A stretch of DNA of 61,050 nucleotides from IMG/VR virus record IMGVR_UViG_3300021141_000010, positions 1 to 61,050 of that record; one strand, given 5' to 3'. This DNA is from a virus. Both the position numbers and the translations under genes were made by a program. Shown here in pieces: positions 1 through 61,050 of this stretch (position 1 is its first letter; each line of letters starts with the position of its first letter). Below the pieces are notes generated by a model. It was not told the origin of the DNA and did not search any database. It worked only from the letters and a program-made list of their open reading frames with translations.

Positions 1-2
1 CA

Positions 3-401
3 TTACTTGATCCCCTTCTCGACAGAGGAATACTTCAAGTAGCCAACCCGGTCGACGGTTTCACCGTCGACCGTAAGCCAGAACGTAGGTGTGTTTGCAT
101 AGTTGTGATCGTAGCAATAGGCTACCTTCCACCCTGCGGCTTGGAACAGCGGTGCTTCGCACCGCTGCCAGCAAACCGAATCTCGGTTTGCTGACATGAA
201 GACAACCACCTCCGGTGGTTGCTTCTGCTTCGGCTTGTCGCTCGGGCTGGGTGTCGGGTCGTTCTTCGACACTATGCTGTCCCCAGTGTCAAACATCTCC
301 AACCCATGCTTTCCGTCATAGAAAATCCACGAACAGACGCACAGAACGACCGCGCCGATCCCTAAAACCCCCATCGCTATATCCCCTGATTTTATTCTCA
401 T
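3..401 (-). CDS. membrane-anchored thioredoxin-like protein (paralogue of 46125-46589)
   Basis: 132 aa. One N-terminal membrane segment (about residues 8-27) is followed by a Pro/Lys-rich linker and a small alpha/beta domain that starts EVVVFMSANRDSVCW and contains GWKVAYCYDHNYANTPTFW. This domain lines up by eye with the thioredoxin-like domain encoded at 46125-46589 (EVIMFSRKPCPACDQ...KVGICYDH), but the CPAC redox motif is replaced by a CWQRC spacing, so normal redox activity is doubtful. GGGA lies 6 nt before the ATG. The stop overlaps an ATG at position 3 (TAATG), so another minus-strand gene appears to begin at the very edge of the window and run out of it. The coding sequence holds four perfect hairpins (see 50-221). 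Confidence 0.7.
   Translation of the reverse strand: MRIKSGDIAMGVLGIGAVVLCVCSWIFYDGKHGLEMFDTGDSIVSKNDPTPSPSDKPKQKQPPEVVVFMSANRDSVCWQRCEAPLFQAAGWKVAYCYDHNYANTPTFWLTVDGETVDRVGYLKYSSVEKGIK
50..221. repeat. cluster of four perfect inverted repeats inside a gene
   Basis: Four hairpins lie in 172 bp of coding sequence: 50-72 (10-bp arms, loop TTC), 148-166 (8 bp, TTC), 170-192 (10 bp, ATC) and 203-221 (8 bp, TCC). The arms are unrelated in sequence, so these are not copies of one element. They are the first examples of the window-wide pattern described in the findings. Confidence 0.9.
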
Positions 402-451
402 ACGTTTCCCGAAGCGTCTAATCTTATGAGATTACCTAATCCACACTACCG

Positions 452-1144
452 TTAATCATTGCGATTGTCAATACGCTCGTGGTAGGCTCGGTAGGCTTTT
501 ATCACAGGAATTATCGCAGGATGCCGCATATTGCAGTCTTCAGAGAACTCTTGTACTCCAACGCAATCGAGGTGCTTGACTGCTTCGATGAAGGGTCTTA
601 AGCCGAATGATCGTCGAGTATCCTGCTCCGCATCTCCGGCAAAGACCATCGTAGAGCCGATCCCCAATCGCGTGACAACAGCAAGGAACTCCTCGCTATT
701 GAGATTCTGGCACTCGTCGACAAACACCAAGGCGTTCTCGAACGTCGCCCCTTGGATGTAGGGCAATGGTCGAATCTCGACCAACTCGCTCGGCAGTCCT
801 AACTTGCGAGCGATTTCCATCACCGAATCGATGTACGGGTTCATCTTCTCTTCGGCTGTGCCCGGCAAATATCCCATCCGTGATCTACCCATCTCAAGGG
901 GAGATCGAATGAACACAATCTTTTCGATCCGCCTAGCTCGAATCGCCTGCGCGCCCCAAGCCATCGCCGCGAACGACTTTCCTGTTCCGGCGGGGCCGAC
1001 AAACAGGACTATCGGTTTATCCTCTAGCAATCCCCAGGCATCCAGTTGGCTTCTGTTGAGTTGGAACTTTTTGCGAGGGGAGTCGGCGAATTTCGCGGCA
1101 GGTGATTGTGGCTCGTCCTGAGGTGCTGTCTTGCGTCTAGCCAT
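452..1144 (-). CDS. phoH: PhoH-like P-loop ATPase
   Basis: 230 aa from the ATG at 1144 (MARRKTAPQ...). An upstream in-frame extension to 1420 is low-complexity and ignored. Walker A is GPAGTGKS, followed by the PhoH signature region with RSPLEMG and GYLPG, Walker B FVDECQN, and GDAEQDTR. PhoH proteins are ATPases common in phages, linked to RNA metabolism or phosphate stress; the exact phage role is unknown. The gene is transcribed away from the 1145-1915 intergenic region, probably from an extended -10 element at 1189-1197. Confidence 0.93.
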   Translation of the reverse strand: MARRKTAPQDEPQSPAAKFADSPRKKFQLNRSQLDAWGLLEDKPIVLFVGPAGTGKSFAAMAWGAQAIRARRIEKIVFIRSPLEMGRSRMGYLPGTAEEKMNPYIDSVMEIARKLGLPSELVEIRPLPYIQGATFENALVFVDECQNLNSEEFLAVVTRLGIGSTMVFAGDAEQDTRRSFGLRPFIEAVKHLDCVGVQEFSEDCNMRHPAIIPVIKAYRAYHERIDNRND

Positions 1145-1188
1145 TGTAGGCTTTCTAGGGTAAGAGTGTCGGGAGCAAGGCTTTCCCC

Positions 1189-1197
1189 ATTGTAGCA
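1189..1197 (-). promoter_or_regulatory. candidate extended -10 promoter for phoH
   Basis: On the minus strand the sequence reads TGCTACAAT, an extended -10 element (TG, one base, then TACAAT). It lies about 45 nt upstream of the phoH ATG at 1144. No good -35 is visible; a T-rich stretch occupies that position. Based on sigma-70 consensus only. Confidence 0.35.
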
Positions 1198-1570
1198 AGG
1201 CATCGCCAAAAAAGAAAAACTTGACCAGTGCGCACGCCGGGCTTCCCTCCTGATTCCCAACCAATATAGAGTTGGTTAAGCAGGATTCCCCGCTAGGGGG
1301 ATACTGGTTGTCTTGTGGCCTTTGGTTTAGGGTTCTTCCGGTGTTTGGAACCACCGGCAGGGTTGTTGGTTTATTCTTTATCAGATTATGACCACGGCGT
1401 AGCCCGTTGTGCAGGATCAATCACCTGCCCGTTGCGTGGAAACTGCCCAGAGGGCAGTACCCCTTTCGCCTAACCAAAATTTACCCCGACTGCCTGTGTC
1501 AGTCGGGTAGCCTGCCCTTCGTATTAAGGAACCAGCATTGAATTGAGTACGAATATCCAGCAGTTTGTCC

Positions 1571-1655
1571 GCAAGAAAGAAACGTATTTTTTTTTGTCGA
1601 AACGCGAAAAGACTGGCGGGAGTTGCAACTCCCGCCAGTCACGTTTCTTTCTTGC
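1571..1655. repeat. compound palindrome (nested inverted repeats)
   Basis: A perfect 30-bp palindrome without loop (1611-1640, 15-bp arms) is flanked by a second inverted pair, 1571-1585 and 1641-1655 (15 bp, perfect). The outer left arm is separated from the inner palindrome by a segment with a run of nine T (1587-1595). On the minus strand the inner hairpin is followed by TTTT, so it could terminate transcription, but no gene ends here. It may equally be a protein-binding or cruciform site. Confidence 0.85.
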
Positions 1656-1915
1656 AGTTCGCTTATCGTACACAGGCACTCCGAGGCTTTCGGCATCACG
1701 CCTATTCGCTCCCTGTTTAGCAGTGGCCCTACAATCCTTTAGGGATCAGGCCAGCGAGCCCATCTAGCCACCGAGTCGGCTCTAGCAAGATTCCGTGAAT
1801 TTTAGCAAGTAGGCAATAGCCTGTCAATGGGTTAGATTATTTTGGAAAACGATCCGCTCTTGAGCGTAGAACCTTTCGCTGTTGATGTTTTGTTTACAAC
1901 TAACTGGAGGAAAAC

Positions 1916-2134
1916 ATGCCGCTATACTTTTTGAGCAGACGTGATTGCAGCTACGACGAACTACGACAAGTCGTAGTTCGTGCTAAGAACGAAAAAGAGG
2001 CGCGTGTACTCGCCTCTGCCTACAGAGGCGACGAAGGTGAAGAGGTTTGGCTTGACGAGAGGCAAAGCATTTGCGAAAAACTGCAAGTGCGAGGCAAGAA
2101 TCGAGTTATTTGTGTTGATTTTTACGAAGCGTAA
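1916..2134 (+). CDS. hypothetical protein
   Basis: 72 aa, starting 5 nt after GGAGG. No recognised domain. It is rich in charged residues with a central Arg/Glu-rich stretch (RAKNEKEARVLAS). The coding sequence contains a GACTTGTCGTAG-type inverted repeat near 1955-1980. First gene of a short plus-strand group that leads to the double-HTH protein at 2879. Confidence 0.7.
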   Translation: MPLYFLSRRDCSYDELRQVVVRAKNEKEARVLASAYRGDEGEEVWLDERQSICEKLQVRGKNRVICVDFYEA

Positions 2135-2155
2135 TCTACATTTAAGGGCAAAATT

Positions 2156-2839
2156 ATGACCATTGACAAAGCAACTGAATCTGGGTGGCGACCCGTCACC
2201 AAGCAGGATTTAATCGATATCATAGACAGCGGCAAGCCGCTGTCGGCCCGCTTTCGGGATGCTGAGAATGGAGAATGGAAGTGCGACCTGCTTGTCGGAT
2301 TCCAAATTATCCAAGGCAGGATGTGGTACACGAAATCAACGAGAACCAACTGGCAGCATTGTGAAGTCAAGCCTGTCGTTCTTCGAGATCCGAAGTTTTC
2401 GGATCTCGAAAACGGGCCTATCGAGTGCCTAGTCTACCTACACGGAGAAAACCATACTCCAGAGAGGGGCATCTTGGTTGGTATGCGATACCATCCAAAC
2501 GAGCGGAACAAGACTGGGTTGGTGTACCACGTCAGTCGACAGGGGCAACCAGAAGACGGTACTTCCTATAATGTTAGCTGGTGCGTCAAGGTGGTTGATG
2601 GTGGCGTAGCATTGCTGTCTCCGACCACCCAACCTGCGCAAGCAGAATTGACCACCGACGACGACGATTGGCGAACGCCGACTGCGGAGGATTTGAAAAA
2701 CGGCCCAATCGAGTGCGAAGTGCGAGATTTTCATGATTCTGTTTGGGAGAAGCGAAAGCTGCAACGCATCAGTTTGGACGCGAATTTTCCGTATCGAACT
2801 GCGAGTTGCGGTTGGAAGTTTTGTCGGATTCCCAAGTAA
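2156..2839 (+). CDS. hypothetical protein with three repeated small modules
   Basis: 227 aa. Three copies of a module of roughly 60 residues can be seen: WRPVTKQDLID...SARFRD, then DLENGPIECLVYL, then WRTPTAEDLKNGPIECEVRD. Each copy has a T-x-x-D-L-x-x-G-x-P start and ends in a conserved Trp region (NWQHCEV, VSWCVKV, GWKFCRI). Modules of this kind are common in phage proteins of unknown role. AAGGG precedes the ATG. No function can be assigned. Confidence 0.75.
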   Translation: MTIDKATESGWRPVTKQDLIDIIDSGKPLSARFRDAENGEWKCDLLVGFQIIQGRMWYTKSTRTNWQHCEVKPVVLRDPKFSDLENGPIECLVYLHGENHTPERGILVGMRYHPNERNKTGLVYHVSRQGQPEDGTSYNVSWCVKVVDGGVALLSPTTQPAQAELTTDDDDWRTPTAEDLKNGPIECEVRDFHDSVWEKRKLQRISLDANFPYRTASCGWKFCRIPK

Positions 2840-2845
2840 TCCTTG

Positions 2846-2874
2846 CCAATCCTAGCGATTTTCGCTAGGATTGG
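2846..2874 (+). promoter_or_regulatory. perfect hairpin covering the translation start region
   Basis: 13-bp perfect arms with a TTT loop fill the gap between the previous stop (2839) and the ATG at 2879, where a Shine-Dalgarno would normally lie. No SD is visible for the ATG or for an in-frame TTG at 2843. The hairpin may terminate transcription (no T-run) or control initiation of the downstream gene. Confidence 0.75.
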
Positions 2875-2878
2875 TCAC

Positions 2879-3682
2879 ATGAGTACCGAGTCTGAGACAA
2901 ATCCAAACGTCTTTACGCCTGACCGCATTTGGCAGGCGTTTTCTTGTGCGCTGACGACAACCAGCGATCCAGAATTGGCCGCCGCTCTCGGTATCACTGA
3001 GGGTAAGCTAAAAGACTGGAAGCAGAATGAACCAGCTTTCTATCGAGCCATCATAGCCGCCCGGAGAGCAGGAGCCGACAGCAGAGGCGGAAACGGTCTT
3101 ATCGCCCGTCATGTGGGAAACTCGCTTCCGAAGGAGCTACGCGATCTCTGGGAGGAACTCTCCGAGGAGAAGTCTGACCGCGAAGCGGTCATGTACAACC
3201 TCGCAACGCGAGGGGACTTCGACAAACAACGGTTGCTCGTTCACGCTCTTAGCGTGACTCGCTTCGATCTGAACGCCTGTTGCCAGATGCTTGACATCTC
3301 CAAGGCCCAGTTAGATAAGTGGGCCAAGGACGATCCCCGGTTTGCAAAACTTTGGGATGAAGTCTACTTCCAGAAGAAAAACTTCGTCGAATCAAAGCTC
3401 ATGGATCTAGTCGAAGCAGGCAATGCCAAAGCAGTCATGTTCGCCAACGAACGGCTTAACCGAGAGCAGTACGGGCAAAAAATCGAAGTCACCGGACAGA
3501 TTCAGCACGTCCACGGGATCATCGACTTTACCAAACTGGACTTGGACGTAGATACTAAGTCGAAGATCCTGCTCGCTTGTAAGCAAGCAGGGATGTTAGA
3601 TATGGACGGCTTGATGATCGAAGATAGTCAGACCGTTGAAGGGCAAGTTGTTGAGGCGGCTAGACAGCTACCGGGGCACTAA
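2879..3682 (+). CDS. double-HTH DNA-binding protein, small-terminase-like
   Basis: 267 aa from the ATG at 2879; a TTG at 2843 is an alternative start. Two related helix-turn-helix units are visible: LAAALGITEGKLKDWKQNEP near residue 45 and CCQMLDISKAQLDKWAKDDP near residue 145. Each is followed by an aromatic helix. The C-terminal half (KNFVESKLMDLVEAGNAKAV, then EQYGQKIEVTG) resembles phage TerS-type proteins that precede a VTGxxxHxH segment. It lies about 12 kb across the presumed genome ends from terL, so packaging is plausible but a transcription role is possible. It overlaps thyA tail-to-tail by 23 bp. Confidence 0.6.
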   Translation: MSTESETNPNVFTPDRIWQAFSCALTTTSDPELAAALGITEGKLKDWKQNEPAFYRAIIAARRAGADSRGGNGLIARHVGNSLPKELRDLWEELSEEKSDREAVMYNLATRGDFDKQRLLVHALSVTRFDLNACCQMLDISKAQLDKWAKDDPRFAKLWDEVYFQKKNFVESKLMDLVEAGNAKAVMFANERLNREQYGQKIEVTGQIQHVHGIIDFTKLDLDVDTKSKILLACKQAGMLDMDGLMIEDSQTVEGQVVEAARQLPGH

Positions 3683-4520
3683 TCTTCGGCATCGGATCGT
3701 AGCCAGAGAGTTCGAGATCCTCGAACGTATAGTCCCAAAGGTTCTCTCGCCAAGTCTTGATTTGTAAGATCGGCTCATTCCTTGGGGTGCGGTTCATCAA
3801 CTCCCGCACTGCATCTTTGTGGTTGTCATAGATATGCGCATCGCCAAGCGTGTGCGTAAAGTATCTCGGGATCTTCCCGAGAGTCTTTGCTGCGAGCGAC
3901 AACAGGAGCGAGTAGGAAGCGATGTTGAACGGCACTCCGAGGAACATATCGCCAGATCGTTGATATAGTTGCAGGTCGAGGAATGTCCGGTTAACGTGAA
4001 AGTGAAATAGGGTATGACATGGCGGCAACGCCATATCCGGGATCTCCGTAGGGTTCCAAGACGATACGACAATCCTGCGACTCGCGGGGTTGTCTCGCAA
4101 TTCACTCATCGCCCATTTGATCTGATCGACCCCGCCGAAGTCTCGCCACTGCTTACCGTAGATCGGGCCGAGATCACCGTCCTCGGAACACCATTCGTCC
4201 CAAATTGAGACACCCTTGGCTTGTAAGGACTTGACGTTGGTTTCTCCCCGGAGAAACCAAAATAGTTCCTCGGCGATATGCCGAAACGGCAATCGCTTGG
4301 TTGTAAGCAGAGGGAATCCTCGTCGGAGGTCGAACCGCATCTGAGCCCCGAAGATGCTGGTCGTACCGACACCGGTACGATCCATCTGTTGCGAACCGTA
4401 GGCGAACACCCAGCGAAGCAGACCGAGGTAGCCATCTTCGTTTTCCATCGCGCGGCTGGGATAATGATCTTTGAGGGTCGGCGCGGGGACGTATTGAGGA
4501 TCGAGCATCAGCAATCCCAT
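3660..4520 (-). CDS. thyA: thymidylate synthase (ThyA type)
   Basis: 286 aa, complete. It converts dUMP to dTMP with methylene-tetrahydrofolate. The hallmarks are present: catalytic Cys in PPCHTLFHF, the RSGDMFLGVPFNIASY dUMP/folate segment, LGDAHIY, and an N-terminal DRTGVGT loop. AGGAA precedes the ATG closely. The start overlaps the end of the 4508-4789 gene by 13 nt. With MazG, the dNMP kinase and the nucleotidase it forms the nucleotide-supply set. Confidence 0.97.
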   Translation of the reverse strand: MGLLMLDPQYVPAPTLKDHYPSRAMENEDGYLGLLRWVFAYGSQQMDRTGVGTTSIFGAQMRFDLRRGFPLLTTKRLPFRHIAEELFWFLRGETNVKSLQAKGVSIWDEWCSEDGDLGPIYGKQWRDFGGVDQIKWAMSELRDNPASRRIVVSSWNPTEIPDMALPPCHTLFHFHVNRTFLDLQLYQRSGDMFLGVPFNIASYSLLLSLAAKTLGKIPRYFTHTLGDAHIYDNHKDAVRELMNRTPRNEPILQIKTWRENLWDYTFEDLELSGYDPMPKISAPVAV

Positions 4521-4789
4521 TTCCTGAGTGATTTGTTGATCCGAGAATTGGGGTCATTAGCCGTTTCAGAGGAAGTGTTCTTCTTGCGCATTCCCTCCAT
4601 CCTACTACAGAAGGACTTCCGCCTCGCAGCCGCCTTCGGCGACCGCTTGGCTTCCTCCTTCGATACGGGTCGCTTGAGATCCGAGCCGGGATTCTCCCGT
4701 TCGTAGGACTTGCGACCTGCCTCATTCAAGCCGCCCTCTTCGTTCTTCCCAGACTTTCGCTGCCAACTAGCAGATTTCTTTTTAGGCAT
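4508..4789 (-). CDS. small basic protein, DUF6321-like
   Basis: 93 aa from the ATG at 4789 (MPKKKSASWQRKSGKNEEGG), chosen because GGGAG sits 8 nt upstream and the ATG shares one base with the stop of the small gene before it (TGATG). The order KSGKNxEGGLN, GRKSYERENPGS, SPKAAARRKSFCSRMEGM and a final LRKWDC matches a family of small phage and bacterial proteins that I recall as DUF6321. Function unknown. Confidence 0.75.
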   Translation of the reverse strand: MPKKKSASWQRKSGKNEEGGLNEAGRKSYERENPGSDLKRPVSKEEAKRSPKAAARRKSFCSRMEGMRKKNTSSETANDPNSRINKSLRKWDC

Positions 4790-4902
4790 CAGCAGGCTCC
4801 CATACAAATAAGAACAATCAAAATCAGCATCTGAGCATTCAGTAGGATCACCCCGCCTACCAAAGCCAAGATAATCAGCACGCCTACGATGTCGTCAGTC
4901 AT
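4789..4902 (-). CDS. small hydrophobic membrane protein
   Basis: 37-38 aa reading MTDDIVGVLIILALVGG..., almost entirely hydrophobic after residue 5, ending ICMGAC. It is coupled at both ends: its ATG overlaps the stop of the upstream gene (TAATG) and its stop overlaps the next ATG (TGATG). The tight coupling is the main reason to believe it is translated. No function is assigned. Confidence 0.55.
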   Translation of the reverse strand: MTDDIVGVLIILALVGGVILLNAQMLILIVLICMGAC

Positions 4903-5285
4903 TAGAGTTCACCCAATCGTTTGCGAACAGCGTTGGCCCTACTATCTGTAGGCCAATAGCAAAGGACAATATTATGCCTATTGATTTGCCCCAATAAACG
5001 CTCAAGGGCCGAGTCCCCAATACCCGCTGCGGATTGTGGACTCAGCCCAAGAGCAATCTCTGCGATTATACTTACCAGTGGGTCGTCGTCAATAAACAAA
5101 TGCACATTGCATTGTCGGTCAAGATCAGCGAGCGCGGCGGTCGCCCCACGAACTAAGCTCGCCATCCTATTGCGGATTTTGCAGGTTCCCTGCAATTCCG
5201 CAACCCATTTCCTGCTGTCTGGATGGGTGTTTGATGCCCACTTGGTCGCATCCGCAGTCACATAGATGGAGTAGTCAACAATCAT
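4902..5285 (-). CDS. hypothetical protein
   Basis: 127 aa. The start is in an ATGA overlap with the gene before it. The N-terminus reads DYSIYVTADATKW, followed by LHLFIDDDP-type strand/turn (VHLFIDDDPLVSII) and a C-terminal YWPTDSRANAVRKRL. The pattern of hydrophobic strands ending in Asp suggests an alpha/beta fold, perhaps RNase H-like, but this is only a guess. Confidence 0.65.
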   Translation of the reverse strand: MIVDYSIYVTADATKWASNTHPDSRKWVAELQGTCKIRNRMASLVRGATAALADLDRQCNVHLFIDDDPLVSIIAEIALGLSPQSAAGIGDSALERLLGQINRHNIVLCYWPTDSRANAVRKRLGEL

Positions 5286-5548
5286 TTAGGGTTGAGAGCT
5301 TTCTCGATGGCTAGTTTCTTCTCCGTCTCAATCGCTTTCCGTTGGATTTCGGCTTCGATCAGGTGGTCGTCTGATTCGTACTTTGAACACCAATCATCGT
5401 GCCGGACTCGGGGGAACCCAGTGGCTCTGGGGGGATTGTATCTGCATTCGCGGGCTTTTCCGTCACCTGACGAGAACCGGCAGAGTTTGCACGCTTTCGG
5501 GGGGAGTTGTTTGCCGTCATTTTGGAATTTGCTGTGTGGGATTGGCAT
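5282..5548 (-). CDS. small zinc-binding-type protein
   Basis: 88 aa with a four-cysteine pattern CKLCRF (CxxC), then a Cys in ARECRYNPP and a Cys in DDWCSKYE, followed by a charged helix. This C-x2-C-...-C-x-x-NPP-...-WC arrangement is common in small phage proteins and suggests a metal site. Its first two thirds overlap, in another frame, the 3' part of the gene at 5359-5793. Confidence 0.7.
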   Translation of the reverse strand: MPIPHSKFQNDGKQLPPKACKLCRFSSGDGKARECRYNPPRATGFPRVRHDDWCSKYESDDHLIEAEIQRKAIETEKKLAIEKALNPK

Positions 5549-5793
5549 GCTTCTTTGGGGGTTAGGATTTCTAGAGACTTCACCGCCGCGCGGAGAATCG
5601 TGTACGCTGTCATGTTTTCGTCTTGATCATTGTTGTCTGCGTATTTCCAGCAGGCAATCACAAGGGATCGTCGGTCTTTCCGAAGAACACGACCGAAAAC
5701 CTCGAAAACGATATGCTGTTCGCCCTCGGAGTGGTCGTCAAAGACCACACGCACTACGTCTCCTAGATTGCAGTTCTTGTTTATTTTGGACAT
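5359..5793 (-). CDS. hypothetical protein with long out-of-frame overlap
   Basis: 144 aa. AGGTGG lies just before the ATG, so translation is well supported. Residues 1-75 (GDVVRVVFDDH..., FGRVLRKDRRSLVIACWKYAD) look like a compact folded domain. The last 60 residues are Ser/Thr/Pro-rich and overlap the zinc-protein gene by 190 nt in a different frame. The tail may be a disordered by-product of the overlap. Confidence 0.65.
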   Translation of the reverse strand: MSKINKNCNLGDVVRVVFDDHSEGEQHIVFEVFGRVLRKDRRSLVIACWKYADNNDQDENMTAYTILRAAVKSLEILTPKEACQSHTANSKMTANNSPRKRANSAGSRQVTEKPANADTIPPEPLGSPESGTMIGVQSTNQTTT

Positions 5794-5820
5794 TTTCCAC
5801 CTGATTGTAGGAAATTGTCA

Positions 5821-5848
5821 TTGCAACAAGACAACATCCCGATATGCT
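5821..5848 (+). promoter_or_regulatory. candidate sigma-70 promoter for the early block
   Basis: TTGCAA, 16-nt spacer, TATGCT. It lies 36 nt before the ATG at 5884 and about 30 nt upstream of the divergent start at 5793. On the opposite strand TACAAT could serve the minus-strand operon. Consensus match only. Confidence 0.45.
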
Positions 5849-5883
5849 ACTTCACATCAGTTTCATTCCATAGGAGGCAAACC

Positions 5884-6333
5884 ATGACTGATTATAACGA
5901 GGCGTATGATCTCGCCAAAGTTTTCGCGATTGTGGCAGCAAAGAAGTACCGAATTGACATCGACGAAGCCGTCTCGGACGGCTACTTAGCAGTTTCCGAA
6001 AAACTCACCAAGTTTGACCCAGAAAAGGCTAAGCTATCGACGTATATCTATATGGTGGTAACCCGCCAAATCATCACGACTTTGCGATCTCGCAAAGTCC
6101 GATCCTGCGTCAAGAACAACTCTGAGGCAGTGTGCGATGGTGCGGTGGCTACCTACGAAGGAAATTCCGACGATGATTCATCGGTGGTGGTTCGGCTTGC
6201 CTTGGATCTTGCCGCTAGCGGCAAGAAACACAAGACGATTCGCAAGAGTGTTGAGAACGCTCTCGTCGAAGCGGGTTGGGGCAAGAATCGAATCGCCGAA
6301 GCATTCGATTCTGTTCTAGAGGGGCATAACTAA
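5884..6333 (+). CDS. small sigma-factor-like protein (region 2)
   Basis: 149 aa from the ATG at 5884, preceded by TAGGAGG. An upstream TTG extension to 5815 is rejected. Residues 5-75 resemble sigma-70 region 2: YDLAKVFAIVAAKKY, DEAVSDGYLAVSEKL, FDPEKAKLSTYIYMVVTRQI. The C-terminal 40 residues have a weak HTH look (RIAEAFDSVLE) but no clear region 4. It could redirect host RNA polymerase to phage promoters, or act as an anti- or co-sigma factor. It stands first in the plus-strand early block. Confidence 0.65.
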   Translation: MTDYNEAYDLAKVFAIVAAKKYRIDIDEAVSDGYLAVSEKLTKFDPEKAKLSTYIYMVVTRQIITTLRSRKVRSCVKNNSEAVCDGAVATYEGNSDDDSSVVVRLALDLAASGKKHKTIRKSVENALVEAGWGKNRIAEAFDSVLEGHN

Positions 6334-6350
6334 TTACTCGATATCTAGCA

Positions 6351-6375
6351 ATCCTGTTGCTTGTCGCAACAGGAT
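6351..6375 (+). promoter_or_regulatory. leader hairpin upstream of csrA
   Basis: Perfect 10-bp arms (ATCCTGTTGC / GCAACAGGAT) with a TTGTC loop, 46 nt before the csrA ATG. The right arm carries ACAGGAUG, close to the GGA-containing core bound by CsrA proteins, so autoregulation is conceivable. No T-run follows it. Confidence 0.6.
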
Positions 6376-6420
6376 GCACATCAACTAAACCCCAACACTA
6401 CGAAATTATGGAAATTGGCT

Positions 6421-6615
6421 ATGGCAGGGCTATCAATACTCCGATATCCGAACGAATCGGTACTCATCGGAAACGACATCAAAATCACTGTGCTATCTAT
6501 CGGTCGCGGGAATCGAATTCGCCTCAAAATTGAGGCTCCTAAAGAAGTACCGGTGCTTCGCGAAGAGATACTCACACTTAAAAAAGCTGGGAAGGCTCAA
6601 GGGGTGCGAGGATGA
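6421..6615 (+). CDS. csrA: CsrA/RsmA-family RNA-binding regulator
   Basis: 64 aa from the ATG at 6421. It follows the CsrA pattern from strand 1 to the C-terminal helix: [48 protein letters not shown]. The conserved RNA-contacting LxLxR start is partly altered, while [13 protein letters not shown] is very typical. CsrA binds GGA in mRNA leaders or hairpin loops and blocks or stabilises messages. A phage copy could reset host carbon/biofilm control or regulate phage messages. Its stop is in an ATGA overlap with the next gene. Confidence 0.9.
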
Positions 6616-6731
6616 TCGTCGAATTCCTGATTGCCGTGTTTTGTGGACTCGTAGTTTGTGCAGTGGTCGAGATTGCGGGTTGGATTATATCTGAGGTGCT
6701 GTCGGCACTAGAGGAGGTGAAAGATGAGTAA
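6612..6731 (+). CDS. small single-span membrane protein
   Basis: 39 aa, [20 protein letters not shown]... with one membrane segment (residues 5-30) and an acidic tail ([12 protein letters not shown]). Its ATG overlaps the csrA stop by 4 nt and its 3' end contains the strong SD of the next gene (GAGGAGGTG) and overlaps it by 8 nt. Function unknown. Confidence 0.6.
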
Positions 6732-7113
6732 CCAAGGTTTTCGAGGTGTTCCCGGCATACCGGATGGGTGGGAGTTACTGGCGATACGACATGCTGAGTC
6801 CGGCGAGTGGTATATTGAGCCGACCCGCAACCTGCCTGCATTAGCGGAGATTCGCACGACTTACAAGCGTCCCATCATCCGCAAGATCGAGACTCATAAA
6901 AAGTACCGACAGTTTGCTAATAAAGCTGAGTACGAACCGCATCGCAATCGCTGGTGGAGATGGAAAGACCCAATTGAGCCTTGCGACACAACTTTCCCTC
7001 CGATTGGATATGGCGAAAACGGTTTGCTGACTGCAACGTGGGAGCAGGCGTTTCAGGGTCGCGTTTTCGATGACGGCACTCCCTTCGGCGTGGAGATTCA
7101 GGATGACCAATAG
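6724..7113 (+). CDS. hypothetical protein
   Basis: 129 aa behind a strong SD (GAGGAGGTGAAAG). It opens with VPGIPDGWELLAIRHAESGE, a layout of IPDGW-L-x-x...GEWY found in many small phage proteins. The middle is aromatic and basic (RNRWWRWKDP). It ends inside the start of the helicase gene (11-nt overlap). No function known. Confidence 0.7.
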   Translation: MSNQGFRGVPGIPDGWELLAIRHAESGEWYIEPTRNLPALAEIRTTYKRPIIRKIETHKKYRQFANKAEYEPHRNRWWRWKDPIEPCDTTFPPIGYGENGLLTATWEQAFQGRVFDDGTPFGVEIQDDQ

Positions 7114-8503
7114 CCCCAAGCACACCCTCTTTCCTTATCAGGAAGAGGGCGTAGAGTTCATGAATGCCGTTCATGGCGGCATTCTCCTAGCCGACGAGCA
7201 GGGACTCGGTAAGACTGCGCAGGTTTCGACCTTGGCGTCCCGCCAAGGTCTTTGGCCGTTGCTTATCGTCTGTCCAGCTTCCCTCAAGGGAAACTGGCAA
7301 CGAGAACTCAAGATGTGGGCAGGGGTTGAGGCGCATGTCATCGAGGGCAAGTCGCTTGCGACTTTGCCCGAGACTCTGCCGCCTGCTGTCATCGTCAACT
7401 ACGATATCCTCTACGACCAGCGGCCCTTACTGGGCCGCTACCAGTGGAAGTGTATCGCCTTTGATGAAGTACATAACCTTAGCAACCGAACCAGCAATCG
7501 AACCAAGGCGGCTAAGTATCTTAGCCGAATGACGACTAAGGTGATCGGGATGTCCGGCACTCCGGTTATGAATAGACCAGCCGACTTCTGGCCTATCTTG
7601 AACATCATCCGACCTGAGCTATTCCCAAGCTGGCAGGCTTATGCTACTCGCTACTGTGATCCGCGAAAGACGCATTGGGGCTGGGAATACAAGGGAGCCA
7701 AGAACCTCGAAGAACTGCATGAGAAGATCAAACCTTTCATGCTTCGGCGACTCAAGGCCGAGGTTTTAGATCTCCCAGAGAAGAAGATGATCGTCATCCC
7801 GTTACAACTAGATGACAGAAGCGAACTCGATGCCGCCGAGGAAGATTTCCTTGGTTGGCTAGCCCAAAATACCAAGTATGGCAGTGTTAGTTCTGCACAG
7901 AAAGCCGAAGCTGTCACACGGCTCGGAGTCCTACTCAGGCTAACCAGTAGGCTAAAAGCACGCGCTGTGGTGGATTGGTCACGAAAGTTCTTTCGTGACA
8001 ACCCTAAGGAAAAGTTGATTCTTTTTGCGGTTCACACGCAGATGGTCGATGTTCTCAAGCGTAGAATCTTGCCGGAGAAGAATGTCGTCGTCATCGACGG
8101 TTCGACTCCGACTAAAAAACGTCAGGGCATCGTAGATCGGTTTCAGACCGATCCGCAATGTAAACTGATGGTAGCCAACATTAAGGCGGCGGGGGTAGGC
8201 TTGACGCTAACAGCGGCAAGCACTATTGCCAACGCTGAGATGTGGTGGACACCAGCAGTGATGGCTCAAGGCGCAGATCGCGTCCACCGCATCGGCCAGA
8301 AAGAGGATTGCGATATCTATTATTTGGTCGTCCCGGAGACGGTCGAAGAACGTATCTGCCAAGCAATCCAGACTAAACAGCAAGTCGCAAATAGCATCAT
8401 CGATGGCCGACAAGCCGCGACGATGCCCGTATTAGATCTACTCTTATCCAAGACAGGAGGACTATTAAGTGGCAAAGTACGACCTGACAAAGCCAAAAGT
8501 TAA
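7103..8503 (+). CDS. SNF2-family DEAD/DEAH helicase
   Basis: 466 aa from the ATG at 7103, not the upstream ATG at 7070. All main SNF2 motifs are visible: FPYQEEGVEFM, motif I DEQGLGKTAQ, motif II FDEVH, motif III MSGTPVMNRP, the C-terminal lobe with IDGSTPTKKRQ, GVGLTLTAAS and motif VI QGADRVHRIGQ. It resembles the short SMARCAL1/HepA-like phage helicases that remodel forks or displace proteins. The coding sequence holds several strong hairpins (7228-7250, 7978-7999). Confidence 0.93.
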   Translation: MTNSPKHTLFPYQEEGVEFMNAVHGGILLADEQGLGKTAQVSTLASRQGLWPLLIVCPASLKGNWQRELKMWAGVEAHVIEGKSLATLPETLPPAVIVNYDILYDQRPLLGRYQWKCIAFDEVHNLSNRTSNRTKAAKYLSRMTTKVIGMSGTPVMNRPADFWPILNIIRPELFPSWQAYATRYCDPRKTHWGWEYKGAKNLEELHEKIKPFMLRRLKAEVLDLPEKKMIVIPLQLDDRSELDAAEEDFLGWLAQNTKYGSVSSAQKAEAVTRLGVLLRLTSRLKARAVVDWSRKFFRDNPKEKLILFAVHTQMVDVLKRRILPEKNVVVIDGSTPTKKRQGIVDRFQTDPQCKLMVANIKAAGVGLTLTAASTIANAEMWWTPAVMAQGADRVHRIGQKEDCDIYYLVVPETVEERICQAIQTKQQVANSIIDGRQAATMPVLDLLLSKTGGLLSGKVRPDKAKS

Positions 8504-8759
8504 AGCCTTGACAGTCAACCGATTGCCCGAGCGATTGGTTGTTGGGATTAAAACGCTTGCAATCCAGTTGGATTGCACAGTCGAAGATCTGATGACTGTC
8601 ATTCTGGAAAGAGCATTGGCCGATGGCCAAAAGCTCTTTGTACCGGTACAACGGCTCAAGAAAGCTAGGAAACAAGAGATTGAGGATCGCAGGAAGCTGC
8701 GAGCCTCGATGGAACAACTACAACCGAAACTCAAACAGCTAGAAACTCAAAATGGATAG
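8469..8759 (+). CDS. ribbon-helix-helix-type small protein
   Basis: 96 aa from a GTG, 9 nt after AGGAGG. Residues 14-50 (VNRLPERLVVGIKTLAIQLD, then TVEDLMTVILERAL) have the strand-helix-helix layout of Arc/MetJ regulators, followed by a basic coiled-coil tail (KKARKQEIEDRRKL). It overlaps the helicase by 35 nt and the next gene by 8 nt. A DNA-binding regulator is likely. Confidence 0.65.
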   Translation: MAKYDLTKPKVKALTVNRLPERLVVGIKTLAIQLDCTVEDLMTVILERALADGQKLFVPVQRLKKARKQEIEDRRKLRASMEQLQPKLKQLETQNG

Positions 8760-9144
8760 CATCTTAGATACGGTAGGATACGCAGAGTTCGTCAAAACAA
8801 GAGTCAAAGACCCCACAGCAATCGCAGATAATCTGCAACGCAGACCCAGACAAATTGTTGGGATGCTCCACGCTGTTCTTGGGATCTCTGGCGAGGCGGG
8901 AGAGCTTTTGGATGCGATCAAAAAGACCGCTATCTATGAAAAAGAACTCGACATCGCCAATGTCATTGAGGAGCTTGGCGACTTGGAATTCTATCTGGAA
9001 ATGATGCGGCAAGAACTTGGGGTGTCGCGACATTTCATCCTAGCCCAAAACATCGATAAACTCCAAAAACGATACCCCGACAAGTACACCGATCAACACG
9101 CGATTGAACGCAAGGATAAAATAGATGCCACTGCTACCACCTGA
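8752..9144 (+). CDS. mazG: MazG-like nucleotide pyrophosphohydrolase
   Basis: 130 aa. The all-alpha NTP-PPase signature is present: GISGEAGELLDAIKK and EELGDLEFYLEMM supply the E-x-x-E and E-x-x-D metal ligands. These enzymes hydrolyse dNTPs or ppGpp-like alarmones to monophosphates. In phages they sit with nucleotide-metabolism genes, as here. Overlaps both neighbours. Confidence 0.9.
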   Translation: MDSILDTVGYAEFVKTRVKDPTAIADNLQRRPRQIVGMLHAVLGISGEAGELLDAIKKTAIYEKELDIANVIEELGDLEFYLEMMRQELGVSRHFILAQNIDKLQKRYPDKYTDQHAIERKDKIDATATT

Positions 9145-9745
9145 ACCAGATCAACCAAAAACCGAATCTCCTGCTGTCCGGCTTCGCCGGAAGCATATCA
9201 AGGTCAGCGGGGGCCAGTACAGTTCGTTGAAGGACTTCAACGAACTGCTCAAGACCTATAGCTATGCCGACATCGACAAGATGCTGACGTGGCTGAGGAA
9301 ACAGCCTGAGTCAGTCAAGAACATTCCCAGTTCGCTACTACGGCACAAGTACAAAGAACTGCTTTCGCAGCAGAAGAATGCCTTGGATGACTATCCGATC
9401 TCCGAGACGGCCAAGGCAGTCCTTGGCCGTTTGGAGAACACAATCGAACCTCAGTACATCCAGCATTGTATGGATACATACGACGCTTTTGTATTATATC
9501 TGAAACAAAAGACCGGAGTAGCCGAGACGCTAGTGACTCACTTGCCTCCATCAAGCGAGTTTGCATTTCTATGGTTCGAGCGAATCTGCGGATCCTTCTC
9601 GCAGAAGTTCCGCAAGTTCGAGGTCAACCATCCGAAGTTCCAACAATTCCTGCATGGAATTGCTAAGAGCCAAGGTGAATCACTACCTTTCGTCCGATTG
9701 ATGAACGAATATAATGACACCAACGGATCTGCTTCAAAGGCATAA
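9125..9745 (+). CDS. hypothetical protein before primase
   Basis: 206 aa, not recognised. The N-terminus is Pro-rich (PPEPDQPKTES), and the rest is predicted mostly helical with many Lys/Gln. It lies between mazG and the primase and overlaps the latter by 32 nt, so a replication accessory (loader or mediator) would fit the position, but no motif supports that. Confidence 0.6.
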   Translation: MPLLPPEPDQPKTESPAVRLRRKHIKVSGGQYSSLKDFNELLKTYSYADIDKMLTWLRKQPESVKNIPSSLLRHKYKELLSQQKNALDDYPISETAKAVLGRLENTIEPQYIQHCMDTYDAFVLYLKQKTGVAETLVTHLPPSSEFAFLWFERICGSFSQKFRKFEVNHPKFQQFLHGIAKSQGESLPFVRLMNEYNDTNGSASKA

Positions 9746-10583
9746 CATATCGGTCGCAGGCCCAGACGACCCTCACTATCGTCTGGGCTGGACAAATACC
9801 AAGTGCCCGTTTTGCCACGGACATAAGAACCACTTGGGGATCAAGAACGACTTCTCTCGCGCCAACTGCTACAAGTGCGGAAAGAAAGACGTTCTTTACG
9901 CACTCCGTCTACTTACCAGGGAAAACCTCGATGAACTCAAGCAAATCCGAGCTTTCGCTACACCAGATCGTAGCGAAAGCGTTGCCCGGTATGGAAAGTA
10001 CACACCCGTCTCGGGCCTTGTTGCCCTTAGTCAACGAGATCGAGCGTATCTGCATGACCGGGGATTGGACGCTGATGGAAGTGTAGAGCGATATAAACTT
10101 AGATCCATCGGCCCCTTTTCGGGAGTGCCCAAGGGAATTTTCATTCCGATTACGTTTAACTGGGAACCCGTCTCTTGGACGATCCGATTCCGAGAAGCCG
10201 TAGACGGACAGCGGTATAAAACCGCTTCCGATAGCCAGAAAAGTATGTCTGAAAAAGATATACTTTTTGGCGCAGAGACTTGTACCAATACGATCATTGT
10301 GGTAGAAGGGTTCTTCGACATGGCGAATATCGGGGACGGTGCTGTATGCACCTTCGGCTTAGCATACACACAGAAGCAGGTTCAATTGATGGCAGGATAC
10401 CCTCGTAGGGTAATCTGCTTCGACAACTCGCGGGACGCGCAGCAAGTCGCTGCGCGGCTTGCTAGCGACTTGGCAGTGTTTCCAGGGGAGACACTGCAAG
10501 TGACTCTCGACGCAGACGACCCAGGGTCGGCAAGTCGAGAGGAGGTTCAAGAACTTAGGAAATTTGCGGGGTTAGATCAATGA
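9714..10583 (+). CDS. DNA primase (zinc ribbon + Toprim)
   Basis: 289 aa. A four-Cys zinc ribbon (CPFCHGHKN...ANCYKCGKK, residues 30-60) is followed by a Toprim-type region: IIVVEGFFDMANI gives the catalytic Glu and VICFDNSRDAQQ the second acidic motif, where the usual DxD reads DNS. It would make RNA primers for lagging-strand synthesis. There is no fused helicase; the DnaB-like protein at 11385 serves that role. Ends in an ATGA overlap. Confidence 0.85.
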   Translation: MTPTDLLQRHNISVAGPDDPHYRLGWTNTKCPFCHGHKNHLGIKNDFSRANCYKCGKKDVLYALRLLTRENLDELKQIRAFATPDRSESVARYGKYTPVSGLVALSQRDRAYLHDRGLDADGSVERYKLRSIGPFSGVPKGIFIPITFNWEPVSWTIRFREAVDGQRYKTASDSQKSMSEKDILFGAETCTNTIIVVEGFFDMANIGDGAVCTFGLAYTQKQVQLMAGYPRRVICFDNSRDAQQVAARLASDLAVFPGETLQVTLDADDPGSASREEVQELRKFAGLDQ

Positions 10584-10936
10584 GCTACAACGGCCCTCCG
10601 CCAAAACGGCCAGAAAATGTTACGCAGCAGCCCGTGTCTCCGCCTCCTCCAAAGAAACAGCCCGAGACTCTTGCAATCAAGATATGCGACCCCTTGGAGA
10701 TCGGTGCGATGTACGCAAACGCTGATACCACGCGCTTCCGCAAGTTCGTGGACAAGGCGAAAGCAGGTGAACTGTCGTTCACCTGCTCTTTTGTCTGGCA
10801 ACCGCTTCCCGAGCCGGTTAGCGTGGAAGCAGGCCATCGAATCAAGCACCCCAATGGGTGCTTGATCGAAATCACCGAGGATGGGATCAAAATCAACGAA
10901 CTCGTAGACATTAAACTCAGAAAGACACAATCATAA
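10580..10936 (+). CDS. hypothetical protein
   Basis: 118 aa starting in an ATGA overlap with the primase. The first 30 residues are Pro-rich (PPPKRPENV, SPPPPKKQPE). The remainder looks like a compact beta-rich domain (HRIKHPNGCLIEITEDGIKI). Unknown role, within the replication operon. Confidence 0.65.
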   Translation: MSYNGPPPKRPENVTQQPVSPPPPKKQPETLAIKICDPLEIGAMYANADTTRFRKFVDKAKAGELSFTCSFVWQPLPEPVSVEAGHRIKHPNGCLIEITEDGIKINELVDIKLRKTQS

Positions 10937-11187
10937 TGTACGAACTGTCACTATCCGTTGTTGCATACACGCTCCTCATGCTCCACTGCATCGAATCTGT
11001 AAGATGGTTTTGGTGGATTAAGGCGGCGAGCATAGTCGGACTGGCTATCTTCATTAACGAAGGCATCGACCGCATAATCAGAGGAATGCCTCTAGGCGGG
11101 GGCCTTGGTCTGCTCTTTTGCTACGCCCTGGCAGTTCTTCTTGCCTTGGACATCTGCCAAGAACTCGATACCCGAGAAACTCGATAA
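10936..11187 (+). CDS. small integral membrane protein
   Basis: 83 aa. Two or three hydrophobic segments (residues 5-18, 28-45, 55-72) separated by charged turns. TAATG couplings at both ends. No signature of a holin or of a known family; its place inside a replication operon is unexplained. Confidence 0.65.
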   Translation: MYELSLSVVAYTLLMLHCIESVRWFWWIKAASIVGLAIFINEGIDRIIRGMPLGGGLGLLFCYALAVLLALDICQELDTRETR

Positions 11188-11202
11188 TGAAGGTAATCAG
11201 AC

Positions 11203-11388
11203 ATGGTACTCGTAGTATATTACTGGACTTGTGCTGGCCTGCGCGGACATAGGTCTTTGCAGGGCGTTAGCATCATAGAGCCTCCCACACAAGTAATCTT
11301 TTATGGGTCAGAGGTCATCTTTGAGCCCGGGGGATACCAAAGTGGCATTAAACCTTCGGACACATCCATAGTTTTGAGGACAATATGA
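11203..11388 (+). CDS. small hypothetical protein
   Basis: 61 aa, beginning MVLVVYYWTCAG. AAGGT lies 9 nt before the ATG and the stop overlaps the DnaB-like helicase start (ATGA), so translation is likely. The SD region is part of a direct repeat: ATGAAGGTAATC, one base, GACATG occurs at 11187 and again at the helicase start 11385. It looks like an insertion between two copies of the helicase start signal. Confidence 0.5.
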   Translation: MVLVVYYWTCAGLRGHRSLQGVSIIEPPTQVIFYGSEVIFEPGGYQSGIKPSDTSIVLRTI

Positions 11389-12764
11389 AGGTAATCCGAC
11401 ATGATGGCAGCGACGAACGGCACGCAGTCTGCGCCCTCGTCCATTCTCCCGAAGTCCTCGCGGCGGTTTCCGCCGCTTGGGATAACGAAGCCTTCGCGAG
11501 CAAGTATGCCAACATACTTGCTCGATGGTGCGTTGACCACTACGGCAAGTATGGGGATGCCCCAGGGATCGGAGGCATCACTGCCAAGTTCGATACTTGG
11601 AAAGACATTGCAGACTCGACCGTTGTGGATACGATGGCAGACTGGCTAGCCAGTCTGCCTGCAACGTCGGACATGGCCCCCGACTACGCCATCGACCTAA
11701 TCCGCAATATCGTCCAGCGTAATAGTCTCAAGCGACTCGGTAATGCAATTACCAACCTTGCCGAAACCGGCAAGGTTGAAGATGCTCTGAACATCCAGTC
11801 CCAATGGAAGCGACCGAAGATCGGCCAAGAGGAATCAGGAGTATTCCCACTGGCCGACCTATCGATAGTTGAACGTGCTTTTGAGCAATCCTCCAAGAAG
11901 CCACTAATCGAATTTTCCGGCGCGCTCGGCGAATTCTTTGGCGATGTCATGTCTACTGACTCGTTTGTATCTCTATTAGCTCCAGAAAAGACTGGTAAAA
12001 CTACAGTCTTGATGGACTTGACATCGAGGGCCGTAGACCAAGGGAGAAGAACGGCGTTCTTCTCCTGCGGGGACATGAGCCAAGATCAGGTCATCTTACG
12101 CCTGCTTCCAAGGCTTTGCAGGCGACCGCTGAAGGGCGGTCGCTTTATGATTCCTAAGGAACTGGCCTACGAAAACAAAGAGCCGAAGATCGTAAGGGAG
12201 CCGAAATCGGCTCCTCCGATCACAAAGGAAGATGCGATCAAAGCGTTTTCCTCGTCGGCGGGAGCAGATCCGAAACGATTTAGATTGCTCACACACCCTG
12301 CCGGTACGATCACTGCCAAGGATATTTCCAACCAAGTCAGCCGGTGGGCTGACGAAGGTTGGGTTCCCGAGGTCATCGTCATCGACTACGCAGACATCCT
12401 TGGCGCACCGCCCGGGCTCAAGGAGAAGCGAGAGCAGATCGATGAGACATGGCGAGAACTCCGAGCCTTGTCTACTCGTATGCGATGCTTGGTTCTGACT
12501 GCATCGCAGTCAGATACCGAGGGCTATTCGGCATGGCTTTTGACAAAGAAAAACTTTTCGGATTCCAAGACCAAGGTGGCACACGTCACCGCGATGATCG
12601 GCTTGAATATGACCGAATCCGAGAGGCGGCAGAATATCTGCCGCTACAATTACGTCGCGCTCCGCGAAGCAGAATTCATGCAAGACAAACCGGCCTACAT
12701 CGCCGTGGCCGGTTGTACCAAAGTCGGCAGACCTAGCCTAATCTCATGTTGGCCCAATGACTAG
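11385..12764 (+). CDS. DnaB-like replicative helicase
   Basis: 459 aa. An N-terminal helical domain (residues 1-130, with CVDHYGKYGDAPG) precedes a RecA-fold ATPase. Walker A reads APEKTGKTTVL and Walker B EVIVIDYADIL, followed by the sensor region LVLTASQSDTEG. It should unwind DNA ahead of the PolA polymerase and recruit the separate primase. Hairpins at 12043-12065 (10-bp arms) and around 12125 and 12190 lie in the coding sequence. Confidence 0.85.
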   Translation: MKVIRHDGSDERHAVCALVHSPEVLAAVSAAWDNEAFASKYANILARWCVDHYGKYGDAPGIGGITAKFDTWKDIADSTVVDTMADWLASLPATSDMAPDYAIDLIRNIVQRNSLKRLGNAITNLAETGKVEDALNIQSQWKRPKIGQEESGVFPLADLSIVERAFEQSSKKPLIEFSGALGEFFGDVMSTDSFVSLLAPEKTGKTTVLMDLTSRAVDQGRRTAFFSCGDMSQDQVILRLLPRLCRRPLKGGRFMIPKELAYENKEPKIVREPKSAPPITKEDAIKAFSSSAGADPKRFRLLTHPAGTITAKDISNQVSRWADEGWVPEVIVIDYADILGAPPGLKEKREQIDETWRELRALSTRMRCLVLTASQSDTEGYSAWLLTKKNFSDSKTKVAHVTAMIGLNMTESERRQNICRYNYVALREAEFMQDKPAYIAVAGCTKVGRPSLISCWPND

Positions 12765-13533
12765 TTCCTCACGTCGCTATCCTATCGACCAAGTAGTCGA
12801 ACCAAAGCTCGAAGCCCTTCGCTGGTTCGTTCTATGCGTGGAGCTAGGCAGTGCCCAAGCCGCCAGCAAAAAGCTCAAGATAAGCAACACGGCGATTATC
12901 CCTAACAGCAACCGTAAGCTGGAGGCCATACTGCGAGTCAAGTTGCTCGACTCGTGCCGCAAGCCTACGCCTGACGGCGAGGTGCTGTACAAGCACGCCA
13001 AGAAGATACTTGCGGCACACGACAGGCTCCTACGCGAAATGCAGAGGCGTGGGGATGCCCAAAAAGTACGCCCACAAGTGGTCGTACACATCGAACGCTG
13101 GTTGGGAATTGTCACCCCTAACCTTGTGGATCTCCTGTCGGATAAGTACCAAGTTACGAAGATAGTTTCTTACGACAGCTTCAGCGATTGGCTCATGAAG
13201 AGAGACAAGCCTGGACACGATATATTTGTCTCGGCGTGCGAAAATGCAGAAGGGGACGCTATTCAAACACTGCCGATAAGTCTGTTCGGGACAGATCCGA
13301 ATAGGCTGATCACTGGCGAGTGGTACGGATACTTGTCGGATATGCAAGAAGGTATCGCCGAGGTCAGCAACCCTATCGAGATGGCTTATGCCATCTCGAA
13401 TGGTGTAGGTTCTGGCTATTTACCTGCGGCATGGATTCCCTGCGAATTAGCAGGGAATCTGCCTATTCTGGAAGAAAATACCGGAAAATCGATAACGGTG
13501 GCAGCCTTTAGGCGGCCCCCGGACGTAGAATAG
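12757..13533 (+). CDS. LysR-type transcriptional regulator
   Basis: 258 aa. Residues 15-80 carry a LysR winged HTH: EALRWFVLCVELGSAQAASK, LKISNTAIIPNSNRKLEAIL, RVKLLDSCRKPTPDGEVLY. The effector domain is shorter than usual but retains a late LysR-like segment (AISNGVGSGYLPAAW). LysR proteins are rare in phages. It overlaps the helicase by 8 nt and lies upstream of a short gap with a possible promoter, so it may regulate the polymerase group or host genes. Confidence 0.8.
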   Translation: MTSSSRRYPIDQVVEPKLEALRWFVLCVELGSAQAASKKLKISNTAIIPNSNRKLEAILRVKLLDSCRKPTPDGEVLYKHAKKILAAHDRLLREMQRRGDAQKVRPQVVVHIERWLGIVTPNLVDLLSDKYQVTKIVSYDSFSDWLMKRDKPGHDIFVSACENAEGDAIQTLPISLFGTDPNRLITGEWYGYLSDMQEGIAEVSNPIEMAYAISNGVGSGYLPAAWIPCELAGNLPILEENTGKSITVAAFRRPPDVE

Positions 13534-13570
13534 AGAGCTTGCAGGTCGTTAGTAACCCCTGCCTGACTCT

Positions 13571-13599
13571 TTGCACGATAACATACGGTGTGTTACGGT
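13571..13599 (+). promoter_or_regulatory. candidate promoter before the secreted-peptide and polymerase genes
   Basis: TTGCAC, 17-nt spacer, TACGGT, in one of the few gaps (about 100 bp) of the early block. The ATG at 13637 follows 38 nt later. A direct target for the LysR protein just upstream is possible but no T-N11-A palindrome is evident. Confidence 0.3.
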
Positions 13600-13636
13600 G
13601 CTGTTTTGTAGTTACAACCAGAAAGAGGGTATTCCG

Positions 13637-13873
13637 ATGCGGAAACCGACAATTCTCGCGGCGATTGTAATCACCGCTTTGTTCACCTGCGTAGCCCATG
13701 CTGGCGACACCCAAACAGTCTTTGATCGTTTGGGCCGCCCAGTAGGCAAAGTCGCAACCTGCGTCGGCGGGACTTGCTCGCAAGTCTATGACCGAGTTGG
13801 CCGACCAGTTGCTAAGGTCGCCAAGACCGCTGGCAGAGTCGTTGTCTACGACCGGTTGGGGCGACGACGCTAA
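13637..13873 (+). CDS. short secreted protein with VYDRxGRPVxKVA repeats
   Basis: 78 aa from the ATG at 13637 (AGAGGG upstream). It has a clear signal peptide (basic start MRKPT, hydrophobic core, AHA-GD cleavage site near residue 22). The mature part has three repeats: VFDRLGRPVGKVA, VYDRVGRPVAKVA and VYDRLGRRR. Two Cys flank the first repeat. This resembles single strands of YD/RHS-type repeats but is far too short for an RHS protein. A periplasmic or outside function is likely; which one is unknown. Confidence 0.75.
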   Translation: MRKPTILAAIVITALFTCVAHAGDTQTVFDRLGRPVGKVATCVGGTCSQVYDRVGRPVAKVAKTAGRVVVYDRLGRRR

Positions 13874-15237
13874 TGAAACCAGCAAGTCCGCAAGCCTATG
13901 CCTTGATGCACGAGGGATCCCTTGCGCTTTCCAGAATGGAAAGCATAGGGATGCCAGTGTGCGAAGAACGACTCGACGCTGCGATTGCCGATATCGGCAA
14001 TCGCATCAAAGGGATGGAAGCGGAGTTGCGGTCGATGCCTGAGTACGAGGAGCAGCGAAAGCGGTACGGAGCCAAGACAAAACTAGGTTCCCGAGAGCAA
14101 CTAGCCGATATCCTGTACAACGTCATGGGGTTTCCAGGTGGGATTATCAATCCAGAGACAGGTAAATTGTCTCTGGACGACGAGAATCTACGAGAGATCA
14201 ACACGCCATATGCAAAACTATTCCAACGCACACAGAAGTTGGAAAAGTTGCGTGGGACATATCTTGCCCCATTCAAGCGAGAACTCTGCAATGGCAGAGT
14301 TCACGCTTTTTTCAATCTGCACAAGGTTACGACCTATCGGTCAAGTTCAGATTCCCCAAACTTGCAGAACATCCCTATCCGAGATCCCGATATCGGGAAG
14401 GTGATCCGGGGGATTATTAAGCCTAGCGATCCGAACAACGTGATTGTGGAGATCGACTACGCTCAGCTAGAAGTTTATATCGCAGCGTGCTACCATCGAG
14501 ATCCGACCATGTTGGACATCCTTGAAACCGGTGCTGACCTGCACAAAGATTCTACGCTCGGGTGCTTTAAGCTCGACACTGTAGAAAAGCCCATTCGCCA
14601 AGCTATTAAGGGATTTTGGACATTCGCGGCGTTCTATGGGGATGCCCCTGCAAGCATTGCTAAAAACCTTTGGAGATTTGCCGAATCGCACACAATGCAA
14701 AGTGGCAAGCCGCTCTTACAGCATTTGTCTGAGAGGGGTATCAAGAGCCTCGGACACGAAAAGGCGATGGCTCCTGACTCATTCATGCAACACATCGATA
14801 GCATGTTCAGCCATTTCTGGAACAAGCGATTCCCAGTGTATAAGCAATGGAGAAACGATTGGTTTCAAGAATACCTACGCAATGGCCACTTCCACACCCT
14901 GACCGGGTTTCGCGTCTGGGGCATCTTCAAGCGTAATGAAATTATCAACAGTCCGGTACAAGGCGCAGCCTTTCACTGCCTACTTAAGAGTATCATAGAG
15001 TTGACAAAACGCATCCTCCAAAGGAAGATGCGCAGCCGCCTTTTCTGCCAGATCCACGACTCACTGATCGCTGAAGTCCCCCGAGAGGAACTTGACGATT
15101 ACATTGAGATGGCAAACGAGGTAATGACGAAGTGGATACGAACACAGTGGCCTTGGATTATCGTTGATCTAAAAACCGAAGTAGAAGTAGGAGAGGATTC
15201 ATGGGCGAGCAAGAAAGCCTACCACAAGGCAGGCTAG
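13873..15237 (+). CDS. family A DNA polymerase (polymerase domain only)
   Basis: 454 aa, TAATG start. Motif A is EIDYAQLEVYIA (catalytic Asp present, the usual ELR is ELxV), the O-helix motif B is RQAIKGFWTFAAFYG with one more residue between Lys and Phe than in E. coli Pol I as I count it, and motif C is QIHDSLIAEV, with Ser where most have Glu. No 3'-5' exonuclease domain is present; that activity is encoded separately at 23880-25100. Phe in the O-helix matches Pol I-like dNTP selectivity. Confidence 0.92.
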   Translation: MKPASPQAYALMHEGSLALSRMESIGMPVCEERLDAAIADIGNRIKGMEAELRSMPEYEEQRKRYGAKTKLGSREQLADILYNVMGFPGGIINPETGKLSLDDENLREINTPYAKLFQRTQKLEKLRGTYLAPFKRELCNGRVHAFFNLHKVTTYRSSSDSPNLQNIPIRDPDIGKVIRGIIKPSDPNNVIVEIDYAQLEVYIAACYHRDPTMLDILETGADLHKDSTLGCFKLDTVEKPIRQAIKGFWTFAAFYGDAPASIAKNLWRFAESHTMQSGKPLLQHLSERGIKSLGHEKAMAPDSFMQHIDSMFSHFWNKRFPVYKQWRNDWFQEYLRNGHFHTLTGFRVWGIFKRNEIINSPVQGAAFHCLLKSIIELTKRILQRKMRSRLFCQIHDSLIAEVPREELDDYIEMANEVMTKWIRTQWPWIIVDLKTEVEVGEDSWASKKAYHKAG

Positions 15238-15806
15238 ACAGATTACCTCCAATCATTGGATTGCGGGGGGCTATTGGCTCCGGCAAAGATACTGCCGCCC
15301 AATGGCTAGCATTTCATTTTGGCTACGGGATTATGGGGTTCTCGGATCCTGTATATGAAGCCCTATATCGACTTAACCCACCGATATTGGTTGCCCATCA
15401 TCGTTGCATCTATTTGCAAACCCTCGTAGATAAAGACGGTTGGGACACGATCAAGCGACGATACCCAGCCGTTCGGCAAATGCTACGCACGGCAGGTACG
15501 GAGAACGGCAGAGATGTATTTGGCCCATACTGCTGGGTCAACATCGCTAAGCAACGCATGCGAGCTAAGGATCTGCCAAGATATGCTTTTCGCGACGTTC
15601 GCTTCCCCGAGGAAGTGGAACTAATCAAATCTAACGGCGGCGAGGTCTGGGAGATTCAGGGGCGAATCTCTGAGGAAGTTGCCACCCTGCCCGAACACCG
15701 AAGCGAACAACAGCAGTTTGCTGTTGATCGCATCGTCCTGAACGATGGGTCACTCCCCCAGTTCCAACGCCGAATCACCGAGATTATGAAGGGATTTTTA
15801 AAGTAA
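15201..15806 (+). CDS. deoxynucleoside monophosphate kinase
   Basis: 201 aa behind GGAGAGGA. Walker A is GAIGSGKDTAA, the form of T4 gp1-like dNMP kinases, and the LID-like basic region and FRDVRFPEEVELI also fit that family. It would phosphorylate dNMPs for DNA synthesis. It overlaps the polymerase by 37 nt and couples to the clamp loader (TAATG). Confidence 0.88.
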   Translation: MGEQESLPQGRLDRLPPIIGLRGAIGSGKDTAAQWLAFHFGYGIMGFSDPVYEALYRLNPPILVAHHRCIYLQTLVDKDGWDTIKRRYPAVRQMLRTAGTENGRDVFGPYCWVNIAKQRMRAKDLPRYAFRDVRFPEEVELIKSNGGEVWEIQGRISEEVATLPEHRSEQQQFAVDRIVLNDGSLPQFQRRITEIMKGFLK

Positions 15807-16711
15807 TGGGCCTCTATCAAAAGTATCGACCATCCTCTCTAGCCGATCTTGTCGGCCAGAGTGCTGTCATAACTCAATTGAGGTCAATGCTCGCCAAGCA
15901 GGCATTGCCTCACGCTATACTGTTTTCAGGCCCTAGCGGAACAGGCAAAACCACCTTGGCAAGAATACTCTCCAAGGAACTCGGAGCATCCGGCGTAGAT
16001 ATCATCGAGAAAAACGCAGCCAGCGATAACGGAGTTGATGCTATTCGCGAAATCGAAGGGCGATTGCAGATGCGAGGGCTCTCCGGCGGCAAACGAATCT
16101 ACATCATTGATGAGGCTCACCAGATTACGTCTCAGGGCCAGCGAGCTATGCTCAAGATGACCGAGGATACCCCATCGCATGTCTACTTCATTCTGTGTAC
16201 TACCAACCCAGAGAAGCTGGAAAAGCCGTTGCAGACTCGGCTCACGCACTTCAAGCTCGGCGATGTAAGCATAGCCGATTTGAATACGTTAGTGGGCAGA
16301 GTAGCGACCGCCGAGGGGATCGACCTGATGATCCCGACAACGATCTCACAGGCGGCCAACGGAAGCCCAAGGCAAGCCTTGGTGCTGCTAGAGCAGATTG
16401 CCAATGCTCCGAAGGAGCGTTGGCCGGAGATCCTCGGTAACCCCGAAGAACTCAAGCCGGATGTATTCAAGATAGTTCAGGATCTTTACGCCGGAAGGAA
16501 GATATTTCCCACGCACAGCCTAGTCTTGAAGGATCTACCTGAAGGCGAGATCGAGCGGCTGAGGTGTGCGATTATGTCCTACGGCGCGACGATGATTCTG
16601 AATTCAAAATCCATCCCCACGGTCACGAACATCATGTCCCACTTTGAGAATCCATTTTTTTCTTCTCGTAAACCCGGATTTATTCTTGCTTTGGCTAGGG
16701 CCGCAGCGTAG
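15806..16711 (+). CDS. clamp-loader AAA+ ATPase (DnaX/RFC-like)
   Basis: 301 aa. LYQKYRPSSLADLVGQ is the standard loader start, followed by Walker A GPSGTGKTT, Walker B IYIIDEAHQ and the sensor/arginine finger segment CTTNPEKLEKPLQTR. It lacks the zinc module of bacterial DnaX. It should load the sliding clamp encoded at 22450. Confidence 0.93.
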   Translation: MGLYQKYRPSSLADLVGQSAVITQLRSMLAKQALPHAILFSGPSGTGKTTLARILSKELGASGVDIIEKNAASDNGVDAIREIEGRLQMRGLSGGKRIYIIDEAHQITSQGQRAMLKMTEDTPSHVYFILCTTNPEKLEKPLQTRLTHFKLGDVSIADLNTLVGRVATAEGIDLMIPTTISQAANGSPRQALVLLEQIANAPKERWPEILGNPEELKPDVFKIVQDLYAGRKIFPTHSLVLKDLPEGEIERLRCAIMSYGATMILNSKSIPTVTNIMSHFENPFFSSRKPGFILALARAAA

Positions 16712-16755
16712 AACCTAGCACAGTCGGATCAAAAATTTTCAATTAGGAGGCAGAA

Positions 16756-17175
16756 ATGTCTGACCAAACAAACTTGTCGGTAGATCGGAACCGTCTCGAT
16801 GCGGATCTTGAAATCCTTCCGCAAGATATCTTGTTGTGGAATCGCGCGGCTAGTGAAGATGCCACAAGAGCCCTTGTTGCCGAGAATCATTTGAAACTCG
16901 TCGAAGCTAAACTGAGCATCGATATTCGGCAAAACCCTATCAACTATGGGGTCACCAAGACGACTGAGGACACCATCAAAGCACTGATCCTCATCCAGCC
17001 GAGCTACATCGAAGCCCAGCAGGCCGTAGTTTTAGCAAAGACGCAATTGTCGGAAAGCCGCGCCGTCTGTGATGCACTCGACGCAAAGCGTTCCAGTTTG
17101 AAGTATCTGACCGAGTTGACCATCGCGGGCTTCCTCGGTTCTACCACCATCCAACCGAAGGGAGTGAAGAACTAA
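16756..17175 (+). CDS. helical protein, possibly UvsY-like recombination mediator
   Basis: 139 aa behind TAGGAGG. It is all-helical, with heptad-like stretches (AENHLKLVEAKLSI, VVLAKTQLSESRAVCDALDAK). Size, helical layout and position directly before a gp32-like protein and in a genome with a RecA-like gene match the UvsY-type mediators of T4-like systems. Sequence similarity is too weak to be sure. Confidence 0.5.
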   Translation: MSDQTNLSVDRNRLDADLEILPQDILLWNRAASEDATRALVAENHLKLVEAKLSIDIRQNPINYGVTKTTEDTIKALILIQPSYIEAQQAVVLAKTQLSESRAVCDALDAKRSSLKYLTELTIAGFLGSTTIQPKGVKN

Positions 17176-17176
17176 C

Positions 17177-18313
17177 ATGGCATTGTCATCCAAGAAAACA
17201 CGAGATAAAGCAGCAGAAGGTCGCGGCGGCGGCGTCTTGAGGATTCCTCAGGGCGTAAAGACTCTCAAGATCGACAAGGCAGGTACGATCAAGATGGTGA
17301 TCCTGCCGTACACTGTACCGCAGGGTGCGAAGCATCCTGTCGCAAAGGACGGCGAGTTGCACTACGCTCGCGACTACTACGTCCACAACAACATGGGATC
17401 AGACGGCAAGGGCTATGCCATCTGCCCTAAGCTGACCAAGGGCGGGAAGTGCCCAATCTGCGACGGCATCAGTGCCGCCATCGATTCGGGCGAACTGACC
17501 AAGGAGACGGCCAAGAAGTTCTACGCTAAGCAACGCACACTGTACACAGTGTGGTTGCCTGAGCAGAACCAAGTCGTGCTGTTTGACCACAGCTACCACC
17601 TGTTCTCCAAGCAGTTGAACACGACTGTCTCGGCCAAAGTAGCGATCCCGGGTCGCGAGTGGATTGATTACTTCGCAGATCCGACCGAAGGTGCGTACAT
17701 CTATGTCACTTTCGCCGAGAAGCCGATGCCCAACGGAAAGTGCTACGAAGCCGTCTCGTTTGATTTCGACCGACACGGCGGCGTCCCCGATGCGATCTTG
17801 GCCCAAGCTCTGCAACTCGATAACCTATTGATCATCGAGAATGCAGAAACCTTGAAGGCCAAGTTCTACGACGAAGATCCAGAGGATCTTTCCGCTGCCC
17901 CTGCTGAAACCGAGGCCCCTGCCACGGTTTCGGCTGAAATGCAACCAACACCGGCTCCAAAGCCGTTGGAGATTCCGAAGCCTGCTACTCCAGAGCCAAA
18001 GGTGCAAAGACCAACGGTCACGACGACCCAATCACCTACACCGGCGGCGAAGGCGGCAGATTCTTGGCCTGCTAAGGGTTCGGTGGTTTACCACCGAACT
18101 TTGGGTGAAGTGACAGTCCACAAGAACGCCGGAGGGGTAATCAGCGTCTTCGATAAAGAAGATGAGCCCCATAAGGTGAACTTGGCCGACTTGTCGCGAG
18201 AGCCTATGGCACAAGCGACAGAAGCCATGCCAGCTATGCCTTCAGACCCAGCACCAGCCTCCGCTGAGTCTGATAGCAATGTAGCATGGGATTCGGATTG
18301 GCCCGAGCAATGA
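17177..18313 (+). CDS. gp32-like single-stranded DNA-binding protein
   Basis: 378 aa. The core (residues 20-230) has the zinc-site pattern of gp32-like proteins: DYYVHNNMG..., CPKLTKGGKCPICD. A Pro/Ala/Thr-rich linker leads to an extra small beta domain (KGSVVYHRTLGEVTVHKN) and an acidic tail (SNVAWDSDWPEQ), the usual protein-interaction tip of SSBs. The added beta domain is not standard for gp32. Confidence 0.8.
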   Translation: MALSSKKTRDKAAEGRGGGVLRIPQGVKTLKIDKAGTIKMVILPYTVPQGAKHPVAKDGELHYARDYYVHNNMGSDGKGYAICPKLTKGGKCPICDGISAAIDSGELTKETAKKFYAKQRTLYTVWLPEQNQVVLFDHSYHLFSKQLNTTVSAKVAIPGREWIDYFADPTEGAYIYVTFAEKPMPNGKCYEAVSFDFDRHGGVPDAILAQALQLDNLLIIENAETLKAKFYDEDPEDLSAAPAETEAPATVSAEMQPTPAPKPLEIPKPATPEPKVQRPTVTTTQSPTPAAKAADSWPAKGSVVYHRTLGEVTVHKNAGGVISVFDKEDEPHKVNLADLSREPMAQATEAMPAMPSDPAPASAESDSNVAWDSDWPEQ

Positions 18314-18410
18314 TCGGGCTAGGGGTCGGCGGCGTTGGGCCTCCCTAACGGGGACATCCAAGCGAGGGCGTAAAATCGCGGCAAAGCAGGTGCGAATCCT
18401 GCCCGATCCT
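18311..18410 (+). ncRNA. tRNA-like structured element (degenerate)
   Basis: The ends pair like an acceptor stem (GATCGGGC 18312-18319 with GCCCGATC 18401-18408), and 18386-18402 makes a perfect 5-bp T-arm with a 7-nt TGCGAAT loop. The middle (GGCGTTGGGCCTCCCTAACG) folds into another hairpin, but I cannot find a 7-nt anticodon loop, and T-loop position 55 is G. It could be a decayed tRNA or an unrelated structured RNA in the SSB 3' UTR. Confidence 0.35.
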
Positions 18411-18412
18411 TT

Positions 18413-18440
18413 TGTCGGGACTTGTAACCAAGTCCCGACA
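18413..18440 (+). terminator. strong hairpin after the SSB gene
   Basis: 12-bp perfect arms (TGTCGGGACTTG / CAAGTCCCGACA) with a TAAC loop, followed by TTTACG. The T-run is short, so it could be a terminator or an RNA-processing/stability hairpin. Confidence 0.55.
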
Positions 18441-18498
18441 TTTACGATACAATAGGCTTTTGGCCCGTTTTATGATGCTCGGCAATAGGAGAAAAACC

Positions 18499-18651
18499 AT
18501 GCCATTGAAAAAAGGTTCCAGTCAAAAAACGATTTCGGAAAATATCCGAAAGGAGATGAAGAAGCATCCCGACATGAGCAACAAGCAGGCAGTCGCAATT
18601 GCCCTCAGCCAAGCAGGCAAAAGCAAGAAAGCGACTAAGAAGAAAAAATAA
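18499..18651 (+). CDS. small basic protein of a widespread phage family
   Basis: 50 aa from the ATG at 18499 after ATAGGAGA. The sequence [20 protein letters not shown] followed by [12 protein letters not shown] and a Lys-rich tail matches a very common phage and bacterial short protein (DUF6496-like, by memory). The conserved KQAxAIAL helix is its hallmark. Probably nucleic-acid associated; function unknown. Confidence 0.75.
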
Positions 18652-18788
18652 CGGTTGGCTTCCGAGCGGGTTCCAACTTCTCCGCAAAATAAGCTGGTGT
18701 GAGGTAAGTGCCGGGATTCACAAACCCTAACTGCCTAGTTCAAGTAACAAGTAGAACAAAACCTCCAACTTGTGTACTGGACAACTAT

Positions 18789-18829
18789 ACCACCCATCAT
18801 TTGTTTACTCAGGTGATGGGTGGTTTTTT
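18789..18829 (+). terminator. Rho-independent terminator
   Basis: 11-bp stem (ACCACCCATCA / TGATGGGTGGT) with a 14-nt loop and a run of six T. It lies in the gap between the small basic gene and the nucleotidase, and ends the first part of the early block. Confidence 0.85.
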
Positions 18830-18861
18830 CATGTTTCTACGTTTGTAAAAGGGCAAAAGCA

Positions 18862-19392
18862 ATGGTTGTTTATGTGGACTGTGATGGCGTTCTGGGAGAT
18901 TGGGTTAAGCAAGTCCATTCGTGGGCTGATAAACCCCTCAAACCTTGGAGAGCTTGGGACGGATTCTCTGAGCATGGGATTACTCAAGCAGAACTCGACG
19001 ACATGATGTCATTTGTTTCGTTCTGGGAGTCGATGGAACTTTTACCTGGGGCCAAAAAACTTTGGGCCGAGATCGGCAAACTTGCCGATTCAGCATACGT
19101 CTGCACGCGACCCTTCCCGCATCCGAATTGCCTGTACGGCAGAGCCGTTTGGTTGCAGAAGGAACTGGGTATCAGCACCAGACATACGATTTTCATGCAC
19201 GACAAATACGAACTGGCTCGCCCAGGGGCGATCCTAATCGACGACAATCTTGATAATTGTCGGCTTTTCGAGGCCAAAGGCGGCCTCGCAATCTTGTATC
19301 CTCAATCGTACAACAGTACGATTGAGGTTAAAGACAAGACGCAATACGTTCTCGATCAAATTCGTACTATCAAGGAGATGCCGAATGGCTAA
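18862..19392 (+). CDS. HAD-type 5'(3')-deoxyribonucleotidase
   Basis: 176 aa from the ATG at 18862. HAD motif I is YVDCDGVLGDW, the later motif is ILIDDNLDNCRLF, and the cap-containing layout with LLPGAKKLW matches NT5C-like phage nucleotidases. It dephosphorylates dNMPs and so balances the dNMP kinase. The 3' end contains a 12-bp perfect hairpin (19300-19327). Confidence 0.85.
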   Translation: MVVYVDCDGVLGDWVKQVHSWADKPLKPWRAWDGFSEHGITQAELDDMMSFVSFWESMELLPGAKKLWAEIGKLADSAYVCTRPFPHPNCLYGRAVWLQKELGISTRHTIFMHDKYELARPGAILIDDNLDNCRLFEAKGGLAILYPQSYNSTIEVKDKTQYVLDQIRTIKEMPNG

Positions 19393-20455
19393 GAAAAAAC
19401 CACTCGAAGTCCTAGAAGAGGCGGCGACGACCAAACGAAAGGAACAGAAGTTCCTTTCGCTCGGATGCCCTCTATTGAACCTTGCCGTATCCGGCGATTG
19501 GCGTAAGGGTATTATGGCAGGAACCTACGTTTTCTACGTTGGTGATTCGTCTAGCGGTAAGACGTTGGCGACTCTGACGCTATTGGCCGAAGCGGCCAAC
19601 AACCCGGACTTCGACGATTACGAATTATGGCACATCGACGCCGAAGTGGGCAACCACTTCGATTTCGAGAAGTTTTTCGGATCCAAGGCGGCAGGGCGGA
19701 TTCAGGTACTGCGATCCGAACCGGGCAAGCCGATGCTACTTGAGTTTGTGTATGATTGGCTAGAAACGAAGATCAAGGCGGGCAAAAAATTTGTCGCGAT
19801 CATCGACTCGATGGACACACTGTCCAGCGAGCAGAAAGAGAAGCAGATTGCCGAGGACGCGAAGAATCGCGCCGAGGGCAAGGACATTGACGGCAACTAC
19901 GGGGACGGTAAGGCGAAGATCAACAGCCAACGGCTCCCAAGAATCCTCACAATGATCGAGGACTCTGGGTCGATCTTGCTCAGCATTTCACAAGTGCGGG
20001 ACAATCTCAAAGCTGGATTGTACGGGCCGAAGCATGTTCGCGGCGGCGGCCATGCCATCAAGTTCGGCGGGTCGGTTGAGATTTGGACATACCCCGGCGA
20101 GAAACTGACAAAAGAGATCAACGGCCAGAAGCGAATCATCGGCATCAACCCGGTATTCAAAGTCGAAAAGAATCGAGTCAACGGAAGACAACGAACTGTT
20201 AGCATTCCAATCATGCCGGATTTCGGCGTGGATGCGACAGGCGCGGCAGTTGATTTCTTGCTGAAAGAAAAAGAATGGACAGCATCATCGGGCAGGATTT
20301 CCTGCCCGTTCTACGAAACCACACACTACCGCGAAGAACTCATTCGCAAGATTGAAGATGATGGCCGAGAACAAGAGTTGTTCGAGGCTATGCAGGCTTG
20401 TTGGGACTCTATCGAGGCTCAACTAACAGTAACCCGTAAGAAAAGGTATGAATGA
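19385..20455 (+). CDS. RecA/UvsX-like recombinase
   Basis: 356 aa from the ATG at 19385. Walker A is GDSSSGKT, followed by the Walker B-like FVAIIDSMDTLSSE and the DNA-binding loop region up to SISQVRDNLKAG. The C-terminal part (GRISCPFYETTHYREELIRK) is typical of phage RecA homologues rather than bacterial RecA. Strand exchange in recombination-dependent replication is the likely role, with the SSB and the UvsY-like protein. Confidence 0.88.
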   Translation: MAKKKPLEVLEEAATTKRKEQKFLSLGCPLLNLAVSGDWRKGIMAGTYVFYVGDSSSGKTLATLTLLAEAANNPDFDDYELWHIDAEVGNHFDFEKFFGSKAAGRIQVLRSEPGKPMLLEFVYDWLETKIKAGKKFVAIIDSMDTLSSEQKEKQIAEDAKNRAEGKDIDGNYGDGKAKINSQRLPRILTMIEDSGSILLSISQVRDNLKAGLYGPKHVRGGGHAIKFGGSVEIWTYPGEKLTKEINGQKRIIGINPVFKVEKNRVNGRQRTVSIPIMPDFGVDATGAAVDFLLKEKEWTASSGRISCPFYETTHYREELIRKIEDDGREQELFEAMQACWDSIEAQLTVTRKKRYE

Positions 20456-20691
20456 TGAACGCTGATGTAGCAGAACAAGCCATAGAACTACTTGACTCCT
20501 CGGCGCGGAACGTGGTGCAAAAAATTCTGGCCGCCACAACACTCACAACAGAAGAGCGGTTGGGGATGCTGACTGCCATCACGTCAGACATTGCAAAACT
20601 TCGAGATAAGTTTGTGGCGATTAGCCACCAACTCGAATCTATTGAAGCCGTTCGCAAGCAATTGCAAGAACTCAAGGAATCTCGCCAATGA
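20452..20691 (+). CDS. small helical hypothetical protein
   Basis: 79 aa, all helical (QAIELLDSSARNVVQKIL, then a C-terminal coiled coil SHQLESIEAVRKQLQELKE). It overlaps the RecA-like gene and the nuclease gene by 4 nt each, so it is made with them. It may be an accessory to one of them. Confidence 0.65.
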   Translation: MMNADVAEQAIELLDSSARNVVQKILAATTLTTEERLGMLTAITSDIAKLRDKFVAISHQLESIEAVRKQLQELKESRQ

Positions 20692-21536
20692 CCGATGACA
20701 ATCGCTACGCGATCATCGACGTAAGCAATCTCGCCTACGCTCGGTGGCACACCATCCCGCCGCAGTTTTGGCGGGATGATCCAGGCACGCTGTTCAAGGC
20801 GTTGCATCAGTCCTGCAACAAGTTGCAGGACGACCTGTGCGTGGATACCTTAATTTTCTGCTTCGACGGCGGGTATGACTATCGCAAGAAGATCGACCCT
20901 GCCTACAAGCAACCTCGCAAAGAGGCGAGGTTGCAAGCACCCGAGGACGAAAAGGAACTCAGGCAGATCCTATTTGACCAGATTGCGGCGTTCCGCGAGG
21001 TTCACTTGCCTATGATTGGAGCCAGGAATATCTTCTGGGCCAAGGGTTTTGAGGCTGACGATCTGATGGCATCTTGCGTACTGAATCTGCCAAAGGCTCG
21101 GAAAGTCTACATCGTCAGCAATGACGAGGATCTCTACCAGATGATCGAAGGCAGTCGGGTGGTAGTCTACCGTCCGACTGCCAAAACGATTGTCAACGAG
21201 GAGGATTTCCGTAGAAAACATTCCGAGATGCCGCCATGTCTTTATGCCTCCGCAAAAGCGTGGGCAGGCTGCGCATCCGACAATGTTGTCGGACTGGCAG
21301 GCATCGGCATGGCTAAGGCTGCAAAATTTTTAATGGGAAAAGGCAACCCTGACTTCCGAAAACGCTTTACCGACAACGTACAAGTGTATGTAAAGAATAT
21401 CCAGCTTACCAAACTACCCGCACCAGAAACCCCAACCTGCAATCCTGTTCCACAGGACGTTCCTTTGGATTGGTCAGTGATGGAACGAGTGTTTGACAGC
21501 GTAGCAAAGCGAACCCCGAAAGGTATCAAGAAATGA
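20688..21536 (+). CDS. FEN-like 5'-3' exonuclease (PIN-like)
   Basis: 282 aa. Metal-site motifs of the T5/T4 flap-nuclease group are seen in order: IIDVSNLAY, FCFDGGYDYRKKI, EADDLMAS, IVSNDEDLYQMI and the H3TH segment CASDNVVGLAGIGMAKAAKF. It removes RNA primers and flaps, an activity absent from the polymerase-only PolA here. Confidence 0.92.
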   Translation: MTDDNRYAIIDVSNLAYARWHTIPPQFWRDDPGTLFKALHQSCNKLQDDLCVDTLIFCFDGGYDYRKKIDPAYKQPRKEARLQAPEDEKELRQILFDQIAAFREVHLPMIGARNIFWAKGFEADDLMASCVLNLPKARKVYIVSNDEDLYQMIEGSRVVVYRPTAKTIVNEEDFRRKHSEMPPCLYASAKAWAGCASDNVVGLAGIGMAKAAKFLMGKGNPDFRKRFTDNVQVYVKNIQLTKLPAPETPTCNPVPQDVPLDWSVMERVFDSVAKRTPKGIKK

Positions 21537-21871
21537 GCATTCGTTTCACTAGGAAACAATGGCTAGATTCCAATCAAAAGCCGAATGATCGGCGAACTGC
21601 TGAGGAGAGGAGGGCCGATAAGCAGAAGAACAAGACCACGCGACTGACAAAAGCCCCCCGACGAGTCCGCTTCCGCGAACTCGTGCAAGCCGTTGAGCAG
21701 AAGTGGGAAGGCCACGAAGTCATCAAAGATAAGCGAGTGCTGGAAGCAGTCGCGAGGAGAGCTAACTCGCAGAGCCTCGAACAGGCCCAAGAGCAGAGCC
21801 TGTGGAACCGACAATTCAACGACAAACGGGAGACTTACCGCACAAGCAGTGAAAGGCCCAACAATGTCTAA
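21533..21871 (+). CDS. basic hypothetical protein
   Basis: 112 aa, strongly basic and helical (RRTAEERRADKQKNKTTR, later Gln-rich). ATGA start coupled to the nuclease gene. It could bind nucleic acid but has no recognised domain. Confidence 0.65.
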   Translation: MSIRFTRKQWLDSNQKPNDRRTAEERRADKQKNKTTRLTKAPRRVRFRELVQAVEQKWEGHEVIKDKRVLEAVARRANSQSLEQAQEQSLWNRQFNDKRETYRTSSERPNNV

Positions 21872-22466
21872 GAAAAAAGCCACAACCGAGGCTCCGGCCA
21901 AAAAGAAACGCAAGGGCGATCCGAAGAAAGGCTCCGCCTTCGAGCGAGAGTTTGCAAAGAAGCTCTCGCTCTGGTGGAGCGAAGGGAAAGCCGACGACTG
22001 GTTCTGGCGAGTCGGCGGCTCGGGCGGCCGAGCCACCAATCGAGCCAAGCAGGGTAAATCCACCAGCAATGGTTGCGGTGATATTGGAGCCCAATGTCAC
22101 GAAGCTCAGAGATTGCTGAACGTGGTTACTTTTGAACTCAAAAGAGGCTATAACAGCACCACGATTCAAGACGTGCTTGATAAGCCCAACGGGCCAAATC
22201 AAATGCGGGATTTCATTGAGCAGGCGAAGCGATCAGCTTCGACTGCGGGGACTCCGTATTGGATTCTTGTTCTCAAGCGAGACAAGCGAGAAGAACTCGT
22301 CGTGACCAACATGATGTCTGGAAGCACCGCAGAAGTGAAATATCTCATGGTCGACTATTCGGGTCACTTCGATTTTGCGTTGCTTGAGGCCGGATCGGAT
22401 TTCTGGACTGATGGGCAACTGAAAATACTACAAGAGATGGCAAAGAAATATGAAAATCCAGCGTAA
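21864..22466 (+). CDS. PD-(D/E)XK nuclease, Holliday-junction-resolvase-like
   Basis: 200 aa from the ATG at 21864. A basic tail (KKKRKGDPKKG) leads into SAFEREFAKKLSLWW, then GCGDIGAQC and VVTFELKRGY, which supply the D...E-x-K catalytic set. The organisation resembles RecU/Hjc-like endonucleases of phages. Resolving recombination intermediates before packaging is the likely job. Confidence 0.75.
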   Translation: MSKKKATTEAPAKKKRKGDPKKGSAFEREFAKKLSLWWSEGKADDWFWRVGGSGGRATNRAKQGKSTSNGCGDIGAQCHEAQRLLNVVTFELKRGYNSTTIQDVLDKPNGPNQMRDFIEQAKRSASTAGTPYWILVLKRDKREELVVTNMMSGSTAEVKYLMVDYSGHFDFALLEAGSDFWTDGQLKILQEMAKKYENPA

Positions 22467-23457
22467 AGAATTCCTTCGTCATCTAGAGTCCTGCGCACCC
22501 GGCTTGTCCTCTACCGAGAATATCGAGCAGTCTGACTGCTTTCTGTTCTCCAACGGGAAGGTCTACACCTTCAACGATGAGGTACTCTGCCAGCAGGATA
22601 CCATAGTCAATTTCCGATGTGCGGCTCCTGCGAAGCCGCTTTTGGAAACCTTGCGTAAGCTCACCGAGGAAGAGATCGATATCGAGTACAAAGACGACCG
22701 ATTGGTAATCAAGTGTGCCAACGTCCGTCAGATCAAACTCAATGTCCACCCTGAAGTCATCCCCCACTACGAAACGGTGGATGCCGCAGGCGAGTGGGCA
22801 GACGTTCCACCGGTGTTCGCAGACGCATTGGCGATGGCCGCCGATTCAGCGGCCAAAGACTCCGAGGCATGGGAATTGACCTGCGTTGAACTCAGCCCCC
22901 GTGGCCTACAGGCCACGGATACATTCCAGGCAATCCGCTACAAGCTGGATTGCCCGATCAGTAAGCCGACGCTTATCAAGCGTTCGGCTTGCGGTGCGGT
23001 GAACGGCCTGGGCGTTGCCGCCCTTGCCGAATCGGAAGGTTGGTTGCATTTCAAAACGTATACAGGATTGCAAGTCGCAGTCCGAACGTACAGCGGATCT
23101 CTGCCTGATCTATCCGATGCGTTCAAGTCGGAATCGGAAGCCAGCTTGAGATTTCCTAGTTGCCTGCTCGATGCCTTGCAGAAGGCTACGGCGTTCCTCG
23201 CTGACACGGGAACTGGGAAACAGGCCCAGTTCCGGCTCAAGCAGGGGAAAATAATGGTGCGTGGGCAGAACGAAATGGGCATTTATGAGGAAGTCCGGCC
23301 CGTAGAATATGATGGCCCGGCTAGGGCGTTTGGCATCAACCCTAAGTATGTTCAAACGCTCCTCAAGCACGATTACCCGGTTTCGCTGACGCAGACTGCC
23401 TTGCGGATTCGCGGCGAATCCTTTGTATTCCTCACTTCAATGGAGACGGTGGTATGA
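22450..23457 (+). CDS. sliding clamp (DnaN-like)
   Basis: 335 aa. It follows the beta-clamp layout: RKEFLRHLESCAPG at the start, a DNA-facing LETLRKLTEEEIDIEYKDDR, a middle domain (SCLLDALQKATAFL) and a C-terminal segment ending FVFLTSMETVV. It keeps the polymerase on DNA and is loaded by the ATPase at 15806. A 9-bp perfect hairpin lies at 22899-22918 and a quasi-palindrome with one bulge near 22970. Confidence 0.82.
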   Translation: MKIQRKEFLRHLESCAPGLSSTENIEQSDCFLFSNGKVYTFNDEVLCQQDTIVNFRCAAPAKPLLETLRKLTEEEIDIEYKDDRLVIKCANVRQIKLNVHPEVIPHYETVDAAGEWADVPPVFADALAMAADSAAKDSEAWELTCVELSPRGLQATDTFQAIRYKLDCPISKPTLIKRSACGAVNGLGVAALAESEGWLHFKTYTGLQVAVRTYSGSLPDLSDAFKSESEASLRFPSCLLDALQKATAFLADTGTGKQAQFRLKQGKIMVRGQNEMGIYEEVRPVEYDGPARAFGINPKYVQTLLKHDYPVSLTQTALRIRGESFVFLTSMETVV

Positions 23458-23702
23458 GCAAATTTGAGGTCGGCGATCTCGTAGAAGTTTGCAATACGCA
23501 TTTAGGTTTGCATGGTCGTCGAGGAGTCGTGACAGAAATTGCAGGTATTGATACTTCTAGAATATTGATCGATGCGTGTGGTTCTATCTATTTACTGAAT
23601 GCTAGCCTTAGATTAGTCGATGCTGAACCAAAAACCAAAAACCGACAAGGACTACGGCCCATCGATCAACGGATTCCAGATCAGATTCACCCAAGAACCT
23701 AA
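23454..23702 (+). CDS. small SH3/KOW-like hypothetical protein
   Basis: 82 aa, ATGA start. FEVGDLVEVCNTHLGLHGRR and GVVTEIAGIDTS look like a small KOW/SH3-type barrel. The last 28 residues overlap, in another frame, the start of the next gene. Confidence 0.6.
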   Translation: MSKFEVGDLVEVCNTHLGLHGRRGVVTEIAGIDTSRILIDACGSIYLLNASLRLVDAEPKTKNRQGLRPIDQRIPDQIHPRT

Positions 23703-23907
23703 CTCCCTTGGGACGACAGATTCGGACGGCGTAGGTGTTGAGGATCTCACCGTCGACTGCGAGTACCAACTCCCGGGCGAAGAGCCGTTCTTTGTCATCC
23801 GAACCACCTCGGGTTGGTCATTCGACCAACCCGAAACCCTGCTGGCTTTGCTAACCACTGTCAAGGAATCCGAGAAGAAATGCCGCTGTTCGCTTCCGCA
23901 AAGCTAA
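23620..23907 (+). CDS. hypothetical protein
   Basis: 95 aa, overlapping its upstream neighbour by 83 nt and the UDG-exonuclease gene by 28 nt. The middle (GVEDLTVDCEYQLPGEEPFF) suggests a beta-rich domain. Its start is uncertain because no strong SD is visible before 23620. Confidence 0.55.
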   Translation: MLNQKPKTDKDYGPSINGFQIRFTQEPNSLGTTDSDGVGVEDLTVDCEYQLPGEEPFFVIRTTSGWSFDQPETLLALLTTVKESEKKCRCSLPQS

Positions 23908-25100
23908 CCAAGTCCTTGCCCGTCGTCCCACTTTGCGGGACGTGCAAGGCAGACCGAACTTGCCAGCATCCAAAGCAGACTTGGCCGGGTAAACCGGCCA
24001 AAGTCGTCTTTGTGGTAGATAAAGCCGGTGACGATGCGCCGGATGCTCTTCTAGACGGGCAATTTGGTCGTTTAGGGACGGTTTGCAATCGCGTTGGCAT
24101 AACACTCGACGCTTACCCTAAAGTACCTGCGGCGGCCTGCCCAGGAGCCTCAAACGAGGCGTGGAGGCATTGCCAACCGCTTGTGGCGAGCGAACTCGCT
24201 CGCCTCAACCCCGAAGTCGTCATTCCCTACGGGCCGAGGGCCACGCAGTCGGTCATTGGTCGGTATTGGCAACAACCTGCCGAACTTTACGACCGATGGT
24301 ACGGCGCAGTGATCCCTTGCAGGGATCTTAACGCCTGGATCTGTCCGGTGGGCCTCATGGGCGAACACAAACGGATGCTCGACGTGTCGAGCATGTTTGA
24401 ATACAAGTACCTACGAGATGCGATGCGAATATCGGGCCGCCCGTGGCCCGATGGGTGCGTACCGCTAGACAGTCGAATCCAGCAGGTCTACCACGCCCAA
24501 GAGATCATCACCCAACTGGACAAGATCACCAAGACGGCTAAGATCGCGGCGTTCGACTACGAAACCACCGGGTTAAAGCCCGAATGGGACAACCAGCTAA
24601 TCGTGTCGATGTCGGTGGCATACGTCGCCGAAGGCGACGTGCATTGCATATCGTTCCCGGTATTCGCCGATACGCACGATGCGATCCGGCGATTCCTAGT
24701 ATCAGACATTCAGAAGATCGCTGCGAACATGAAGTTCGAGGATCGGTGGAGCCGATCCAAGCTGGGGGTTCAGGTTCGTCGGTGGTGGTGGGACACAATG
24801 CAGGCCGCACACTGGGAGAACCCCAATAGCGGCATCACGGGCTTGAAATTTCAAGCGTTTGCGAAGTTGGGCGTGCCTTACTTCGCTGATGATGTGGATT
24901 CATTTTTCGAGTCCGAGGAAAATTCTCAGCGAAACAAGATATTTTCGATTCCCACGCCAAAGCTCCTGACGTATAACGGGATGGATGCCATAGTCGAATT
25001 GCTGTTAGCATCGATGCAGATGGTCGAGAATGGCATCATCAAGGAACACTTTGTACCTAGTAAGTATCTACCAGCAAAATGCTCACAGAAATCCACCTGA
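23880..25100 (+). CDS. UDG-like domain fused to DnaQ-type 3'-5' exonuclease
   Basis: 406 aa from the ATG at 23880. Residues 1-200 resemble the uracil-DNA glycosylase superfamily of phage PolA proteins (CGTCKADRTCQHPK, VVDKAGDDAPDALLDGQFG, EVVIPYGPRATQSVIG); the catalytic state is uncertain. Residues 215-400 are a PolA-type proofreading exonuclease: FDYETTGLKP (DxE), KIAANMKFEDRW and YNGMDAIVELL. As in SPO1-like polymerases, UDG and exonuclease adjoin, but the polymerase domain is a separate gene 9 kb upstream. Confidence 0.82.
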   Translation: MPLFASAKLTKSLPVVPLCGTCKADRTCQHPKQTWPGKPAKVVFVVDKAGDDAPDALLDGQFGRLGTVCNRVGITLDAYPKVPAAACPGASNEAWRHCQPLVASELARLNPEVVIPYGPRATQSVIGRYWQQPAELYDRWYGAVIPCRDLNAWICPVGLMGEHKRMLDVSSMFEYKYLRDAMRISGRPWPDGCVPLDSRIQQVYHAQEIITQLDKITKTAKIAAFDYETTGLKPEWDNQLIVSMSVAYVAEGDVHCISFPVFADTHDAIRRFLVSDIQKIAANMKFEDRWSRSKLGVQVRRWWWDTMQAAHWENPNSGITGLKFQAFAKLGVPYFADDVDSFFESEENSQRNKIFSIPTPKLLTYNGMDAIVELLLASMQMVENGIIKEHFVPSKYLPAKCSQKST

Positions 25101-26209
25101 CCAACTTCCAAGCTCATCGGTCACGATCATTGGCGTTCTCTCCTAATGTCAACGTCATCGTAGGCCCCACAAACGCAGGTAAATCGTCAGTCTTTCGTGC
25201 AATCCGTTGGCTTGTGGAACACAAGCCGATCACCGGATTGCAGACGTTTGACGAGCTTCATACCGAAGTGACCATCGCCTCTGAGAGAGGCGAGGTCACT
25301 CGATTCAAGCATCCATCCGAAGGGTACGGCTACAGAGTCGCCGGACAGGCCTTCGTGGCGTGCGCCACGAAGCAACCATCCGAAGTCCAAGCTACGCTTG
25401 GACTCTCGGAAATCAACCTGCAAGGACAGCACGATGCCCCATTCTTGCTGACGTTATCCCCCGGCCAGATGGCAAAGGAACTTAACCGAATCGTAGACTT
25501 GTCGATCATCGACAAGGCAAACGCAATGGCAGCTAGCAACGCCACCCGAACCAAAGGCGAACTTTCGGCGATGGAAACCATCGCCGAGAAGCAGAAAGCA
25601 GAACTCGACCAGATCGCCTGGGTTCCAGGCGTTCTGGCCCAGCATGAATCATTAGTAGTGTTTATGCAAGAGTTGCAGCATAAGCAAAGCCGATACACGC
25701 TGCTGTCTGACAAGACGCAGGTAATCGACGAGCTATCCAAGGCTCTGCTAGCATTAGAAAGTCTGATACTGGGCTTGCAAGCCTTGGCCGATCAGGCCAA
25801 GGATGTCGCCGACAAGCAGAGTCGCCGCAAGGCGATTCTTACGACGGTTGCACCTTTGGTCGACGTATCGGCTAAGATCAGTTTAGTTAATACTGTTGGA
25901 TCAGGATTAGCTAAACTGAAAAAGCAGGGCGAGCAGATCGCCGCCAAGCGATCTTGCTTGGCCACGATTCGATCAGTAGCCCAGCAGCTAGTCGCTATTA
26001 AGCCCATCGACGGAGACGTGGATGGGCTACTGGCAACGGGCAAGCGACTCGCGGAGTCGCGAGCCAAGCAGACCAAGTTAGTACGATTGATGTGGAGCGT
26101 TGCAGATTGGCAAGGAACTTATCGACTCGCTTGCCAATCCGTTATCGAGTTAGAAACCAAAATCAAATTAGTGAGGGAAGTATGCCCAACGTGCAAAAGA
26201 CCGCTCTAG
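25079..26209 (+). CDS. SbcC/Rad50 N-terminal half ending in a zinc hook
   Basis: 376 aa. TEIHLTNFQAHRSRSLAF and Walker A GPTNAGKSSV mark an SMC/Rad50 N-lobe, followed by LSEINLQGQHDAPFLL (Q-loop region) and a long coiled coil (residues 150-360). It stops right after CPTCKRPL, which is a Rad50 zinc-hook motif. There is no Walker B; that lies in a separate protein at 27439-28002. Confidence 0.87.
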   Translation: MLTEIHLTNFQAHRSRSLAFSPNVNVIVGPTNAGKSSVFRAIRWLVEHKPITGLQTFDELHTEVTIASERGEVTRFKHPSEGYGYRVAGQAFVACATKQPSEVQATLGLSEINLQGQHDAPFLLTLSPGQMAKELNRIVDLSIIDKANAMAASNATRTKGELSAMETIAEKQKAELDQIAWVPGVLAQHESLVVFMQELQHKQSRYTLLSDKTQVIDELSKALLALESLILGLQALADQAKDVADKQSRRKAILTTVAPLVDVSAKISLVNTVGSGLAKLKKQGEQIAAKRSCLATIRSVAQQLVAIKPIDGDVDGLLATGKRLAESRAKQTKLVRLMWSVADWQGTYRLACQSVIELETKIKLVREVCPTCKRPL

Positions 26210-27087
26210 CCATCCTGTGTTCGGATCTCCACTTGCGGGAAACTGCTCCGAGTGCCAGGGCTGAAAAGGATTGGTACGAGGTCATGGAGAACCACCTGAA
26301 CGCATTGGGGAAAGCATCATCTCGTTGGGGTGTTCCTATCGTCTGTGCCGGTGACGTGTTCGACCGATGGAACCCATCGAGCGAACTCGTCCGATTCGCG
26401 ATCCAGAAGCTACCCCCACTGAACGCTATTCCCGGCCAACACGATCTTCGCTACCACGACTACGAAAGTAGGCTCCGAGGAGCCTACGGATGTCTGGTCG
26501 CTGCGGAGATCCTATGGGATATACCCGTAGGTCGGTGGGATGGTGTCCCTGCCGAGATGGTGCAAGTGTGGGCCATGCCTTGGGGTAGGTGGGAGCCGCC
26601 GACCAAGGCTGAAAATTTCTATGGAATCAAGCTGGGAGTCCTGCACAAGTACGCATGGAGCAACCAGTTCAACTGCCACGCCAAAGCCGACGAGTCGTCT
26701 CGATTCGAGCGACTCTACCCCAACCTCGATGCTATGATTATCGGAGACAATCATATCCCTTGGATGCTACCCAACGTAATGAACCACGGCGGGTTCATTC
26801 CGCAGAACGCCGATCAGAAATCCTTAGTACCACACTATGGTGTTCTGATGTCTGACGGCTCCATCGAGAAGCATCCCTACGATGTTCCCGAGCCAATATG
26901 GCTCGAATCGTGGCAACCGCAGGTCGAGGAGTCCAAGATCGCTTCCGAGGTCATTCAAGAGTTGCAGGATCTCCAACACACTGGTGATTCATTCCTAGAA
27001 ACACTAGAGCGTTCCGTCGATGCTGCCCCGCCCCGAACTGCCCATATCCTTAGGCAGATGCTTGCAGATTTGAAACAAGATGGCTGA
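26182..27087 (+). CDS. sbcD: SbcD/Mre11-like nuclease
   Basis: 301 aa from the ATG at 26182 (GAGGGA upstream). Calcineurin-like metal motifs appear in order: CSDLHLRE, AGDVFDRW, PGQHDLRYHD, and GDNHIPWM. The typical C-terminal capping region follows. It would process ends or hairpins with the divided SbcC proteins; its gene sits between their two halves. Confidence 0.92.
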   Translation: MPNVQKTALAILCSDLHLRETAPSARAEKDWYEVMENHLNALGKASSRWGVPIVCAGDVFDRWNPSSELVRFAIQKLPPLNAIPGQHDLRYHDYESRLRGAYGCLVAAEILWDIPVGRWDGVPAEMVQVWAMPWGRWEPPTKAENFYGIKLGVLHKYAWSNQFNCHAKADESSRFERLYPNLDAMIIGDNHIPWMLPNVMNHGGFIPQNADQKSLVPHYGVLMSDGSIEKHPYDVPEPIWLESWQPQVEESKIASEVIQELQDLQHTGDSFLETLERSVDAAPPRTAHILRQMLADLKQDG

Positions 27088-27340
27088 TTTTGTCTGCGTA
27101 ATCTGTAAAAACTTGGTCTACCGTATTCCAGAAGTACCTAGCCCAGACGTACAATACATTGCCTGCCCCTACGGAGGGGCAGGCAATAAACCATGCACAC
27201 TGAAAGCCAGGAGAACCGATTGTGGACTATGCGGAAATTCAAAAGAAATTAGAGTCAGCCAAGACTCTGCGAACGAGGTTGGAGGGGCAGAAGGAGCAAC
27301 TACTCCGCAACCTCAAGGATCTCGGACACGAGACGATTGA
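27080..27340 (+). CDS. small zinc-finger-like protein in the SbcCD group
   Basis: 86 aa. Cys pairs in FVCVICKNL, IACPYGG/KPCTL and DCGLCGN suggest two zinc sites. The ATG overlaps the sbcD stop. The C-terminal 40 residues overlap the next gene and look unstructured. It may be an extra subunit of the complex. Confidence 0.6.
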   Translation: MADFVCVICKNLVYRIPEVPSPDVQYIACPYGGAGNKPCTLKARRTDCGLCGNSKEIRVSQDSANEVGGAEGATTPQPQGSRTRDD

Positions 27341-27470
27341 GTCAGCGCAAGCAGAAATCACGGAACTCGAACAGTACATCGAAACCAATGAACCAGCTTT
27401 CAACCAACAGTGTGACGAATTTTTTGCGGCTAACCAAGATGCAATCAACGCTCTCGGTGGCCTCAAGTAA
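27222..27470 (+). CDS. coiled-coil protein, putative Rad50 arm
   Basis: 82 aa from a GTG with AGGAG 8 nt upstream. It is one continuous heptad-rich helix pair (IQKKLESAKTLRTRLEGQKE, IESAQAEITELEQYI). Its place between SbcD and the C-terminal ATPase half suggests it forms part of the return coiled-coil arm as a separate chain. Confidence 0.65.
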   Translation: MDYAEIQKKLESAKTLRTRLEGQKEQLLRNLKDLGHETIESAQAEITELEQYIETNEPAFNQQCDEFFAANQDAINALGGLK

Positions 27471-28002
27471 GCATAGGGCTGCCGTCATGGCGGTCGAAAG
27501 CAGCAAGTCGTCTATCGACGACTTGCGAGAACGATACGAAGCCGCCTTGGCGGCCAAAGAGATTATCCAACAAGTCAGCATGGAGTGCCAGGAGGCTTGC
27601 CAGAAACGCATCGGGTACGTTGTTACCCGATGTTTGCAGGCGGTGTTCCCTGACCAAGGGCTTACGTTTCGGCTCGTATTCGAGCAGAAACGGGGCCAGA
27701 CAGAAGTGCGCGGCGTCCTCGTCGATGCGGAAGGTCACGAGCTTGACCCCCTCCAATCGTGCGGCGGCGGAATTTTAGACGTGGCGGCTTTCGGCTTGCG
27801 GCTCGCTTGCCTTATGCTACAACGTCCTCAACCCGCTCGGGTTCTGATTCTGGACGAACCGTTCCGGTTCGTCTCGTCGCACTACCGCAGCAACGTCCGC
27901 GCACTACTGTCTGAGCTTTCACAGGAGATGGGTGTCCAGATCATCATGGTCACTCACATTGAAGAATTCATGGACTTCGATAGCAGATTGGAGATTGCGT
28001 AA
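27439..28002 (+). CDS. SbcC/Rad50 C-terminal half (ABC signature + Walker B)
   Basis: 187 aa from the ATG at 27439; ATG 27487 is an alternative. A short helix leads to LDPLQSCGGGILDVAAFGLR (ABC signature region with SCGGG in place of LSGGE) and Walker B VLILDEPFRFVS, then the His-switch VTHIEEF. It should dimerise with the N-terminal half at 25079 to make a working ATPase head. A hairpin lies at about 27610. Confidence 0.85.
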   Translation: MQSTLSVASSKHRAAVMAVESSKSSIDDLRERYEAALAAKEIIQQVSMECQEACQKRIGYVVTRCLQAVFPDQGLTFRLVFEQKRGQTEVRGVLVDAEGHELDPLQSCGGGILDVAAFGLRLACLMLQRPQPARVLILDEPFRFVSSHYRSNVRALLSELSQEMGVQIIMVTHIEEFMDFDSRLEIA

Positions 28003-28187
28003 TGCGGCAACTTGATTGGTGGGAGACGATCCGACCGGGTGACTTGGCATGGTTCCCCGCCCCCCTGGCGGATGGCTATTGCCCTGTGAACGTATCAATC
28101 GGCATGACAGTTGACGAGGCGTTCTGGCATTACAAAAGGGTTAACGTACTAGTTATCTTCTACAGACCCGACGAGATCAACGCATGA
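28002..28187 (+). CDS. small hypothetical protein
   Basis: 61 aa with TAATG coupling to the SbcC C-half. Trp-rich start (QLDWWETIRPGDLAWFPAPL). No recognised motif. Confidence 0.6.
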   Translation: MRQLDWWETIRPGDLAWFPAPLADGYCPVNVSIGMTVDEAFWHYKRVNVLVIFYRPDEINA

Positions 28188-28408
28188 GCAGTGACCGATT
28201 CGAGTATGTCCTGAGATACGGTAACACACCAATCGACGACGACGTGGCACAAGCCATGTTCGTCGGTACGGATGCCCCTGCCGGATCTCTTGAAAAAATC
28301 GAAGTGATGCGAAAACGCGCAGAACTCGGCCAACCTATTTTCCACGAAAACGACCGATCCGATTGGCGAGGGATCGGATTAACTTTTACTAAACCCAATG
28401 ATGAGTAA
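28184..28408 (+). CDS. small hypothetical protein
   Basis: 74 aa, ATGA-coupled on the left. Acidic in the first half (DDDVAQAMFVGTD). No recognised domain. Confidence 0.6.
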   Translation: MSSDRFEYVLRYGNTPIDDDVAQAMFVGTDAPAGSLEKIEVMRKRAELGQPIFHENDRSDWRGIGLTFTKPNDE

Positions 28409-28862
28409 GAAAAAGAAAAACCCACCTGCCGAGATATATGTGTGCCACTGGTCGCCCGGCAAGCACCCTCCTATGGGATTCTATAGCTACAGAGCAGACC
28501 GAAAGATCAGGACGCAGGAGGAAGCCTACGCTTTGCAGCGTAGGCTTCTGAAAAAAGCCAAGAGGATGCTAGACGCGAAGCGTCCTTTGAACGCTTCGCA
28601 TTTCATGCAAGCTCTGCTAGCTATTGAGCCCGGTGCGTGGGTTCGCGAGTATGGCAGGGCGATCAGTAACACCCGAATGGTGTCGTTTAAGGCGCGGTCG
28701 GAGCAAACCCGCGACGAGATGCTCAGAACCGTAAACGACCTCAGCAAAGTCCATAATGTTGTAAGCTCTGTGGAGCAAAGAGATGGGTTTTTTATCCACA
28801 GTTACGAGGCCCACATGATACAGAAGACCATCAGGATTTACCCAAAGGAGTATTGCAAGTGA
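28398..28862 (+). CDS. hypothetical protein
   Basis: 154 aa (or 153 from the second ATG). Basic N-terminus (MSKKKKNPPAE), then CHWSPGKHPPMGFYSYRADR and a helical region. Two hairpins stand out in its coding sequence, 28521-28548 (12-bp arms, loop TTGC) and 28575-28599 (9-bp arms). Function unknown. Confidence 0.65.
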   Translation: MMSKKKKNPPAEIYVCHWSPGKHPPMGFYSYRADRKIRTQEEAYALQRRLLKKAKRMLDAKRPLNASHFMQALLAIEPGAWVREYGRAISNTRMVSFKARSEQTRDEMLRTVNDLSKVHNVVSSVEQRDGFFIHSYEAHMIQKTIRIYPKEYCK

Positions 28863-29539
28863 CCAATAATCGCAAAATCTATACGATACACAACAACAAT
28901 CTTGGGGATCACTGGACGAGCTACTGTTTGATGGCTGTTGTAGGTGAAATGCATCAAACTCGATACGAACTCGGAACGATCAACGCAGGTTTCGACTTCG
29001 TAGATCGCCTTACGGAAATCGAAGCCTTGTTCAATCAGCATGTTCGTTATGCTCCGATCTTGGTACGCGAACAAGGTACGCACAAAATCGACGCTTGGTT
29101 GAATTGGTGCTTCCCGGCCTTGCCAGTAGATGCTGGGTTCCGTTGGGACATAATCAATGTGACCAAGACGGTATGCTATCAATTTGACGGCATATCTTCC
29201 GACACCCACAAGAATCCAGACGAACAGACAGCCTCGCAAATATTAAATTATTTCGAGGAGCTTGGGTACAGATGTATCCGTTTGGGCAAGCATATGAGTC
29301 TACAGGAAGTGTGCCTAAATCTATCGCAGTGTGCGTTGTTCGTGGGGTGCGACAGTGGCATAAGCCACGTCGCACACAGTGTGGGTTGTCCAGTATTTAT
29401 GTACGAGAAGCACCTACCCACCGAGACTTGCCATCGACTTAAGCAGTCAGATGTTTTTCGCAATTTATCAGAACTGAGAATGAAATCCCAGCACTGGCTT
29501 CAACTGCTAAGTATCGGCATGCGGCTTTCGACACCTTGA
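28859..29539 (+). CDS. GT9-like glycosyltransferase
   Basis: 226 aa from a GTG with AAAGGAG 9 nt upstream. The C-terminal half has the GT-B/GT9 acceptor pattern LFVGCDSGISHVAHSVGCPV, seen in ADP-heptose:LPS heptosyltransferases, but the protein is short and probably has only one Rossmann half plus a small N-domain. It could modify host surface sugars or phage DNA/proteins. Last gene of the early block, tail to tail with the late block (23-bp gap). Confidence 0.7.
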   Translation: MTNNRKIYTIHNNNLGDHWTSYCLMAVVGEMHQTRYELGTINAGFDFVDRLTEIEALFNQHVRYAPILVREQGTHKIDAWLNWCFPALPVDAGFRWDIINVTKTVCYQFDGISSDTHKNPDEQTASQILNYFEELGYRCIRLGKHMSLQEVCLNLSQCALFVGCDSGISHVAHSVGCPVFMYEKHLPTETCHRLKQSDVFRNLSELRMKSQHWLQLLSIGMRLSTP

Positions 29540-29562
29540 CCCGGCCAAGAGTAAGACGGCAG

Positions 29563-31590
29563 CTAGCCGCATAGCCCTGCGGCTTCGTCCTTCTCAGCTT
29601 TGCTGATTGCGCGAAGCACGACTAGTTTCACAACCGGACGCACGAATAAGCCACCGAGGTTTCTCTTGGTGGCTTCTTCGTTTAGCCAGTCCAGAATTAG
29701 CTCAAGATTATCTCTACACCACTGAACGCCTTGGGAATCCATTATCCTCGCTCTTTGATTACAAGAGCAGTTTGGCGTTGCTTCGATGCCTATCTTTTTG
29801 AGCCATGCCTTAAGGTTGGTTCCACAACCACAAGGCTTGCCTTCCTTGTCGGTCTTGGGCCAAGGCTTCGTCTCATTTTCCGGGCGATCCTCAGGCACGC
29901 GAGAGAGTACGGTCATGCCGTACTGCTTGTCATTATGCTCGGCGACGAACCATTCTGGACTCGCAGCGATAAAACTCTTGATGGCCCACCAGAGTCCCTT
30001 GGTATCCCCTTCGCCGACCAGTCCGTAAGTTGCTGTGTCGTGAATCATGATCCGCTTGCGGATCTTCGGAGCATAGGTGGTTAGCTCTTGCAATAATCGC
30101 TCGCCTGTATGGCGGGTGTCAAGAAACAAGAAATCCCCCTCGGGGATTTCTCGAACCATCTCATCGTGGTTCGCCTTTGTCACAGTGTACGACAAAGGCC
30201 GACCGGCGTGATTTCGCACCAAATCTTGGAGAATCTGAATGAGCGAGTCATCCTCCTCTTGCCAAGAGAACACCTCGGCGACCTTTTGACAACTCTTGGA
30301 GCATTGCCCGTCTCCGCAAGTAGGCTTCGAGCATGTTTTACGCCCCATAGCTGCGAGCAAGAAAGCAGAGCTTTCTCGCCGTTCGGTGAGTTCGATAGCG
30401 GCATCGCACCCAATTGTCCAACGCATGAATGCGTTGATATGCTGGTCAAGATCCCGAGGGTTCTTGACTAGGAACTCTGCAACATCGCCTAGCGATGTTG
30501 CGGCGGTAGGTAGTAGCATTCCGAGGTTGGATTTGTAGAGCGCGTCTAAGGCTACGGGGGCGGCCTTATTTTGGACGAACGGAGTGAAGTTCTTGGGGTC
30601 GGAAGCAATCATGTCGTACTGAGCTTGTGGAACCCCAACTTCGTCTACGAAGTGCTTGCGGATAGGCTCAGTGTCCATCCCAAGTTCCTTGTACCCAAGC
30701 AGGTAGTTCCTGACCTTCCCTTCCATCGTCAGCGGGTACTTCGGCCCGCCGACTCTGCCGAATCGGTGGTTCCACTTGAGGAACGGAAGACAGATTGTCT
30801 TCCGGCCCGCCGCTCGGTACTTGCGGTGGATGTAGCATTCCTCGCCACCGAACATGCGGAAGTCGGGATTGAATCCTAGCCAATGCTCCTTCGACGAGCA
30901 GAAGAGTCCCAAGCCCTGCGCCGGGATCTCGAACGGCGGGTCGTTCGAGTCGAACCCGGCCACCTTGTAGCCTCGGCCCATCAATGCGTGTTCGTGGCCT
31001 GCAAATGGCACGTCCAGGACGTGCCATTCTCCGAGGCCCTCGGGATGGAGTTTACGAATCTGGAGTTTCCCATCGGCGGTTTGCCCTGTCACCACAAGAA
31101 CCCCGTCTGGATGCCACCAAGCCGTCGCCCAAGTGCCTTCCATCTGGTCGCGGAAGACGCACTCGAAGTGGGTCGAAACGAACGAGAGGCCGTCATATAA
31201 AAGAGGGCCGGTGAAAAGATTCTTTTGCATCTCTTCATCCGAATTGGTAAGGAATTCCCGTAAGCGGTGAATTCCGTTCGCTTGGAGGAACACATGGGGA
31301 TCCGTCACCATGACATACTGCCCTTCCGCTTCGCGGAAGAGTCGTTCGCGGGTCTGAGTCGTCCCTGACGACTCCGTGTGGGCGATGTACCGAACTTTGT
31401 CCTTGGCCGATAGGCTCTGGACAAAGTTTCGGGTATGGGTTCCGTGTTCGCTGTCGGGGTTGTTGTCGAGGACGATGAACTCGCAATCCCGAGCGGTGTC
31501 CTGGTACATTCGGTGCGCCTGCACCGAAAAGTACACGCCGTCGAAGTCATCGTAAGTCGCCATGGCGATGGTAAGGAAGGGCTTGGTCAT
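29563..31590 (-). CDS. multidomain glycosyltransferase with Cys-rich C-terminal domain
   Basis: 675 aa. Residues 1-270 look like a GT-A/GT2 fold (TIAMATYDDFDGV, CEFIVLDNNPD, VMVTDPHVFLQ in the DXD place). Residues 440-570 resemble a small alpha/beta hydroxylase/methyltransferase-like segment (LFLDTRHTGERLLQEL, RIMIHDTATYG, QYGMTVLSR). The end (CGCGTNLKAWLKKIGI, NCSCNQRARIMD, WCRDNLELILDWL) matches a domain I associate with planctomycete proteins. Likely glycosylation of virion or host surface. Hairpin 30129-30151 is in the coding sequence. Confidence 0.7.
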   Translation of the reverse strand: MTKPFLTIAMATYDDFDGVYFSVQAHRMYQDTARDCEFIVLDNNPDSEHGTHTRNFVQSLSAKDKVRYIAHTESSGTTQTRERLFREAEGQYVMVTDPHVFLQANGIHRLREFLTNSDEEMQKNLFTGPLLYDGLSFVSTHFECVFRDQMEGTWATAWWHPDGVLVVTGQTADGKLQIRKLHPEGLGEWHVLDVPFAGHEHALMGRGYKVAGFDSNDPPFEIPAQGLGLFCSSKEHWLGFNPDFRMFGGEECYIHRKYRAAGRKTICLPFLKWNHRFGRVGGPKYPLTMEGKVRNYLLGYKELGMDTEPIRKHFVDEVGVPQAQYDMIASDPKNFTPFVQNKAAPVALDALYKSNLGMLLPTAATSLGDVAEFLVKNPRDLDQHINAFMRWTIGCDAAIELTERRESSAFLLAAMGRKTCSKPTCGDGQCSKSCQKVAEVFSWQEEDDSLIQILQDLVRNHAGRPLSYTVTKANHDEMVREIPEGDFLFLDTRHTGERLLQELTTYAPKIRKRIMIHDTATYGLVGEGDTKGLWWAIKSFIAASPEWFVAEHNDKQYGMTVLSRVPEDRPENETKPWPKTDKEGKPCGCGTNLKAWLKKIGIEATPNCSCNQRARIMDSQGVQWCRDNLELILDWLNEEATKRNLGGLFVRPVVKLVVLRAISKAEKDEAAGLCG

Positions 31591-31614
31591 TTATTTGTTC
31601 CCGCTGAAATGGAA

Positions 31615-31644
31615 AGAGACATCCTGATTCTACAGGATGTCTCT
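31615..31644 (-). terminator. strong hairpin after the tail fibre gene
   Basis: 12-bp perfect arms (AGAGACATCCTG / CAGGATGTCTCT) with a 6-nt loop, between the stop of the 31669 gene and the start at 31590. On the minus strand it is followed by a weak T-tract (TTCC). Terminator or RNA-processing site. Confidence 0.55.
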
Positions 31645-31668
31645 AAGTCAGCAAAATTTGTGAGATAG

Positions 31669-34600
31669 TTATGGGAACAACGGAGGTGATAAAGTCACCG
31701 ACGTTGTGGGTGCAATTGTGGTCGTCGTCGTGGTCGGCCCACACGGGAAGGATGCCTGGGCACACGTCTCATTTGCTACCCAATACCCGCTGGCCCGGTC
31801 GCACCAGGACTCAGTCTGGCCGCTGGCACAGAGCGAGTATTCAGTACCAAAACAACATCGCCCAAGCGGAACAGGCGTGGTGGTCGTCGTAGTGCCGCAC
31901 ACATCTGCCGGAGAGCAAGAAGCACCTTGAGTCCATCCCAGAACTTGATATTGGGGGACGCTAGGGAAGTTGTAAAAATCACATTCTGCTTGAGTAAGAC
32001 CTTCTGTACAAAAGATACCCCCCGACTCAACTGCTCTTAGGCAACACCTACCGGTCGGAGGCAATGTCGTTGTCGTGGTAGTAGTGAAAGATGGGCATGT
32101 AAACGAATCGCAGTTCTGGTTAGCATACCAGACACTAGCTAGCCGCAACGAACAGTCCGCCTGCGTCTCGGTGGCGCAGAAGGTGGAGCCGCCAGAAGGG
32201 TAGCAACATGCGCCGGTAGGTACAGGCGTAGTTGGACAATCCGCAGTTTCGCAAGTGCTTCCGGGGCCTTGGGGCGATCCATATCTGGCGATGCATTGTT
32301 GAGGGGTAAGCATCTCGCAAGCGGCATCGAGGAAGCAGCAAGCCTGAGGAGCGACTGTCGTGCCAGTCGTTGTGGACGTAGATGTCTGCGTGGTAGGAAG
32401 TACGGATCCGCAGGTGTACCTGCGGATCTCACAGTCGGACGCACTAAGAGTCGGCGGATATGCTGGACAGGGGCAAGTCGACGGGCATGGGTCGTCGATT
32501 TTAACCCAGCCGCCGATAAGATTGCCTCTGAATGTGCATTGCTTGTCGCAAGGCTGAGTTGTGCAACAAGCACACGGTTCGATAGACCTAAACTGACAGC
32601 CAGTCTCTACCAAGTCGCAAATACTCGCAGGCGGCGTAGCTGGTGGGTAGCAACCACAACAACACGGATTATCTTCTAGCACATTAGTACATCCCGGAGA
32701 GTACCCGCCGATGTTGGGCCAAGATCCGTGTGGCGGGCATTTACATCCAGAGACTCCGTTACGGACTGGGAAACACCCGTCGTTCATACCTACAGTTTTT
32801 TGCCATCTCAATGTAGATCCGTACCCGTCCTCATACACTGCGTACCACATGCAAGATCCTTCGCAAGACGTGCATAAATTGGACGGCGTTGTTCCTGGAC
32901 GAACGCAACTCCCAGAAACGATAGTCCCGCATGGCGGCGATGTGGATGGGTACGACAACACACAGTTGCATCCTGGTTGGCATGTGCTTACTGGCACATA
33001 TCCGCGACCTGTGAGGTACTGAGATGAGCAAGATCCCGAGCAGGGAGCAAGCGTAGTCGATGTGGTGCTTGAACCGCAGTTGCATTCCTGGTTGTACGTT
33101 GTGTCATAACACACAAACTGACCAGGAGCCCCAGTAGTTGTTGGGCATGTTATGCCCACCATACTCGCACCGCCTGGGCGACAGACGGTTCGCACACAAT
33201 CAGAGGCGGACACAGGGCAAAACGTAGGAGGCTCACATCCGCACGGGACAGGAGTAGTAGATGTTGTGGACGTTGTGGACGTTGTGGACGTTGTTGTGGT
33301 GTTTTGGTTGATCGGCAGGTAGTCGTTCAGCGGTGACGACTCACACGTCTCGCAGGGAGGCCCAGGCACGCATGGGGACTCAAATAGGTAAACACCTATC
33401 GGGGATTCTGTCACCCCGTTGACAAACACATCTTGATAGTATATGAACTTTGGCGGACTGGCTGACGGTCTAGTCCCAGCAGGGCAACTTTGGCATTGTA
33501 TCCAATTACCAGCGAACTTTTCCCCATCCTCAAACAATAAAGCCTCTGAGCCGTATCGCCCTCCCCAGTAGAACACTTGATCAGCATAGCCAAAAGCCTT
33601 AAAGCCTGCATAGCCCGTGCTGAATTCAGAGTCGTCGAGCGCGCATGGAGAGGCCACGCATGGGGTGTCGTGTATCATCACCCACGAGGTAGGCCCAGGA
33701 TCAAAAGCGGCAACGCTACCTACCTTTAGCAATGGTACTTGGCCTGTTGGGCAATCTTGGCAGATCGCCCAACCACCGACGCCGCCTTTCCATATGGCGG
33801 CTCTGTACTCGCCGGGGATCGCGGGGACTACGGAGGCTGCCAATGAGCAAGCCTCTTCTCCCGGAGCCGGGGTAGTTGTGGTCGTGCTAGTAGTGCTGGT
33901 CGTCGTGGAGACTACGAGACACTGGCTAAGGACTTCGCCTTCCTCTAGAAAACATGGATCTCCAACCCCGTAGCATGAGCAAGGCTCCGTGCATGGGAAG
34001 TTGTACAGATCGCTTACGACCACATAACGCAGTGATGGCTGCCACGATTGGGGCCAGCTTGTAGTTGTCGTGGACGTGCTGCCAGACGGGCTGCCAGTGG
34101 TCGTAGTGACGGGCATGCATCGAAGCCTACAAGGCGTGTACGAACACGGCGCGGGGGTTGTGCTTGTTGTGGTGGTGCTTGAGGTGGTCGTACTCGTTGT
34201 GGTCGTGGTGGTCGTGCTTGAGGTGGTCGTATTGGAACACCCGCCTTGCGGGGGTTTCCAAACCAAACCGCCTAACCCAAACCCAGCAGTGAATATGCAC
34301 TCACCTTGGCACACGGGTCTGGGCGATATGTCTGGGGGCTGTGTAGACGTAGTCGAGGAAGACGAGGCTACCTCCTGCGGTCGCTCATTTGTCCAATAAC
34401 CATTCTTATGCCTAAAGACTTGTACGAAGTCGGTAGTTGTTAAGGCATAATAGTTGTAGACCAGGACTTTCACTGGCAGATCAATGCCGTCCAGAACTGG
34501 GATCAGCTTCTTCTGGGCTTCATCTAATTTGAACAGGCAGCACACGGCTTCGCCTGGAAACACCTCACCGTCTTCTCGGGTTGCGGCAGGTAGTCCTGTC

Positions 34601-34761
34601 TCACATGGCGGTAAAGCCCAGTACGCATCCGGTGCGGTTTGGAAGTTTCTGTTAGTCGGAGGGAGCATCGACGGGGGTGGTGCGGATCGTACCGCCTCGA
34701 CTAACCCCTTGACGACCTTCAGACCTTCTTTAGTTAGCGTGTAGAATTTATTTTGAGTCAT
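31669..34761 (-). CDS. large Cys-rich tail protein with Thr-rich linkers
   Basis: 1030 aa, starting in an ATGA overlap. A compact N-terminal domain (about 130 residues, ending FRHKNGYWTNERPQ) is followed by many Cys-rich modules separated by (T/S)n tracts. Near the C-terminus at least four modules follow the same plan: QACCFLDAACEMLTPQQC, GACCYPSGGSTFCATETQ, GRCCLRAVESGGIFCTEG, GRCCFGTEYSLCASGQ. Each should form a disulfide-stabilised unit. By position (distal tail end) it is a fibre or receptor-binding candidate. The linkers favour a planctomycete-type host. Confidence 0.7.
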   Translation of the reverse strand: MTQNKFYTLTKEGLKVVKGLVEAVRSAPPPSMLPPTNRNFQTAPDAYWALPPCETGLPAATREDGEVFPGEAVCCLFKLDEAQKKLIPVLDGIDLPVKVLVYNYYALTTTDFVQVFRHKNGYWTNERPQEVASSSSTTSTQPPDISPRPVCQGECIFTAGFGLGGLVWKPPQGGCSNTTTSSTTTTTTTSTTTSSTTTTSTTPAPCSYTPCRLRCMPVTTTTGSPSGSTSTTTTSWPQSWQPSLRYVVVSDLYNFPCTEPCSCYGVGDPCFLEEGEVLSQCLVVSTTTSTTSTTTTTPAPGEEACSLAASVVPAIPGEYRAAIWKGGVGGWAICQDCPTGQVPLLKVGSVAAFDPGPTSWVMIHDTPCVASPCALDDSEFSTGYAGFKAFGYADQVFYWGGRYGSEALLFEDGEKFAGNWIQCQSCPAGTRPSASPPKFIYYQDVFVNGVTESPIGVYLFESPCVPGPPCETCESSPLNDYLPINQNTTTTSTTSTTSTTSTTPVPCGCEPPTFCPVSASDCVRTVCRPGGASMVGITCPTTTGAPGQFVCYDTTYNQECNCGSSTTSTTLAPCSGSCSSQYLTGRGYVPVSTCQPGCNCVLSYPSTSPPCGTIVSGSCVRPGTTPSNLCTSCEGSCMWYAVYEDGYGSTLRWQKTVGMNDGCFPVRNGVSGCKCPPHGSWPNIGGYSPGCTNVLEDNPCCCGCYPPATPPASICDLVETGCQFRSIEPCACCTTQPCDKQCTFRGNLIGGWVKIDDPCPSTCPCPAYPPTLSASDCEIRRYTCGSVLPTTQTSTSTTTGTTVAPQACCFLDAACEMLTPQQCIARYGSPQGPGSTCETADCPTTPVPTGACCYPSGGSTFCATETQADCSLRLASVWYANQNCDSFTCPSFTTTTTTTLPPTGRCCLRAVESGGIFCTEGLTQAECDFYNFPSVPQYQVLGWTQGASCSPADVCGTTTTTTPVPLGRCCFGTEYSLCASGQTESWCDRASGYWVANETCAQASFPCGPTTTTTTIAPTTSVTLSPPLFP

Positions 34762-35216
34762 AGGGGGAAGGCCGAGATATGCAAAATGGAGGTAGATCGT
34801 GTGGAAGACGCATACAGCTTCCCACTGAACTGTCCATACATCATCCGCTCTGGCCCTATTGTACCGACTAATCCCGATTCGTTGTAAATTTCAATTACGT
34901 TCATCTTCTGCTGGCTTTCCAGCAATTCATTTTTCTGTTGCAGTTGCGGGACTTTGTGTCCCAGAAGCAGTTCGTAAGCCTCGCAAGACTCTGGGAGAAT
35001 GATCTCCTTTTTCTCACCTGGGTTAATTTTGATATTTTGTTGCTGGGATGCGTATTTGGACGGAACTAATCGGTCGCACGCCCATCGAGCAACGGTCGTT
35101 TGCCCAGTCTCGAACTCAAGGTAATGGCCCTGGACAACCAGGGTAAACCTATCGTCGTTTATGGTTTTTGGAGTGCCTTGGGTGGTCAAAAATTGCTCTT
35201 CGTTTCTATGCGTCAT
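34758..35216 (-). CDS. virion-associated hypothetical protein
   Basis: 152 aa, ATGA-coupled to both neighbours. Mostly beta-predicted with a central Gln-rich stretch (QLQQKNELLESQQK). Position between the distal tail protein and the fibre suggests a tail-tip or adaptor role. Confidence 0.6.
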   Translation of the reverse strand: MTHRNEEQFLTTQGTPKTINDDRFTLVVQGHYLEFETGQTTVARWACDRLVPSKYASQQQNIKINPGEKKEIILPESCEAYELLLGHKVPQLQQKNELLESQQKMNVIEIYNESGLVGTIGPERMMYGQFSGKLYASSTRSTSILHISAFPL

Positions 35217-36124
35217 GGTATGAGTGTGGTTGGGATCCCGAGAAGTAGTAGATTGGCCTCTTTTGGAATTCTCAGCGTCTGGATGTAGACATCTTCTTCG
35301 TTATCCACAGCCTCCCCAGAGGAATTGAGGAAAACAACTTCCATGTTCTCTCCCTTGCTGTCCTTTGCAATTACGAAGTCCTCTGCCTTGGTTCCAAGTG
35401 TCCCTTCCTTTTTAATCTTCATCCCCATTGCTGGCACTTTTTTATCGAAAGTTTCCAGATTGCATTCAAAGGTGTATGTGACTTTGTAGTAGTAGAAGCA
35501 TGACCCATACAACACACGCTCCCATTTCGCATCCGTAAAGCGTACACACCTAGAAGGAAGACCCCAAAGGGGTGCGTCGTTGACTTTGTTTATGAGTAGC
35601 ACATAAGTGCTGAGCGGCAGGACGCCGGTGTTAAAGCCGATTGTGACCGAAGGGTAGCTGATCTTGTCTTCAACTTCGGGGCCGGTGATCGGCTCAAAGT
35701 TCGGGTGTCGGAGAGGCATGCCGTCCTTGTCCACCTTCATTTCGCGACTGACGTGAACAAAGTCACCAGAAAGAGTGAACGGCTCAAGGAGCGGGTTGTC
35801 GATGGGCGGGAACATGCATCTCGACATCGGCTTGGTGGTGTACTTCGTACTGACCATCCAATCCAACGTAGGCTCGCCTTCCTCGACATCTCGGTGTACC
35901 GAGATGGAGAGTTCAGGCGTGCGAAACGCCCACGGATCGTAGTCATTGTCGATAGCATATGCAGTGCCTAGCGGGGGCAGTTGCGTATTGACCGCCGCCA
36001 AAACCATCTCCGGCCCATCGAGATACGAATTGGTTCGGAATTGCCATATGACATCGTAGGTTCTATGACCTTCTTCATCACGAGCCATGCTCTGGTTTTT
36101 TAGTCCGACTAGGTATGCTGTCAT
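35213..36124 (-). CDS. distal-tail or baseplate-type structural protein
   Basis: 303 aa, directly downstream of the tape measure, the usual slot for a distal tail protein. It is beta-rich with motifs such as SVTIGFNTGVLPLSTYVLLI and YYYKVTYTFECNLETF. I do not recognise the family, so the role rests on position. Confidence 0.6.
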   Translation of the reverse strand: MTAYLVGLKNQSMARDEEGHRTYDVIWQFRTNSYLDGPEMVLAAVNTQLPPLGTAYAIDNDYDPWAFRTPELSISVHRDVEEGEPTLDWMVSTKYTTKPMSRCMFPPIDNPLLEPFTLSGDFVHVSREMKVDKDGMPLRHPNFEPITGPEVEDKISYPSVTIGFNTGVLPLSTYVLLINKVNDAPLWGLPSRCVRFTDAKWERVLYGSCFYYYKVTYTFECNLETFDKKVPAMGMKIKKEGTLGTKAEDFVIAKDSKGENMEVVFLNSSGEAVDNEEDVYIQTLRIPKEANLLLLGIPTTLIP

Positions 36125-36133
36125 AAAGATCTC

Positions 36134-39100
36134 CTAAAGGTCGAGTTCTGCGACTTCCATAGGTTTCTGCTGTGTGTTTTTCTCAATCCGCTGTAGGATT
36201 TGATTGGCTTTGTTCTGTGCTTGCAATTTCGGATCGGATGTCGCGGCCTTCATACCTCGCATTCTATCCATGTACTCAGCCATCCTCTTTGTGTAGTCGC
36301 CGCTGTGGACAGACATAGCATCCTGTACTTTGTAGTCGCTTCCTTTTGTGCCCGTTTTTGTGCCTTTGGCATCTGGTTGGATAGCAGCAAACATAGCCGC
36401 AGCATCCGTAGGTGCTTCGGGTATTGCCAACTCTGGGGGCTCAGGGGGCTTTTGAGCCTCGGGAACTTTGAGATTCAGATTCATTTCGGGGGATGAGAAC
36501 TCGACTCCTTCGAGCCCCGTTTTGATTTTGCCTGTCTCTTCGTTTATGATCGTCTTAGCGGCTTCAAAAAATCCGTCCTCGCGAGTCTTTGCAACGTCCC
36601 CCGAAAGGGTGTCCATAAAACTTGTGATCGCTTTGGTTCCTTTGCCCCATTCTGAAGGTGAGGTAATGAATTTCCATACTCGTTTACCGGCATCCAGAAT
36701 TCGCATGAACACGTCTTTCACGAAATCCATTGCGGCTGAGAAAGCATTTTTAATTGCTTTGGGCAAATAGTCTATTAACCATGTTCCGAAGGCAACGGTG
36801 AGTCGTAGCCCCATTCTCCACATGACTAGGATGTTTCCGGGGACAGCCATAAAGAACCCACCAAGGATTTTACCTAAATCCGAAAACATCGAACGCCAGT
36901 TCTCATAAACATACTTGGCAATGATGCCTGCGTTCTCTGCGAAGTTGTAAAAGAAACCATAGGCGGCTTGTGCAAACCACTGCATAGTTTCCCAAATCTT
37001 GGTTATCGCCCCAGAAATTCCGCCTGCACCCTGCAATGCGTTCATCACAGCAAAAATACCAGCTACGACCAATCCAATGCCGCCGACTATTAACGGGATC
37101 GGCCCTAAAAAAGACATCCAAGCGAATATTGAAACCAATCGAAATCCATTCATCATCCGCACGAGCAAACCTATAGCACCGCCAGTCCTAACCGCACCCA
37201 TTAGTCCAGTAGCGGCATTTTGGAGCATCGCAAATGTGGACAGTGCGACTACGACTGCCAGTTGTCTGAAGTATTCGAGAAGGCCCACAGAACGGATGGT
37301 CTGGTAAGATAATGCCAAAAATCTCCCGACAGCAGAGTTTCGCAACATTGCTATCGTGTTGATCGCAAGAGCCCTTGCGTTGCCCAATATGCTAGTGGTG
37401 AAGTAGACCATGCCTCTATAGGCAGCCGCAATCGCCCTATCCATCATGAGCGTGACTGTATTGTATATCTGAGTCATAACAGTGACCATACGCAACGCAC
37501 CGGCGAATACGACACCAGCATACTGGGCTACATATGCCATTGATTGAAACAATACAATGACAGGTGTCAAGACTACTCGCAGTCCGTACAACACAGAAAC
37601 AGCACTATGCAACCACCAACGAACACTGGCCACAGCCAATCCGAGCATGTGGAAGGCGGCTATAAAGGCTACGACTTTGACAACAAAATCAACTATTCTT
37701 GCGGCGGCCTCTCGATTATTTTTTATCCAATCTTGGAGCATTTTGACATATACAATAGCAGTTTTTAGGGCATCTTTAAGCCTAGCATCCAGCACATCCA
37801 TGACAGACAGCTTCATCTCCAGAAACATCTCAGATAATCGACTAGTTAGACCGCCCACCTCTTTCGACATCCTGTTGAGAAGATCAGCGAAGTAGCCACC
37901 TTTAGAAGTCTCCACTTCTAGAGCCTTCGCGAAATGCTCAGATGTTACCAGACCTTGCTCTTTGGCTAGTGTGATTTCTTTGATCCGCTGTTTGAGTTCA
38001 TCGTCAGTGAACCCAGGCTTCAGCGATGCTCTAGCCATCGTAACCAGCGGATTGAACCCATGCTCGGCTAGCTGATTTAAATCTTGTTGCATCAATTTGC
38101 CTTTGGTCATAATCTGAGAGAAGACCAAAGACAGTCGGCTTAGCCGCTCCTGACTACCACCGGCAACGACCCCTAGTCTTTTAATAGCATCGGTAGCCAT
38201 ATCGACAGCAACGCCGCGACCCATCATATTCTTAGTCTCCTCAGCGATGCCTGCCATGCTATATGGAGTCTGTTGAGCGTATTGCATCAAGTCCCCCATA
38301 ACAGCGTTAGCCTTCGCAGCATCTCGCGTAAACACTTCGATACCTGCACTCGCCGCCTTGAAGTTGGCGTATACGTCAAGCATGCCCTTGCCGGACTGCA
38401 CGAGGCTACTCAACGCATTGGCATGCATATAGATATCAGCACGCGCGCCCATACCTCCCATGCCGCCACCGCCTACAGCGTTTCCGCCTCCCGCAGCGTT
38501 GCCGCCACCGCCACCGCCACCGCCACCGCCACCGCCACCGCCACCGCCGCCTACAGCGTTTCCGAATTGGTTTTGCATGTTATTGAGCATGTTGTTCACA
38601 TGCCTAGTCATCTGTCTCGTGAATCTTGTGACCATCGGTTGGATGTTCACCGTATTAGTAGCTACTTGAAAGCTGTTTTGCATCATTTGTAAAACAGCTT
38701 GTAGCGTAGACTGCAAGATGACTCTAAGTCTAGCTCGCACCATGGGCACATACATGACGCGAGTAAGCATGGCGAGAGCGGCTGTGCTTATAGTATTCTG
38801 TGTGACCTGTAGGATGGTGTGCAGCACTACCTGTACGGCTTGTCTTATGGTGGCGTTTATTCGGCCGGAGCCCGCAGGCCGGATATTGTGGGCATTGACT
38901 ACAAGTAACCGAATGTAGCGAAGCAGAGAGTGTTCGACCACATGGATAGCTTGACGAATCGTAGTGTTCACACGACCCGCTCCCGATGACCGGATATTGT
39001 GCGCGTTCACCACCATCAGCCGAATGTATCGAAGCACGCTGTGCAGCACGACATCGACAGCTTGTCGAATAGTAGAATTAACCCTAGCGGAGCCGGAGGG

Positions 39101-39673
39101 TCGTATAGAATTAGTCTTTGCCACCAGACCGTTTGTCAAATTGATCAGGACATCCGTAATGGCGGCTAGGGACGCCTTGATCTGCTTGTTGATCTTAGTC
39201 GTAGAGACATTTATTTTGTTAGATGTAGCAACCAAACCTTGGATTGCGCGGAGCAGATCCCGTTCGAGCAGATCAACGGCGTTCTGCATAGCCATCTTCA
39301 CAGCATTCGCTGCTTTACTCACGCTTGGGGTTGCAAATTTCTTTGCTGCATCATTTACCGCATCGACCAAGGATTTTTCTATGGCTTTTGTGGCATTCTT
39401 TATCGAATCCGTAACCCCTTTATGTTTTATTTGGATCGTGTGGATCTGACCGACCAGAGACTGTGCAGCTTGTTTAAGGCCCCGTTCGATCAAATCCACA
39501 GAGTTCTTGACCGCCATCTTCACAGCATTCGCAGACGCTTTCTGCGAAGCTACCTTATCGATAGAGTCTTGGAGACGCTTGGCCTTATCTTCAACATCCT
39601 TGATCGCCTTATCAAATTTCTTGCTATCGGCGACGATTCGGACGCGAATTGGAGGTAGTTCTCGATCTGCCAT
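36134..39673 (-). CDS. tape measure protein
   Basis: 1179 aa. The central part (AASAGIEVFTRDAAKAN, MQYAQQTPYSMAGIAEETKN, KGKLMQQDLNQLAEHGFNP) is the phage tape-measure domain (TIGR02675-like). The N-terminal 330 residues contain repeated helical units, including two 37-residue repeats beginning TIRQAVDVVLHS / TIRQAIHVVEHS and ending NAHNIR-type. A tract of about 18 Gly follows (38500-38555). At about 1.5 A per residue the tail would be roughly 175 nm. Several hydrophobic segments lie near residues 660-860. Confidence 0.92.
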   Translation of the reverse strand: MADRELPPIRVRIVADSKKFDKAIKDVEDKAKRLQDSIDKVASQKASANAVKMAVKNSVDLIERGLKQAAQSLVGQIHTIQIKHKGVTDSIKNATKAIEKSLVDAVNDAAKKFATPSVSKAANAVKMAMQNAVDLLERDLLRAIQGLVATSNKINVSTTKINKQIKASLAAITDVLINLTNGLVAKTNSIRPSGSARVNSTIRQAVDVVLHSVLRYIRLMVVNAHNIRSSGAGRVNTTIRQAIHVVEHSLLRYIRLLVVNAHNIRPAGSGRINATIRQAVQVVLHTILQVTQNTISTAALAMLTRVMYVPMVRARLRVILQSTLQAVLQMMQNSFQVATNTVNIQPMVTRFTRQMTRHVNNMLNNMQNQFGNAVGGGGGGGGGGGGGGGGGNAAGGGNAVGGGGMGGMGARADIYMHANALSSLVQSGKGMLDVYANFKAASAGIEVFTRDAAKANAVMGDLMQYAQQTPYSMAGIAEETKNMMGRGVAVDMATDAIKRLGVVAGGSQERLSRLSLVFSQIMTKGKLMQQDLNQLAEHGFNPLVTMARASLKPGFTDDELKQRIKEITLAKEQGLVTSEHFAKALEVETSKGGYFADLLNRMSKEVGGLTSRLSEMFLEMKLSVMDVLDARLKDALKTAIVYVKMLQDWIKNNREAAARIVDFVVKVVAFIAAFHMLGLAVASVRWWLHSAVSVLYGLRVVLTPVIVLFQSMAYVAQYAGVVFAGALRMVTVMTQIYNTVTLMMDRAIAAAYRGMVYFTTSILGNARALAINTIAMLRNSAVGRFLALSYQTIRSVGLLEYFRQLAVVVALSTFAMLQNAATGLMGAVRTGGAIGLLVRMMNGFRLVSIFAWMSFLGPIPLIVGGIGLVVAGIFAVMNALQGAGGISGAITKIWETMQWFAQAAYGFFYNFAENAGIIAKYVYENWRSMFSDLGKILGGFFMAVPGNILVMWRMGLRLTVAFGTWLIDYLPKAIKNAFSAAMDFVKDVFMRILDAGKRVWKFITSPSEWGKGTKAITSFMDTLSGDVAKTREDGFFEAAKTIINEETGKIKTGLEGVEFSSPEMNLNLKVPEAQKPPEPPELAIPEAPTDAAAMFAAIQPDAKGTKTGTKGSDYKVQDAMSVHSGDYTKRMAEYMDRMRGMKAATSDPKLQAQNKANQILQRIEKNTQQKPMEVAELDL
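38850..39110 (-). repeat. tandem repeats in the tape measure gene
   Basis: Two full and a partial copy of a unit of about 111 bp (37 residues; TIRQA[VI]...LRYIRL[ML]VVNAHNIR). Copies differ by several substitutions, so this is an old duplication that lengthened the tail. Confidence 0.7.
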
Positions 39674-40346
39674 TATTGATCCTCATCCTTCATTCCGAAA
39701 ATAGCTAGCCAAGTATCTTTCGAGCTTTTTTCCTCAGGTACGGATGGTTTAAGTTCCAAAAGGAACTCATTGATCGGCCCTACCTTTGCTCCCTGGGAAG
39801 CATAGATGGCCCGTATCATCGAAGCAGAGTAGTAGTCAGACTTCTCTGAATGCGACATGCGTTCTTCAAAGTACGCCTGCCATTCATCAAATTCCGATAC
39901 CGTAGTCAACTGCTTAATCAGCGATACGGGCCATCCAAGTTCATGTGCCAGTTTGTACCACAGGTACTTTTCTGGCCCTAATCGTTTTTTTCCGAGCCCT
40001 CGTCGGCTTTCTTGATCCTGAGGCCATTGAGTTCAATAGCAATCTCGAACAAAGCCTTTTGAGCAGTATCCGGCCATTCCTGGATTTTCGACTCAGGAAT
40101 CAACTTGCTGTCTGCGTCGTACAAACAGAAAGACAGAAGGGTGCTATAAAGACCCTTGTAGTCTTTCATGCTCACGACCTCGCCATTCGCATCGCGATTA
40201 GTTCTCGATGCCGTCTTGTTGAAATACTCATCTCGCTGCGCCCCTGTCAACTCCTTGATGGAGTACCGAACGAACTCGCCTTCGGAGAGTTCGAGTTCGA
40301 CTGGCTGAGACTTGCGGAGAACTGAAATTCGCACTGCATCTGACAT
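39673..40346 (-). CDS. tail assembly chaperone GT fusion by -1 frameshift
   Basis: 224 aa if the ribosome slips at A_AAA_AAC (39984-39990). Residues 1-121 are the G part; after the slip the reading continues RLGPEKYLWYKLAHELG and then TTVSEFDEWQAYFEERM to the stop at 39673. The T part alone, from a TTG at 39909, has no SD. G/GT chaperones wrap the tape measure during tail assembly, and the frameshift is a conserved feature of long-tailed phages. Confidence 0.85.
39978..40346 (-). CDS. tail assembly chaperone G
   Basis: 122 aa, zero-frame product ending EGSEKND. It lies between the tail tube and tape measure genes, as in lambda. The last codons GAA AAA AAC GAT TAG contain the slippery heptamer. 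LELSEGEFVRYSIKELTGAQ is a typical start region for this group. Confidence 0.8.
   Translation of the reverse strand: MSDAVRISVLRKSQPVELELSEGEFVRYSIKELTGAQRDEYFNKTASRTNRDANGEVVSMKDYKGLYSTLLSFCLYDADSKLIPESKIQEWPDTAQKALFEIAIELNGLRIKKADEGSEKND
39984..39990 (-). promoter_or_regulatory. -1 programmed frameshift slippery site
   Basis: A AAA AAC in the correct zero frame (GAA AAA AAC), two codons before the G stop (39978). Shifting -1 joins the T frame, which is open to 39673. Confidence 0.88.
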
Positions 40347-40368
40347 AATTTTTTCACCCTTCTGCTAC

Positions 40369-40414
40369 AAAAAAGGCGAACACTCGGGTTCGCCTGGAAA
40401 CTAACAAGTGTTCG
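40369..40414 (-). terminator. terminator with a mutually exclusive antiterminator arm
   Basis: On the minus strand GGCGAAC-CCGAGT-GTTCGCC (40375-40394) followed by T6 is a Rho-independent terminator directly downstream of the tail tube gene. Upstream CGAACACT (40407-40414) is perfectly complementary to AGTGTTCG (40378-40385), which includes one terminator arm. The two folds exclude each other, as in an attenuator. A CCTGG/CCAGG pair could form a third fold. Confidence 0.7.
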
Positions 40415-40421
40415 GCCAGGA

Positions 40422-40886
40422 TTACGGAGCAGGCGTCGTGGTTGTGGTCGTGGTTGTAACCACGTTTGCAAGCACAGGCCCGATTTCTGCTGGGGTAGCG
40501 GCAGTTGACAAGTTACTTGGAATGAGTTCCAAAGTAGCCTGAGGACGCTCACCTTCTTTGAGAGCATCCGGCGTGAATTTATTCACGACGGCATAGAATG
40601 TGAAAGTCGCACCGTCTGGGAATGTGATGACGATTTGACGATTCGACCCGAGAATGTTCTGCATCTGCGGGATGACATTTGAATCATATGCTACCACAAC
40701 CGAAATGGTTCCCAGAGTAACCAACTTCTTACCGAGGTTGGTTCGGTAGCGACCATTTCGCATCGTGGTCTGGTCAATAACTCCGTTGGCATCCAATTCG
40801 GGTGGGGTTACTTCGATTTCCTCGAAAAGCGCAGTAATCCCGGTGATCGCAATGAGTGTCTTGAACCCGTCTGTTAGCTTTGCCAT
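40422..40886 (-). CDS. major tail tube protein
   Basis: 154 aa. KFTPDALKEGERPQATLELI and FTFYAVVNKF are typical of long-tailed phage tube proteins, and the gene sits upstream of G/GT and the tape measure. The C-terminus ends in a poly-Thr/PAP tail (VVTTTTTTTTPAP), the same linker style as the fibre. High expression is suggested by the terminator that follows. Confidence 0.82.
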   Translation of the reverse strand: MAKLTDGFKTLIAITGITALFEEIEVTPPELDANGVIDQTTMRNGRYRTNLGKKLVTLGTISVVVAYDSNVIPQMQNILGSNRQIVITFPDGATFTFYAVVNKFTPDALKEGERPQATLELIPSNLSTAATPAEIGPVLANVVTTTTTTTTPAP

Positions 40887-40889
40887 CGT

Positions 40890-41282
40890 TTACTCCGAAA
40901 TGGTGAGCAGGAATTGTTGTGCGTAGTGGTATCGCCGGGTCTGTTGTTCTTGCCCTGCAAATCCTATTGTATTAGATTTAGTGATGACTAGCAATTTTTG
41001 ACCATCGGACAGAGGGAACCCGTAAACGGATTCAAACATATCCGAAAGCTGCTTAAGAACCCCACCTGCGGTAGAATCCACCCCCCTAACGCGAACTTCA
41101 ATACGGGGATGCTCATCGCGTTTGCCGGATCGATGCTTCCGAGGTTCCAAACGACCACTCCCAATTTCATAGATTAAAATTGAGTTATCTGGCTGGTCTG
41201 GGACGTGATTGATGAATATTGAATATCCAAGGTTTGGGAGATTTGTCTCGATTACCTCTGCCAAGGCTTCTGCACCGGTCAT
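40890..41282 (-). CDS. tail terminator / completion protein
   Basis: 130 aa, ATGA-coupled to the next gene. DQPDNSILIYEIGSG and HPRIEVRVRGVDS fit the minor-capsid/tail-terminator group (gpU-like) that sits between connector proteins and the tube. Confidence 0.75.
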   Translation of the reverse strand: MTGAEALAEVIETNLPNLGYSIFINHVPDQPDNSILIYEIGSGRLEPRKHRSGKRDEHPRIEVRVRGVDSTAGGVLKQLSDMFESVYGFPLSDGQKLLVITKSNTIGFAGQEQQTRRYHYAQQFLLTISE

Positions 41283-41707
41283 ATTCTGGACATCTCCTCT
41301 GCTATCATTCCGACCATAACGCTTTGGAACATATCAACTCCATGATCCATCCACTTCCACTGAGTTCCAGGGTGTATGGCTTCTTGAATCTCATCGTGTT
41401 GCTTAGCGGCGTACTTCTCGGGTTTTTGCAGTACAATACGCCCCGAAGATACGAATACTCGGTAGTGTGGGAATTCAGGCTCTGCCCCATATCCGATGAT
41501 GGTTTCAGTCTGTAAGCCTTCTTTTTCCTGCATCCAGATACCAGACGCTTGCAGGGCTCCAGTTTCCTGCTTTACGAAAACGTCCGTATTCCTCAGAAGA
41601 GTATCAGCGGCATCCGCACTAGACTGCCTAAAGGCGTGTCCTAGATCCTTGGCGTATGCCCTAAGGGCCTTACTCAGCGCAGGCACTCCGTCTATTTTAA
41701 CTCTCAT
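41279..41707 (-). CDS. HK97-gp10-like head-tail protein
   Basis: 142 aa from the ATG at 41707, which shares its A with the upstream stop (TAATG); a TTG at 41716 is an alternative. VKIDGVPALSKALRAYAKDL and the VFVKQETGALQASG segment fit the gp10-like family of neck proteins. Confidence 0.78.
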   Translation of the reverse strand: MRVKIDGVPALSKALRAYAKDLGHAFRQSSADAADTLLRNTDVFVKQETGALQASGIWMQEKEGLQTETIIGYGAEPEFPHYRVFVSSGRIVLQKPEKYAAKQHDEIQEAIHPGTQWKWMDHGVDMFQSVMVGMIAEEMSRI

Positions 41708-42051
41708 TAGCCGCAAGCCTCGTAGAGCGTTTCGGTGTTTCGCAGGTTCGGAGTCATCGACGAGTCGATGACTTCATACACATCTGAGTTCTGCTTGGGG
41801 TTGTCCCAGTAGGCGGTATCGGCCAGTGTGCCCAATCGCATCAATCCGCCTACTTCTAGGCGGACTTCTGTGATCGTCTGCACCCGAGACATGACTCGGG
41901 TGTTGGTATTGCTCAGCACTTCCTTGAGCATCTCTTCCCACCGGCAGGTATACTCGACCGGTGATCCCCAAATAGGTTCGCCGGTCTTCTGTGTGCCTAC
42001 CCTAGGCCAATAGACCATGGTCTGTTTCTGCGCACGCCTAATAAGTGACAT
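41707..42051 (-). CDS. head-tail joining protein
   Basis: 114 aa from the ATG at 42051 with GGAGG upstream. The order connector, this gene, gp10-like, terminator matches the neck block of siphoviruses. GEPIWGSPVEYTCRWEEML is the most recognisable part (head closure-like). Function assigned by position. Confidence 0.7.
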   Translation of the reverse strand: MSLIRRAQKQTMVYWPRVGTQKTGEPIWGSPVEYTCRWEEMLKEVLSNTNTRVMSRVQTITEVRLEVGGLMRLGTLADTAYWDNPKQNSDVYEVIDSSMTPNLRNTETLYEACG

Positions 42052-42439
42052 CGGTGTTTGCCTCCTTACCGGCCCAGAACAGATCGAATTTGACCATGCC
42101 TTTGACGACCTTGTTATTCCAGACGGCAAGTTTGCCGCTGGAATCAAGCATCATGGCAGTGGTTCCAAAGTGCGTCAGGCCAAGTCCGTCTGCAAGACGG
42201 ACTTGGTAGCTTGCTTGGATCGTCTTGACCTGCTCGCTTTGTATCCGAGGGTCACTGATGGCAATCAGGTGAGCCGAGAGATACCGCTCGACAAGCTCGG
42301 CGGTATTCACGTCTAGGGACGTTCCGATGATGTTCGTCACCATCAGAGACGCACTGTCAATCATCAACTGGGGATCTGGTACGTTCGTCGAGTCGTACTG
42401 GATGATCTTGTTGACGGCGACCAAAGTTGTTCTTGCCAT
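42038..42439 (-). CDS. head-tail adaptor (gp6-like)
   Basis: 133 aa. A helical N-terminus with MVTNIIGTSLDVNTAELVER and ISDPRIQSEQVKTIQASYQV fits the DUF4054/gp6-like adaptor group. Overlaps the next neck gene by 14 nt. A 12-bp perfect hairpin (42180-42206) lies in the coding sequence. Confidence 0.75.
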   Translation of the reverse strand: MARTTLVAVNKIIQYDSTNVPDPQLMIDSASLMVTNIIGTSLDVNTAELVERYLSAHLIAISDPRIQSEQVKTIQASYQVRLADGLGLTHFGTTAMMLDSSGKLAVWNNKVVKGMVKFDLFWAGKEANTDVTY

Positions 42440-42442
42440 TTA

Positions 42443-44563
42443 TCACCCCACGATACTTCCGAGTGCGACCGAATCTCCGGCGTTGGCCGGAACCAGAATG
42501 TTGTACTTGCGGAGACTTCCCGTTCGGTAAACGATGTAGGTAGCCCCCTTAACCAAGTTGTTGAATTGAATGACCCCTTGGTTGTCGGCGGCGGCCGTCC
42601 GAGCGGCATCTTCCATGACGATGCCCGTCGATCCTGTAGGTGGTGACGATGCCTGGATCGTCACCTGCGCACCCGCCTGAGCGACTCCGTTCAGGTCGAA
42701 CACAGTCCAGTATCCGGTTGTCCGTGGAGCCACGCTCGGCGTGACTCCACCGGTGCTAGTCAGCGTGTACGTCTGCGAGACGTTCCCGCTGACCACTAGC
42801 GAAACCGGAGTGAAGCTGAACCCTGCGGCGGTGATCGCGACGGTAAACGTCGCGTCATCGAGACTGAAAGTAGTCACACCGCTGGCGTTGGTAACGCCAG
42901 CATAGGTTTCCCCTGCCCGGTAAACGCGAACGGTGGCGGCTTCGACCGGATTGGCCGAGGCGTCTCGAACCGTGATCGTTACGATCCTCGCGCCCGACCC
43001 TTGGCCGGTCGCTCCGGTGATCCAAGCAGCATCGCCGCGATCTCGGATCGCTTCGAGCGAATCTGTCGTCTCGTTGTAGCCTGCCCCCGCTGTGGTCAAG
43101 TTGATTTCGGCTCGGGTGGTGCTATCTGCCGTTTTGCCTGCGATGGCTCCTAGCCATCGCGACATATAGGTGATGCCCGAGAACAGCGTTGCTGGGATGC
43201 GGGTCACTAGGGCAGTCACGTTGGCCGCCACGGCGGCCAACGCTGTGCTGGTGGCTAGGCCCGACTGGATTGCGGAAATCGAGTGAACGTGGACGGTTGG
43301 TATAACAATGAATTGGTCGCCCACAGTCGGAGCGGACGTGAACGCCTCTTCGACTGTAAACACCCCATTGCTGTTTACATACCCAGTGATTGGGCTGTTC
43401 TGCTCGTTCAGAGATGCCGCACTGATGAAGAGCAGAACGGCGTGCTTGAAAGCACCTGATGGGTAGTTGACATTGGAGGAGAAGGTAGTTGTCGTTGGAG
43501 TCGTCGCTGAGGTGACGGTTCCTTCGACAACGGTGTTGGACTTTTTGATGATGCTGATGTATTTAGCGAGACTATGTGCGACCCCATCGTGATCGTCAAC
43601 ATTTTCTTCTAGCACCGCATCGGCAATAGCCGATGCCGTAGGCACATCTGAAACTGCCGCTGGGTTTGCGGGCAGATTGTCAGTCTTGGCTTTGATTGCG
43701 GCTACCTCTGTGTCTACATAGGATGCCAACGTACCCAGAAGAGTCGTGATGTTTGCGAAGCTCGCGGCAATGTCGCTGGCATCTGCCGGGTCTACCGGCA
43801 GATTGTCAGTCTTGGCCTTGATTGCAGCTACTTCGGTATCTATGTACCCAGCTATCGTGGCCAGGGCTGCATTTACGCTCGCGAAGCTCGCGGCAATGTC
43901 GCTGGCATCTGCCGGGTCTACCGGCAGATTGTCAGTCTTCGCCTTGATTGCAGCTACCTCTGTGTCGATGTAGCTTGAGATGGTAGCAAGTGTGTTATTG
44001 ACTGTTACGAAGCTGGCAGCAATATCACTGGCATCTGCCGGATCTACCGGCAGATTGTCAGTCTTGGCTTTGATTGCAGCTACCTCTGTGTCAACATAAG
44101 AGGCGAGCGTATCGACGCTCGCCTGTGATGCTCGCGAGGCAACAGTCGTTTCGTCTGCTACGGAGGCTGGGAACGTCACCGCCGCCGCTGCGTTGGCGTC
44201 TTGTCCGTTGATTTGCACTACGTTGGCTTTTCGATTGCGATTCTCAATCGAGAAGGCTTTGAGCTTGATGCGAGTCAAATCTTTGCCGTCGACTGTTCCC
44301 GCTGTGAAGACTACATCGTAGTCTTCACCTACGGCATAGAACGTAGCATCCGCCGATGTGTCAATTGTGACCATGTGAAGACCGGCCTTGCCGTCATAGT
44401 CCGCAGAGACGCTGATGCCGGACGTACTTTCCGTGACGCTGTTCTTGTACACAGCGAAAGTCATCGCTACCGCTGGTGTGGTGGGTACGAGGGCTTGGCT
44501 CAAGGTGTTAAACTTGATCCTAATCACCGACCCTGCTAGGAAATCACCAATGTATTCGCTCAT
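42443..44563 (-). CDS. fibre or appendage protein with four DTEVAAIKAKTDNLP repeats
   Basis: 706 aa. Residues 1-115 look like a small beta domain. Residues 155-320 are four 42-residue repeats (126-bp period) reading [YS]xDTEVAAIKAKTDNLPxDP, a coiled-coil/trimerisation module common in phage fibres. Near residue 520 an Ig-like, carboxypeptidase-regulatory-like domain follows (VTITVRDASANPVEAATVRV). It lies between capsid-side membrane genes and the neck genes, so it may be a head or neck fibre. Hairpins 44101-44124 and 44304-44328 are in the coding sequence. Confidence 0.72.
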   Translation of the reverse strand: MSEYIGDFLAGSVIRIKFNTLSQALVPTTPAVAMTFAVYKNSVTESTSGISVSADYDGKAGLHMVTIDTSADATFYAVGEDYDVVFTAGTVDGKDLTRIKLKAFSIENRNRKANVVQINGQDANAAAAVTFPASVADETTVASRASQASVDTLASYVDTEVAAIKAKTDNLPVDPADASDIAASFVTVNNTLATISSYIDTEVAAIKAKTDNLPVDPADASDIAASFASVNAALATIAGYIDTEVAAIKAKTDNLPVDPADASDIAASFANITTLLGTLASYVDTEVAAIKAKTDNLPANPAAVSDVPTASAIADAVLEENVDDHDGVAHSLAKYISIIKKSNTVVEGTVTSATTPTTTTFSSNVNYPSGAFKHAVLLFISAASLNEQNSPITGYVNSNGVFTVEEAFTSAPTVGDQFIVIPTVHVHSISAIQSGLATSTALAAVAANVTALVTRIPATLFSGITYMSRWLGAIAGKTADSTTRAEINLTTAGAGYNETTDSLEAIRDRGDAAWITGATGQGSGARIVTITVRDASANPVEAATVRVYRAGETYAGVTNASGVTTFSLDDATFTVAITAAGFSFTPVSLVVSGNVSQTYTLTSTGGVTPSVAPRTTGYWTVFDLNGVAQAGAQVTIQASSPPTGSTGIVMEDAARTAAADNQGVIQFNNLVKGATYIVYRTGSLRKYNILVPANAGDSVALGSIVG
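43671..44100 (-). repeat. 126-bp tandem repeats in the fibre gene
   Basis: The segment GGCAGATTGTCAGTCTT recurs at 43671, 43797, 43923 and 44049, a period of exactly 126 bp (42 codons). The near identity of the copies suggests recent duplication and possible length variation. Confidence 0.9.
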
Positions 44564-44566
44564 GGT

Positions 44567-45223
44567 TTATTTGATTAAGGGGTGGTCTAGGGGATCGAAA
44601 GTACCGCCGCCGCCAGTCGCACCGTAAACTGGCGATTCCACAAGCGACAGAACATATGTCCGCCATGCTGCCGAATTGGTAACTGTCACGTTGGTCGTCG
44701 GCCAAATTGTTGTGCGGCTCAACTGGTGATCCAATCGCGTTTGCCACAATGAACTATCTGTTGCCGACTGAACGAGCGACATTCCTGTCGGACTTGACAG
44801 AGTATTTGCCGCATTGCGATTTTGCGCCCACGCTACCAACGCTTGATCGCTTGCGTTAGTTTGAAATGTGTTTGCCGTTTGTGCAGAATATACAATCGTC
44901 GTGCCCGTGCCGGAGTTGGTCGAAATGTAATTTGGAAACACAAGAGTTCCCGGGCCACCTCTCCAAACCGTTGCGTAAATCTGATCCGCATTTGTCCATG
45001 TGCCGTAAGACTCGGATGATGTCTGAGCAAACTTGTACGCGATAACTAACGAACCACTGCTAAGCGAGATTGCAACTCTCGTTACCCATCCTGCGGGAAC
45101 TGTTGGAATTATTGATGCTCCATCGTTGTAGGCAAACCACAACAACAAGTCTCCCGCCGCATGCGTAAGCATGGTTCCGGTCGAAGCATTGACGGTACTA
45201 GACGCTTGCAAGGCTATTGTCAC
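44567..45223 (-). CDS. appendage-like virion protein
   Basis: 218 aa, ending in a Gly-rich segment. LLLWFAYNDGASIIPTVPAG and later repeated Thr/Asn/Ser beta strands resemble lectin-like structural domains of aquatic phages. Coupled to the 45220 gene by 4 nt. Function from position only. Confidence 0.6.
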   Translation of the reverse strand: MTIALQASSTVNASTGTMLTHAAGDLLLWFAYNDGASIIPTVPAGWVTRVAISLSSGSLVIAYKFAQTSSESYGTWTNADQIYATVWRGGPGTLVFPNYISTNSGTGTTIVYSAQTANTFQTNASDQALVAWAQNRNAANTLSSPTGMSLVQSATDSSLWQTRLDHQLSRTTIWPTTNVTVTNSAAWRTYVLSLVESPVYGATGGGGTFDPLDHPLIK

Positions 45224-45735
45224 AGCTGAGGCTCCGTAGCAGGATCACCGTTCCAAACTGTCAGTTTTTCTCTTGCCGCTTGCAGCCTGTCCTGCCACGA
45301 GTCATCTTTCGCTTGTCGCACTAGATCCAGCTTCAACGATTCCAAAGCGTCATCCACGTCTTGCTGCGAGGCTGTGATCTTGTGGTTCTGTAATACAGAC
45401 TCCATTCGATTCACTTCCAAAGCTAGCTTGTCTGCGCCCGGCACAATGCCGTACTCATGTAAAGTGTAGAGCTTCTCTTGGATGTCTTGGCGAGCCAGTG
45501 GCAAGCCAGTACCGGTTAACGCATAGACTGCCCACTTCGATCCGCCGTTTTCAAGAGCGTCTCGCAGAGCCTCGGTAGACGTATCGCCGAGGATCTCGGC
45601 GATGCCGCTCCAAGTCCACATACGAGTGTCGACGACATGAACATGCGGAGCGTTCAAGTCGGCGTACACTTGCGAAGCAGTCTTTTGTTGCCACCCAGGT
45701 ATACTTGAAATCAGTGATCGTAGGTCAACAGCCAT
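45220..45735 (-). CDS. hypothetical virion-region protein
   Basis: 171 aa, helical in its second half. The first half (GWQQKTASQVYADLNAPHV...) is a repeated type in phage structural regions. No defined function. Confidence 0.6.
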   Translation of the reverse strand: MAVDLRSLISSIPGWQQKTASQVYADLNAPHVHVVDTRMWTWSGIAEILGDTSTEALRDALENGGSKWAVYALTGTGLPLARQDIQEKLYTLHEYGIVPGADKLALEVNRMESVLQNHKITASQQDVDDALESLKLDLVRQAKDDSWQDRLQAAREKLTVWNGDPATEPQL

Positions 45736-45747
45736 TCTGCGCTCCGG

Positions 45748-46128
45748 TTACTTGTCGGAAATCCGACTAGAATTGAGGTGAGTATCCATATTATCCACCC
45801 TCTCCGAGAGGTTATCCACTTTCCCCTCAATGGAGTCCAACCGTTCGGGCACGGAAGCCAATCGCTGCAAACTCGCCGATACGCTTTTCATCGTATCGTT
45901 CGCCTGTTCCAAAGTGGTGTTTAGGTTGTCTAAGTGCAGGAACCCGCGATCCCTTGCGGGGATCGCGATCTCCTTGCCGAACCAACTTGCGGCCCTCCAC
46001 GCGCCCAGTCCAACAGCAATCAGAATGGCAACAACCACCCCGGTGGTTGTGTAGTTCTGTTCGGTCAAGAACCGATGAGCTTGAGAGGGGTCTACCGCTT
46101 GGGCAATGATGGAATGAGTGCGAATCAT
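45748..46128 (-). CDS. membrane protein with coiled-coil tail
   Basis: 126 aa. One membrane segment (TGVVVAILIAVGLGAWRAAS, residues 29-48) is followed by a long coiled coil (NLNTTLEQANDTMKSVSASL). This layout is compatible with an inner-membrane spanin or a scaffold for the membrane complex. Overlaps the next gene by 4 nt. Confidence 0.65.
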   Translation of the reverse strand: MIRTHSIIAQAVDPSQAHRFLTEQNYTTTGVVVAILIAVGLGAWRAASWFGKEIAIPARDRGFLHLDNLNTTLEQANDTMKSVSASLQRLASVPERLDSIEGKVDNLSERVDNMDTHLNSSRISDK

Positions 46129-46589
46129 CTAGCCTGCTCCTTTTTCAGTCGTTCAAGTGACATTGCGCCGACAATTTCGTATGTCTTACCATTTTCCTGG
46201 ATGAGAAAATGCGGCGTAACTGGAAAGGCGTGATCGTAGCAAATGCCGACCTTGTATCCGGCTTGTTCAAACTTTGGCCGCTGTACGGCCCACCACTGGT
46301 CGCAAGCCGGGCACGGCTTGCGAGAGAACATGATGACTTCTTTGAGTGCCTCGGCTCGCGGTGCTTGCGAAGGAGGTGCGAGATTGCATTCGCAATTCTC
46401 GCCACAGTTGCACACATCTACGCACTTGCAGACAGGGTTCATGCAAGCGATGGTGAACGGGCCGATCTTGATCGGCTCGTTCGGCTCGGGCTTTTTGGTA
46501 AGGTTCTTCGCGAACATGAACAGAACTGCTAGCACCGCGAAGGTGAACAGAACGCCGACTACTGTTTCTCTGGGCGTCTCGTTGCTCAT
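46125..46589 (-). CDS. membrane-anchored thioredoxin-like protein with Cys-rich linker
   Basis: 154 aa from the ATG at 46589 (GGGAG upstream). A membrane helix (residues 12-30) leads to a linker with eight Cys (CMNPVCKCVDVCNCGENCEC) and then a thioredoxin-like domain with the redox motif KPCPACDQWW. It pairs with the paralogue at 3-401, which lacks CPAC. Periplasmic or virion disulfide chemistry is plausible, useful for the Cys-rich fibre. Confidence 0.75.
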   Translation of the reverse strand: MSNETPRETVVGVLFTFAVLAVLFMFAKNLTKKPEPNEPIKIGPFTIACMNPVCKCVDVCNCGENCECNLAPPSQAPRAEALKEVIMFSRKPCPACDQWWAVQRPKFEQAGYKVGICYDHAFPVTPHFLIQENGKTYEIVGAMSLERLKKEQAR

Positions 46590-47473
46590 AATTTGCTCCC
46601 CACAAAGACCCAGAAGTCGTGATACTTCGTGCAAACAAATGCGTCTTGCATTGTGAACAATCCGAATCCTCCTTCACCCCATCCTTGACTGTTGGTTGGC
46701 CCGTACATCGGGTCTTGGCTAGGCCCCCAAGAGTTCTCAATGTCCGGGTGAACCAGATCGTTGCCGCCAACCCACTTACCAGAGTGGAACAAGGTGGCGT
46801 GGTTGCCAATGCTTCCGCCTTGGACGGCGTAGCCGTTCCTCAGTCGCATCGAGTTGCCGCCAACATGCCAAGCGTGGATGACTTGATGATCTCTCGCGAG
46901 CGCGCTCGCGAGAGCGATCTTGAAGGTGTTGTAGTTGTCGACCGGTAGCTTGTACGCCTCGAAAGTGGTGTAGCTTGCAGCGGCGTCTCTCGCCACTTCC
47001 ATCCACTTCGCTGGCAACTGGCTTTTGAGATAGATGTTGTCGGGGATTGTGTATTTGTCCTGACCTTTGCTCAAAACACGGGGAGCAATCCCCTGTTTTG
47101 AGAAAGCCATGCCGTCCTGTAGCAGAGATCCCTGATCTCTGCCCCGGTTGATGTGCATGTAGAGGTAGCAATCACTCAACACAACGTGAACAAGCCCATC
47201 CAAGTCCCGACCGTTGTGGAACGCATTAACGGTGGCCGATGCGTTGCACTTGCCAAGATTCCCCTGGTTCAACACCCACTTGAATCGGCGTTGTCGCATC
47301 TGCTTGTAGACATCACCCTTGAGGGACTTCTCAATGTCTTTCGGCTCAAGGTAGAAGTTCTCCCCGTACACTGGCATATCAGCCACGAGCGCACGCTCGG
47401 CGGGTGTCGGAGGGATGCAACCTACGGAAACCGTAGTCCCGTCTGGGAGTTTGAAGAATTCGGTTTCGCTCAT
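46586..47473 (-). CDS. papain-like (C1-type) cysteine protease
   Basis: 295 aa. The papain triad can be placed: Gln and Cys in LNQGNLGKCNASATVN, His in GNHATLFHSGKW and Asn in DIENSWGPSQD, followed by GWGEGGFGLF, the usual ending of this fold. No signal peptide is seen. It lies in the late block between capsid-side membrane genes and the thioredoxin-like gene. It may act in virion maturation, host takeover or wall degradation. A 24-bp perfect palindrome (46891-46914) lies in the coding sequence. Confidence 0.78.
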   Translation of the reverse strand: MSETEFFKLPDGTTVSVGCIPPTPAERALVADMPVYGENFYLEPKDIEKSLKGDVYKQMRQRRFKWVLNQGNLGKCNASATVNAFHNGRDLDGLVHVVLSDCYLYMHINRGRDQGSLLQDGMAFSKQGIAPRVLSKGQDKYTIPDNIYLKSQLPAKWMEVARDAAASYTTFEAYKLPVDNYNTFKIALASALARDHQVIHAWHVGGNSMRLRNGYAVQGGSIGNHATLFHSGKWVGGNDLVHPDIENSWGPSQDPMYGPTNSQGWGEGGFGLFTMQDAFVCTKYHDFWVFVGSKL

Positions 47474-47850
47474 TTCAGGGACTCCTCAAAGGAACTCTTC
47501 CATGCCACCACTTTGCGAACCTTAGTGATCTTCCCTTCGGGAAGATCGACATAAGCCACCAAAGGCGGCTCGATGTTCTTTGCTTTTGCTGCTTCGAGAA
47601 TGGGCTTCGCCCATTCGTCGTCTTTGTCGACATCGCGGAACCCAACCAATTTGTTGGCTTCAACAAATTGGTTGGCGTTGCGAATCGCGATAGTCTGATC
47701 GACCGTAGCAGCAGTCTTTTCGCTGACTAGCACAACGGTCGACCCCGCTATGTTGGCAAAACTGCCCCTTCCAAGGGGCAGCTTGTCTCCGAACAGCAGG
47801 AACAAACCGCCAGCAATCATCAGCCATGGGCCGAGGCGGTTCTCGTTCAT
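47470..47850 (-). CDS. small membrane protein
   Basis: 126 aa from the ATG at 47850. One or two hydrophobic segments (LGPWLMIAGGLFLLFGD) and a soluble C-terminal domain (VKKVVAW-type strands). Coupled to the protease gene. Unknown role. Confidence 0.6.
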   Translation of the reverse strand: MNENRLGPWLMIAGGLFLLFGDKLPLGRGSFANIAGSTVVLVSEKTAATVDQTIAIRNANQFVEANKLVGFRDVDKDDEWAKPILEAAKAKNIEPPLVAYVDLPEGKITKVRKVVAWKSSFEESLK

Positions 47851-47852
47851 GC

Positions 47853-48062
47853 TTATTCTCCCGTCTTCTTTGGCATCGTGGCGCGATAGGAATCGCCCAA
47901 GATCCAAGCCGACACGATGCCTCCAATGAAGAGCAAAGTAGCTTCGGGGATCGGTTGCCCTGCTTGCAGTGCTTTGATTGCTTCGTAAACCGGTTGGATC
48001 AACGATCCGACAGCCAAGATGTTTCGCTTCGATTTCAAGAAAGCTGCGATGAAGTCTTTCAT
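47853..48062 (-). CDS. small membrane protein, holin-like
   Basis: 69 aa with two hydrophobic helices (ILAVGSLIQPVYEAI, LLFIGGIVSAWILGDS) and charged ends. The size and layout suit a class II holin, but no family match is claimed. Confidence 0.55.
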   Translation of the reverse strand: MKDFIAAFLKSKRNILAVGSLIQPVYEAIKALQAGQPIPEATLLFIGGIVSAWILGDSYRATMPKKTGE

Positions 48063-48068
48063 TTGATG

Positions 48069-48371
48069 CTATTCCTTTGGAGTTGGGGTGAAGATCAAAG
48101 TAACAATCGCGTGTAGATGCGTGGTTGCATCACTGACGCCTCGCTGCTCGAAGTAGTCCGTCAAGACTTCGACGGCATTGACTGCACGATCTCGATCAAC
48201 TTTGGCGACATGGGAGCCGTCTTGGGGGGCTGGAATGGTCACAGGGGCAACTGGCTGTAACTGCTTGAGCAGTTCTGCCAGTTGATCCTGCGGGGCCTTG
48301 GGCTTACTGCCCCATGCCCAATAACCACCAACGGCCAGCAGAGCCAGTCCGATCATTGTGGTGATATCCAT
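48069..48371 (-). CDS. signal-anchored protein
   Basis: 100 aa; an N-terminal membrane segment (IGLALLAVGGYWAWG) followed by a soluble helical domain. TAATG/ATGA-type spacing with its neighbours. Unknown role. Confidence 0.6.
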   Translation of the reverse strand: MDITTMIGLALLAVGGYWAWGSKPKAPQDQLAELLKQLQPVAPVTIPAPQDGSHVAKVDRDRAVNAVEVLTDYFEQRGVSDATTHLHAIVTLIFTPTPKE

Positions 48372-48628
48372 TAGTCGGCCCCCACACCTGTCAGGACTTC
48401 TTCGTCATCGAGTTCGACGCCCGAGGTCTTGCGATCCTGGAAGTATTTGATGACGGCCATAACGAGTTGGACGAGGAGAATGACCATCGCTGGATCGATC
48501 CCCACCAAAGCCTGATCCTTCTGTACCGCATCCCGAATCTGTTCCGTGTCTCCGTTGAATTGCTCGTTGTATTTACGAGCAAGTCGAACGGCCAGTCTGC
48601 GGTTTCTGAGTCTCAGTTTGCCAAACAT
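48371..48628 (-). CDS. small membrane protein
   Basis: 85 aa with one hydrophobic helix (MVILLVQLVMAVIKY) after a basic start (LRLRNRRLAVRLARKY). Part of the membrane-gene cluster 47470-48628. Function unknown. Confidence 0.6.
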   Translation of the reverse strand: MFGKLRLRNRRLAVRLARKYNEQFNGDTEQIRDAVQKDQALVGIDPAMVILLVQLVMAVIKYFQDRKTSGVELDDEEVLTGVGAD

Positions 48629-48810
48629 TACTCGGCCTTCACGCCTTTCTTGGCCTCGGGCTTCTTGTCAGCCTCAACCAACTTGAACTTTTGTTCGCCA
48701 AAAACCGCGACCAAATCGCGATCCGACTCGACGACTTCACCCTTTGATGCAACCACCATCGGATTGTCGGATACTAGGTGTGATCCTTCAAGCAATTCGT
48801 ACTTAGCCAT
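48628..48810 (-). CDS. small beta-type protein
   Basis: 60 aa, SH3-like appearance (YELLEGSHLVSDNPMVVASK) with a Lys/Glu tail. Overlaps the previous gene by one base. Function unknown. Confidence 0.55.
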   Translation of the reverse strand: MAKYELLEGSHLVSDNPMVVASKGEVVESDRDLVAVFGEQKFKLVEADKKPEAKKGVKAE

Positions 48811-48830
48811 GAGCTATAGCCCTAAAGCCC

Positions 48831-48883
48831 TTTGCGAAAAGAAACCCCGACTATATGCCAAGGGCTTAGCATACAGTCGGGGT
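48831..48883 (-). terminator. terminator after the major capsid gene
   Basis: On the minus strand a stem ACCCCGACT (48875-48883 / 48844-48852) plus an inner TATGC pair with one mismatch is followed by TTTCTTTTCG. Such terminators commonly follow the highly expressed capsid gene. Confidence 0.75.
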
Positions 48884-48913
48884 GCAGCGGGTGGTCAGGT
48901 TGTCATTTCAGCG

Positions 48914-49990
48914 TTAGCTGAAGTGGACGATGCCGCAGTTGGAGTTGATGTCAACCTTCATCTGAGGAACCATCATCGCCATCACTCGGAACTTCTCAAG
49001 CAAGCCGCCACGCTCTTGCCATTGGACTGTTTGAATGTCCATTCCGATGATGGTGCGAACAGTGCTGGAATCTTCTTGAACGAGCAACAGTTGGTTGCCG
49101 GTCAAGTAGTCACAAATTTCGACACTCGAAATTTGTGGGATCTGCTCGATCATCCGTTGCAACGAGGTCGAATCGTAGCTGGTGGAGAACGGACGCAGCA
49201 TGTATTGCAGGAAGCCCGTCGAGTACCAGAGCTTGAACGGCCCGTAGTGGAACTTGTCGTAAGCCAGTTGGATCATCGACAAGACGTTGGTGTAGGTATC
49301 GTTTGGAACCCAACCAACACCTGCGGGGTTGGCTACCGAACCGGTGAGCCGGTTCGGGAAGTTGGTCAACCCATAGAGGGTCGCCCCGCCGAAGGTGAAC
49401 GTGCCGAAGGTTCCCAAATGGAGCTTCTCAGCTTCTTCTGCAACCTTGATCGCAGCCAATTCCAACATCGAAGTGTCGAGTGGCGTATTGCCGTTCCGAC
49501 TGGTAGCCAACTGACGACTCGACATGGTGACTTCTTTGCTGATGATCGGCAAAGGAAGGTTGACCAAATCGTAGGTCGGTCGGTCGTTGTCACCAGGAGA
49601 CAGAGCGTCCATCGAAACGCGAGCCGCGCTGATGTCCGATTGTCGTTCGTATTGGTAAACCGTCTTGCCGAACCCGTTCGGCAAGTTGACCGCGAGGCCA
49701 GAGCTTCGCAGCCAGTTGACGATCTTGAGTCGCTTACGCGCCGCCTTGACGACTACGTCATCGACGTACTCCCATTCGTCCTTACGCAAGGTAGCACCTG
49801 CGTTGGTGACGTATGCGTTGACAATCGGATTGCCGTTGCTATCGACCTTACCAGTGTTGTGGTTGATGTAGGATCGACCATCTTCACCTACGAATGGGCG
49901 AAGAATGTTGGTGTCGAATCCACTCGCCAAAAGTTGGGACGAAATGCTCCCCGACGCTTGGCTATTCAAAACGAATTCAATGTTTTCCAT
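48914..49990 (-). CDS. major capsid protein (HK97 fold, encapsulin-like)
   Basis: 358 aa. It follows the prohead protease and decoration genes, as expected. Segments such as YQYERQSDISAARVSMDALS, LELAAIKVAEEAEKLHLGTF and LLEKFRVMAMMVPQMKVDIN are typical of the encapsulin/linocin-like capsid group. The strong downstream terminator supports high expression. Confidence 0.88.
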   Translation of the reverse strand: MENIEFVLNSQASGSISSQLLASGFDTNILRPFVGEDGRSYINHNTGKVDSNGNPIVNAYVTNAGATLRKDEWEYVDDVVVKAARKRLKIVNWLRSSGLAVNLPNGFGKTVYQYERQSDISAARVSMDALSPGDNDRPTYDLVNLPLPIISKEVTMSSRQLATSRNGNTPLDTSMLELAAIKVAEEAEKLHLGTFGTFTFGGATLYGLTNFPNRLTGSVANPAGVGWVPNDTYTNVLSMIQLAYDKFHYGPFKLWYSTGFLQYMLRPFSTSYDSTSLQRMIEQIPQISSVEICDYLTGNQLLLVQEDSSTVRTIIGMDIQTVQWQERGGLLEKFRVMAMMVPQMKVDINSNCGIVHFS

Positions 49991-50008
49991 GAGAGTCGGT
50001 GTCCCTTA

Positions 50009-50443
50009 CTAGATGAAACGAACTGCGATCAGGTTTTGGGTTGTGACGTTCGAGGCTTCCTCGCAGATCGCAAACACCTTAACCGGCGTTCCGGTGGTTT
50101 TGATGAGAGTTCCGTCACCGCCGGAGATCAAGAGATCCCCAACTGCGACGTTTTCGTTGGCCTTGAGGCGGGCGTATCGCTTGGCTCCGGGGATGACATA
50201 CTCGGCATAAACCCGAGTGCCTGCGGCAGCGGCATCGTCTGATCCCAAGCCTTGCAGAGCATCTTCGTGGAGAATGAGGGTCGCACCATCACCACCAGAG
50301 GTAGCGTGTACATTGCACTCGGTCGCCGAAGTTCGGCGAACCAACATGCCAGGACGGAGAGTTGCGCCGGATGCGACCAAGAACTCCTCTTGGACTCCAT
50401 CAGGCCCAGCCAGTCGAATCGTGTTTGCAGCAGCAATCGTCAT
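50009..50443 (-). CDS. capsid decoration-type protein
   Basis: 144 aa, upstream of the capsid gene. Beta-rich with GPDGVQEEFLVASGATLRPG and DALQGLGSDDAAAAGTRVY, fitting the DUF2190/gpD-like decoration position. Function by position and fold impression. Confidence 0.72.
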   Translation of the reverse strand: MTIAAANTIRLAGPDGVQEEFLVASGATLRPGMLVRRTSATECNVHATSGGDGATLILHEDALQGLGSDDAAAAGTRVYAEYVIPGAKRYARLKANENVAVGDLLISGGDGTLIKTTGTPVKVFAICEEASNVTTQNLIAVRFI

Positions 50444-50449
50444 TTGTCA

Positions 50450-51622
50450 CTAAGCCTTTGCTGAGAAAGTGGACGGAGCTAGGAATCCTTTGACCGCCGA
50501 GGCCGAAGGCTTTTCAATAGGAGCAGCAGACCCGGCATACAAAGGAGCCGAAGCTGGTGCAGAAGCAGTGGGGGCAGGTGCGGCATTCACCGCGAATACT
50601 GCCATCTTGCTGAGCGTTGCTGTTGGCAACACTGCAAGTTCTTCCTTGCTGAATTGATTCTTTTCGTTGGCTACGATCTGCTCGATCAAGCCATCGCGGT
50701 GTGCGGTGTTGACGGCGAAGGCTTCTTCGATCTTCGTCTTGACATCGGCAGGGGCCGATGCAAGAAGCTCGTCGAGATTCTTCGGAGCTTCGTTAGCGAC
50801 CGGGACTTCAACAGTCACGGTTCGTTGCAACTTGGCGAGTGCTTCAACCTGAACATCGGAGAGGTTGGTCACAAAGTCTTTGTGTTCGTCGCCAAGTACG
50901 GCGAGGATTTCATCGCGTTTCATTTTGACCTTCTCATTGACTATAAGAGGTTTTGATTCTCGAACTTCTTGTATTCGATTCTCTAATAGTTTACCCTCTG
51001 CTTCAGTCGCCGCCAAATTTTCAGCAGATTGGGTATTGACATCTGCGGCTTGAGAGTCTTTGTTGACCAGCAACCCCGCGCCGTCTTTAAGCGAACAAGC
51101 ACCCACACCATTGACGATTACCGCAAGGTGATCGGGACGAAAATTACGGGCCTTACCCGTAAATTCCTTACCGTTGTACTGACCAGAGAACACTTCTTTA
51201 TCAACGAAAAGACCGGTAGAAACTTCCATCGGCTCTTGCTTCGCAAGAGCCGTTTTGATAGCTTGGCCGCCGGGCACTACATCCAGTCGCGTTTCGTCAA
51301 ACCACGCTTCCGCACGAAGTTTTTTCGTGCGGGCGTTCCAAGAGGTGTTGAGAACCATGCCAACTCCAAAATCCTCAATGGATTCGGGGAGACATCCCGA
51401 TACGAACTGGTCACCCCGTTTGGGGTGACCTACGGTGATGGGCTTGTGATTCCAAGAAGCGACGGACTTGGTAATATCGGACTGTTCGTAAAGAATAGGC
51501 CCTTGATTACCGGCGAACACGCCTTCAACGATCATTGCTACGGGAGCGACGAGGTAGCTTCGACCCGCCAGTGTTTTCTTCTGAACTTTGCTCAGGGCTA
51601 GATTCGCTACCAATGTTTCCAT
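50450..51622 (-). CDS. prohead protease / scaffold (DUF2213-like)
   Basis: 390 aa from the ATG at 51622 (AGGAATCTCAAG upstream); the longer open frame to 51769 is ignored. The N-terminal half carries SWNHKPITVGHPKRGDQFVS, MEVSTGLFVDKEVFSG and RNFRPDHLAVIVNGVGACSL, hallmarks of the DUF2213 protease family. The C-terminal half is helical and Ala/Lys-rich, a probable scaffold. Hairpins 51230-51252 and 51409-51430 lie in the coding sequence. Confidence 0.85.
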   Translation of the reverse strand: METLVANLALSKVQKKTLAGRSYLVAPVAMIVEGVFAGNQGPILYEQSDITKSVASWNHKPITVGHPKRGDQFVSGCLPESIEDFGVGMVLNTSWNARTKKLRAEAWFDETRLDVVPGGQAIKTALAKQEPMEVSTGLFVDKEVFSGQYNGKEFTGKARNFRPDHLAVIVNGVGACSLKDGAGLLVNKDSQAADVNTQSAENLAATEAEGKLLENRIQEVRESKPLIVNEKVKMKRDEILAVLGDEHKDFVTNLSDVQVEALAKLQRTVTVEVPVANEAPKNLDELLASAPADVKTKIEEAFAVNTAHRDGLIEQIVANEKNQFSKEELAVLPTATLSKMAVFAVNAAPAPTASAPASAPLYAGSAAPIEKPSASAVKGFLAPSTFSAKA

Positions 51623-51938
51623 CTTGAGATTCCTGTACAGGGAGTTCGATTCCCGCGAAAGCCTTGGACGCAATGCAAACGAACTTAGGGAACAGTATCC
51701 CGTAGGCTTGCTCGAAGGGAGCAGACTGCGCATCAGCCAAAATCTGACGCAAAGCCAGCACAGAATCATTATAACTTATGCTGCAATGGTCGCAATTTTC
51801 GACGCACGGGCTCGAACAGCACACTTGGAGATCTGCCTCGTGTATGAGGCTCTTTAGCTTCGCAGATCCGAGGAATACTTCCCCTTGTTCGAGCAATTCG
51901 ACAACTTCTGCGGCGAGGTCTGGGTTGAAATTACGCAT
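51525..51938 (-). CDS. hypothetical protein with a Cys cluster
   Basis: 137 aa, overlapping the protease gene by 98 nt in another frame. CCSSPCVENCDHC suggests a metal or disulfide site. The Ser/Glu-rich C-terminal end is probably a by-product of the overlap. Position next to the portal hints at head assembly. Confidence 0.55.
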   Translation of the reverse strand: MRNFNPDLAAEVVELLEQGEVFLGSAKLKSLIHEADLQVCCSSPCVENCDHCSISYNDSVLALRQILADAQSAPFEQAYGILFPKFVCIASKAFAGIELPVQESQDGNIGSESSPEQSSEENTGGSKLPRRSRSNDR

Positions 51939-53454
51939 TTGGCGGATTCTCCTTTTGGACTACGTTAGGGGGTGTTTTGCTGGGGTCTTTGGTATCTGTG
52001 GGCTTGGGGACATCGGGGATGCTTGAGGGCGTGTTGTTTTCCTGGCCGGACATCCCCTTCGCCAATTCTTGCAGAACTGGTGAGAACTCGGATCGCTTAG
52101 CCTTGGATATCGCCTCAGCCTCCTCAAATCGCAATCCCATAAATTTCGTGAGCCATTCGACCAAAGGAACAGCAGACTCGGCTCCGGCAGTCGTGTACCT
52201 AGCCAGGGCTTCGGTACGCTTGAGTCCGATTTCTGCCTTCTCTCCCTCAGTCATCTCGGCAAGTGGCTTCCACTTGACGATGTAAGGACGAGGCTTGCCG
52301 TCTCGCTTCTTGGTAGGCGGCAGTGCGCCGAACTGTTGGATCCGGTTGATCGTGGCTCTGATGATCTTTGGGGTGACGAAAAGTTCGCGTCGTTGGGCGA
52401 TCTTCTTCTTCCACGCATCTTCATCTTGTTCATTGGTCTGATTGCCACCGTAGTTACCAACCAGTTTGGTGATTGGGTATCCCTTAGCCGCCGCAATCAT
52501 CCGCAGAGCATTGTCAATGAACGGTTGGGGGGAGACTAGGGTGGGGGTCAGGGGCTTGACCTGCACACCCACCCCTGCGAAGTATCGTGACATGCCTTGT
52601 TCGTACTTGTAGATTTCGTCCTTGATCGCTTCGCGATCTTCTTCGGTGAGTTCGCCGTTTTGGGGATCCACCTCGAAGGCGTAGCCGGGAAAGCCCCCTT
52701 TCCAGTAAGCCTCTCCCGAAGCTGCGTTGATCTTACGCACATCGAAAAGTCGGTTGAAAACCGGTTCCATCCTCGGAAATCCAAAGATTTCGCTGGTGGT
52801 AAGGCGAGTATCCGCAACATGGATAACTCGCGACCAGTGAACTTGTATGGTATCTGTTACAGGAGTAGCATTCCTGTCTAGAGTCGAATCAATGGTGTCC
52901 TGAAAATCCAGTTCATAGAGCCTAGGTTGGCCATACCGAGGATTGTTACGATCCCTCTCCCACTCAGCAATCCTTGCTGAGGATTGGTCGAAAACTCGGT
53001 AGTACAGGACATTGGCAACGCCTGGGGAGTTAGCAACGCCGTCTTCGGTGAAACCCGGAGCAGGGAGAACAAACTCCTTCCCATCGTCTAACCCGATAAA
53101 CAAAACGGCATACTGGCCGATACCGGATACGGTATCGACCTTCGCTAGGTATTCGTGGAGGCTTGTCTCCACGACGAATGTAGAGACGGCCTTCTCGAAA
53201 GCCGTTTCGCGGCCTTCGTCTGTCTCGTAGATATCGGGGTATTCTGACCAGGATTCCTCGGGTTCTAGCGTCACGACTCGCTGTGCGATGTCTTGGCGGC
53301 GGTACATTTGAACGTAGTCGTCGATGGAGATCGACTCTGGGTAGCCGACCTCATCGTCGATGTCCCGATCTTCATTCTTGCCGTCGAGCAGGCTGTTATA
53401 GAACGCAGCACGGGACAACATGGCATTGGTGATGATGGAGTCTAGCTTGCTCAT
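51931..53454 (-). CDS. portal protein (DUF1073-like)
   Basis: 507 aa. RRQDIAQRVVTLEPEESWSE and IHVADTRLTTSEIFGFPRME followed by a long helical part and AKGYPITKLVGNYGGNQTNE are characteristic of DUF1073-type portals. Coupled to terL by 4 nt (ATGA). It forms the packaging channel. Confidence 0.88.
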   Translation of the reverse strand: MSKLDSIITNAMLSRAAFYNSLLDGKNEDRDIDDEVGYPESISIDDYVQMYRRQDIAQRVVTLEPEESWSEYPDIYETDEGRETAFEKAVSTFVVETSLHEYLAKVDTVSGIGQYAVLFIGLDDGKEFVLPAPGFTEDGVANSPGVANVLYYRVFDQSSARIAEWERDRNNPRYGQPRLYELDFQDTIDSTLDRNATPVTDTIQVHWSRVIHVADTRLTTSEIFGFPRMEPVFNRLFDVRKINAASGEAYWKGGFPGYAFEVDPQNGELTEEDREAIKDEIYKYEQGMSRYFAGVGVQVKPLTPTLVSPQPFIDNALRMIAAAKGYPITKLVGNYGGNQTNEQDEDAWKKKIAQRRELFVTPKIIRATINRIQQFGALPPTKKRDGKPRPYIVKWKPLAEMTEGEKAEIGLKRTEALARYTTAGAESAVPLVEWLTKFMGLRFEEAEAISKAKRSEFSPVLQELAKGMSGQENNTPSSIPDVPKPTDTKDPSKTPPNVVQKENPPNA

Positions 53455-54869
53455 AGGATTCCCAGTCTGGTTCGTTGTTTATCAAGCATGGAGAAAGCAC
53501 CCGAGCTTGCGTCTACTTGGTCGTCGTGCTTCCCGTTGGGGAAGTATGCGAGTTCTTCGAGGTAGGGGGTATTAAAAGCTCCCTTTACCATGTAGACATT
53601 CCCGGCATTGACCTGCACAGAGAATGTGTCTGCTCGGAGTTCCTTCTTGCCGGAGGCTAGGTTAGGGTAAACGCGAAAGCCGGACAGCCTCTTGACGGAA
53701 TCCCGTACAGAATCCACGCCCGATGACCCCGGCTCACGCTCAATTCCAATTCGGACGGATTTCCCATCCCGGTTCGCACAAGCGACGATTTGTCGTTCAC
53801 GCTCATCGGATGACCATTGGCCCCGACAGATGTCAAGGATCCAATATGAGCCATCCTTATGTAACCCCATTTTAACACCAACCGACCAGTCGCCGCCACC
53901 TTTGGTCGCAGCTTTGTCCCAGTATCGGACAATCTTGGAAAAGGCATCGATCCCCGGCGGATACTCAACAATGTTGATTCGCTCAGGTTTGAACATACCC
54001 CCACCTAGCGGGATTGGATCTTGGAGGATCTGACCTGAGTAGCCGAACTGTCCAAGCTCGACCTGCATCCGGTCGAGCGTCGGACGAGATAGTCGCACAG
54101 GGTCGAATAAGCCATTCTGATAGTAGTCTTGTAAGCTGGCTGGTTTGACTGCTGGGGTGATCTCACCCGGCAGGCAAATGTGCCGAACAGCGGCTTCTCC
54201 CCGTTCGATGTAAAGGGTGGACGGGTCGTCTTGGTGCAATCTCTGCATGACCACGAAGGTAGGCGTAAGGTCTTTGTTGACCTTACGCGAAGAGATGGTT
54301 TCCTTACACCAGTTTTTGGCGGTTTCCAAGTCGGCTTTTGATCGAACTTCCCTCGGGTTGATCGGATCGTCGATGACGATGATGTGTGCGTGCATCCCCG
54401 TGACCGATCCCCCAACGGCGACGGCGTACCGGTCGCCGTTATAATTGTTGGCCCAGTGACTCTTCGAGTTAGTATCCTTGCTGAGTTGGATATTTGGAAA
54501 CGTCTTCTGGTACAGCGGAGACTCTACGATCTGCCTGGACTTGCCAGACAAGTCCAGGGCCAGAGCGTCGGTATAGGACGCACCGATCATCCGAAGGTGG
54601 GGCATGCGAGTCCAGGCCCAAGGTACGAGCATCACGCTGAACAGCGTTGACTTGCTCGTACCGGGGGAGATGTTCACCAGAAGATCGTTGGGCGAGTTCT
54701 CTCCTCGAAAAACTCGTTCCATTGCCTCTTGTATTGTGTCACAGAGGAACTTAATATGCCAGTTGCATACCAAGGGGTCTTTGACGATGGTGTGCCAGAA
54801 ATGCTTAACGAACTCGAAATACGAGGCGCGGCAAGTCGAGGCGAGTAGGTCGTAATAGTCAAATTTCAC
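53451..54869 (-). CDS. terL: terminase large subunit
   Basis: 472 aa from a GTG at 54869 (AGGG upstream; no SD before the ATG at 54914). Walker A reads SPGTSKST, missing the standard Gly-Lys order, and Walker B is IIVIDDPI. The nuclease part has RYWDKAATKGGGDWSVGVKM, IGIEREPGSSGVD and KHDDQVDASSG. It pumps DNA into the prohead. First gene of the late block. Confidence 0.9.
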   Translation of the reverse strand: MKFDYYDLLASTCRASYFEFVKHFWHTIVKDPLVCNWHIKFLCDTIQEAMERVFRGENSPNDLLVNISPGTSKSTLFSVMLVPWAWTRMPHLRMIGASYTDALALDLSGKSRQIVESPLYQKTFPNIQLSKDTNSKSHWANNYNGDRYAVAVGGSVTGMHAHIIVIDDPINPREVRSKADLETAKNWCKETISSRKVNKDLTPTFVVMQRLHQDDPSTLYIERGEAAVRHICLPGEITPAVKPASLQDYYQNGLFDPVRLSRPTLDRMQVELGQFGYSGQILQDPIPLGGGMFKPERINIVEYPPGIDAFSKIVRYWDKAATKGGGDWSVGVKMGLHKDGSYWILDICRGQWSSDERERQIVACANRDGKSVRIGIEREPGSSGVDSVRDSVKRLSGFRVYPNLASGKKELRADTFSVQVNAGNVYMVKGAFNTPYLEELAYFPNGKHDDQVDASSGAFSMLDKQRTRLGIL

Positions 54870-54881
54870 AAAATAGCCCTG

Positions 54882-54909
54882 TAGACAAAAACCTGATACC
54901 CAGTAAGAT
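54882..54909 (+). promoter_or_regulatory. candidate promoter for 54941
   Basis: TAGACA, 16-nt spacer, TAAGAT, 32 nt before the ATG at 54941. Its -10 overlaps the -10 of the late promoter on the other strand. Confidence 0.35.
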
Positions 54910-54933
54910 ACCATTAGTTCTTTTAATTCACAA
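54905..54933 (-). promoter_or_regulatory. candidate late promoter for terL
   Basis: On the minus strand TTGTGA, 17-nt spacer, TATCTT, about 36 nt before the GTG start of terL. It would drive the 25-kb structural block and overlaps the plus-strand promoter at 54882. Confidence 0.45.
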
Positions 54934-54940
54934 GGATTCT

Positions 54941-55381
54941 ATGACAAACGCAGCAGAAGAGATGATCGAACCGCCAACCAGACAAGAGATGGCGTCCGAC
55001 GAGAAATTGGCACGCCGCATCTTGACTCGAACCAAAGATCAAGACATCCGAATACTCTGCAAGAATTTCATCAAGTGGGTGGCACAAGTAGATCGGTACG
55101 CCGATTCGATCTACCCCTGCTTCTCGATGATGGAGAAGGAGATTCGTCAGCACGGTGCGTCGTTTTCTTTGGAAAACGACGGAATCTGGAGGCTACGATC
55201 TTCTAAAGGGAAGATCGTAGTGACTGGAACAAGTCTGAAAGACTTGTTCGTGAACCTGATTCTCTGGCAAGGGGATTGGCCAGAGGACGAGTTTCTAGAA
55301 GATTGCGCTACCGAGGAGGACGCGATCTTTGAGCCAGATAGGCGAAAAACACCGAAAAACAGAGATAGTACCAACGTATAA
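54941..55381 (+). CDS. hypothetical protein
   Basis: 146 aa behind CACAAGGA. Acidic start and end (TNAAEEMIEPPTRQEMASDE; FLEDCATEEDAIFEPDRR). No recognised domain; a hairpin is visible near 55200-55215. First gene of the right-arm plus group, divergent from terL. Confidence 0.65.
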   Translation: MTNAAEEMIEPPTRQEMASDEKLARRILTRTKDQDIRILCKNFIKWVAQVDRYADSIYPCFSMMEKEIRQHGASFSLENDGIWRLRSSKGKIVVTGTSLKDLFVNLILWQGDWPEDEFLEDCATEEDAIFEPDRRKTPKNRDSTNV

Positions 55382-55429
55382 CATGAGGATAGCCCGTTTC
55401 TAGGGCATACCCATGTACGAAGGATTACT

Positions 55430-56035
55430 ATGTCGACCGAACCAAATTCCGAAATCGGACAAGCTGTCAATGAACTTCTTACCACCGTAGTCGATTTTAA
55501 GACCCCCGGCGGGTTATTAGGGGCAATGGTCGCCTTTACGCGAGGGCTGGCGGCTTGCGCCGCCGCCCACAATGCGTTTGCAGATTCGGATCTCTCTGAG
55601 AGTAAATTCAAATACAACATTGAACACTCTGGCACAATTTTCGATGTCATTGAATCCGCCGTCTGGCTCTCTGACGAAAATTCTAGCGATTCTATGAGCC
55701 AGGAGATGCTCGATGAGTCGTTCGCATTGTTCGGCAAGCTCCTTGGCAACAAACTCAACAAATGCGACATAGTAACAGCAGTCTTAGAGGAGGAGGCGGT
55801 TTCAGAGGATTGTCAGTTTATTGATCGAGCGACCTTCGCCGTGAGAAGGTTGTATGTGCTGACATATTTGCGAATCGCCCTTGCCCCTCTTGCTCATGCG
55901 ATTTCTGAGGAGATGTGGGATAGCTTTGCCCACGAGTTCTACGAATCCGTGCAAAAACATAGTGTGGAAAAGACGAAAGAGATCATTACTCGCCTCAATG
56001 AGATGTCCCCCCCAATCCAGAAAGGGGCACGATAA
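55430..56035 (+). CDS. hypothetical protein
   Basis: 201 aa, helical and acidic. Segments such as GGLLGAMVAFTRGLAACAAA look like a buried helix. Coupled to the nuclease by TAATG. Function unknown. Confidence 0.6.
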   Translation: MSTEPNSEIGQAVNELLTTVVDFKTPGGLLGAMVAFTRGLAACAAAHNAFADSDLSESKFKYNIEHSGTIFDVIESAVWLSDENSSDSMSQEMLDESFALFGKLLGNKLNKCDIVTAVLEEEAVSEDCQFIDRATFAVRRLYVLTYLRIALAPLAHAISEEMWDSFAHEFYESVQKHSVEKTKEIITRLNEMSPPIQKGAR

Positions 56036-56484
56036 TGCCAAGAGCCAAGAAAGAAATCCAGACGCCACAGCCAGACTGGCTGTGGCGTTATCGCGTAACC
56101 GTGTTGCGAGTCGTCGACGGCGATACCGTCGAACTGCTTTTCGACCAAGGCATGGGAAATTGGTCTATGGAGACTTGTCGGCTCTATGGCATAAACGCTG
56201 TGGAGTTGCGACAAGACGGCGGCGAGGCCGCTAAAACGAACTTGGAGGCCGAAATAGAGGCATCTTCTATAAGCAGAGGCAAGTTCAATCTCCCTGTGGT
56301 CTGGGCCAGAACGATCAAAAACCGCGCCGAATCCAAAGAGATCCAAGAGAAGTACGGTCGATATCTTGTAGAACTCTACTCAACGGCAGAGGAGATGGAT
56401 CGAGGCTTCGCGCATTCGATCAATCAGGGTATGATCGAGAACGGTTTTGCCAAGCCGTATTACGGCATCGGAAAGGTAAAATAG
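56035..56484 (+). CDS. staphylococcal-nuclease-like protein
   Basis: 149 aa. The OB-fold nuclease layout is clear: RVTVLRVVDGDTVELLF, CRLYGINAVELR, and EKYGRYLVEL. The Asp in DGDTV and the Arg in CRLYGI and YGRYL are present, but the calcium-binding Asp of the usual GIDAPE motif reads Asn (GINAVE). Activity may be changed. It could degrade host nucleic acid or act in packaging. No signal peptide. Confidence 0.85.
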   Translation: MPRAKKEIQTPQPDWLWRYRVTVLRVVDGDTVELLFDQGMGNWSMETCRLYGINAVELRQDGGEAAKTNLEAEIEASSISRGKFNLPVVWARTIKNRAESKEIQEKYGRYLVELYSTAEEMDRGFAHSINQGMIENGFAKPYYGIGKVK

Positions 56485-56486
56485 AA

Positions 56487-56840
56487 ATGCTACATCCTAG
56501 TATTTTGTGTACTGTCTGCCAGTATTACCACACAAAGCTCCAGCTTGTTCGGAGCTTTTTGCAGATGGTTCCCGAGGATACTCGGGAACCTATGACCAGT
56601 CCGCAGTACAAATACTCGTATGGGGTGGCGTTTGACCAGCCCTCGATGAGCTTTGAACTGGTCGGATATAGGGACTGCATTGGCAGAAAGTGGGATTATC
56701 AGTATGTTGAGGGCGGTGTCGTGCTGTGTATGCAAGGCAGTTCGGAGTCTATGAAGGCTCCGAACCTCTCAGATTTGGTGGTTTTTTACTCGGAAACCGA
56801 GTTTTCCGAGTGGTTAGGAAAGATTTCAGATGGCAGATAA
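56487..56840 (+). CDS. hypothetical protein
   Basis: 117 aa. Cys in the start (LCTVCQYYH) and a beta-rich middle (SYGVAFDQPSMSFELVGYRD). Overlaps the next gene by 11 nt. Unknown function. Confidence 0.6.
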   Translation: MLHPSILCTVCQYYHTKLQLVRSFLQMVPEDTREPMTSPQYKYSYGVAFDQPSMSFELVGYRDCIGRKWDYQYVEGGVVLCMQGSSESMKAPNLSDLVVFYSETEFSEWLGKISDGR

Positions 56841-58386
56841 ACCTAGTTTGACAACAACGGAGGAGAAGCTCGCTAGTGTCGTTTCGGCACAATCGAAGAT
56901 GATCTCGATGCTTATTACCAATCGAAGACTTTTTGCAGCGTGCCTGATTGCTGACGTATCGGCATCGAAATCCGTGAGGGAGCGTGCTGAGAAACTCCTT
57001 AGCTCGACTAACGATGATTTGATCCCTGAGGTCGATGCCTTCGTTCAAGGCTTTTGTGACGAACTACCGCACATCTTCCGAGCGTCTGACGACTCTTTTG
57101 AGGACGAAGAGGACGAAGAGGACGAAGAGGACGAAGAGGACGAAGAGGACGAAGAGGACGAAGAGGACGAAGAGGACGAAGAGGACGAGCCAGCACCGCC
57201 TTTCGACTCAGCGTCTCAAGCCTACCGAGACGAAGTTTCGTACATCGTCTCGAAGATGCCCTCGGACGAGCATCTTCGGACTAAGGGTGCTGATCGCATG
57301 TTCAAGATCCTTAGTTGGCTTCCACGGGTCGTGGACTTCACCCACCGCACTGTCTCGATTGACGCGCGACTGCGAGTCCTTGTGCCTACGCACAAGGACG
57401 AGAAAGGCGCGGACGTATACCAGAGCTTGGTGTTCAATACGAGTTTGTTCGATCCGAAGACAAAATCGCCTGTCATTGAGTATCCGATTGGTGGGGATCT
57501 GCTGTCCTCGGACGGCCCCATCTACCTAGCCAATTCTTGGAATCCAAAACTGTCGCCGGATATGCCAGTCGAAGTCGAAGTCACCCTCAACATCGGGTTC
57601 GATTTCTTTGATGTCCCAGATGCCCCGGTCGCCGAGGCTCCAGAGTTTCATAGCGAGTACGATGAAGTAGCTCCCAAGCCTGCTTGGGAGCCAAAGGTTG
57701 GTGATTGGGTAACAATCACCAAGCCTGAGGACACAAAGAAAGAGCCTGGATGGGTTGGCGAGATGGACAAATATCTCGGCAAGGCTCGGCAGATTGCCTC
57801 AGTCAGGAGCCAGACTGGGTTTTTCCACCTGTGCGTCCCAGCAGACCACGATGACTGTCGACAAGGCCGATCACTCTGGACTTTCCACAAGGATTGGATG
57901 ACTCCAGCCGAAGCACCCGCTGAGGCCAAAGCCGAGGATATCAAGTCTCCGCTAGAACAGACGGTCGGCGAAAAGATCACTATCGAAACAGATGGTTGGG
58001 TATTCAAGGGGTTTGCCACGAAGGTTGCTGCATCGTCCTGGCAATCCGGCATAACCACTGCGGTGGATTTCACCTTCTCGCCAACCTCCTGCGAACCGAA
58101 GAAGAAGCAGGAGCCAGAGGCTCCTGCTGAGGCTCCCAAGCCCGGCAAGCGGCAGATCACCCATGCCGACCTCGGCAAGCGAGTCGTCGTAACCCACCGA
58201 AAGGATGGGTACGAGTCCAGTTACTCACGCTATCTAACCAGCATCACAGTCCGGCCCTCCCGTCCAGATCGTGTCGAGTACGGCGTGAAACGCTCTCGCG
58301 AGTTCGATGACTTCCATTCCGACATCCTTGTCGTCTACCCAGACGACCCCAACTCGGAATACCAAGTCGAACTCGCCAACGGGTAG
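56830..58386 (+). CDS. acidic-repeat protein with KOW-like domains
   Basis: 518 aa. A helical N-terminal domain (residues 1-90) is followed by a tract of DEE repeats (residues 92-121), a middle beta region (LRVLVPTHKDEKGADVYQSL) and small barrel-like modules (VGDWVTITKPEDTKKEPGWV; MDKYLGKARQIASVRSQTGF) seen in several phage proteins, separated by Pro/Ala/Glu linkers. The acidic tract could mimic DNA or bind metal. Nothing specific is known. Confidence 0.65.
   Translation: MADKPSLTTTEEKLASVVSAQSKMISMLITNRRLFAACLIADVSASKSVRERAEKLLSSTNDDLIPEVDAFVQGFCDELPHIFRASDDSFEDEEDEEDEEDEEDEEDEEDEEDEEDEEDEPAPPFDSASQAYRDEVSYIVSKMPSDEHLRTKGADRMFKILSWLPRVVDFTHRTVSIDARLRVLVPTHKDEKGADVYQSLVFNTSLFDPKTKSPVIEYPIGGDLLSSDGPIYLANSWNPKLSPDMPVEVEVTLNIGFDFFDVPDAPVAEAPEFHSEYDEVAPKPAWEPKVGDWVTITKPEDTKKEPGWVGEMDKYLGKARQIASVRSQTGFFHLCVPADHDDCRQGRSLWTFHKDWMTPAEAPAEAKAEDIKSPLEQTVGEKITIETDGWVFKGFATKVAASSWQSGITTAVDFTFSPTSCEPKKKQEPEAPAEAPKPGKRQITHADLGKRVVVTHRKDGYESSYSRYLTSITVRPSRPDRVEYGVKRSREFDDFHSDILVVYPDDPNSEYQVELANG
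57103..57183 (+). repeat. nine copies of a 9-bp tandem repeat
   Basis: GACGAAGAG is repeated nine times without a change, encoding (DEE)9. Perfect copies imply recent expansion by slippage and possible copy-number variation. Confidence 0.95.
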
Positions 58387-58416
58387 CCCAGTCTAACCAA
58401 CCCAAAAACCTACCTA

Positions 58417-58448
58417 AACCAGCAGGATTAAAACCCTGCTGGTTTTTT
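58417..58448 (+). terminator. Rho-independent terminator
   Basis: 10-bp stem AACCAGCAGG / CCTGCTGGTT, 8-nt loop, then T4 (six T in all). It ends the right-arm operon after the acidic-repeat gene. Confidence 0.88.
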
Positions 58449-58455
58449 CGTTTAA

Positions 58456-58484
58456 CTGACAACCACCCCCTACAAGACTACACT
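58456..58484 (+). promoter_or_regulatory. candidate promoter for 58524
   Basis: CTGACA, 17-nt spacer, TACACT, directly after the terminator and 39 nt before the ATG at 58524. Confidence 0.5.
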
Positions 58485-58523
58485 AATAGCAGATCCCATC
58501 CACCCCTCACAAGGAACCCTGCT

Positions 58524-58757
58524 ATGGTCGACCTCCAAACTCTCCTCCTAGTGGTAGCTATCCTCGCCCTCTGGGCACACACAACCCATCTAGCCCGCCG
58601 TCTTCAAGACGTAGAAGCCATCCTAGACGATCACGACGATGAACTAGAGTATATGTGGGATTACCAGAATGAACGCTGGCAGGTCACCGCAGAGCAGTTC
58701 CAAAACATCGATGCTATCTTCTCCCAGATGTTCGGCCCAGATCACGAGCCCGAGTAG
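58524..58757 (+). CDS. small membrane-anchored coiled-coil protein
   Basis: 77 aa behind CAAGGA. An N-terminal membrane segment (LLLVVAILALWAHTTHLA, residues 7-24) precedes an acidic coiled coil (LDDHDDELEYMWDYQNERW). It has its own promoter and terminator, so it may be expressed separately. Role unknown. Confidence 0.7.
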   Translation: MVDLQTLLLVVAILALWAHTTHLARRLQDVEAILDDHDDELEYMWDYQNERWQVTAEQFQNIDAIFSQMFGPDHEPE

Positions 58758-58780
58758 CAATACTACGAACCCCATATCGA

Positions 58781-58804
58781 AGCCCCGGCAAGCCGGGGCT
58801 TTTT
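58781..58804 (+). terminator. Rho-independent terminator
   Basis: 9-bp stem AGCCCCGGC / GCCGGGGCT with an AA loop and T4, after the 58524 gene. Confidence 0.85.
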
Positions 58805-58903
58805 CGTTTGTGTCTCACATTCCTAGCTTTGTGATACACAAGCTGCGGTGCTAGCCATCGGCTGGCAGCTAGTGACTATTGGGCGATGGTCGCTGGCGAC
58901 TAA

Positions 58904-59043
58904 GCGATCCGCAGAGCGGATCGCGGGTGGTGGGGCTATGTCCGGGTGTGTCCAGACTTTCCAGATGTCCAGAGCTTGGGGCTGAGGGTTAAGCGATCCG
59001 CAGAGCGGATCGCGGGGGTTAAGCGATCCGCAGAGCGGATCGC
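58904..59043. repeat. three copies of a GCGATCCGC hairpin
   Basis: The 21-nt hairpin GCGATCCGC-AGA-GCGGATCGC occurs at 58904-58924, 58993-59013 and 59023-59043. The last two are part of an exact 30-bp tandem repeat (58991-59020 and 59021-59050). Identical copies point to a binding site. Confidence 0.95.
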
Positions 59044-59113
59044 GGGGGTGGGATCCTCGATTCCTGAAAATTTTAAAATTTCTAAAAATTATATGTGTGG
59101 CTGGGCGGCCTGG

Positions 59114-59135
59114 GGGGGTGTACTAGTACACCCCC
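59114..59135. repeat. 22-bp perfect palindrome
   Basis: A palindrome with a TACTAGTA centre and G5/C5 ends (59114-59135), lying between a G-run and the C-run at 59159-59167. Likely a protein-binding or extrusion site. Confidence 0.9.
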
Positions 59136-59174
59136 ACACCCGTACACTCGACTGACCTCCCCCCCCCATCGCAA

Positions 59175-59253
59175 TTGCAATTAAATTGCAATTTACTTGC
59201 AATCGGTTTGCTATTGCAAATCGATTGCAAGTAGGCATGGCATGCCATGCCTA
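59175..59253. repeat. TTGCAA iterons followed by a GGCATGCC palindrome
   Basis: Five TTGCAA copies start at 59175, 59186, 59197, 59214 and 59225 (spacing 11, 11, 17, 11 bp, close to one helix turn). They are followed by a perfect 22-bp palindrome (59232-59253) and an overlapping inverted repeat at 59251-59269. The phasing suggests a row of bound proteins on one face of DNA. Confidence 0.85.
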
Positions 59254-59345
59254 GGCATGGCATGCCTAGTATAAGTTTTCCTATATAGCAAACGGCGTAC
59301 CAATTAGAAATACTGAATATCGTGTTTTGCGAACTCCGTGTGAGA

Positions 59346-59380
59346 ATAACCGCCCTAAACCATAGGTTTAGGGCGGTTAT
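59346..59380. repeat. 16-bp perfect hairpin
   Basis: Arms of 16 bp (ATAACCGCCCTAAACC) with an ATA loop. Strong enough to act as a terminator or a cruciform; no T-run on either side. Smaller relatives in layout (3-nt loop) are at 59403-59423 (9 bp, TTT) and 59538-59566 (13 bp, TTT). Confidence 0.9.
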
Positions 59381-59621
59381 AGCCCCATAAACCTAGCATA
59401 AGTAAAACCGATTTTCGGTTTTAAGGGCTCTAGCATCGCGATACAGAGGGGCATTTCTTGGGGGGTGTCAATTGTCGCACTACGAAATACGATGCGTCAA
59501 AACGCAAATTTGGAATTATCATGAATTCTAATGCTAGAACTATTTTGGCATTTTGCCAAAATAGTTGGGGAATTGGCACGGGATTTGTTCGCGAGCGTGC
59601 GCGGTAATTAAAAGGTATACC

Positions 59622-59693
59622 GTCGACGGCTCAGCGGCTCGACTCTGTCGAGCCGTCGACGGCTCAGCGGCTCGACTCTGTCGAGCCGTCGAC
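59622..59693. repeat. 33-bp tandem repeat with nested GTCGAC palindromes
   Basis: Two exact 33-bp units plus a final GTCGAC (at 59622, 59655, 59688). Each unit contains the hairpin GGCTCGAC-TCT-GTCGAGCC. The GTCGAC core also recurs at the right end (60932-61050) and in the hairpin at 50-72. Confidence 0.92.
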
Positions 59694-59884
59694 AGTACGA
59701 ATAGCCCTGATATAAAATCCTCTAATTCTAACATCTCGGGATATAACTAAAAACGATATAGCTAAAAATGGTAAAAATAGTAAATAGGGGTTTACTCGAT
59801 TGCCGATATAGCTACAATCAATACGGGCTCGATTCCCAACGGTGGGAATCGACAATCCAGGAAACCATTGTAAGGGGTTTAAAC

Positions 59885-60922
59885 ATGTCATTAATGTACG
59901 ATAGTCTGTTCAACGGATCTAGGAAACCATTGTCAAATGAGCTTCAAACGGAATACGATGCGATGACGCAAAAGCTAGAAGCTCAGATTGCAAAGATGTC
60001 GGATAAAGAGAAAGAAATCGAATGGGCAAGAATAAAAGCTGAGCCCCAAGCAACCCAAGCAACCCAAGCAACCCAAGCAACCCAAGCAACCCAAGCAACC
60101 GCAAAAATGATAGTTGAGAAATATACCGCCGATGAAATCTTGAATGCCTCGCGAAAAGAGATAGCAAACGCGCGTAAGGTAGCCAAATCATTTGGTTTTA
60201 ACTACCTATTATCGGTCGACAGCGACCCGAAAACGGCAAAGAGCAATAAGGCGAATAAAGGATTTTATACGGCAATCCAGTATTTCGCACCCGGTAAGAA
60301 ATCCGGTTTTCAAGTATGTTCATCCGCAGGCAGTTGTCTAAATCCGTGCTTGGATACTGCAGGCAATCCGATATACCAACCCGCAAAGGATAAAGCACGG
60401 TCGGCCCGTACTCGATTCTATTTCATGGCACGAAAATCGTACTTGATCCTACTGGTAGCAGAAATCCGCTCATTTGTCGCCAAATGCGAAAAGCTCGGGT
60501 TGAAACCTGCTATCCGATTGAATGGCACGTCCGATATTCTATGGGAATCATATGGTTGGCTGTTTGAGGAATTCTCTGAAGTTGTTTTTTATGACTATAC
60601 CAAGCATACCAAGCGTATGAGATTGGATTGGAAGTTACCCGGTAACTATTACCTTACATTCTCACGACAATTAGAAAATCACGACGACACCCTACGGATT
60701 GCCCATAGCGGGCGCAACGTAGCGGTGGTTTTTCGTAAGAAAAACCTTCCCACCTCTTGGAATGGATTACCGGTCATTAATGGTGACGAAACAGATCTGC
60801 GTTTTTTGGATCCATTTGGCGGATATGTCGTCGGATTGTCCGCCAAGGGTAAAGCTAAGAAGGATACCAGCGGATTTGTAATGGAAAATGAAATCTCTTG
60901 GCCATCATCCGCAGTTGTATAA
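59885..60922 (+). CDS. GP88-family protein with (QAT)6 tract
   Basis: 345 aa from the ATG at 59885 (AAGGGG upstream); the longer frame from 59768 lacks an SD. The C-terminal 230 residues match the GP88 family of phage and plasmid proteins by eye: CSSAGSCLNPCLDTAGNPIY, GLKPAIRLNGTSDILWESYG, FYDYTKHTKR, NVAVVFRKKN, LRFLDPFGGYVVGLSAKG. Function unknown; its place beside a possible origin suggests replication. Codon use looks more AT-rich than its neighbours, hinting at transfer. Confidence 0.75.
   Translation: MSLMYDSLFNGSRKPLSNELQTEYDAMTQKLEAQIAKMSDKEKEIEWARIKAEPQATQATQATQATQATQATAKMIVEKYTADEILNASRKEIANARKVAKSFGFNYLLSVDSDPKTAKSNKANKGFYTAIQYFAPGKKSGFQVCSSAGSCLNPCLDTAGNPIYQPAKDKARSARTRFYFMARKSYLILLVAEIRSFVAKCEKLGLKPAIRLNGTSDILWESYGWLFEEFSEVVFYDYTKHTKRMRLDWKLPGNYYLTFSRQLENHDDTLRIAHSGRNVAVVFRKKNLPTSWNGLPVINGDETDLRFLDPFGGYVVGLSAKGKAKKDTSGFVMENEISWPSSAVV
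60047..60100 (+). repeat. six copies of a 9-bp tandem repeat
   Basis: CAAGCAACC is repeated six times without a change, encoding (QAT)6. Like the (DEE)9 tract at 57103, it is a slippage-prone coding minisatellite. Confidence 0.95.
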
Positions 60923-60931
60923 ATCGGGATC

Positions 60932-60954
60932 GACGGTCGACGCTGTCGACCGTC
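60932..60954. repeat. GTCGAC hairpin, copy 1
   Basis: 10-bp arms GACGGTCGAC / GTCGACCGTC with a GCT loop, followed by CGCAG. Part of a unit (about 60928-60959) that starts again at 61027. Confidence 0.9.
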
Positions 60955-60961
60955 CGCAGGG

Positions 60962-60994
60962 AAAAACGGTCGACGCTGTCGACCGTTTTTTTTT
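60962..60994 (+). terminator. strong Rho-independent terminator (GTCGAC hairpin, copy 2)
   Basis: 13-bp arms AAAAACGGTCGAC / GTCGACCGTTTTT with the same GCT loop and nine T in a row (60986-60994). It ends the GP88-like gene. On the other strand the A-run is also compatible with termination. Confidence 0.9.
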
Positions 60995-61026
60995 GTCGAC
61001 CGTCCGCAGTGCCTTGGATCCCTCGG

Positions 61027-61050
61027 GATCGACGGTCGACGCTGTCGACC
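61027..61050. repeat. GTCGAC hairpin, copy 3 (cut by the window end)
   Basis: GATCGACGGTCGAC-GCT-GTCGACC repeats the 60928 unit and is interrupted by the end of the window. The assembly may have stopped here because of this repeat. Confidence 0.85.

Follow-up and report, generated by a model that had tools for sequence, protein, structure and literature searches.

What is a 1.1-kb stretch without genes, crowded with palindromes and repeats, doing in a compact phage genome? The stretch occupies positions 58758–59884 of a linear 61,050-base virus contig from an uncultured tailed phage (the window, meaning the whole stretch of DNA analysed), and the earlier note had read it as a candidate origin or partition site that probably binds specific proteins. 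The structural genes recognised in the window encode a terminase, a portal, a tape-measure protein and a head protein, and other genes a primase, a DnaB-like helicase, a family A polymerase (13873–15237), a clamp loader, a sliding clamp, a single-strand binding protein, a 5′–3′ exonuclease, a RecA-like protein and, at 25079–27087, an SbcC/SbcD-like pair. Across 25079–28002 lie the SbcC-like ATPase, the SbcD-like phosphoesterase and an additional AAA fragment, a possible palindrome nuclease within a palindrome-rich phage. No close named phage relative was found (best identity 28% for the polymerase and 31% for the portal), a host search by genome scan with the portal profile returned no relative, and Rfam and tRNA searches gave no matches. 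Scans with the portal, terminase and DnaB proteins yielded 23 family contigs (G001–G023), all metagenomic, in which certain samples recur. The features of the region and its flanks are:

58524–58757, plus strand: conserved small gene preceding the region, an open reading frame with 72–79% nucleotide identity to G002, G003, G005 and G007
58779–58802, plus strand: intrinsic terminator hairpin AAGCCCCGGC-AA-GCCGGGGCTTTTT, kept in relatives, with a loop-side pair changed in clade A
58904–58924: perfect hairpin, copy 1, GCGATCCGC-AGA-GCGGATCGC
58993–59013: perfect hairpin, copy 2, GCGATCCGC-AGA-GCGGATCGC
59023–59043: perfect hairpin, copy 3, GCGATCCGC-AGA-GCGGATCGC, its position kept in four relatives
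59064–59111: conserved AT-rich core ending in GCTGGGCGGCC, from an alignment of five family members
59114–59135: 22-bp perfect palindrome GGGGGTGTACTAGTACACCCCC, a G/C-rich hairpin with a different sequence in every relative
59159–59167: C9 run, conserved in the family
59174–59233: TTGCAA, repeated five times, mainly at 11-bp spacing
59239–59266: 28-bp perfect palindrome
59346–59380: hairpin with a 16-bp stem and 3-nt loop
59538–59566: hairpin with a 13-bp stem and 3-nt loop
59620–59693: 33-bp tandem repeat, 2.2 copies at 100%, with a 9-bp stem hairpin per copy
59829–59852: hairpin with a 10-bp stem, ahead of the GP88 gene
59885–60922, plus strand: gene for a GP88-family protein (PF17338, E 2.5e-37)
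60932–61050: GGTCGACGCTGTCGACC hairpins, with copies at 60935, 60968 and 61034; the contig ends among them

As an inventory, the earlier note was largely accurate. The five TTGCAA repeats begin at 59175, 59186, 59197, 59214 and 59225 (spacings 11, 11, 17 and 11; five in 56 bp, with 31 in the whole window), and the three identical hairpins, the 16-bp hairpin and the 33-bp tandem repeats are all present. There is likewise no plausible gene from 58757 to the GP88 open reading frame, and the neighbour does belong to the GP88 family; only the claim of two 22-bp palindromes needs amending, one being as described and the other longer, at a perfect 28 bp. The GP88 frame has a mechanical start at 59768, and an ATG with AAGGGG ahead of it lies at 59885. 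No GP88 relatives appeared in the viral-contig scan, nor was the gene found in the family contigs, which do not extend to it, and comparison of the protein with solved structures gave no credible match; over 120 bases the gene's DNA resembles that of Pelagibacter phages (71%), and it contains an (CCCAAGCAA)6 repeat. No other 1.1 kb of the window is as dense in hairpins as this region, which has 13 (stem of at least 8 bp) against a window mean of 2.8. The signature of an intrinsic terminator, a G/C-rich stem-loop with a run of T behind it where a gene ends, is clear only at 58779–58802 and 58416–58445, and not in the hairpin set as a whole.

Four relatives (G002, G003, G005 and G007) reach the region, and a little further along all of them terminate, either within a hairpin array or where one begins. 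They share one order of elements: terminator, GCGAYCCGC hairpin, AT-rich core, G/C-rich hairpin, C9 run and more hairpins. The hairpin preceding the core is GCGATCCGC in the window and G002 and GCGACCCGC in G003, G005 and G007, where a Watson–Crick double change (T-A to C-G) has left the second arm matching, and its loop is GAA in all four relatives. When all viral contigs were searched for the AT-rich core, only these four matched. The sequence and copy number of the hairpins vary among the relatives, as do the palindromes, and the TTGCAA repeats are absent from the homologous place in all four. Conservation of the repeats in relatives was a check that the earlier note had itself named, and on this point the evidence goes against it; an iteron-type origin, which calls for conserved direct repeats, was rejected on the same ground. 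The proposal of a specific functional site thus survives as a non-coding locus conserved in four relatives, but not in its TTGCAA iterons, palindromes or hairpin sequences.

A replication origin or partition site, at which iterons and palindromes would bind specific proteins, draws some support from 1.1 kb without genes in a compact genome, from the core kept in four relatives and from the spacing of TTGCAA at about a helical turn. We nevertheless regard this putative role as doubtful, given that neither the TTGCAA repeats nor the hairpin sequences are conserved, that no clear turn in GC skew marks the region, that the recognised replication genes lie far away at 9.7–27 kb, and that the same hairpins are found all over the genome, as described below. 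None of the proteins tested looked like a partition-gene product. The locus may nonetheless well be a functional site, and it may be an origin or packaging site. Elsewhere in the window, a 30-bp perfect palindrome with TTGCAA at its centre (1611–1640) lies in non-coding DNA between divergent genes (~1.2–1.4 kb and 2.2 kb), and is a second candidate regulatory or origin site.

The whole window contains 116 perfect hairpins (stem at least 9 bp, loop at most 8 nt) compared to 2.4 in dinucleotide shuffles. Ninety of the 116 fall fully within genes, the density being 1.75 per kb in coding sequence versus 2.72 per kb outside it, and the coding sequences tested hold 70 hairpins versus 2.0 after synonymous-codon shuffling (35-fold). 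All 23 related contigs carry 15–49 hairpins per 10 kb, compared to 0–3.6 per 10 kb in six named phages (Lambda, PaV-LD, Hardycor1, A-4L, MAR10 and Ma-LMM01) and 13 distant terminase relatives; the window's lineage has half the hairpin density of its relatives. The earlier note had contrasted the identical copies in the region with one-off hairpins in genes, a contrast that dissolves in view of the similar density of perfect hairpins throughout genes in the window and the 23 related contigs. Because hairpins fill the whole genome, genes included, repeated hairpins do not set the 1.1-kb region apart, and its identical hairpin copies are what tandem duplication yields.

Stems measure 8–16 bp and loops mostly 2–4 nt, and the stem sequences are almost all unique except for local tandem copies. 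Among 3-nt loops GAA/TTC has a large share, and the closing pair tends to be C-G, a DNA-like pattern. In these two enrichments the family resembles both d(GCGAAGC), an unusually stable DNA mini-hairpin, and the promoters of the N4 virion RNA polymerase, which are phage DNA hairpins with 3-nt loops at a few sequence-specific sites. Unlike the N4 promoters, the family has hundreds of unique hairpin sequences, and no N4-type virion RNA polymerase was seen among the proteins tested. Two long structural genes at 31669–39673, the tape measure included, are nearly hairpin-free (0.3 per kb); recent import of such hairpin-poor genes was considered and set aside, as the corresponding tape-measure stretch of G005 looks hairpin-poor too. 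Longer repeats also occur: an (GAGGACGAA)10 repeat at 57100–57188 lies inside the gene at 56830–58386, and G001 terminates in it; the gene at 42443–44563 holds a 126-bp tandem repeat (3.4 copies, 43671–44092); and in the left extension of a relative (G018, L098 1201–1650), GCCAACTTGTCC units are repeated in a pentapeptide-repeat-like gene.

Could such a density of hairpins be an artefact of sequencing or assembly? The contigs are metagenomic and have ends within hairpin arrays, but identical hairpins sit at matching positions within open reading frames of contigs recovered from many samples, and the window is 99.96% identical over 46,977 bases to an independent contig, G009; we give an artefact almost no credence. 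G009 ends precisely at window base 1, and this common left end may reflect an assembly break that both contigs share, a rearrangement or a physical terminus. Some relatives reach ~8 kb further left than the window's start, so the window is a fragment. The filling of these genomes with hairpins also accounts for the breakpoint shared by contigs of the family. Compared with G001, the window is 99.85% identical over 41.5 kb; most of the differences fall in one 150-bp patch (47111–47264) that resembles other family members, suggesting recent recombination, and the 61 differences were discarded as a record of recent mutation, being mostly within that patch and hence uninformative.

Had mobile palindromic elements of one family (REP-, RPE- or SDR-like) spread through the genome, they would also have left many small dyad elements, some of them tandemly repeated, as seen here. 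However, nearly all of the hairpins are unique, with no shared consensus or target-site pattern, and when the structural genes of seven sequences are aligned, the 69 hairpin sites, which range from common to all to present in one, differ almost always by substitutions and rarely by insertion or deletion of a hairpin. Mobile elements are accordingly a very improbable source.

Hairpins are gained and lost between related genomes, and the substitutions indicate how stems evolve in the meantime. Family-wide, the rate of change in stems is some third of that in flanks, fourfold-degenerate sites included, and loops change roughly as fast as flanks. A strong pairwise constraint at fourfold sites (12.6% versus 45.3%) was set aside as partly an ascertainment effect, the hairpins being perfect in one partner; because the pairwise test is biased, the constraint was re-tested with conditioned, matched, terminal-branch and third-sequence designs. 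On terminal branches, with hairpins taken from an ancestor reconstructed by parsimony, change per site in two clades was 0.0056 and 0.0060 for stems, 0.011 and 0.017 for loops, and 0.015 and 0.017 for flanks (stem versus flank, p 1e-13 and 1e-17). The window's own branch showed no stem constraint in this test, but hairpins born on its sister branch confound that result. In the third-sequence design, hairpins are defined in a third sequence and neither of the compared sequences is selected; the stem/flank ratio was 0.19–0.64 within clades and 0.13–0.88 across clades in tests that share sequences and are not independent, with loops near the flank level; 0.13–0.64 covers the within-clade cases and most of the cross-clade ones. 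At fourfold sites in one such example, none of 142 stem sites had changed, compared to 144 of 1664 others. Two cross-clade tests in the structural block gave weak or absent constraint, and a stricter matched control over longer branches gave weaker, mostly non-significant effects. Stem constraint is therefore evident on short time scales and incomplete on long ones.

The direction of stem changes bears on whether DNA or messenger RNA is the constrained molecule. Single stem changes, read in the mRNA sense, comprise G-U, A-C and transversion outcomes at 30:30:41, and every class is reduced to 0.26–0.36 of the flank expectation (0.30 for G-U and 0.26 for A-C). Since G-U outcomes are as rare as A-C outcomes, the constraint is attributed to DNA and not to messenger folding; it is strand-symmetric, as expected of DNA hairpins or cruciforms. 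Selection for folded messenger RNA, whether for stability, nuclease protection or translation control, would tolerate G-U pairs, and hairpins with one mismatch are not enriched in G-U either (18 G-U versus 29 A-C). Bacterial mRNAs commonly have stable local structure, according to literature cited in PMC4060949. In this family almost no hairpins lie between about –20 and +20 of a start codon, and they are common further downstream. Such a gap is expected if they fold in mRNA, where they are probably harmful near start codons; but avoidance of harm would empty start codons anyway, whether or not folded messengers are selected for. Messenger folding is accordingly a decidedly unlikely cause of the stem constraint.

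The leading alternative is that the hairpins are a mutational by-product without function, made perfect in one step, and restored when broken, by template switching at near-palindromes as the phage replicates. Template-switch (quasipalindrome) mutation is known to create and perfect short-loop hairpins (PMC8794818, PMC7202029), and it has been proposed for the palindromes of nematomorph mitochondria (PMC6649704). In the phage family, the excess over expectation is alike at zero, one and two mismatches, which fits hairpins born perfect and then decaying near-neutrally. Several recent gains altered more than one base of a single arm, as template switching would do; in one of them CATTGGC became CAAAGGC opposite GCCTTTG. 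Recent gains involving two changes fall 7 in one arm versus 2 in both. In one-mismatch pairs, restoring changes amount to 1.40% versus 1.04% in controls, while the surrounding stems evolve slowly. Other polarised gains, however, alter both arms, and pairwise differences between hairpin and non-hairpin homologues have no overall one-sidedness. Unbiased arm-to-arm correction predicts compensated double changes about as numerous as reversions, but only 5 were seen compared to ~106 expected; template switching does not account on its own for stems that evolve slowly yet yield so few compensated doubles. The by-product reading is possible rather than probable, and a repair process biased towards reversion may also keep stems. 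Because compensated doubles fall far below the unbiased-repair expectation, selection is favoured: these sequence patterns lead us, with moderate confidence, to prefer template-switch-assisted birth followed by selective removal of stem-breaking mutations.

The reading that we favour, at a probability of about 0.55, is that the hundreds of short perfect inverted repeats of this lineage (stems of 8–13 bp, loops mostly 2–4 nt), genic and intergenic, are kept self-complementary as DNA, the 1.1-kb region being the densest non-coding part of this genome-wide set. The repeats would fold as DNA hairpins or cruciforms in single-stranded or supercoiled phage DNA during replication or recombination, in which the phage's own SbcCD-like proteins may take part. 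New hairpins would arise in part through polymerase template switching, and most stem-breaking mutations would be removed, with selection on DNA structure a likelier agent than arm-to-arm conversion. Several observations weigh against this reading: the halved hairpin density and absent stem constraint in the window's own lineage, the two weak cross-clade tests, the shrinkage of much of the signal under the stricter matched control, and the like excess at zero, one and two mismatches. Without coding constraint, the 1.1-kb region would accumulate hairpins and duplicate them tandemly around one conserved core, which could double as an origin or packaging site.

The nearest parallel to the phage hairpins is the coding palindromes of nematomorph mitochondria, where numerous perfect inverted repeats lie in conserved protein-coding genes and turn over between species (PMC6649704). 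As in Nematomorpha, the phage repeats occur in conserved coding sequence far above chance, and are gained and lost between related genomes. The nematomorph repeats are at least 15 bp long, with a mean of 43 bp and a maximum of 142 bp, in a 15-kb organelle genome (PMC6649704), whereas the phage stems of 8–16 bp with 2–4-nt loops are shorter and sit in the genome of a tailed phage; the two sets of repeats share no common descent. The nematomorph palindromes have no accepted function, and the authors leave selection versus templated conversion undecided (PMC6649704), whereas for the phage family the sequence tests suggest constraint at the level of DNA. An excess of small inverted repeats and closely spaced palindromes also occurs in prokaryotes (Ladoukakis and Eyre-Walker 2008, as cited in PMC4060949). 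The prokaryote excess is milder, statistical and a property of whole genomes, whereas that of the phage family is tens- to over a hundred-fold and readable by eye, with stems maintained. In the open-licence papers searched, we found no description of a comparable hairpin-filled phage or virus.

Genes usually lack palindromes, which tend to be unstable. This family fills its genes with palindromes, preserves them unbroken as DNA and still encodes well-conserved proteins. A bolder proposal, to which we would give clearly less than even odds, is that a lineage of double-stranded DNA phages is under genome-wide selection for a perfect DNA hairpin every 100–500 bp, genes included; this would amount to a structural code superimposed on the protein-coding one, which some phage or host process would read at the DNA level. 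In genomes so rich in hairpins, repeats should not be called an origin without a genome-wide control. The phage family also offers a small, comparatively tractable system for the question raised by the nematomorph palindromes, namely polymerase errors versus selection on DNA structure.
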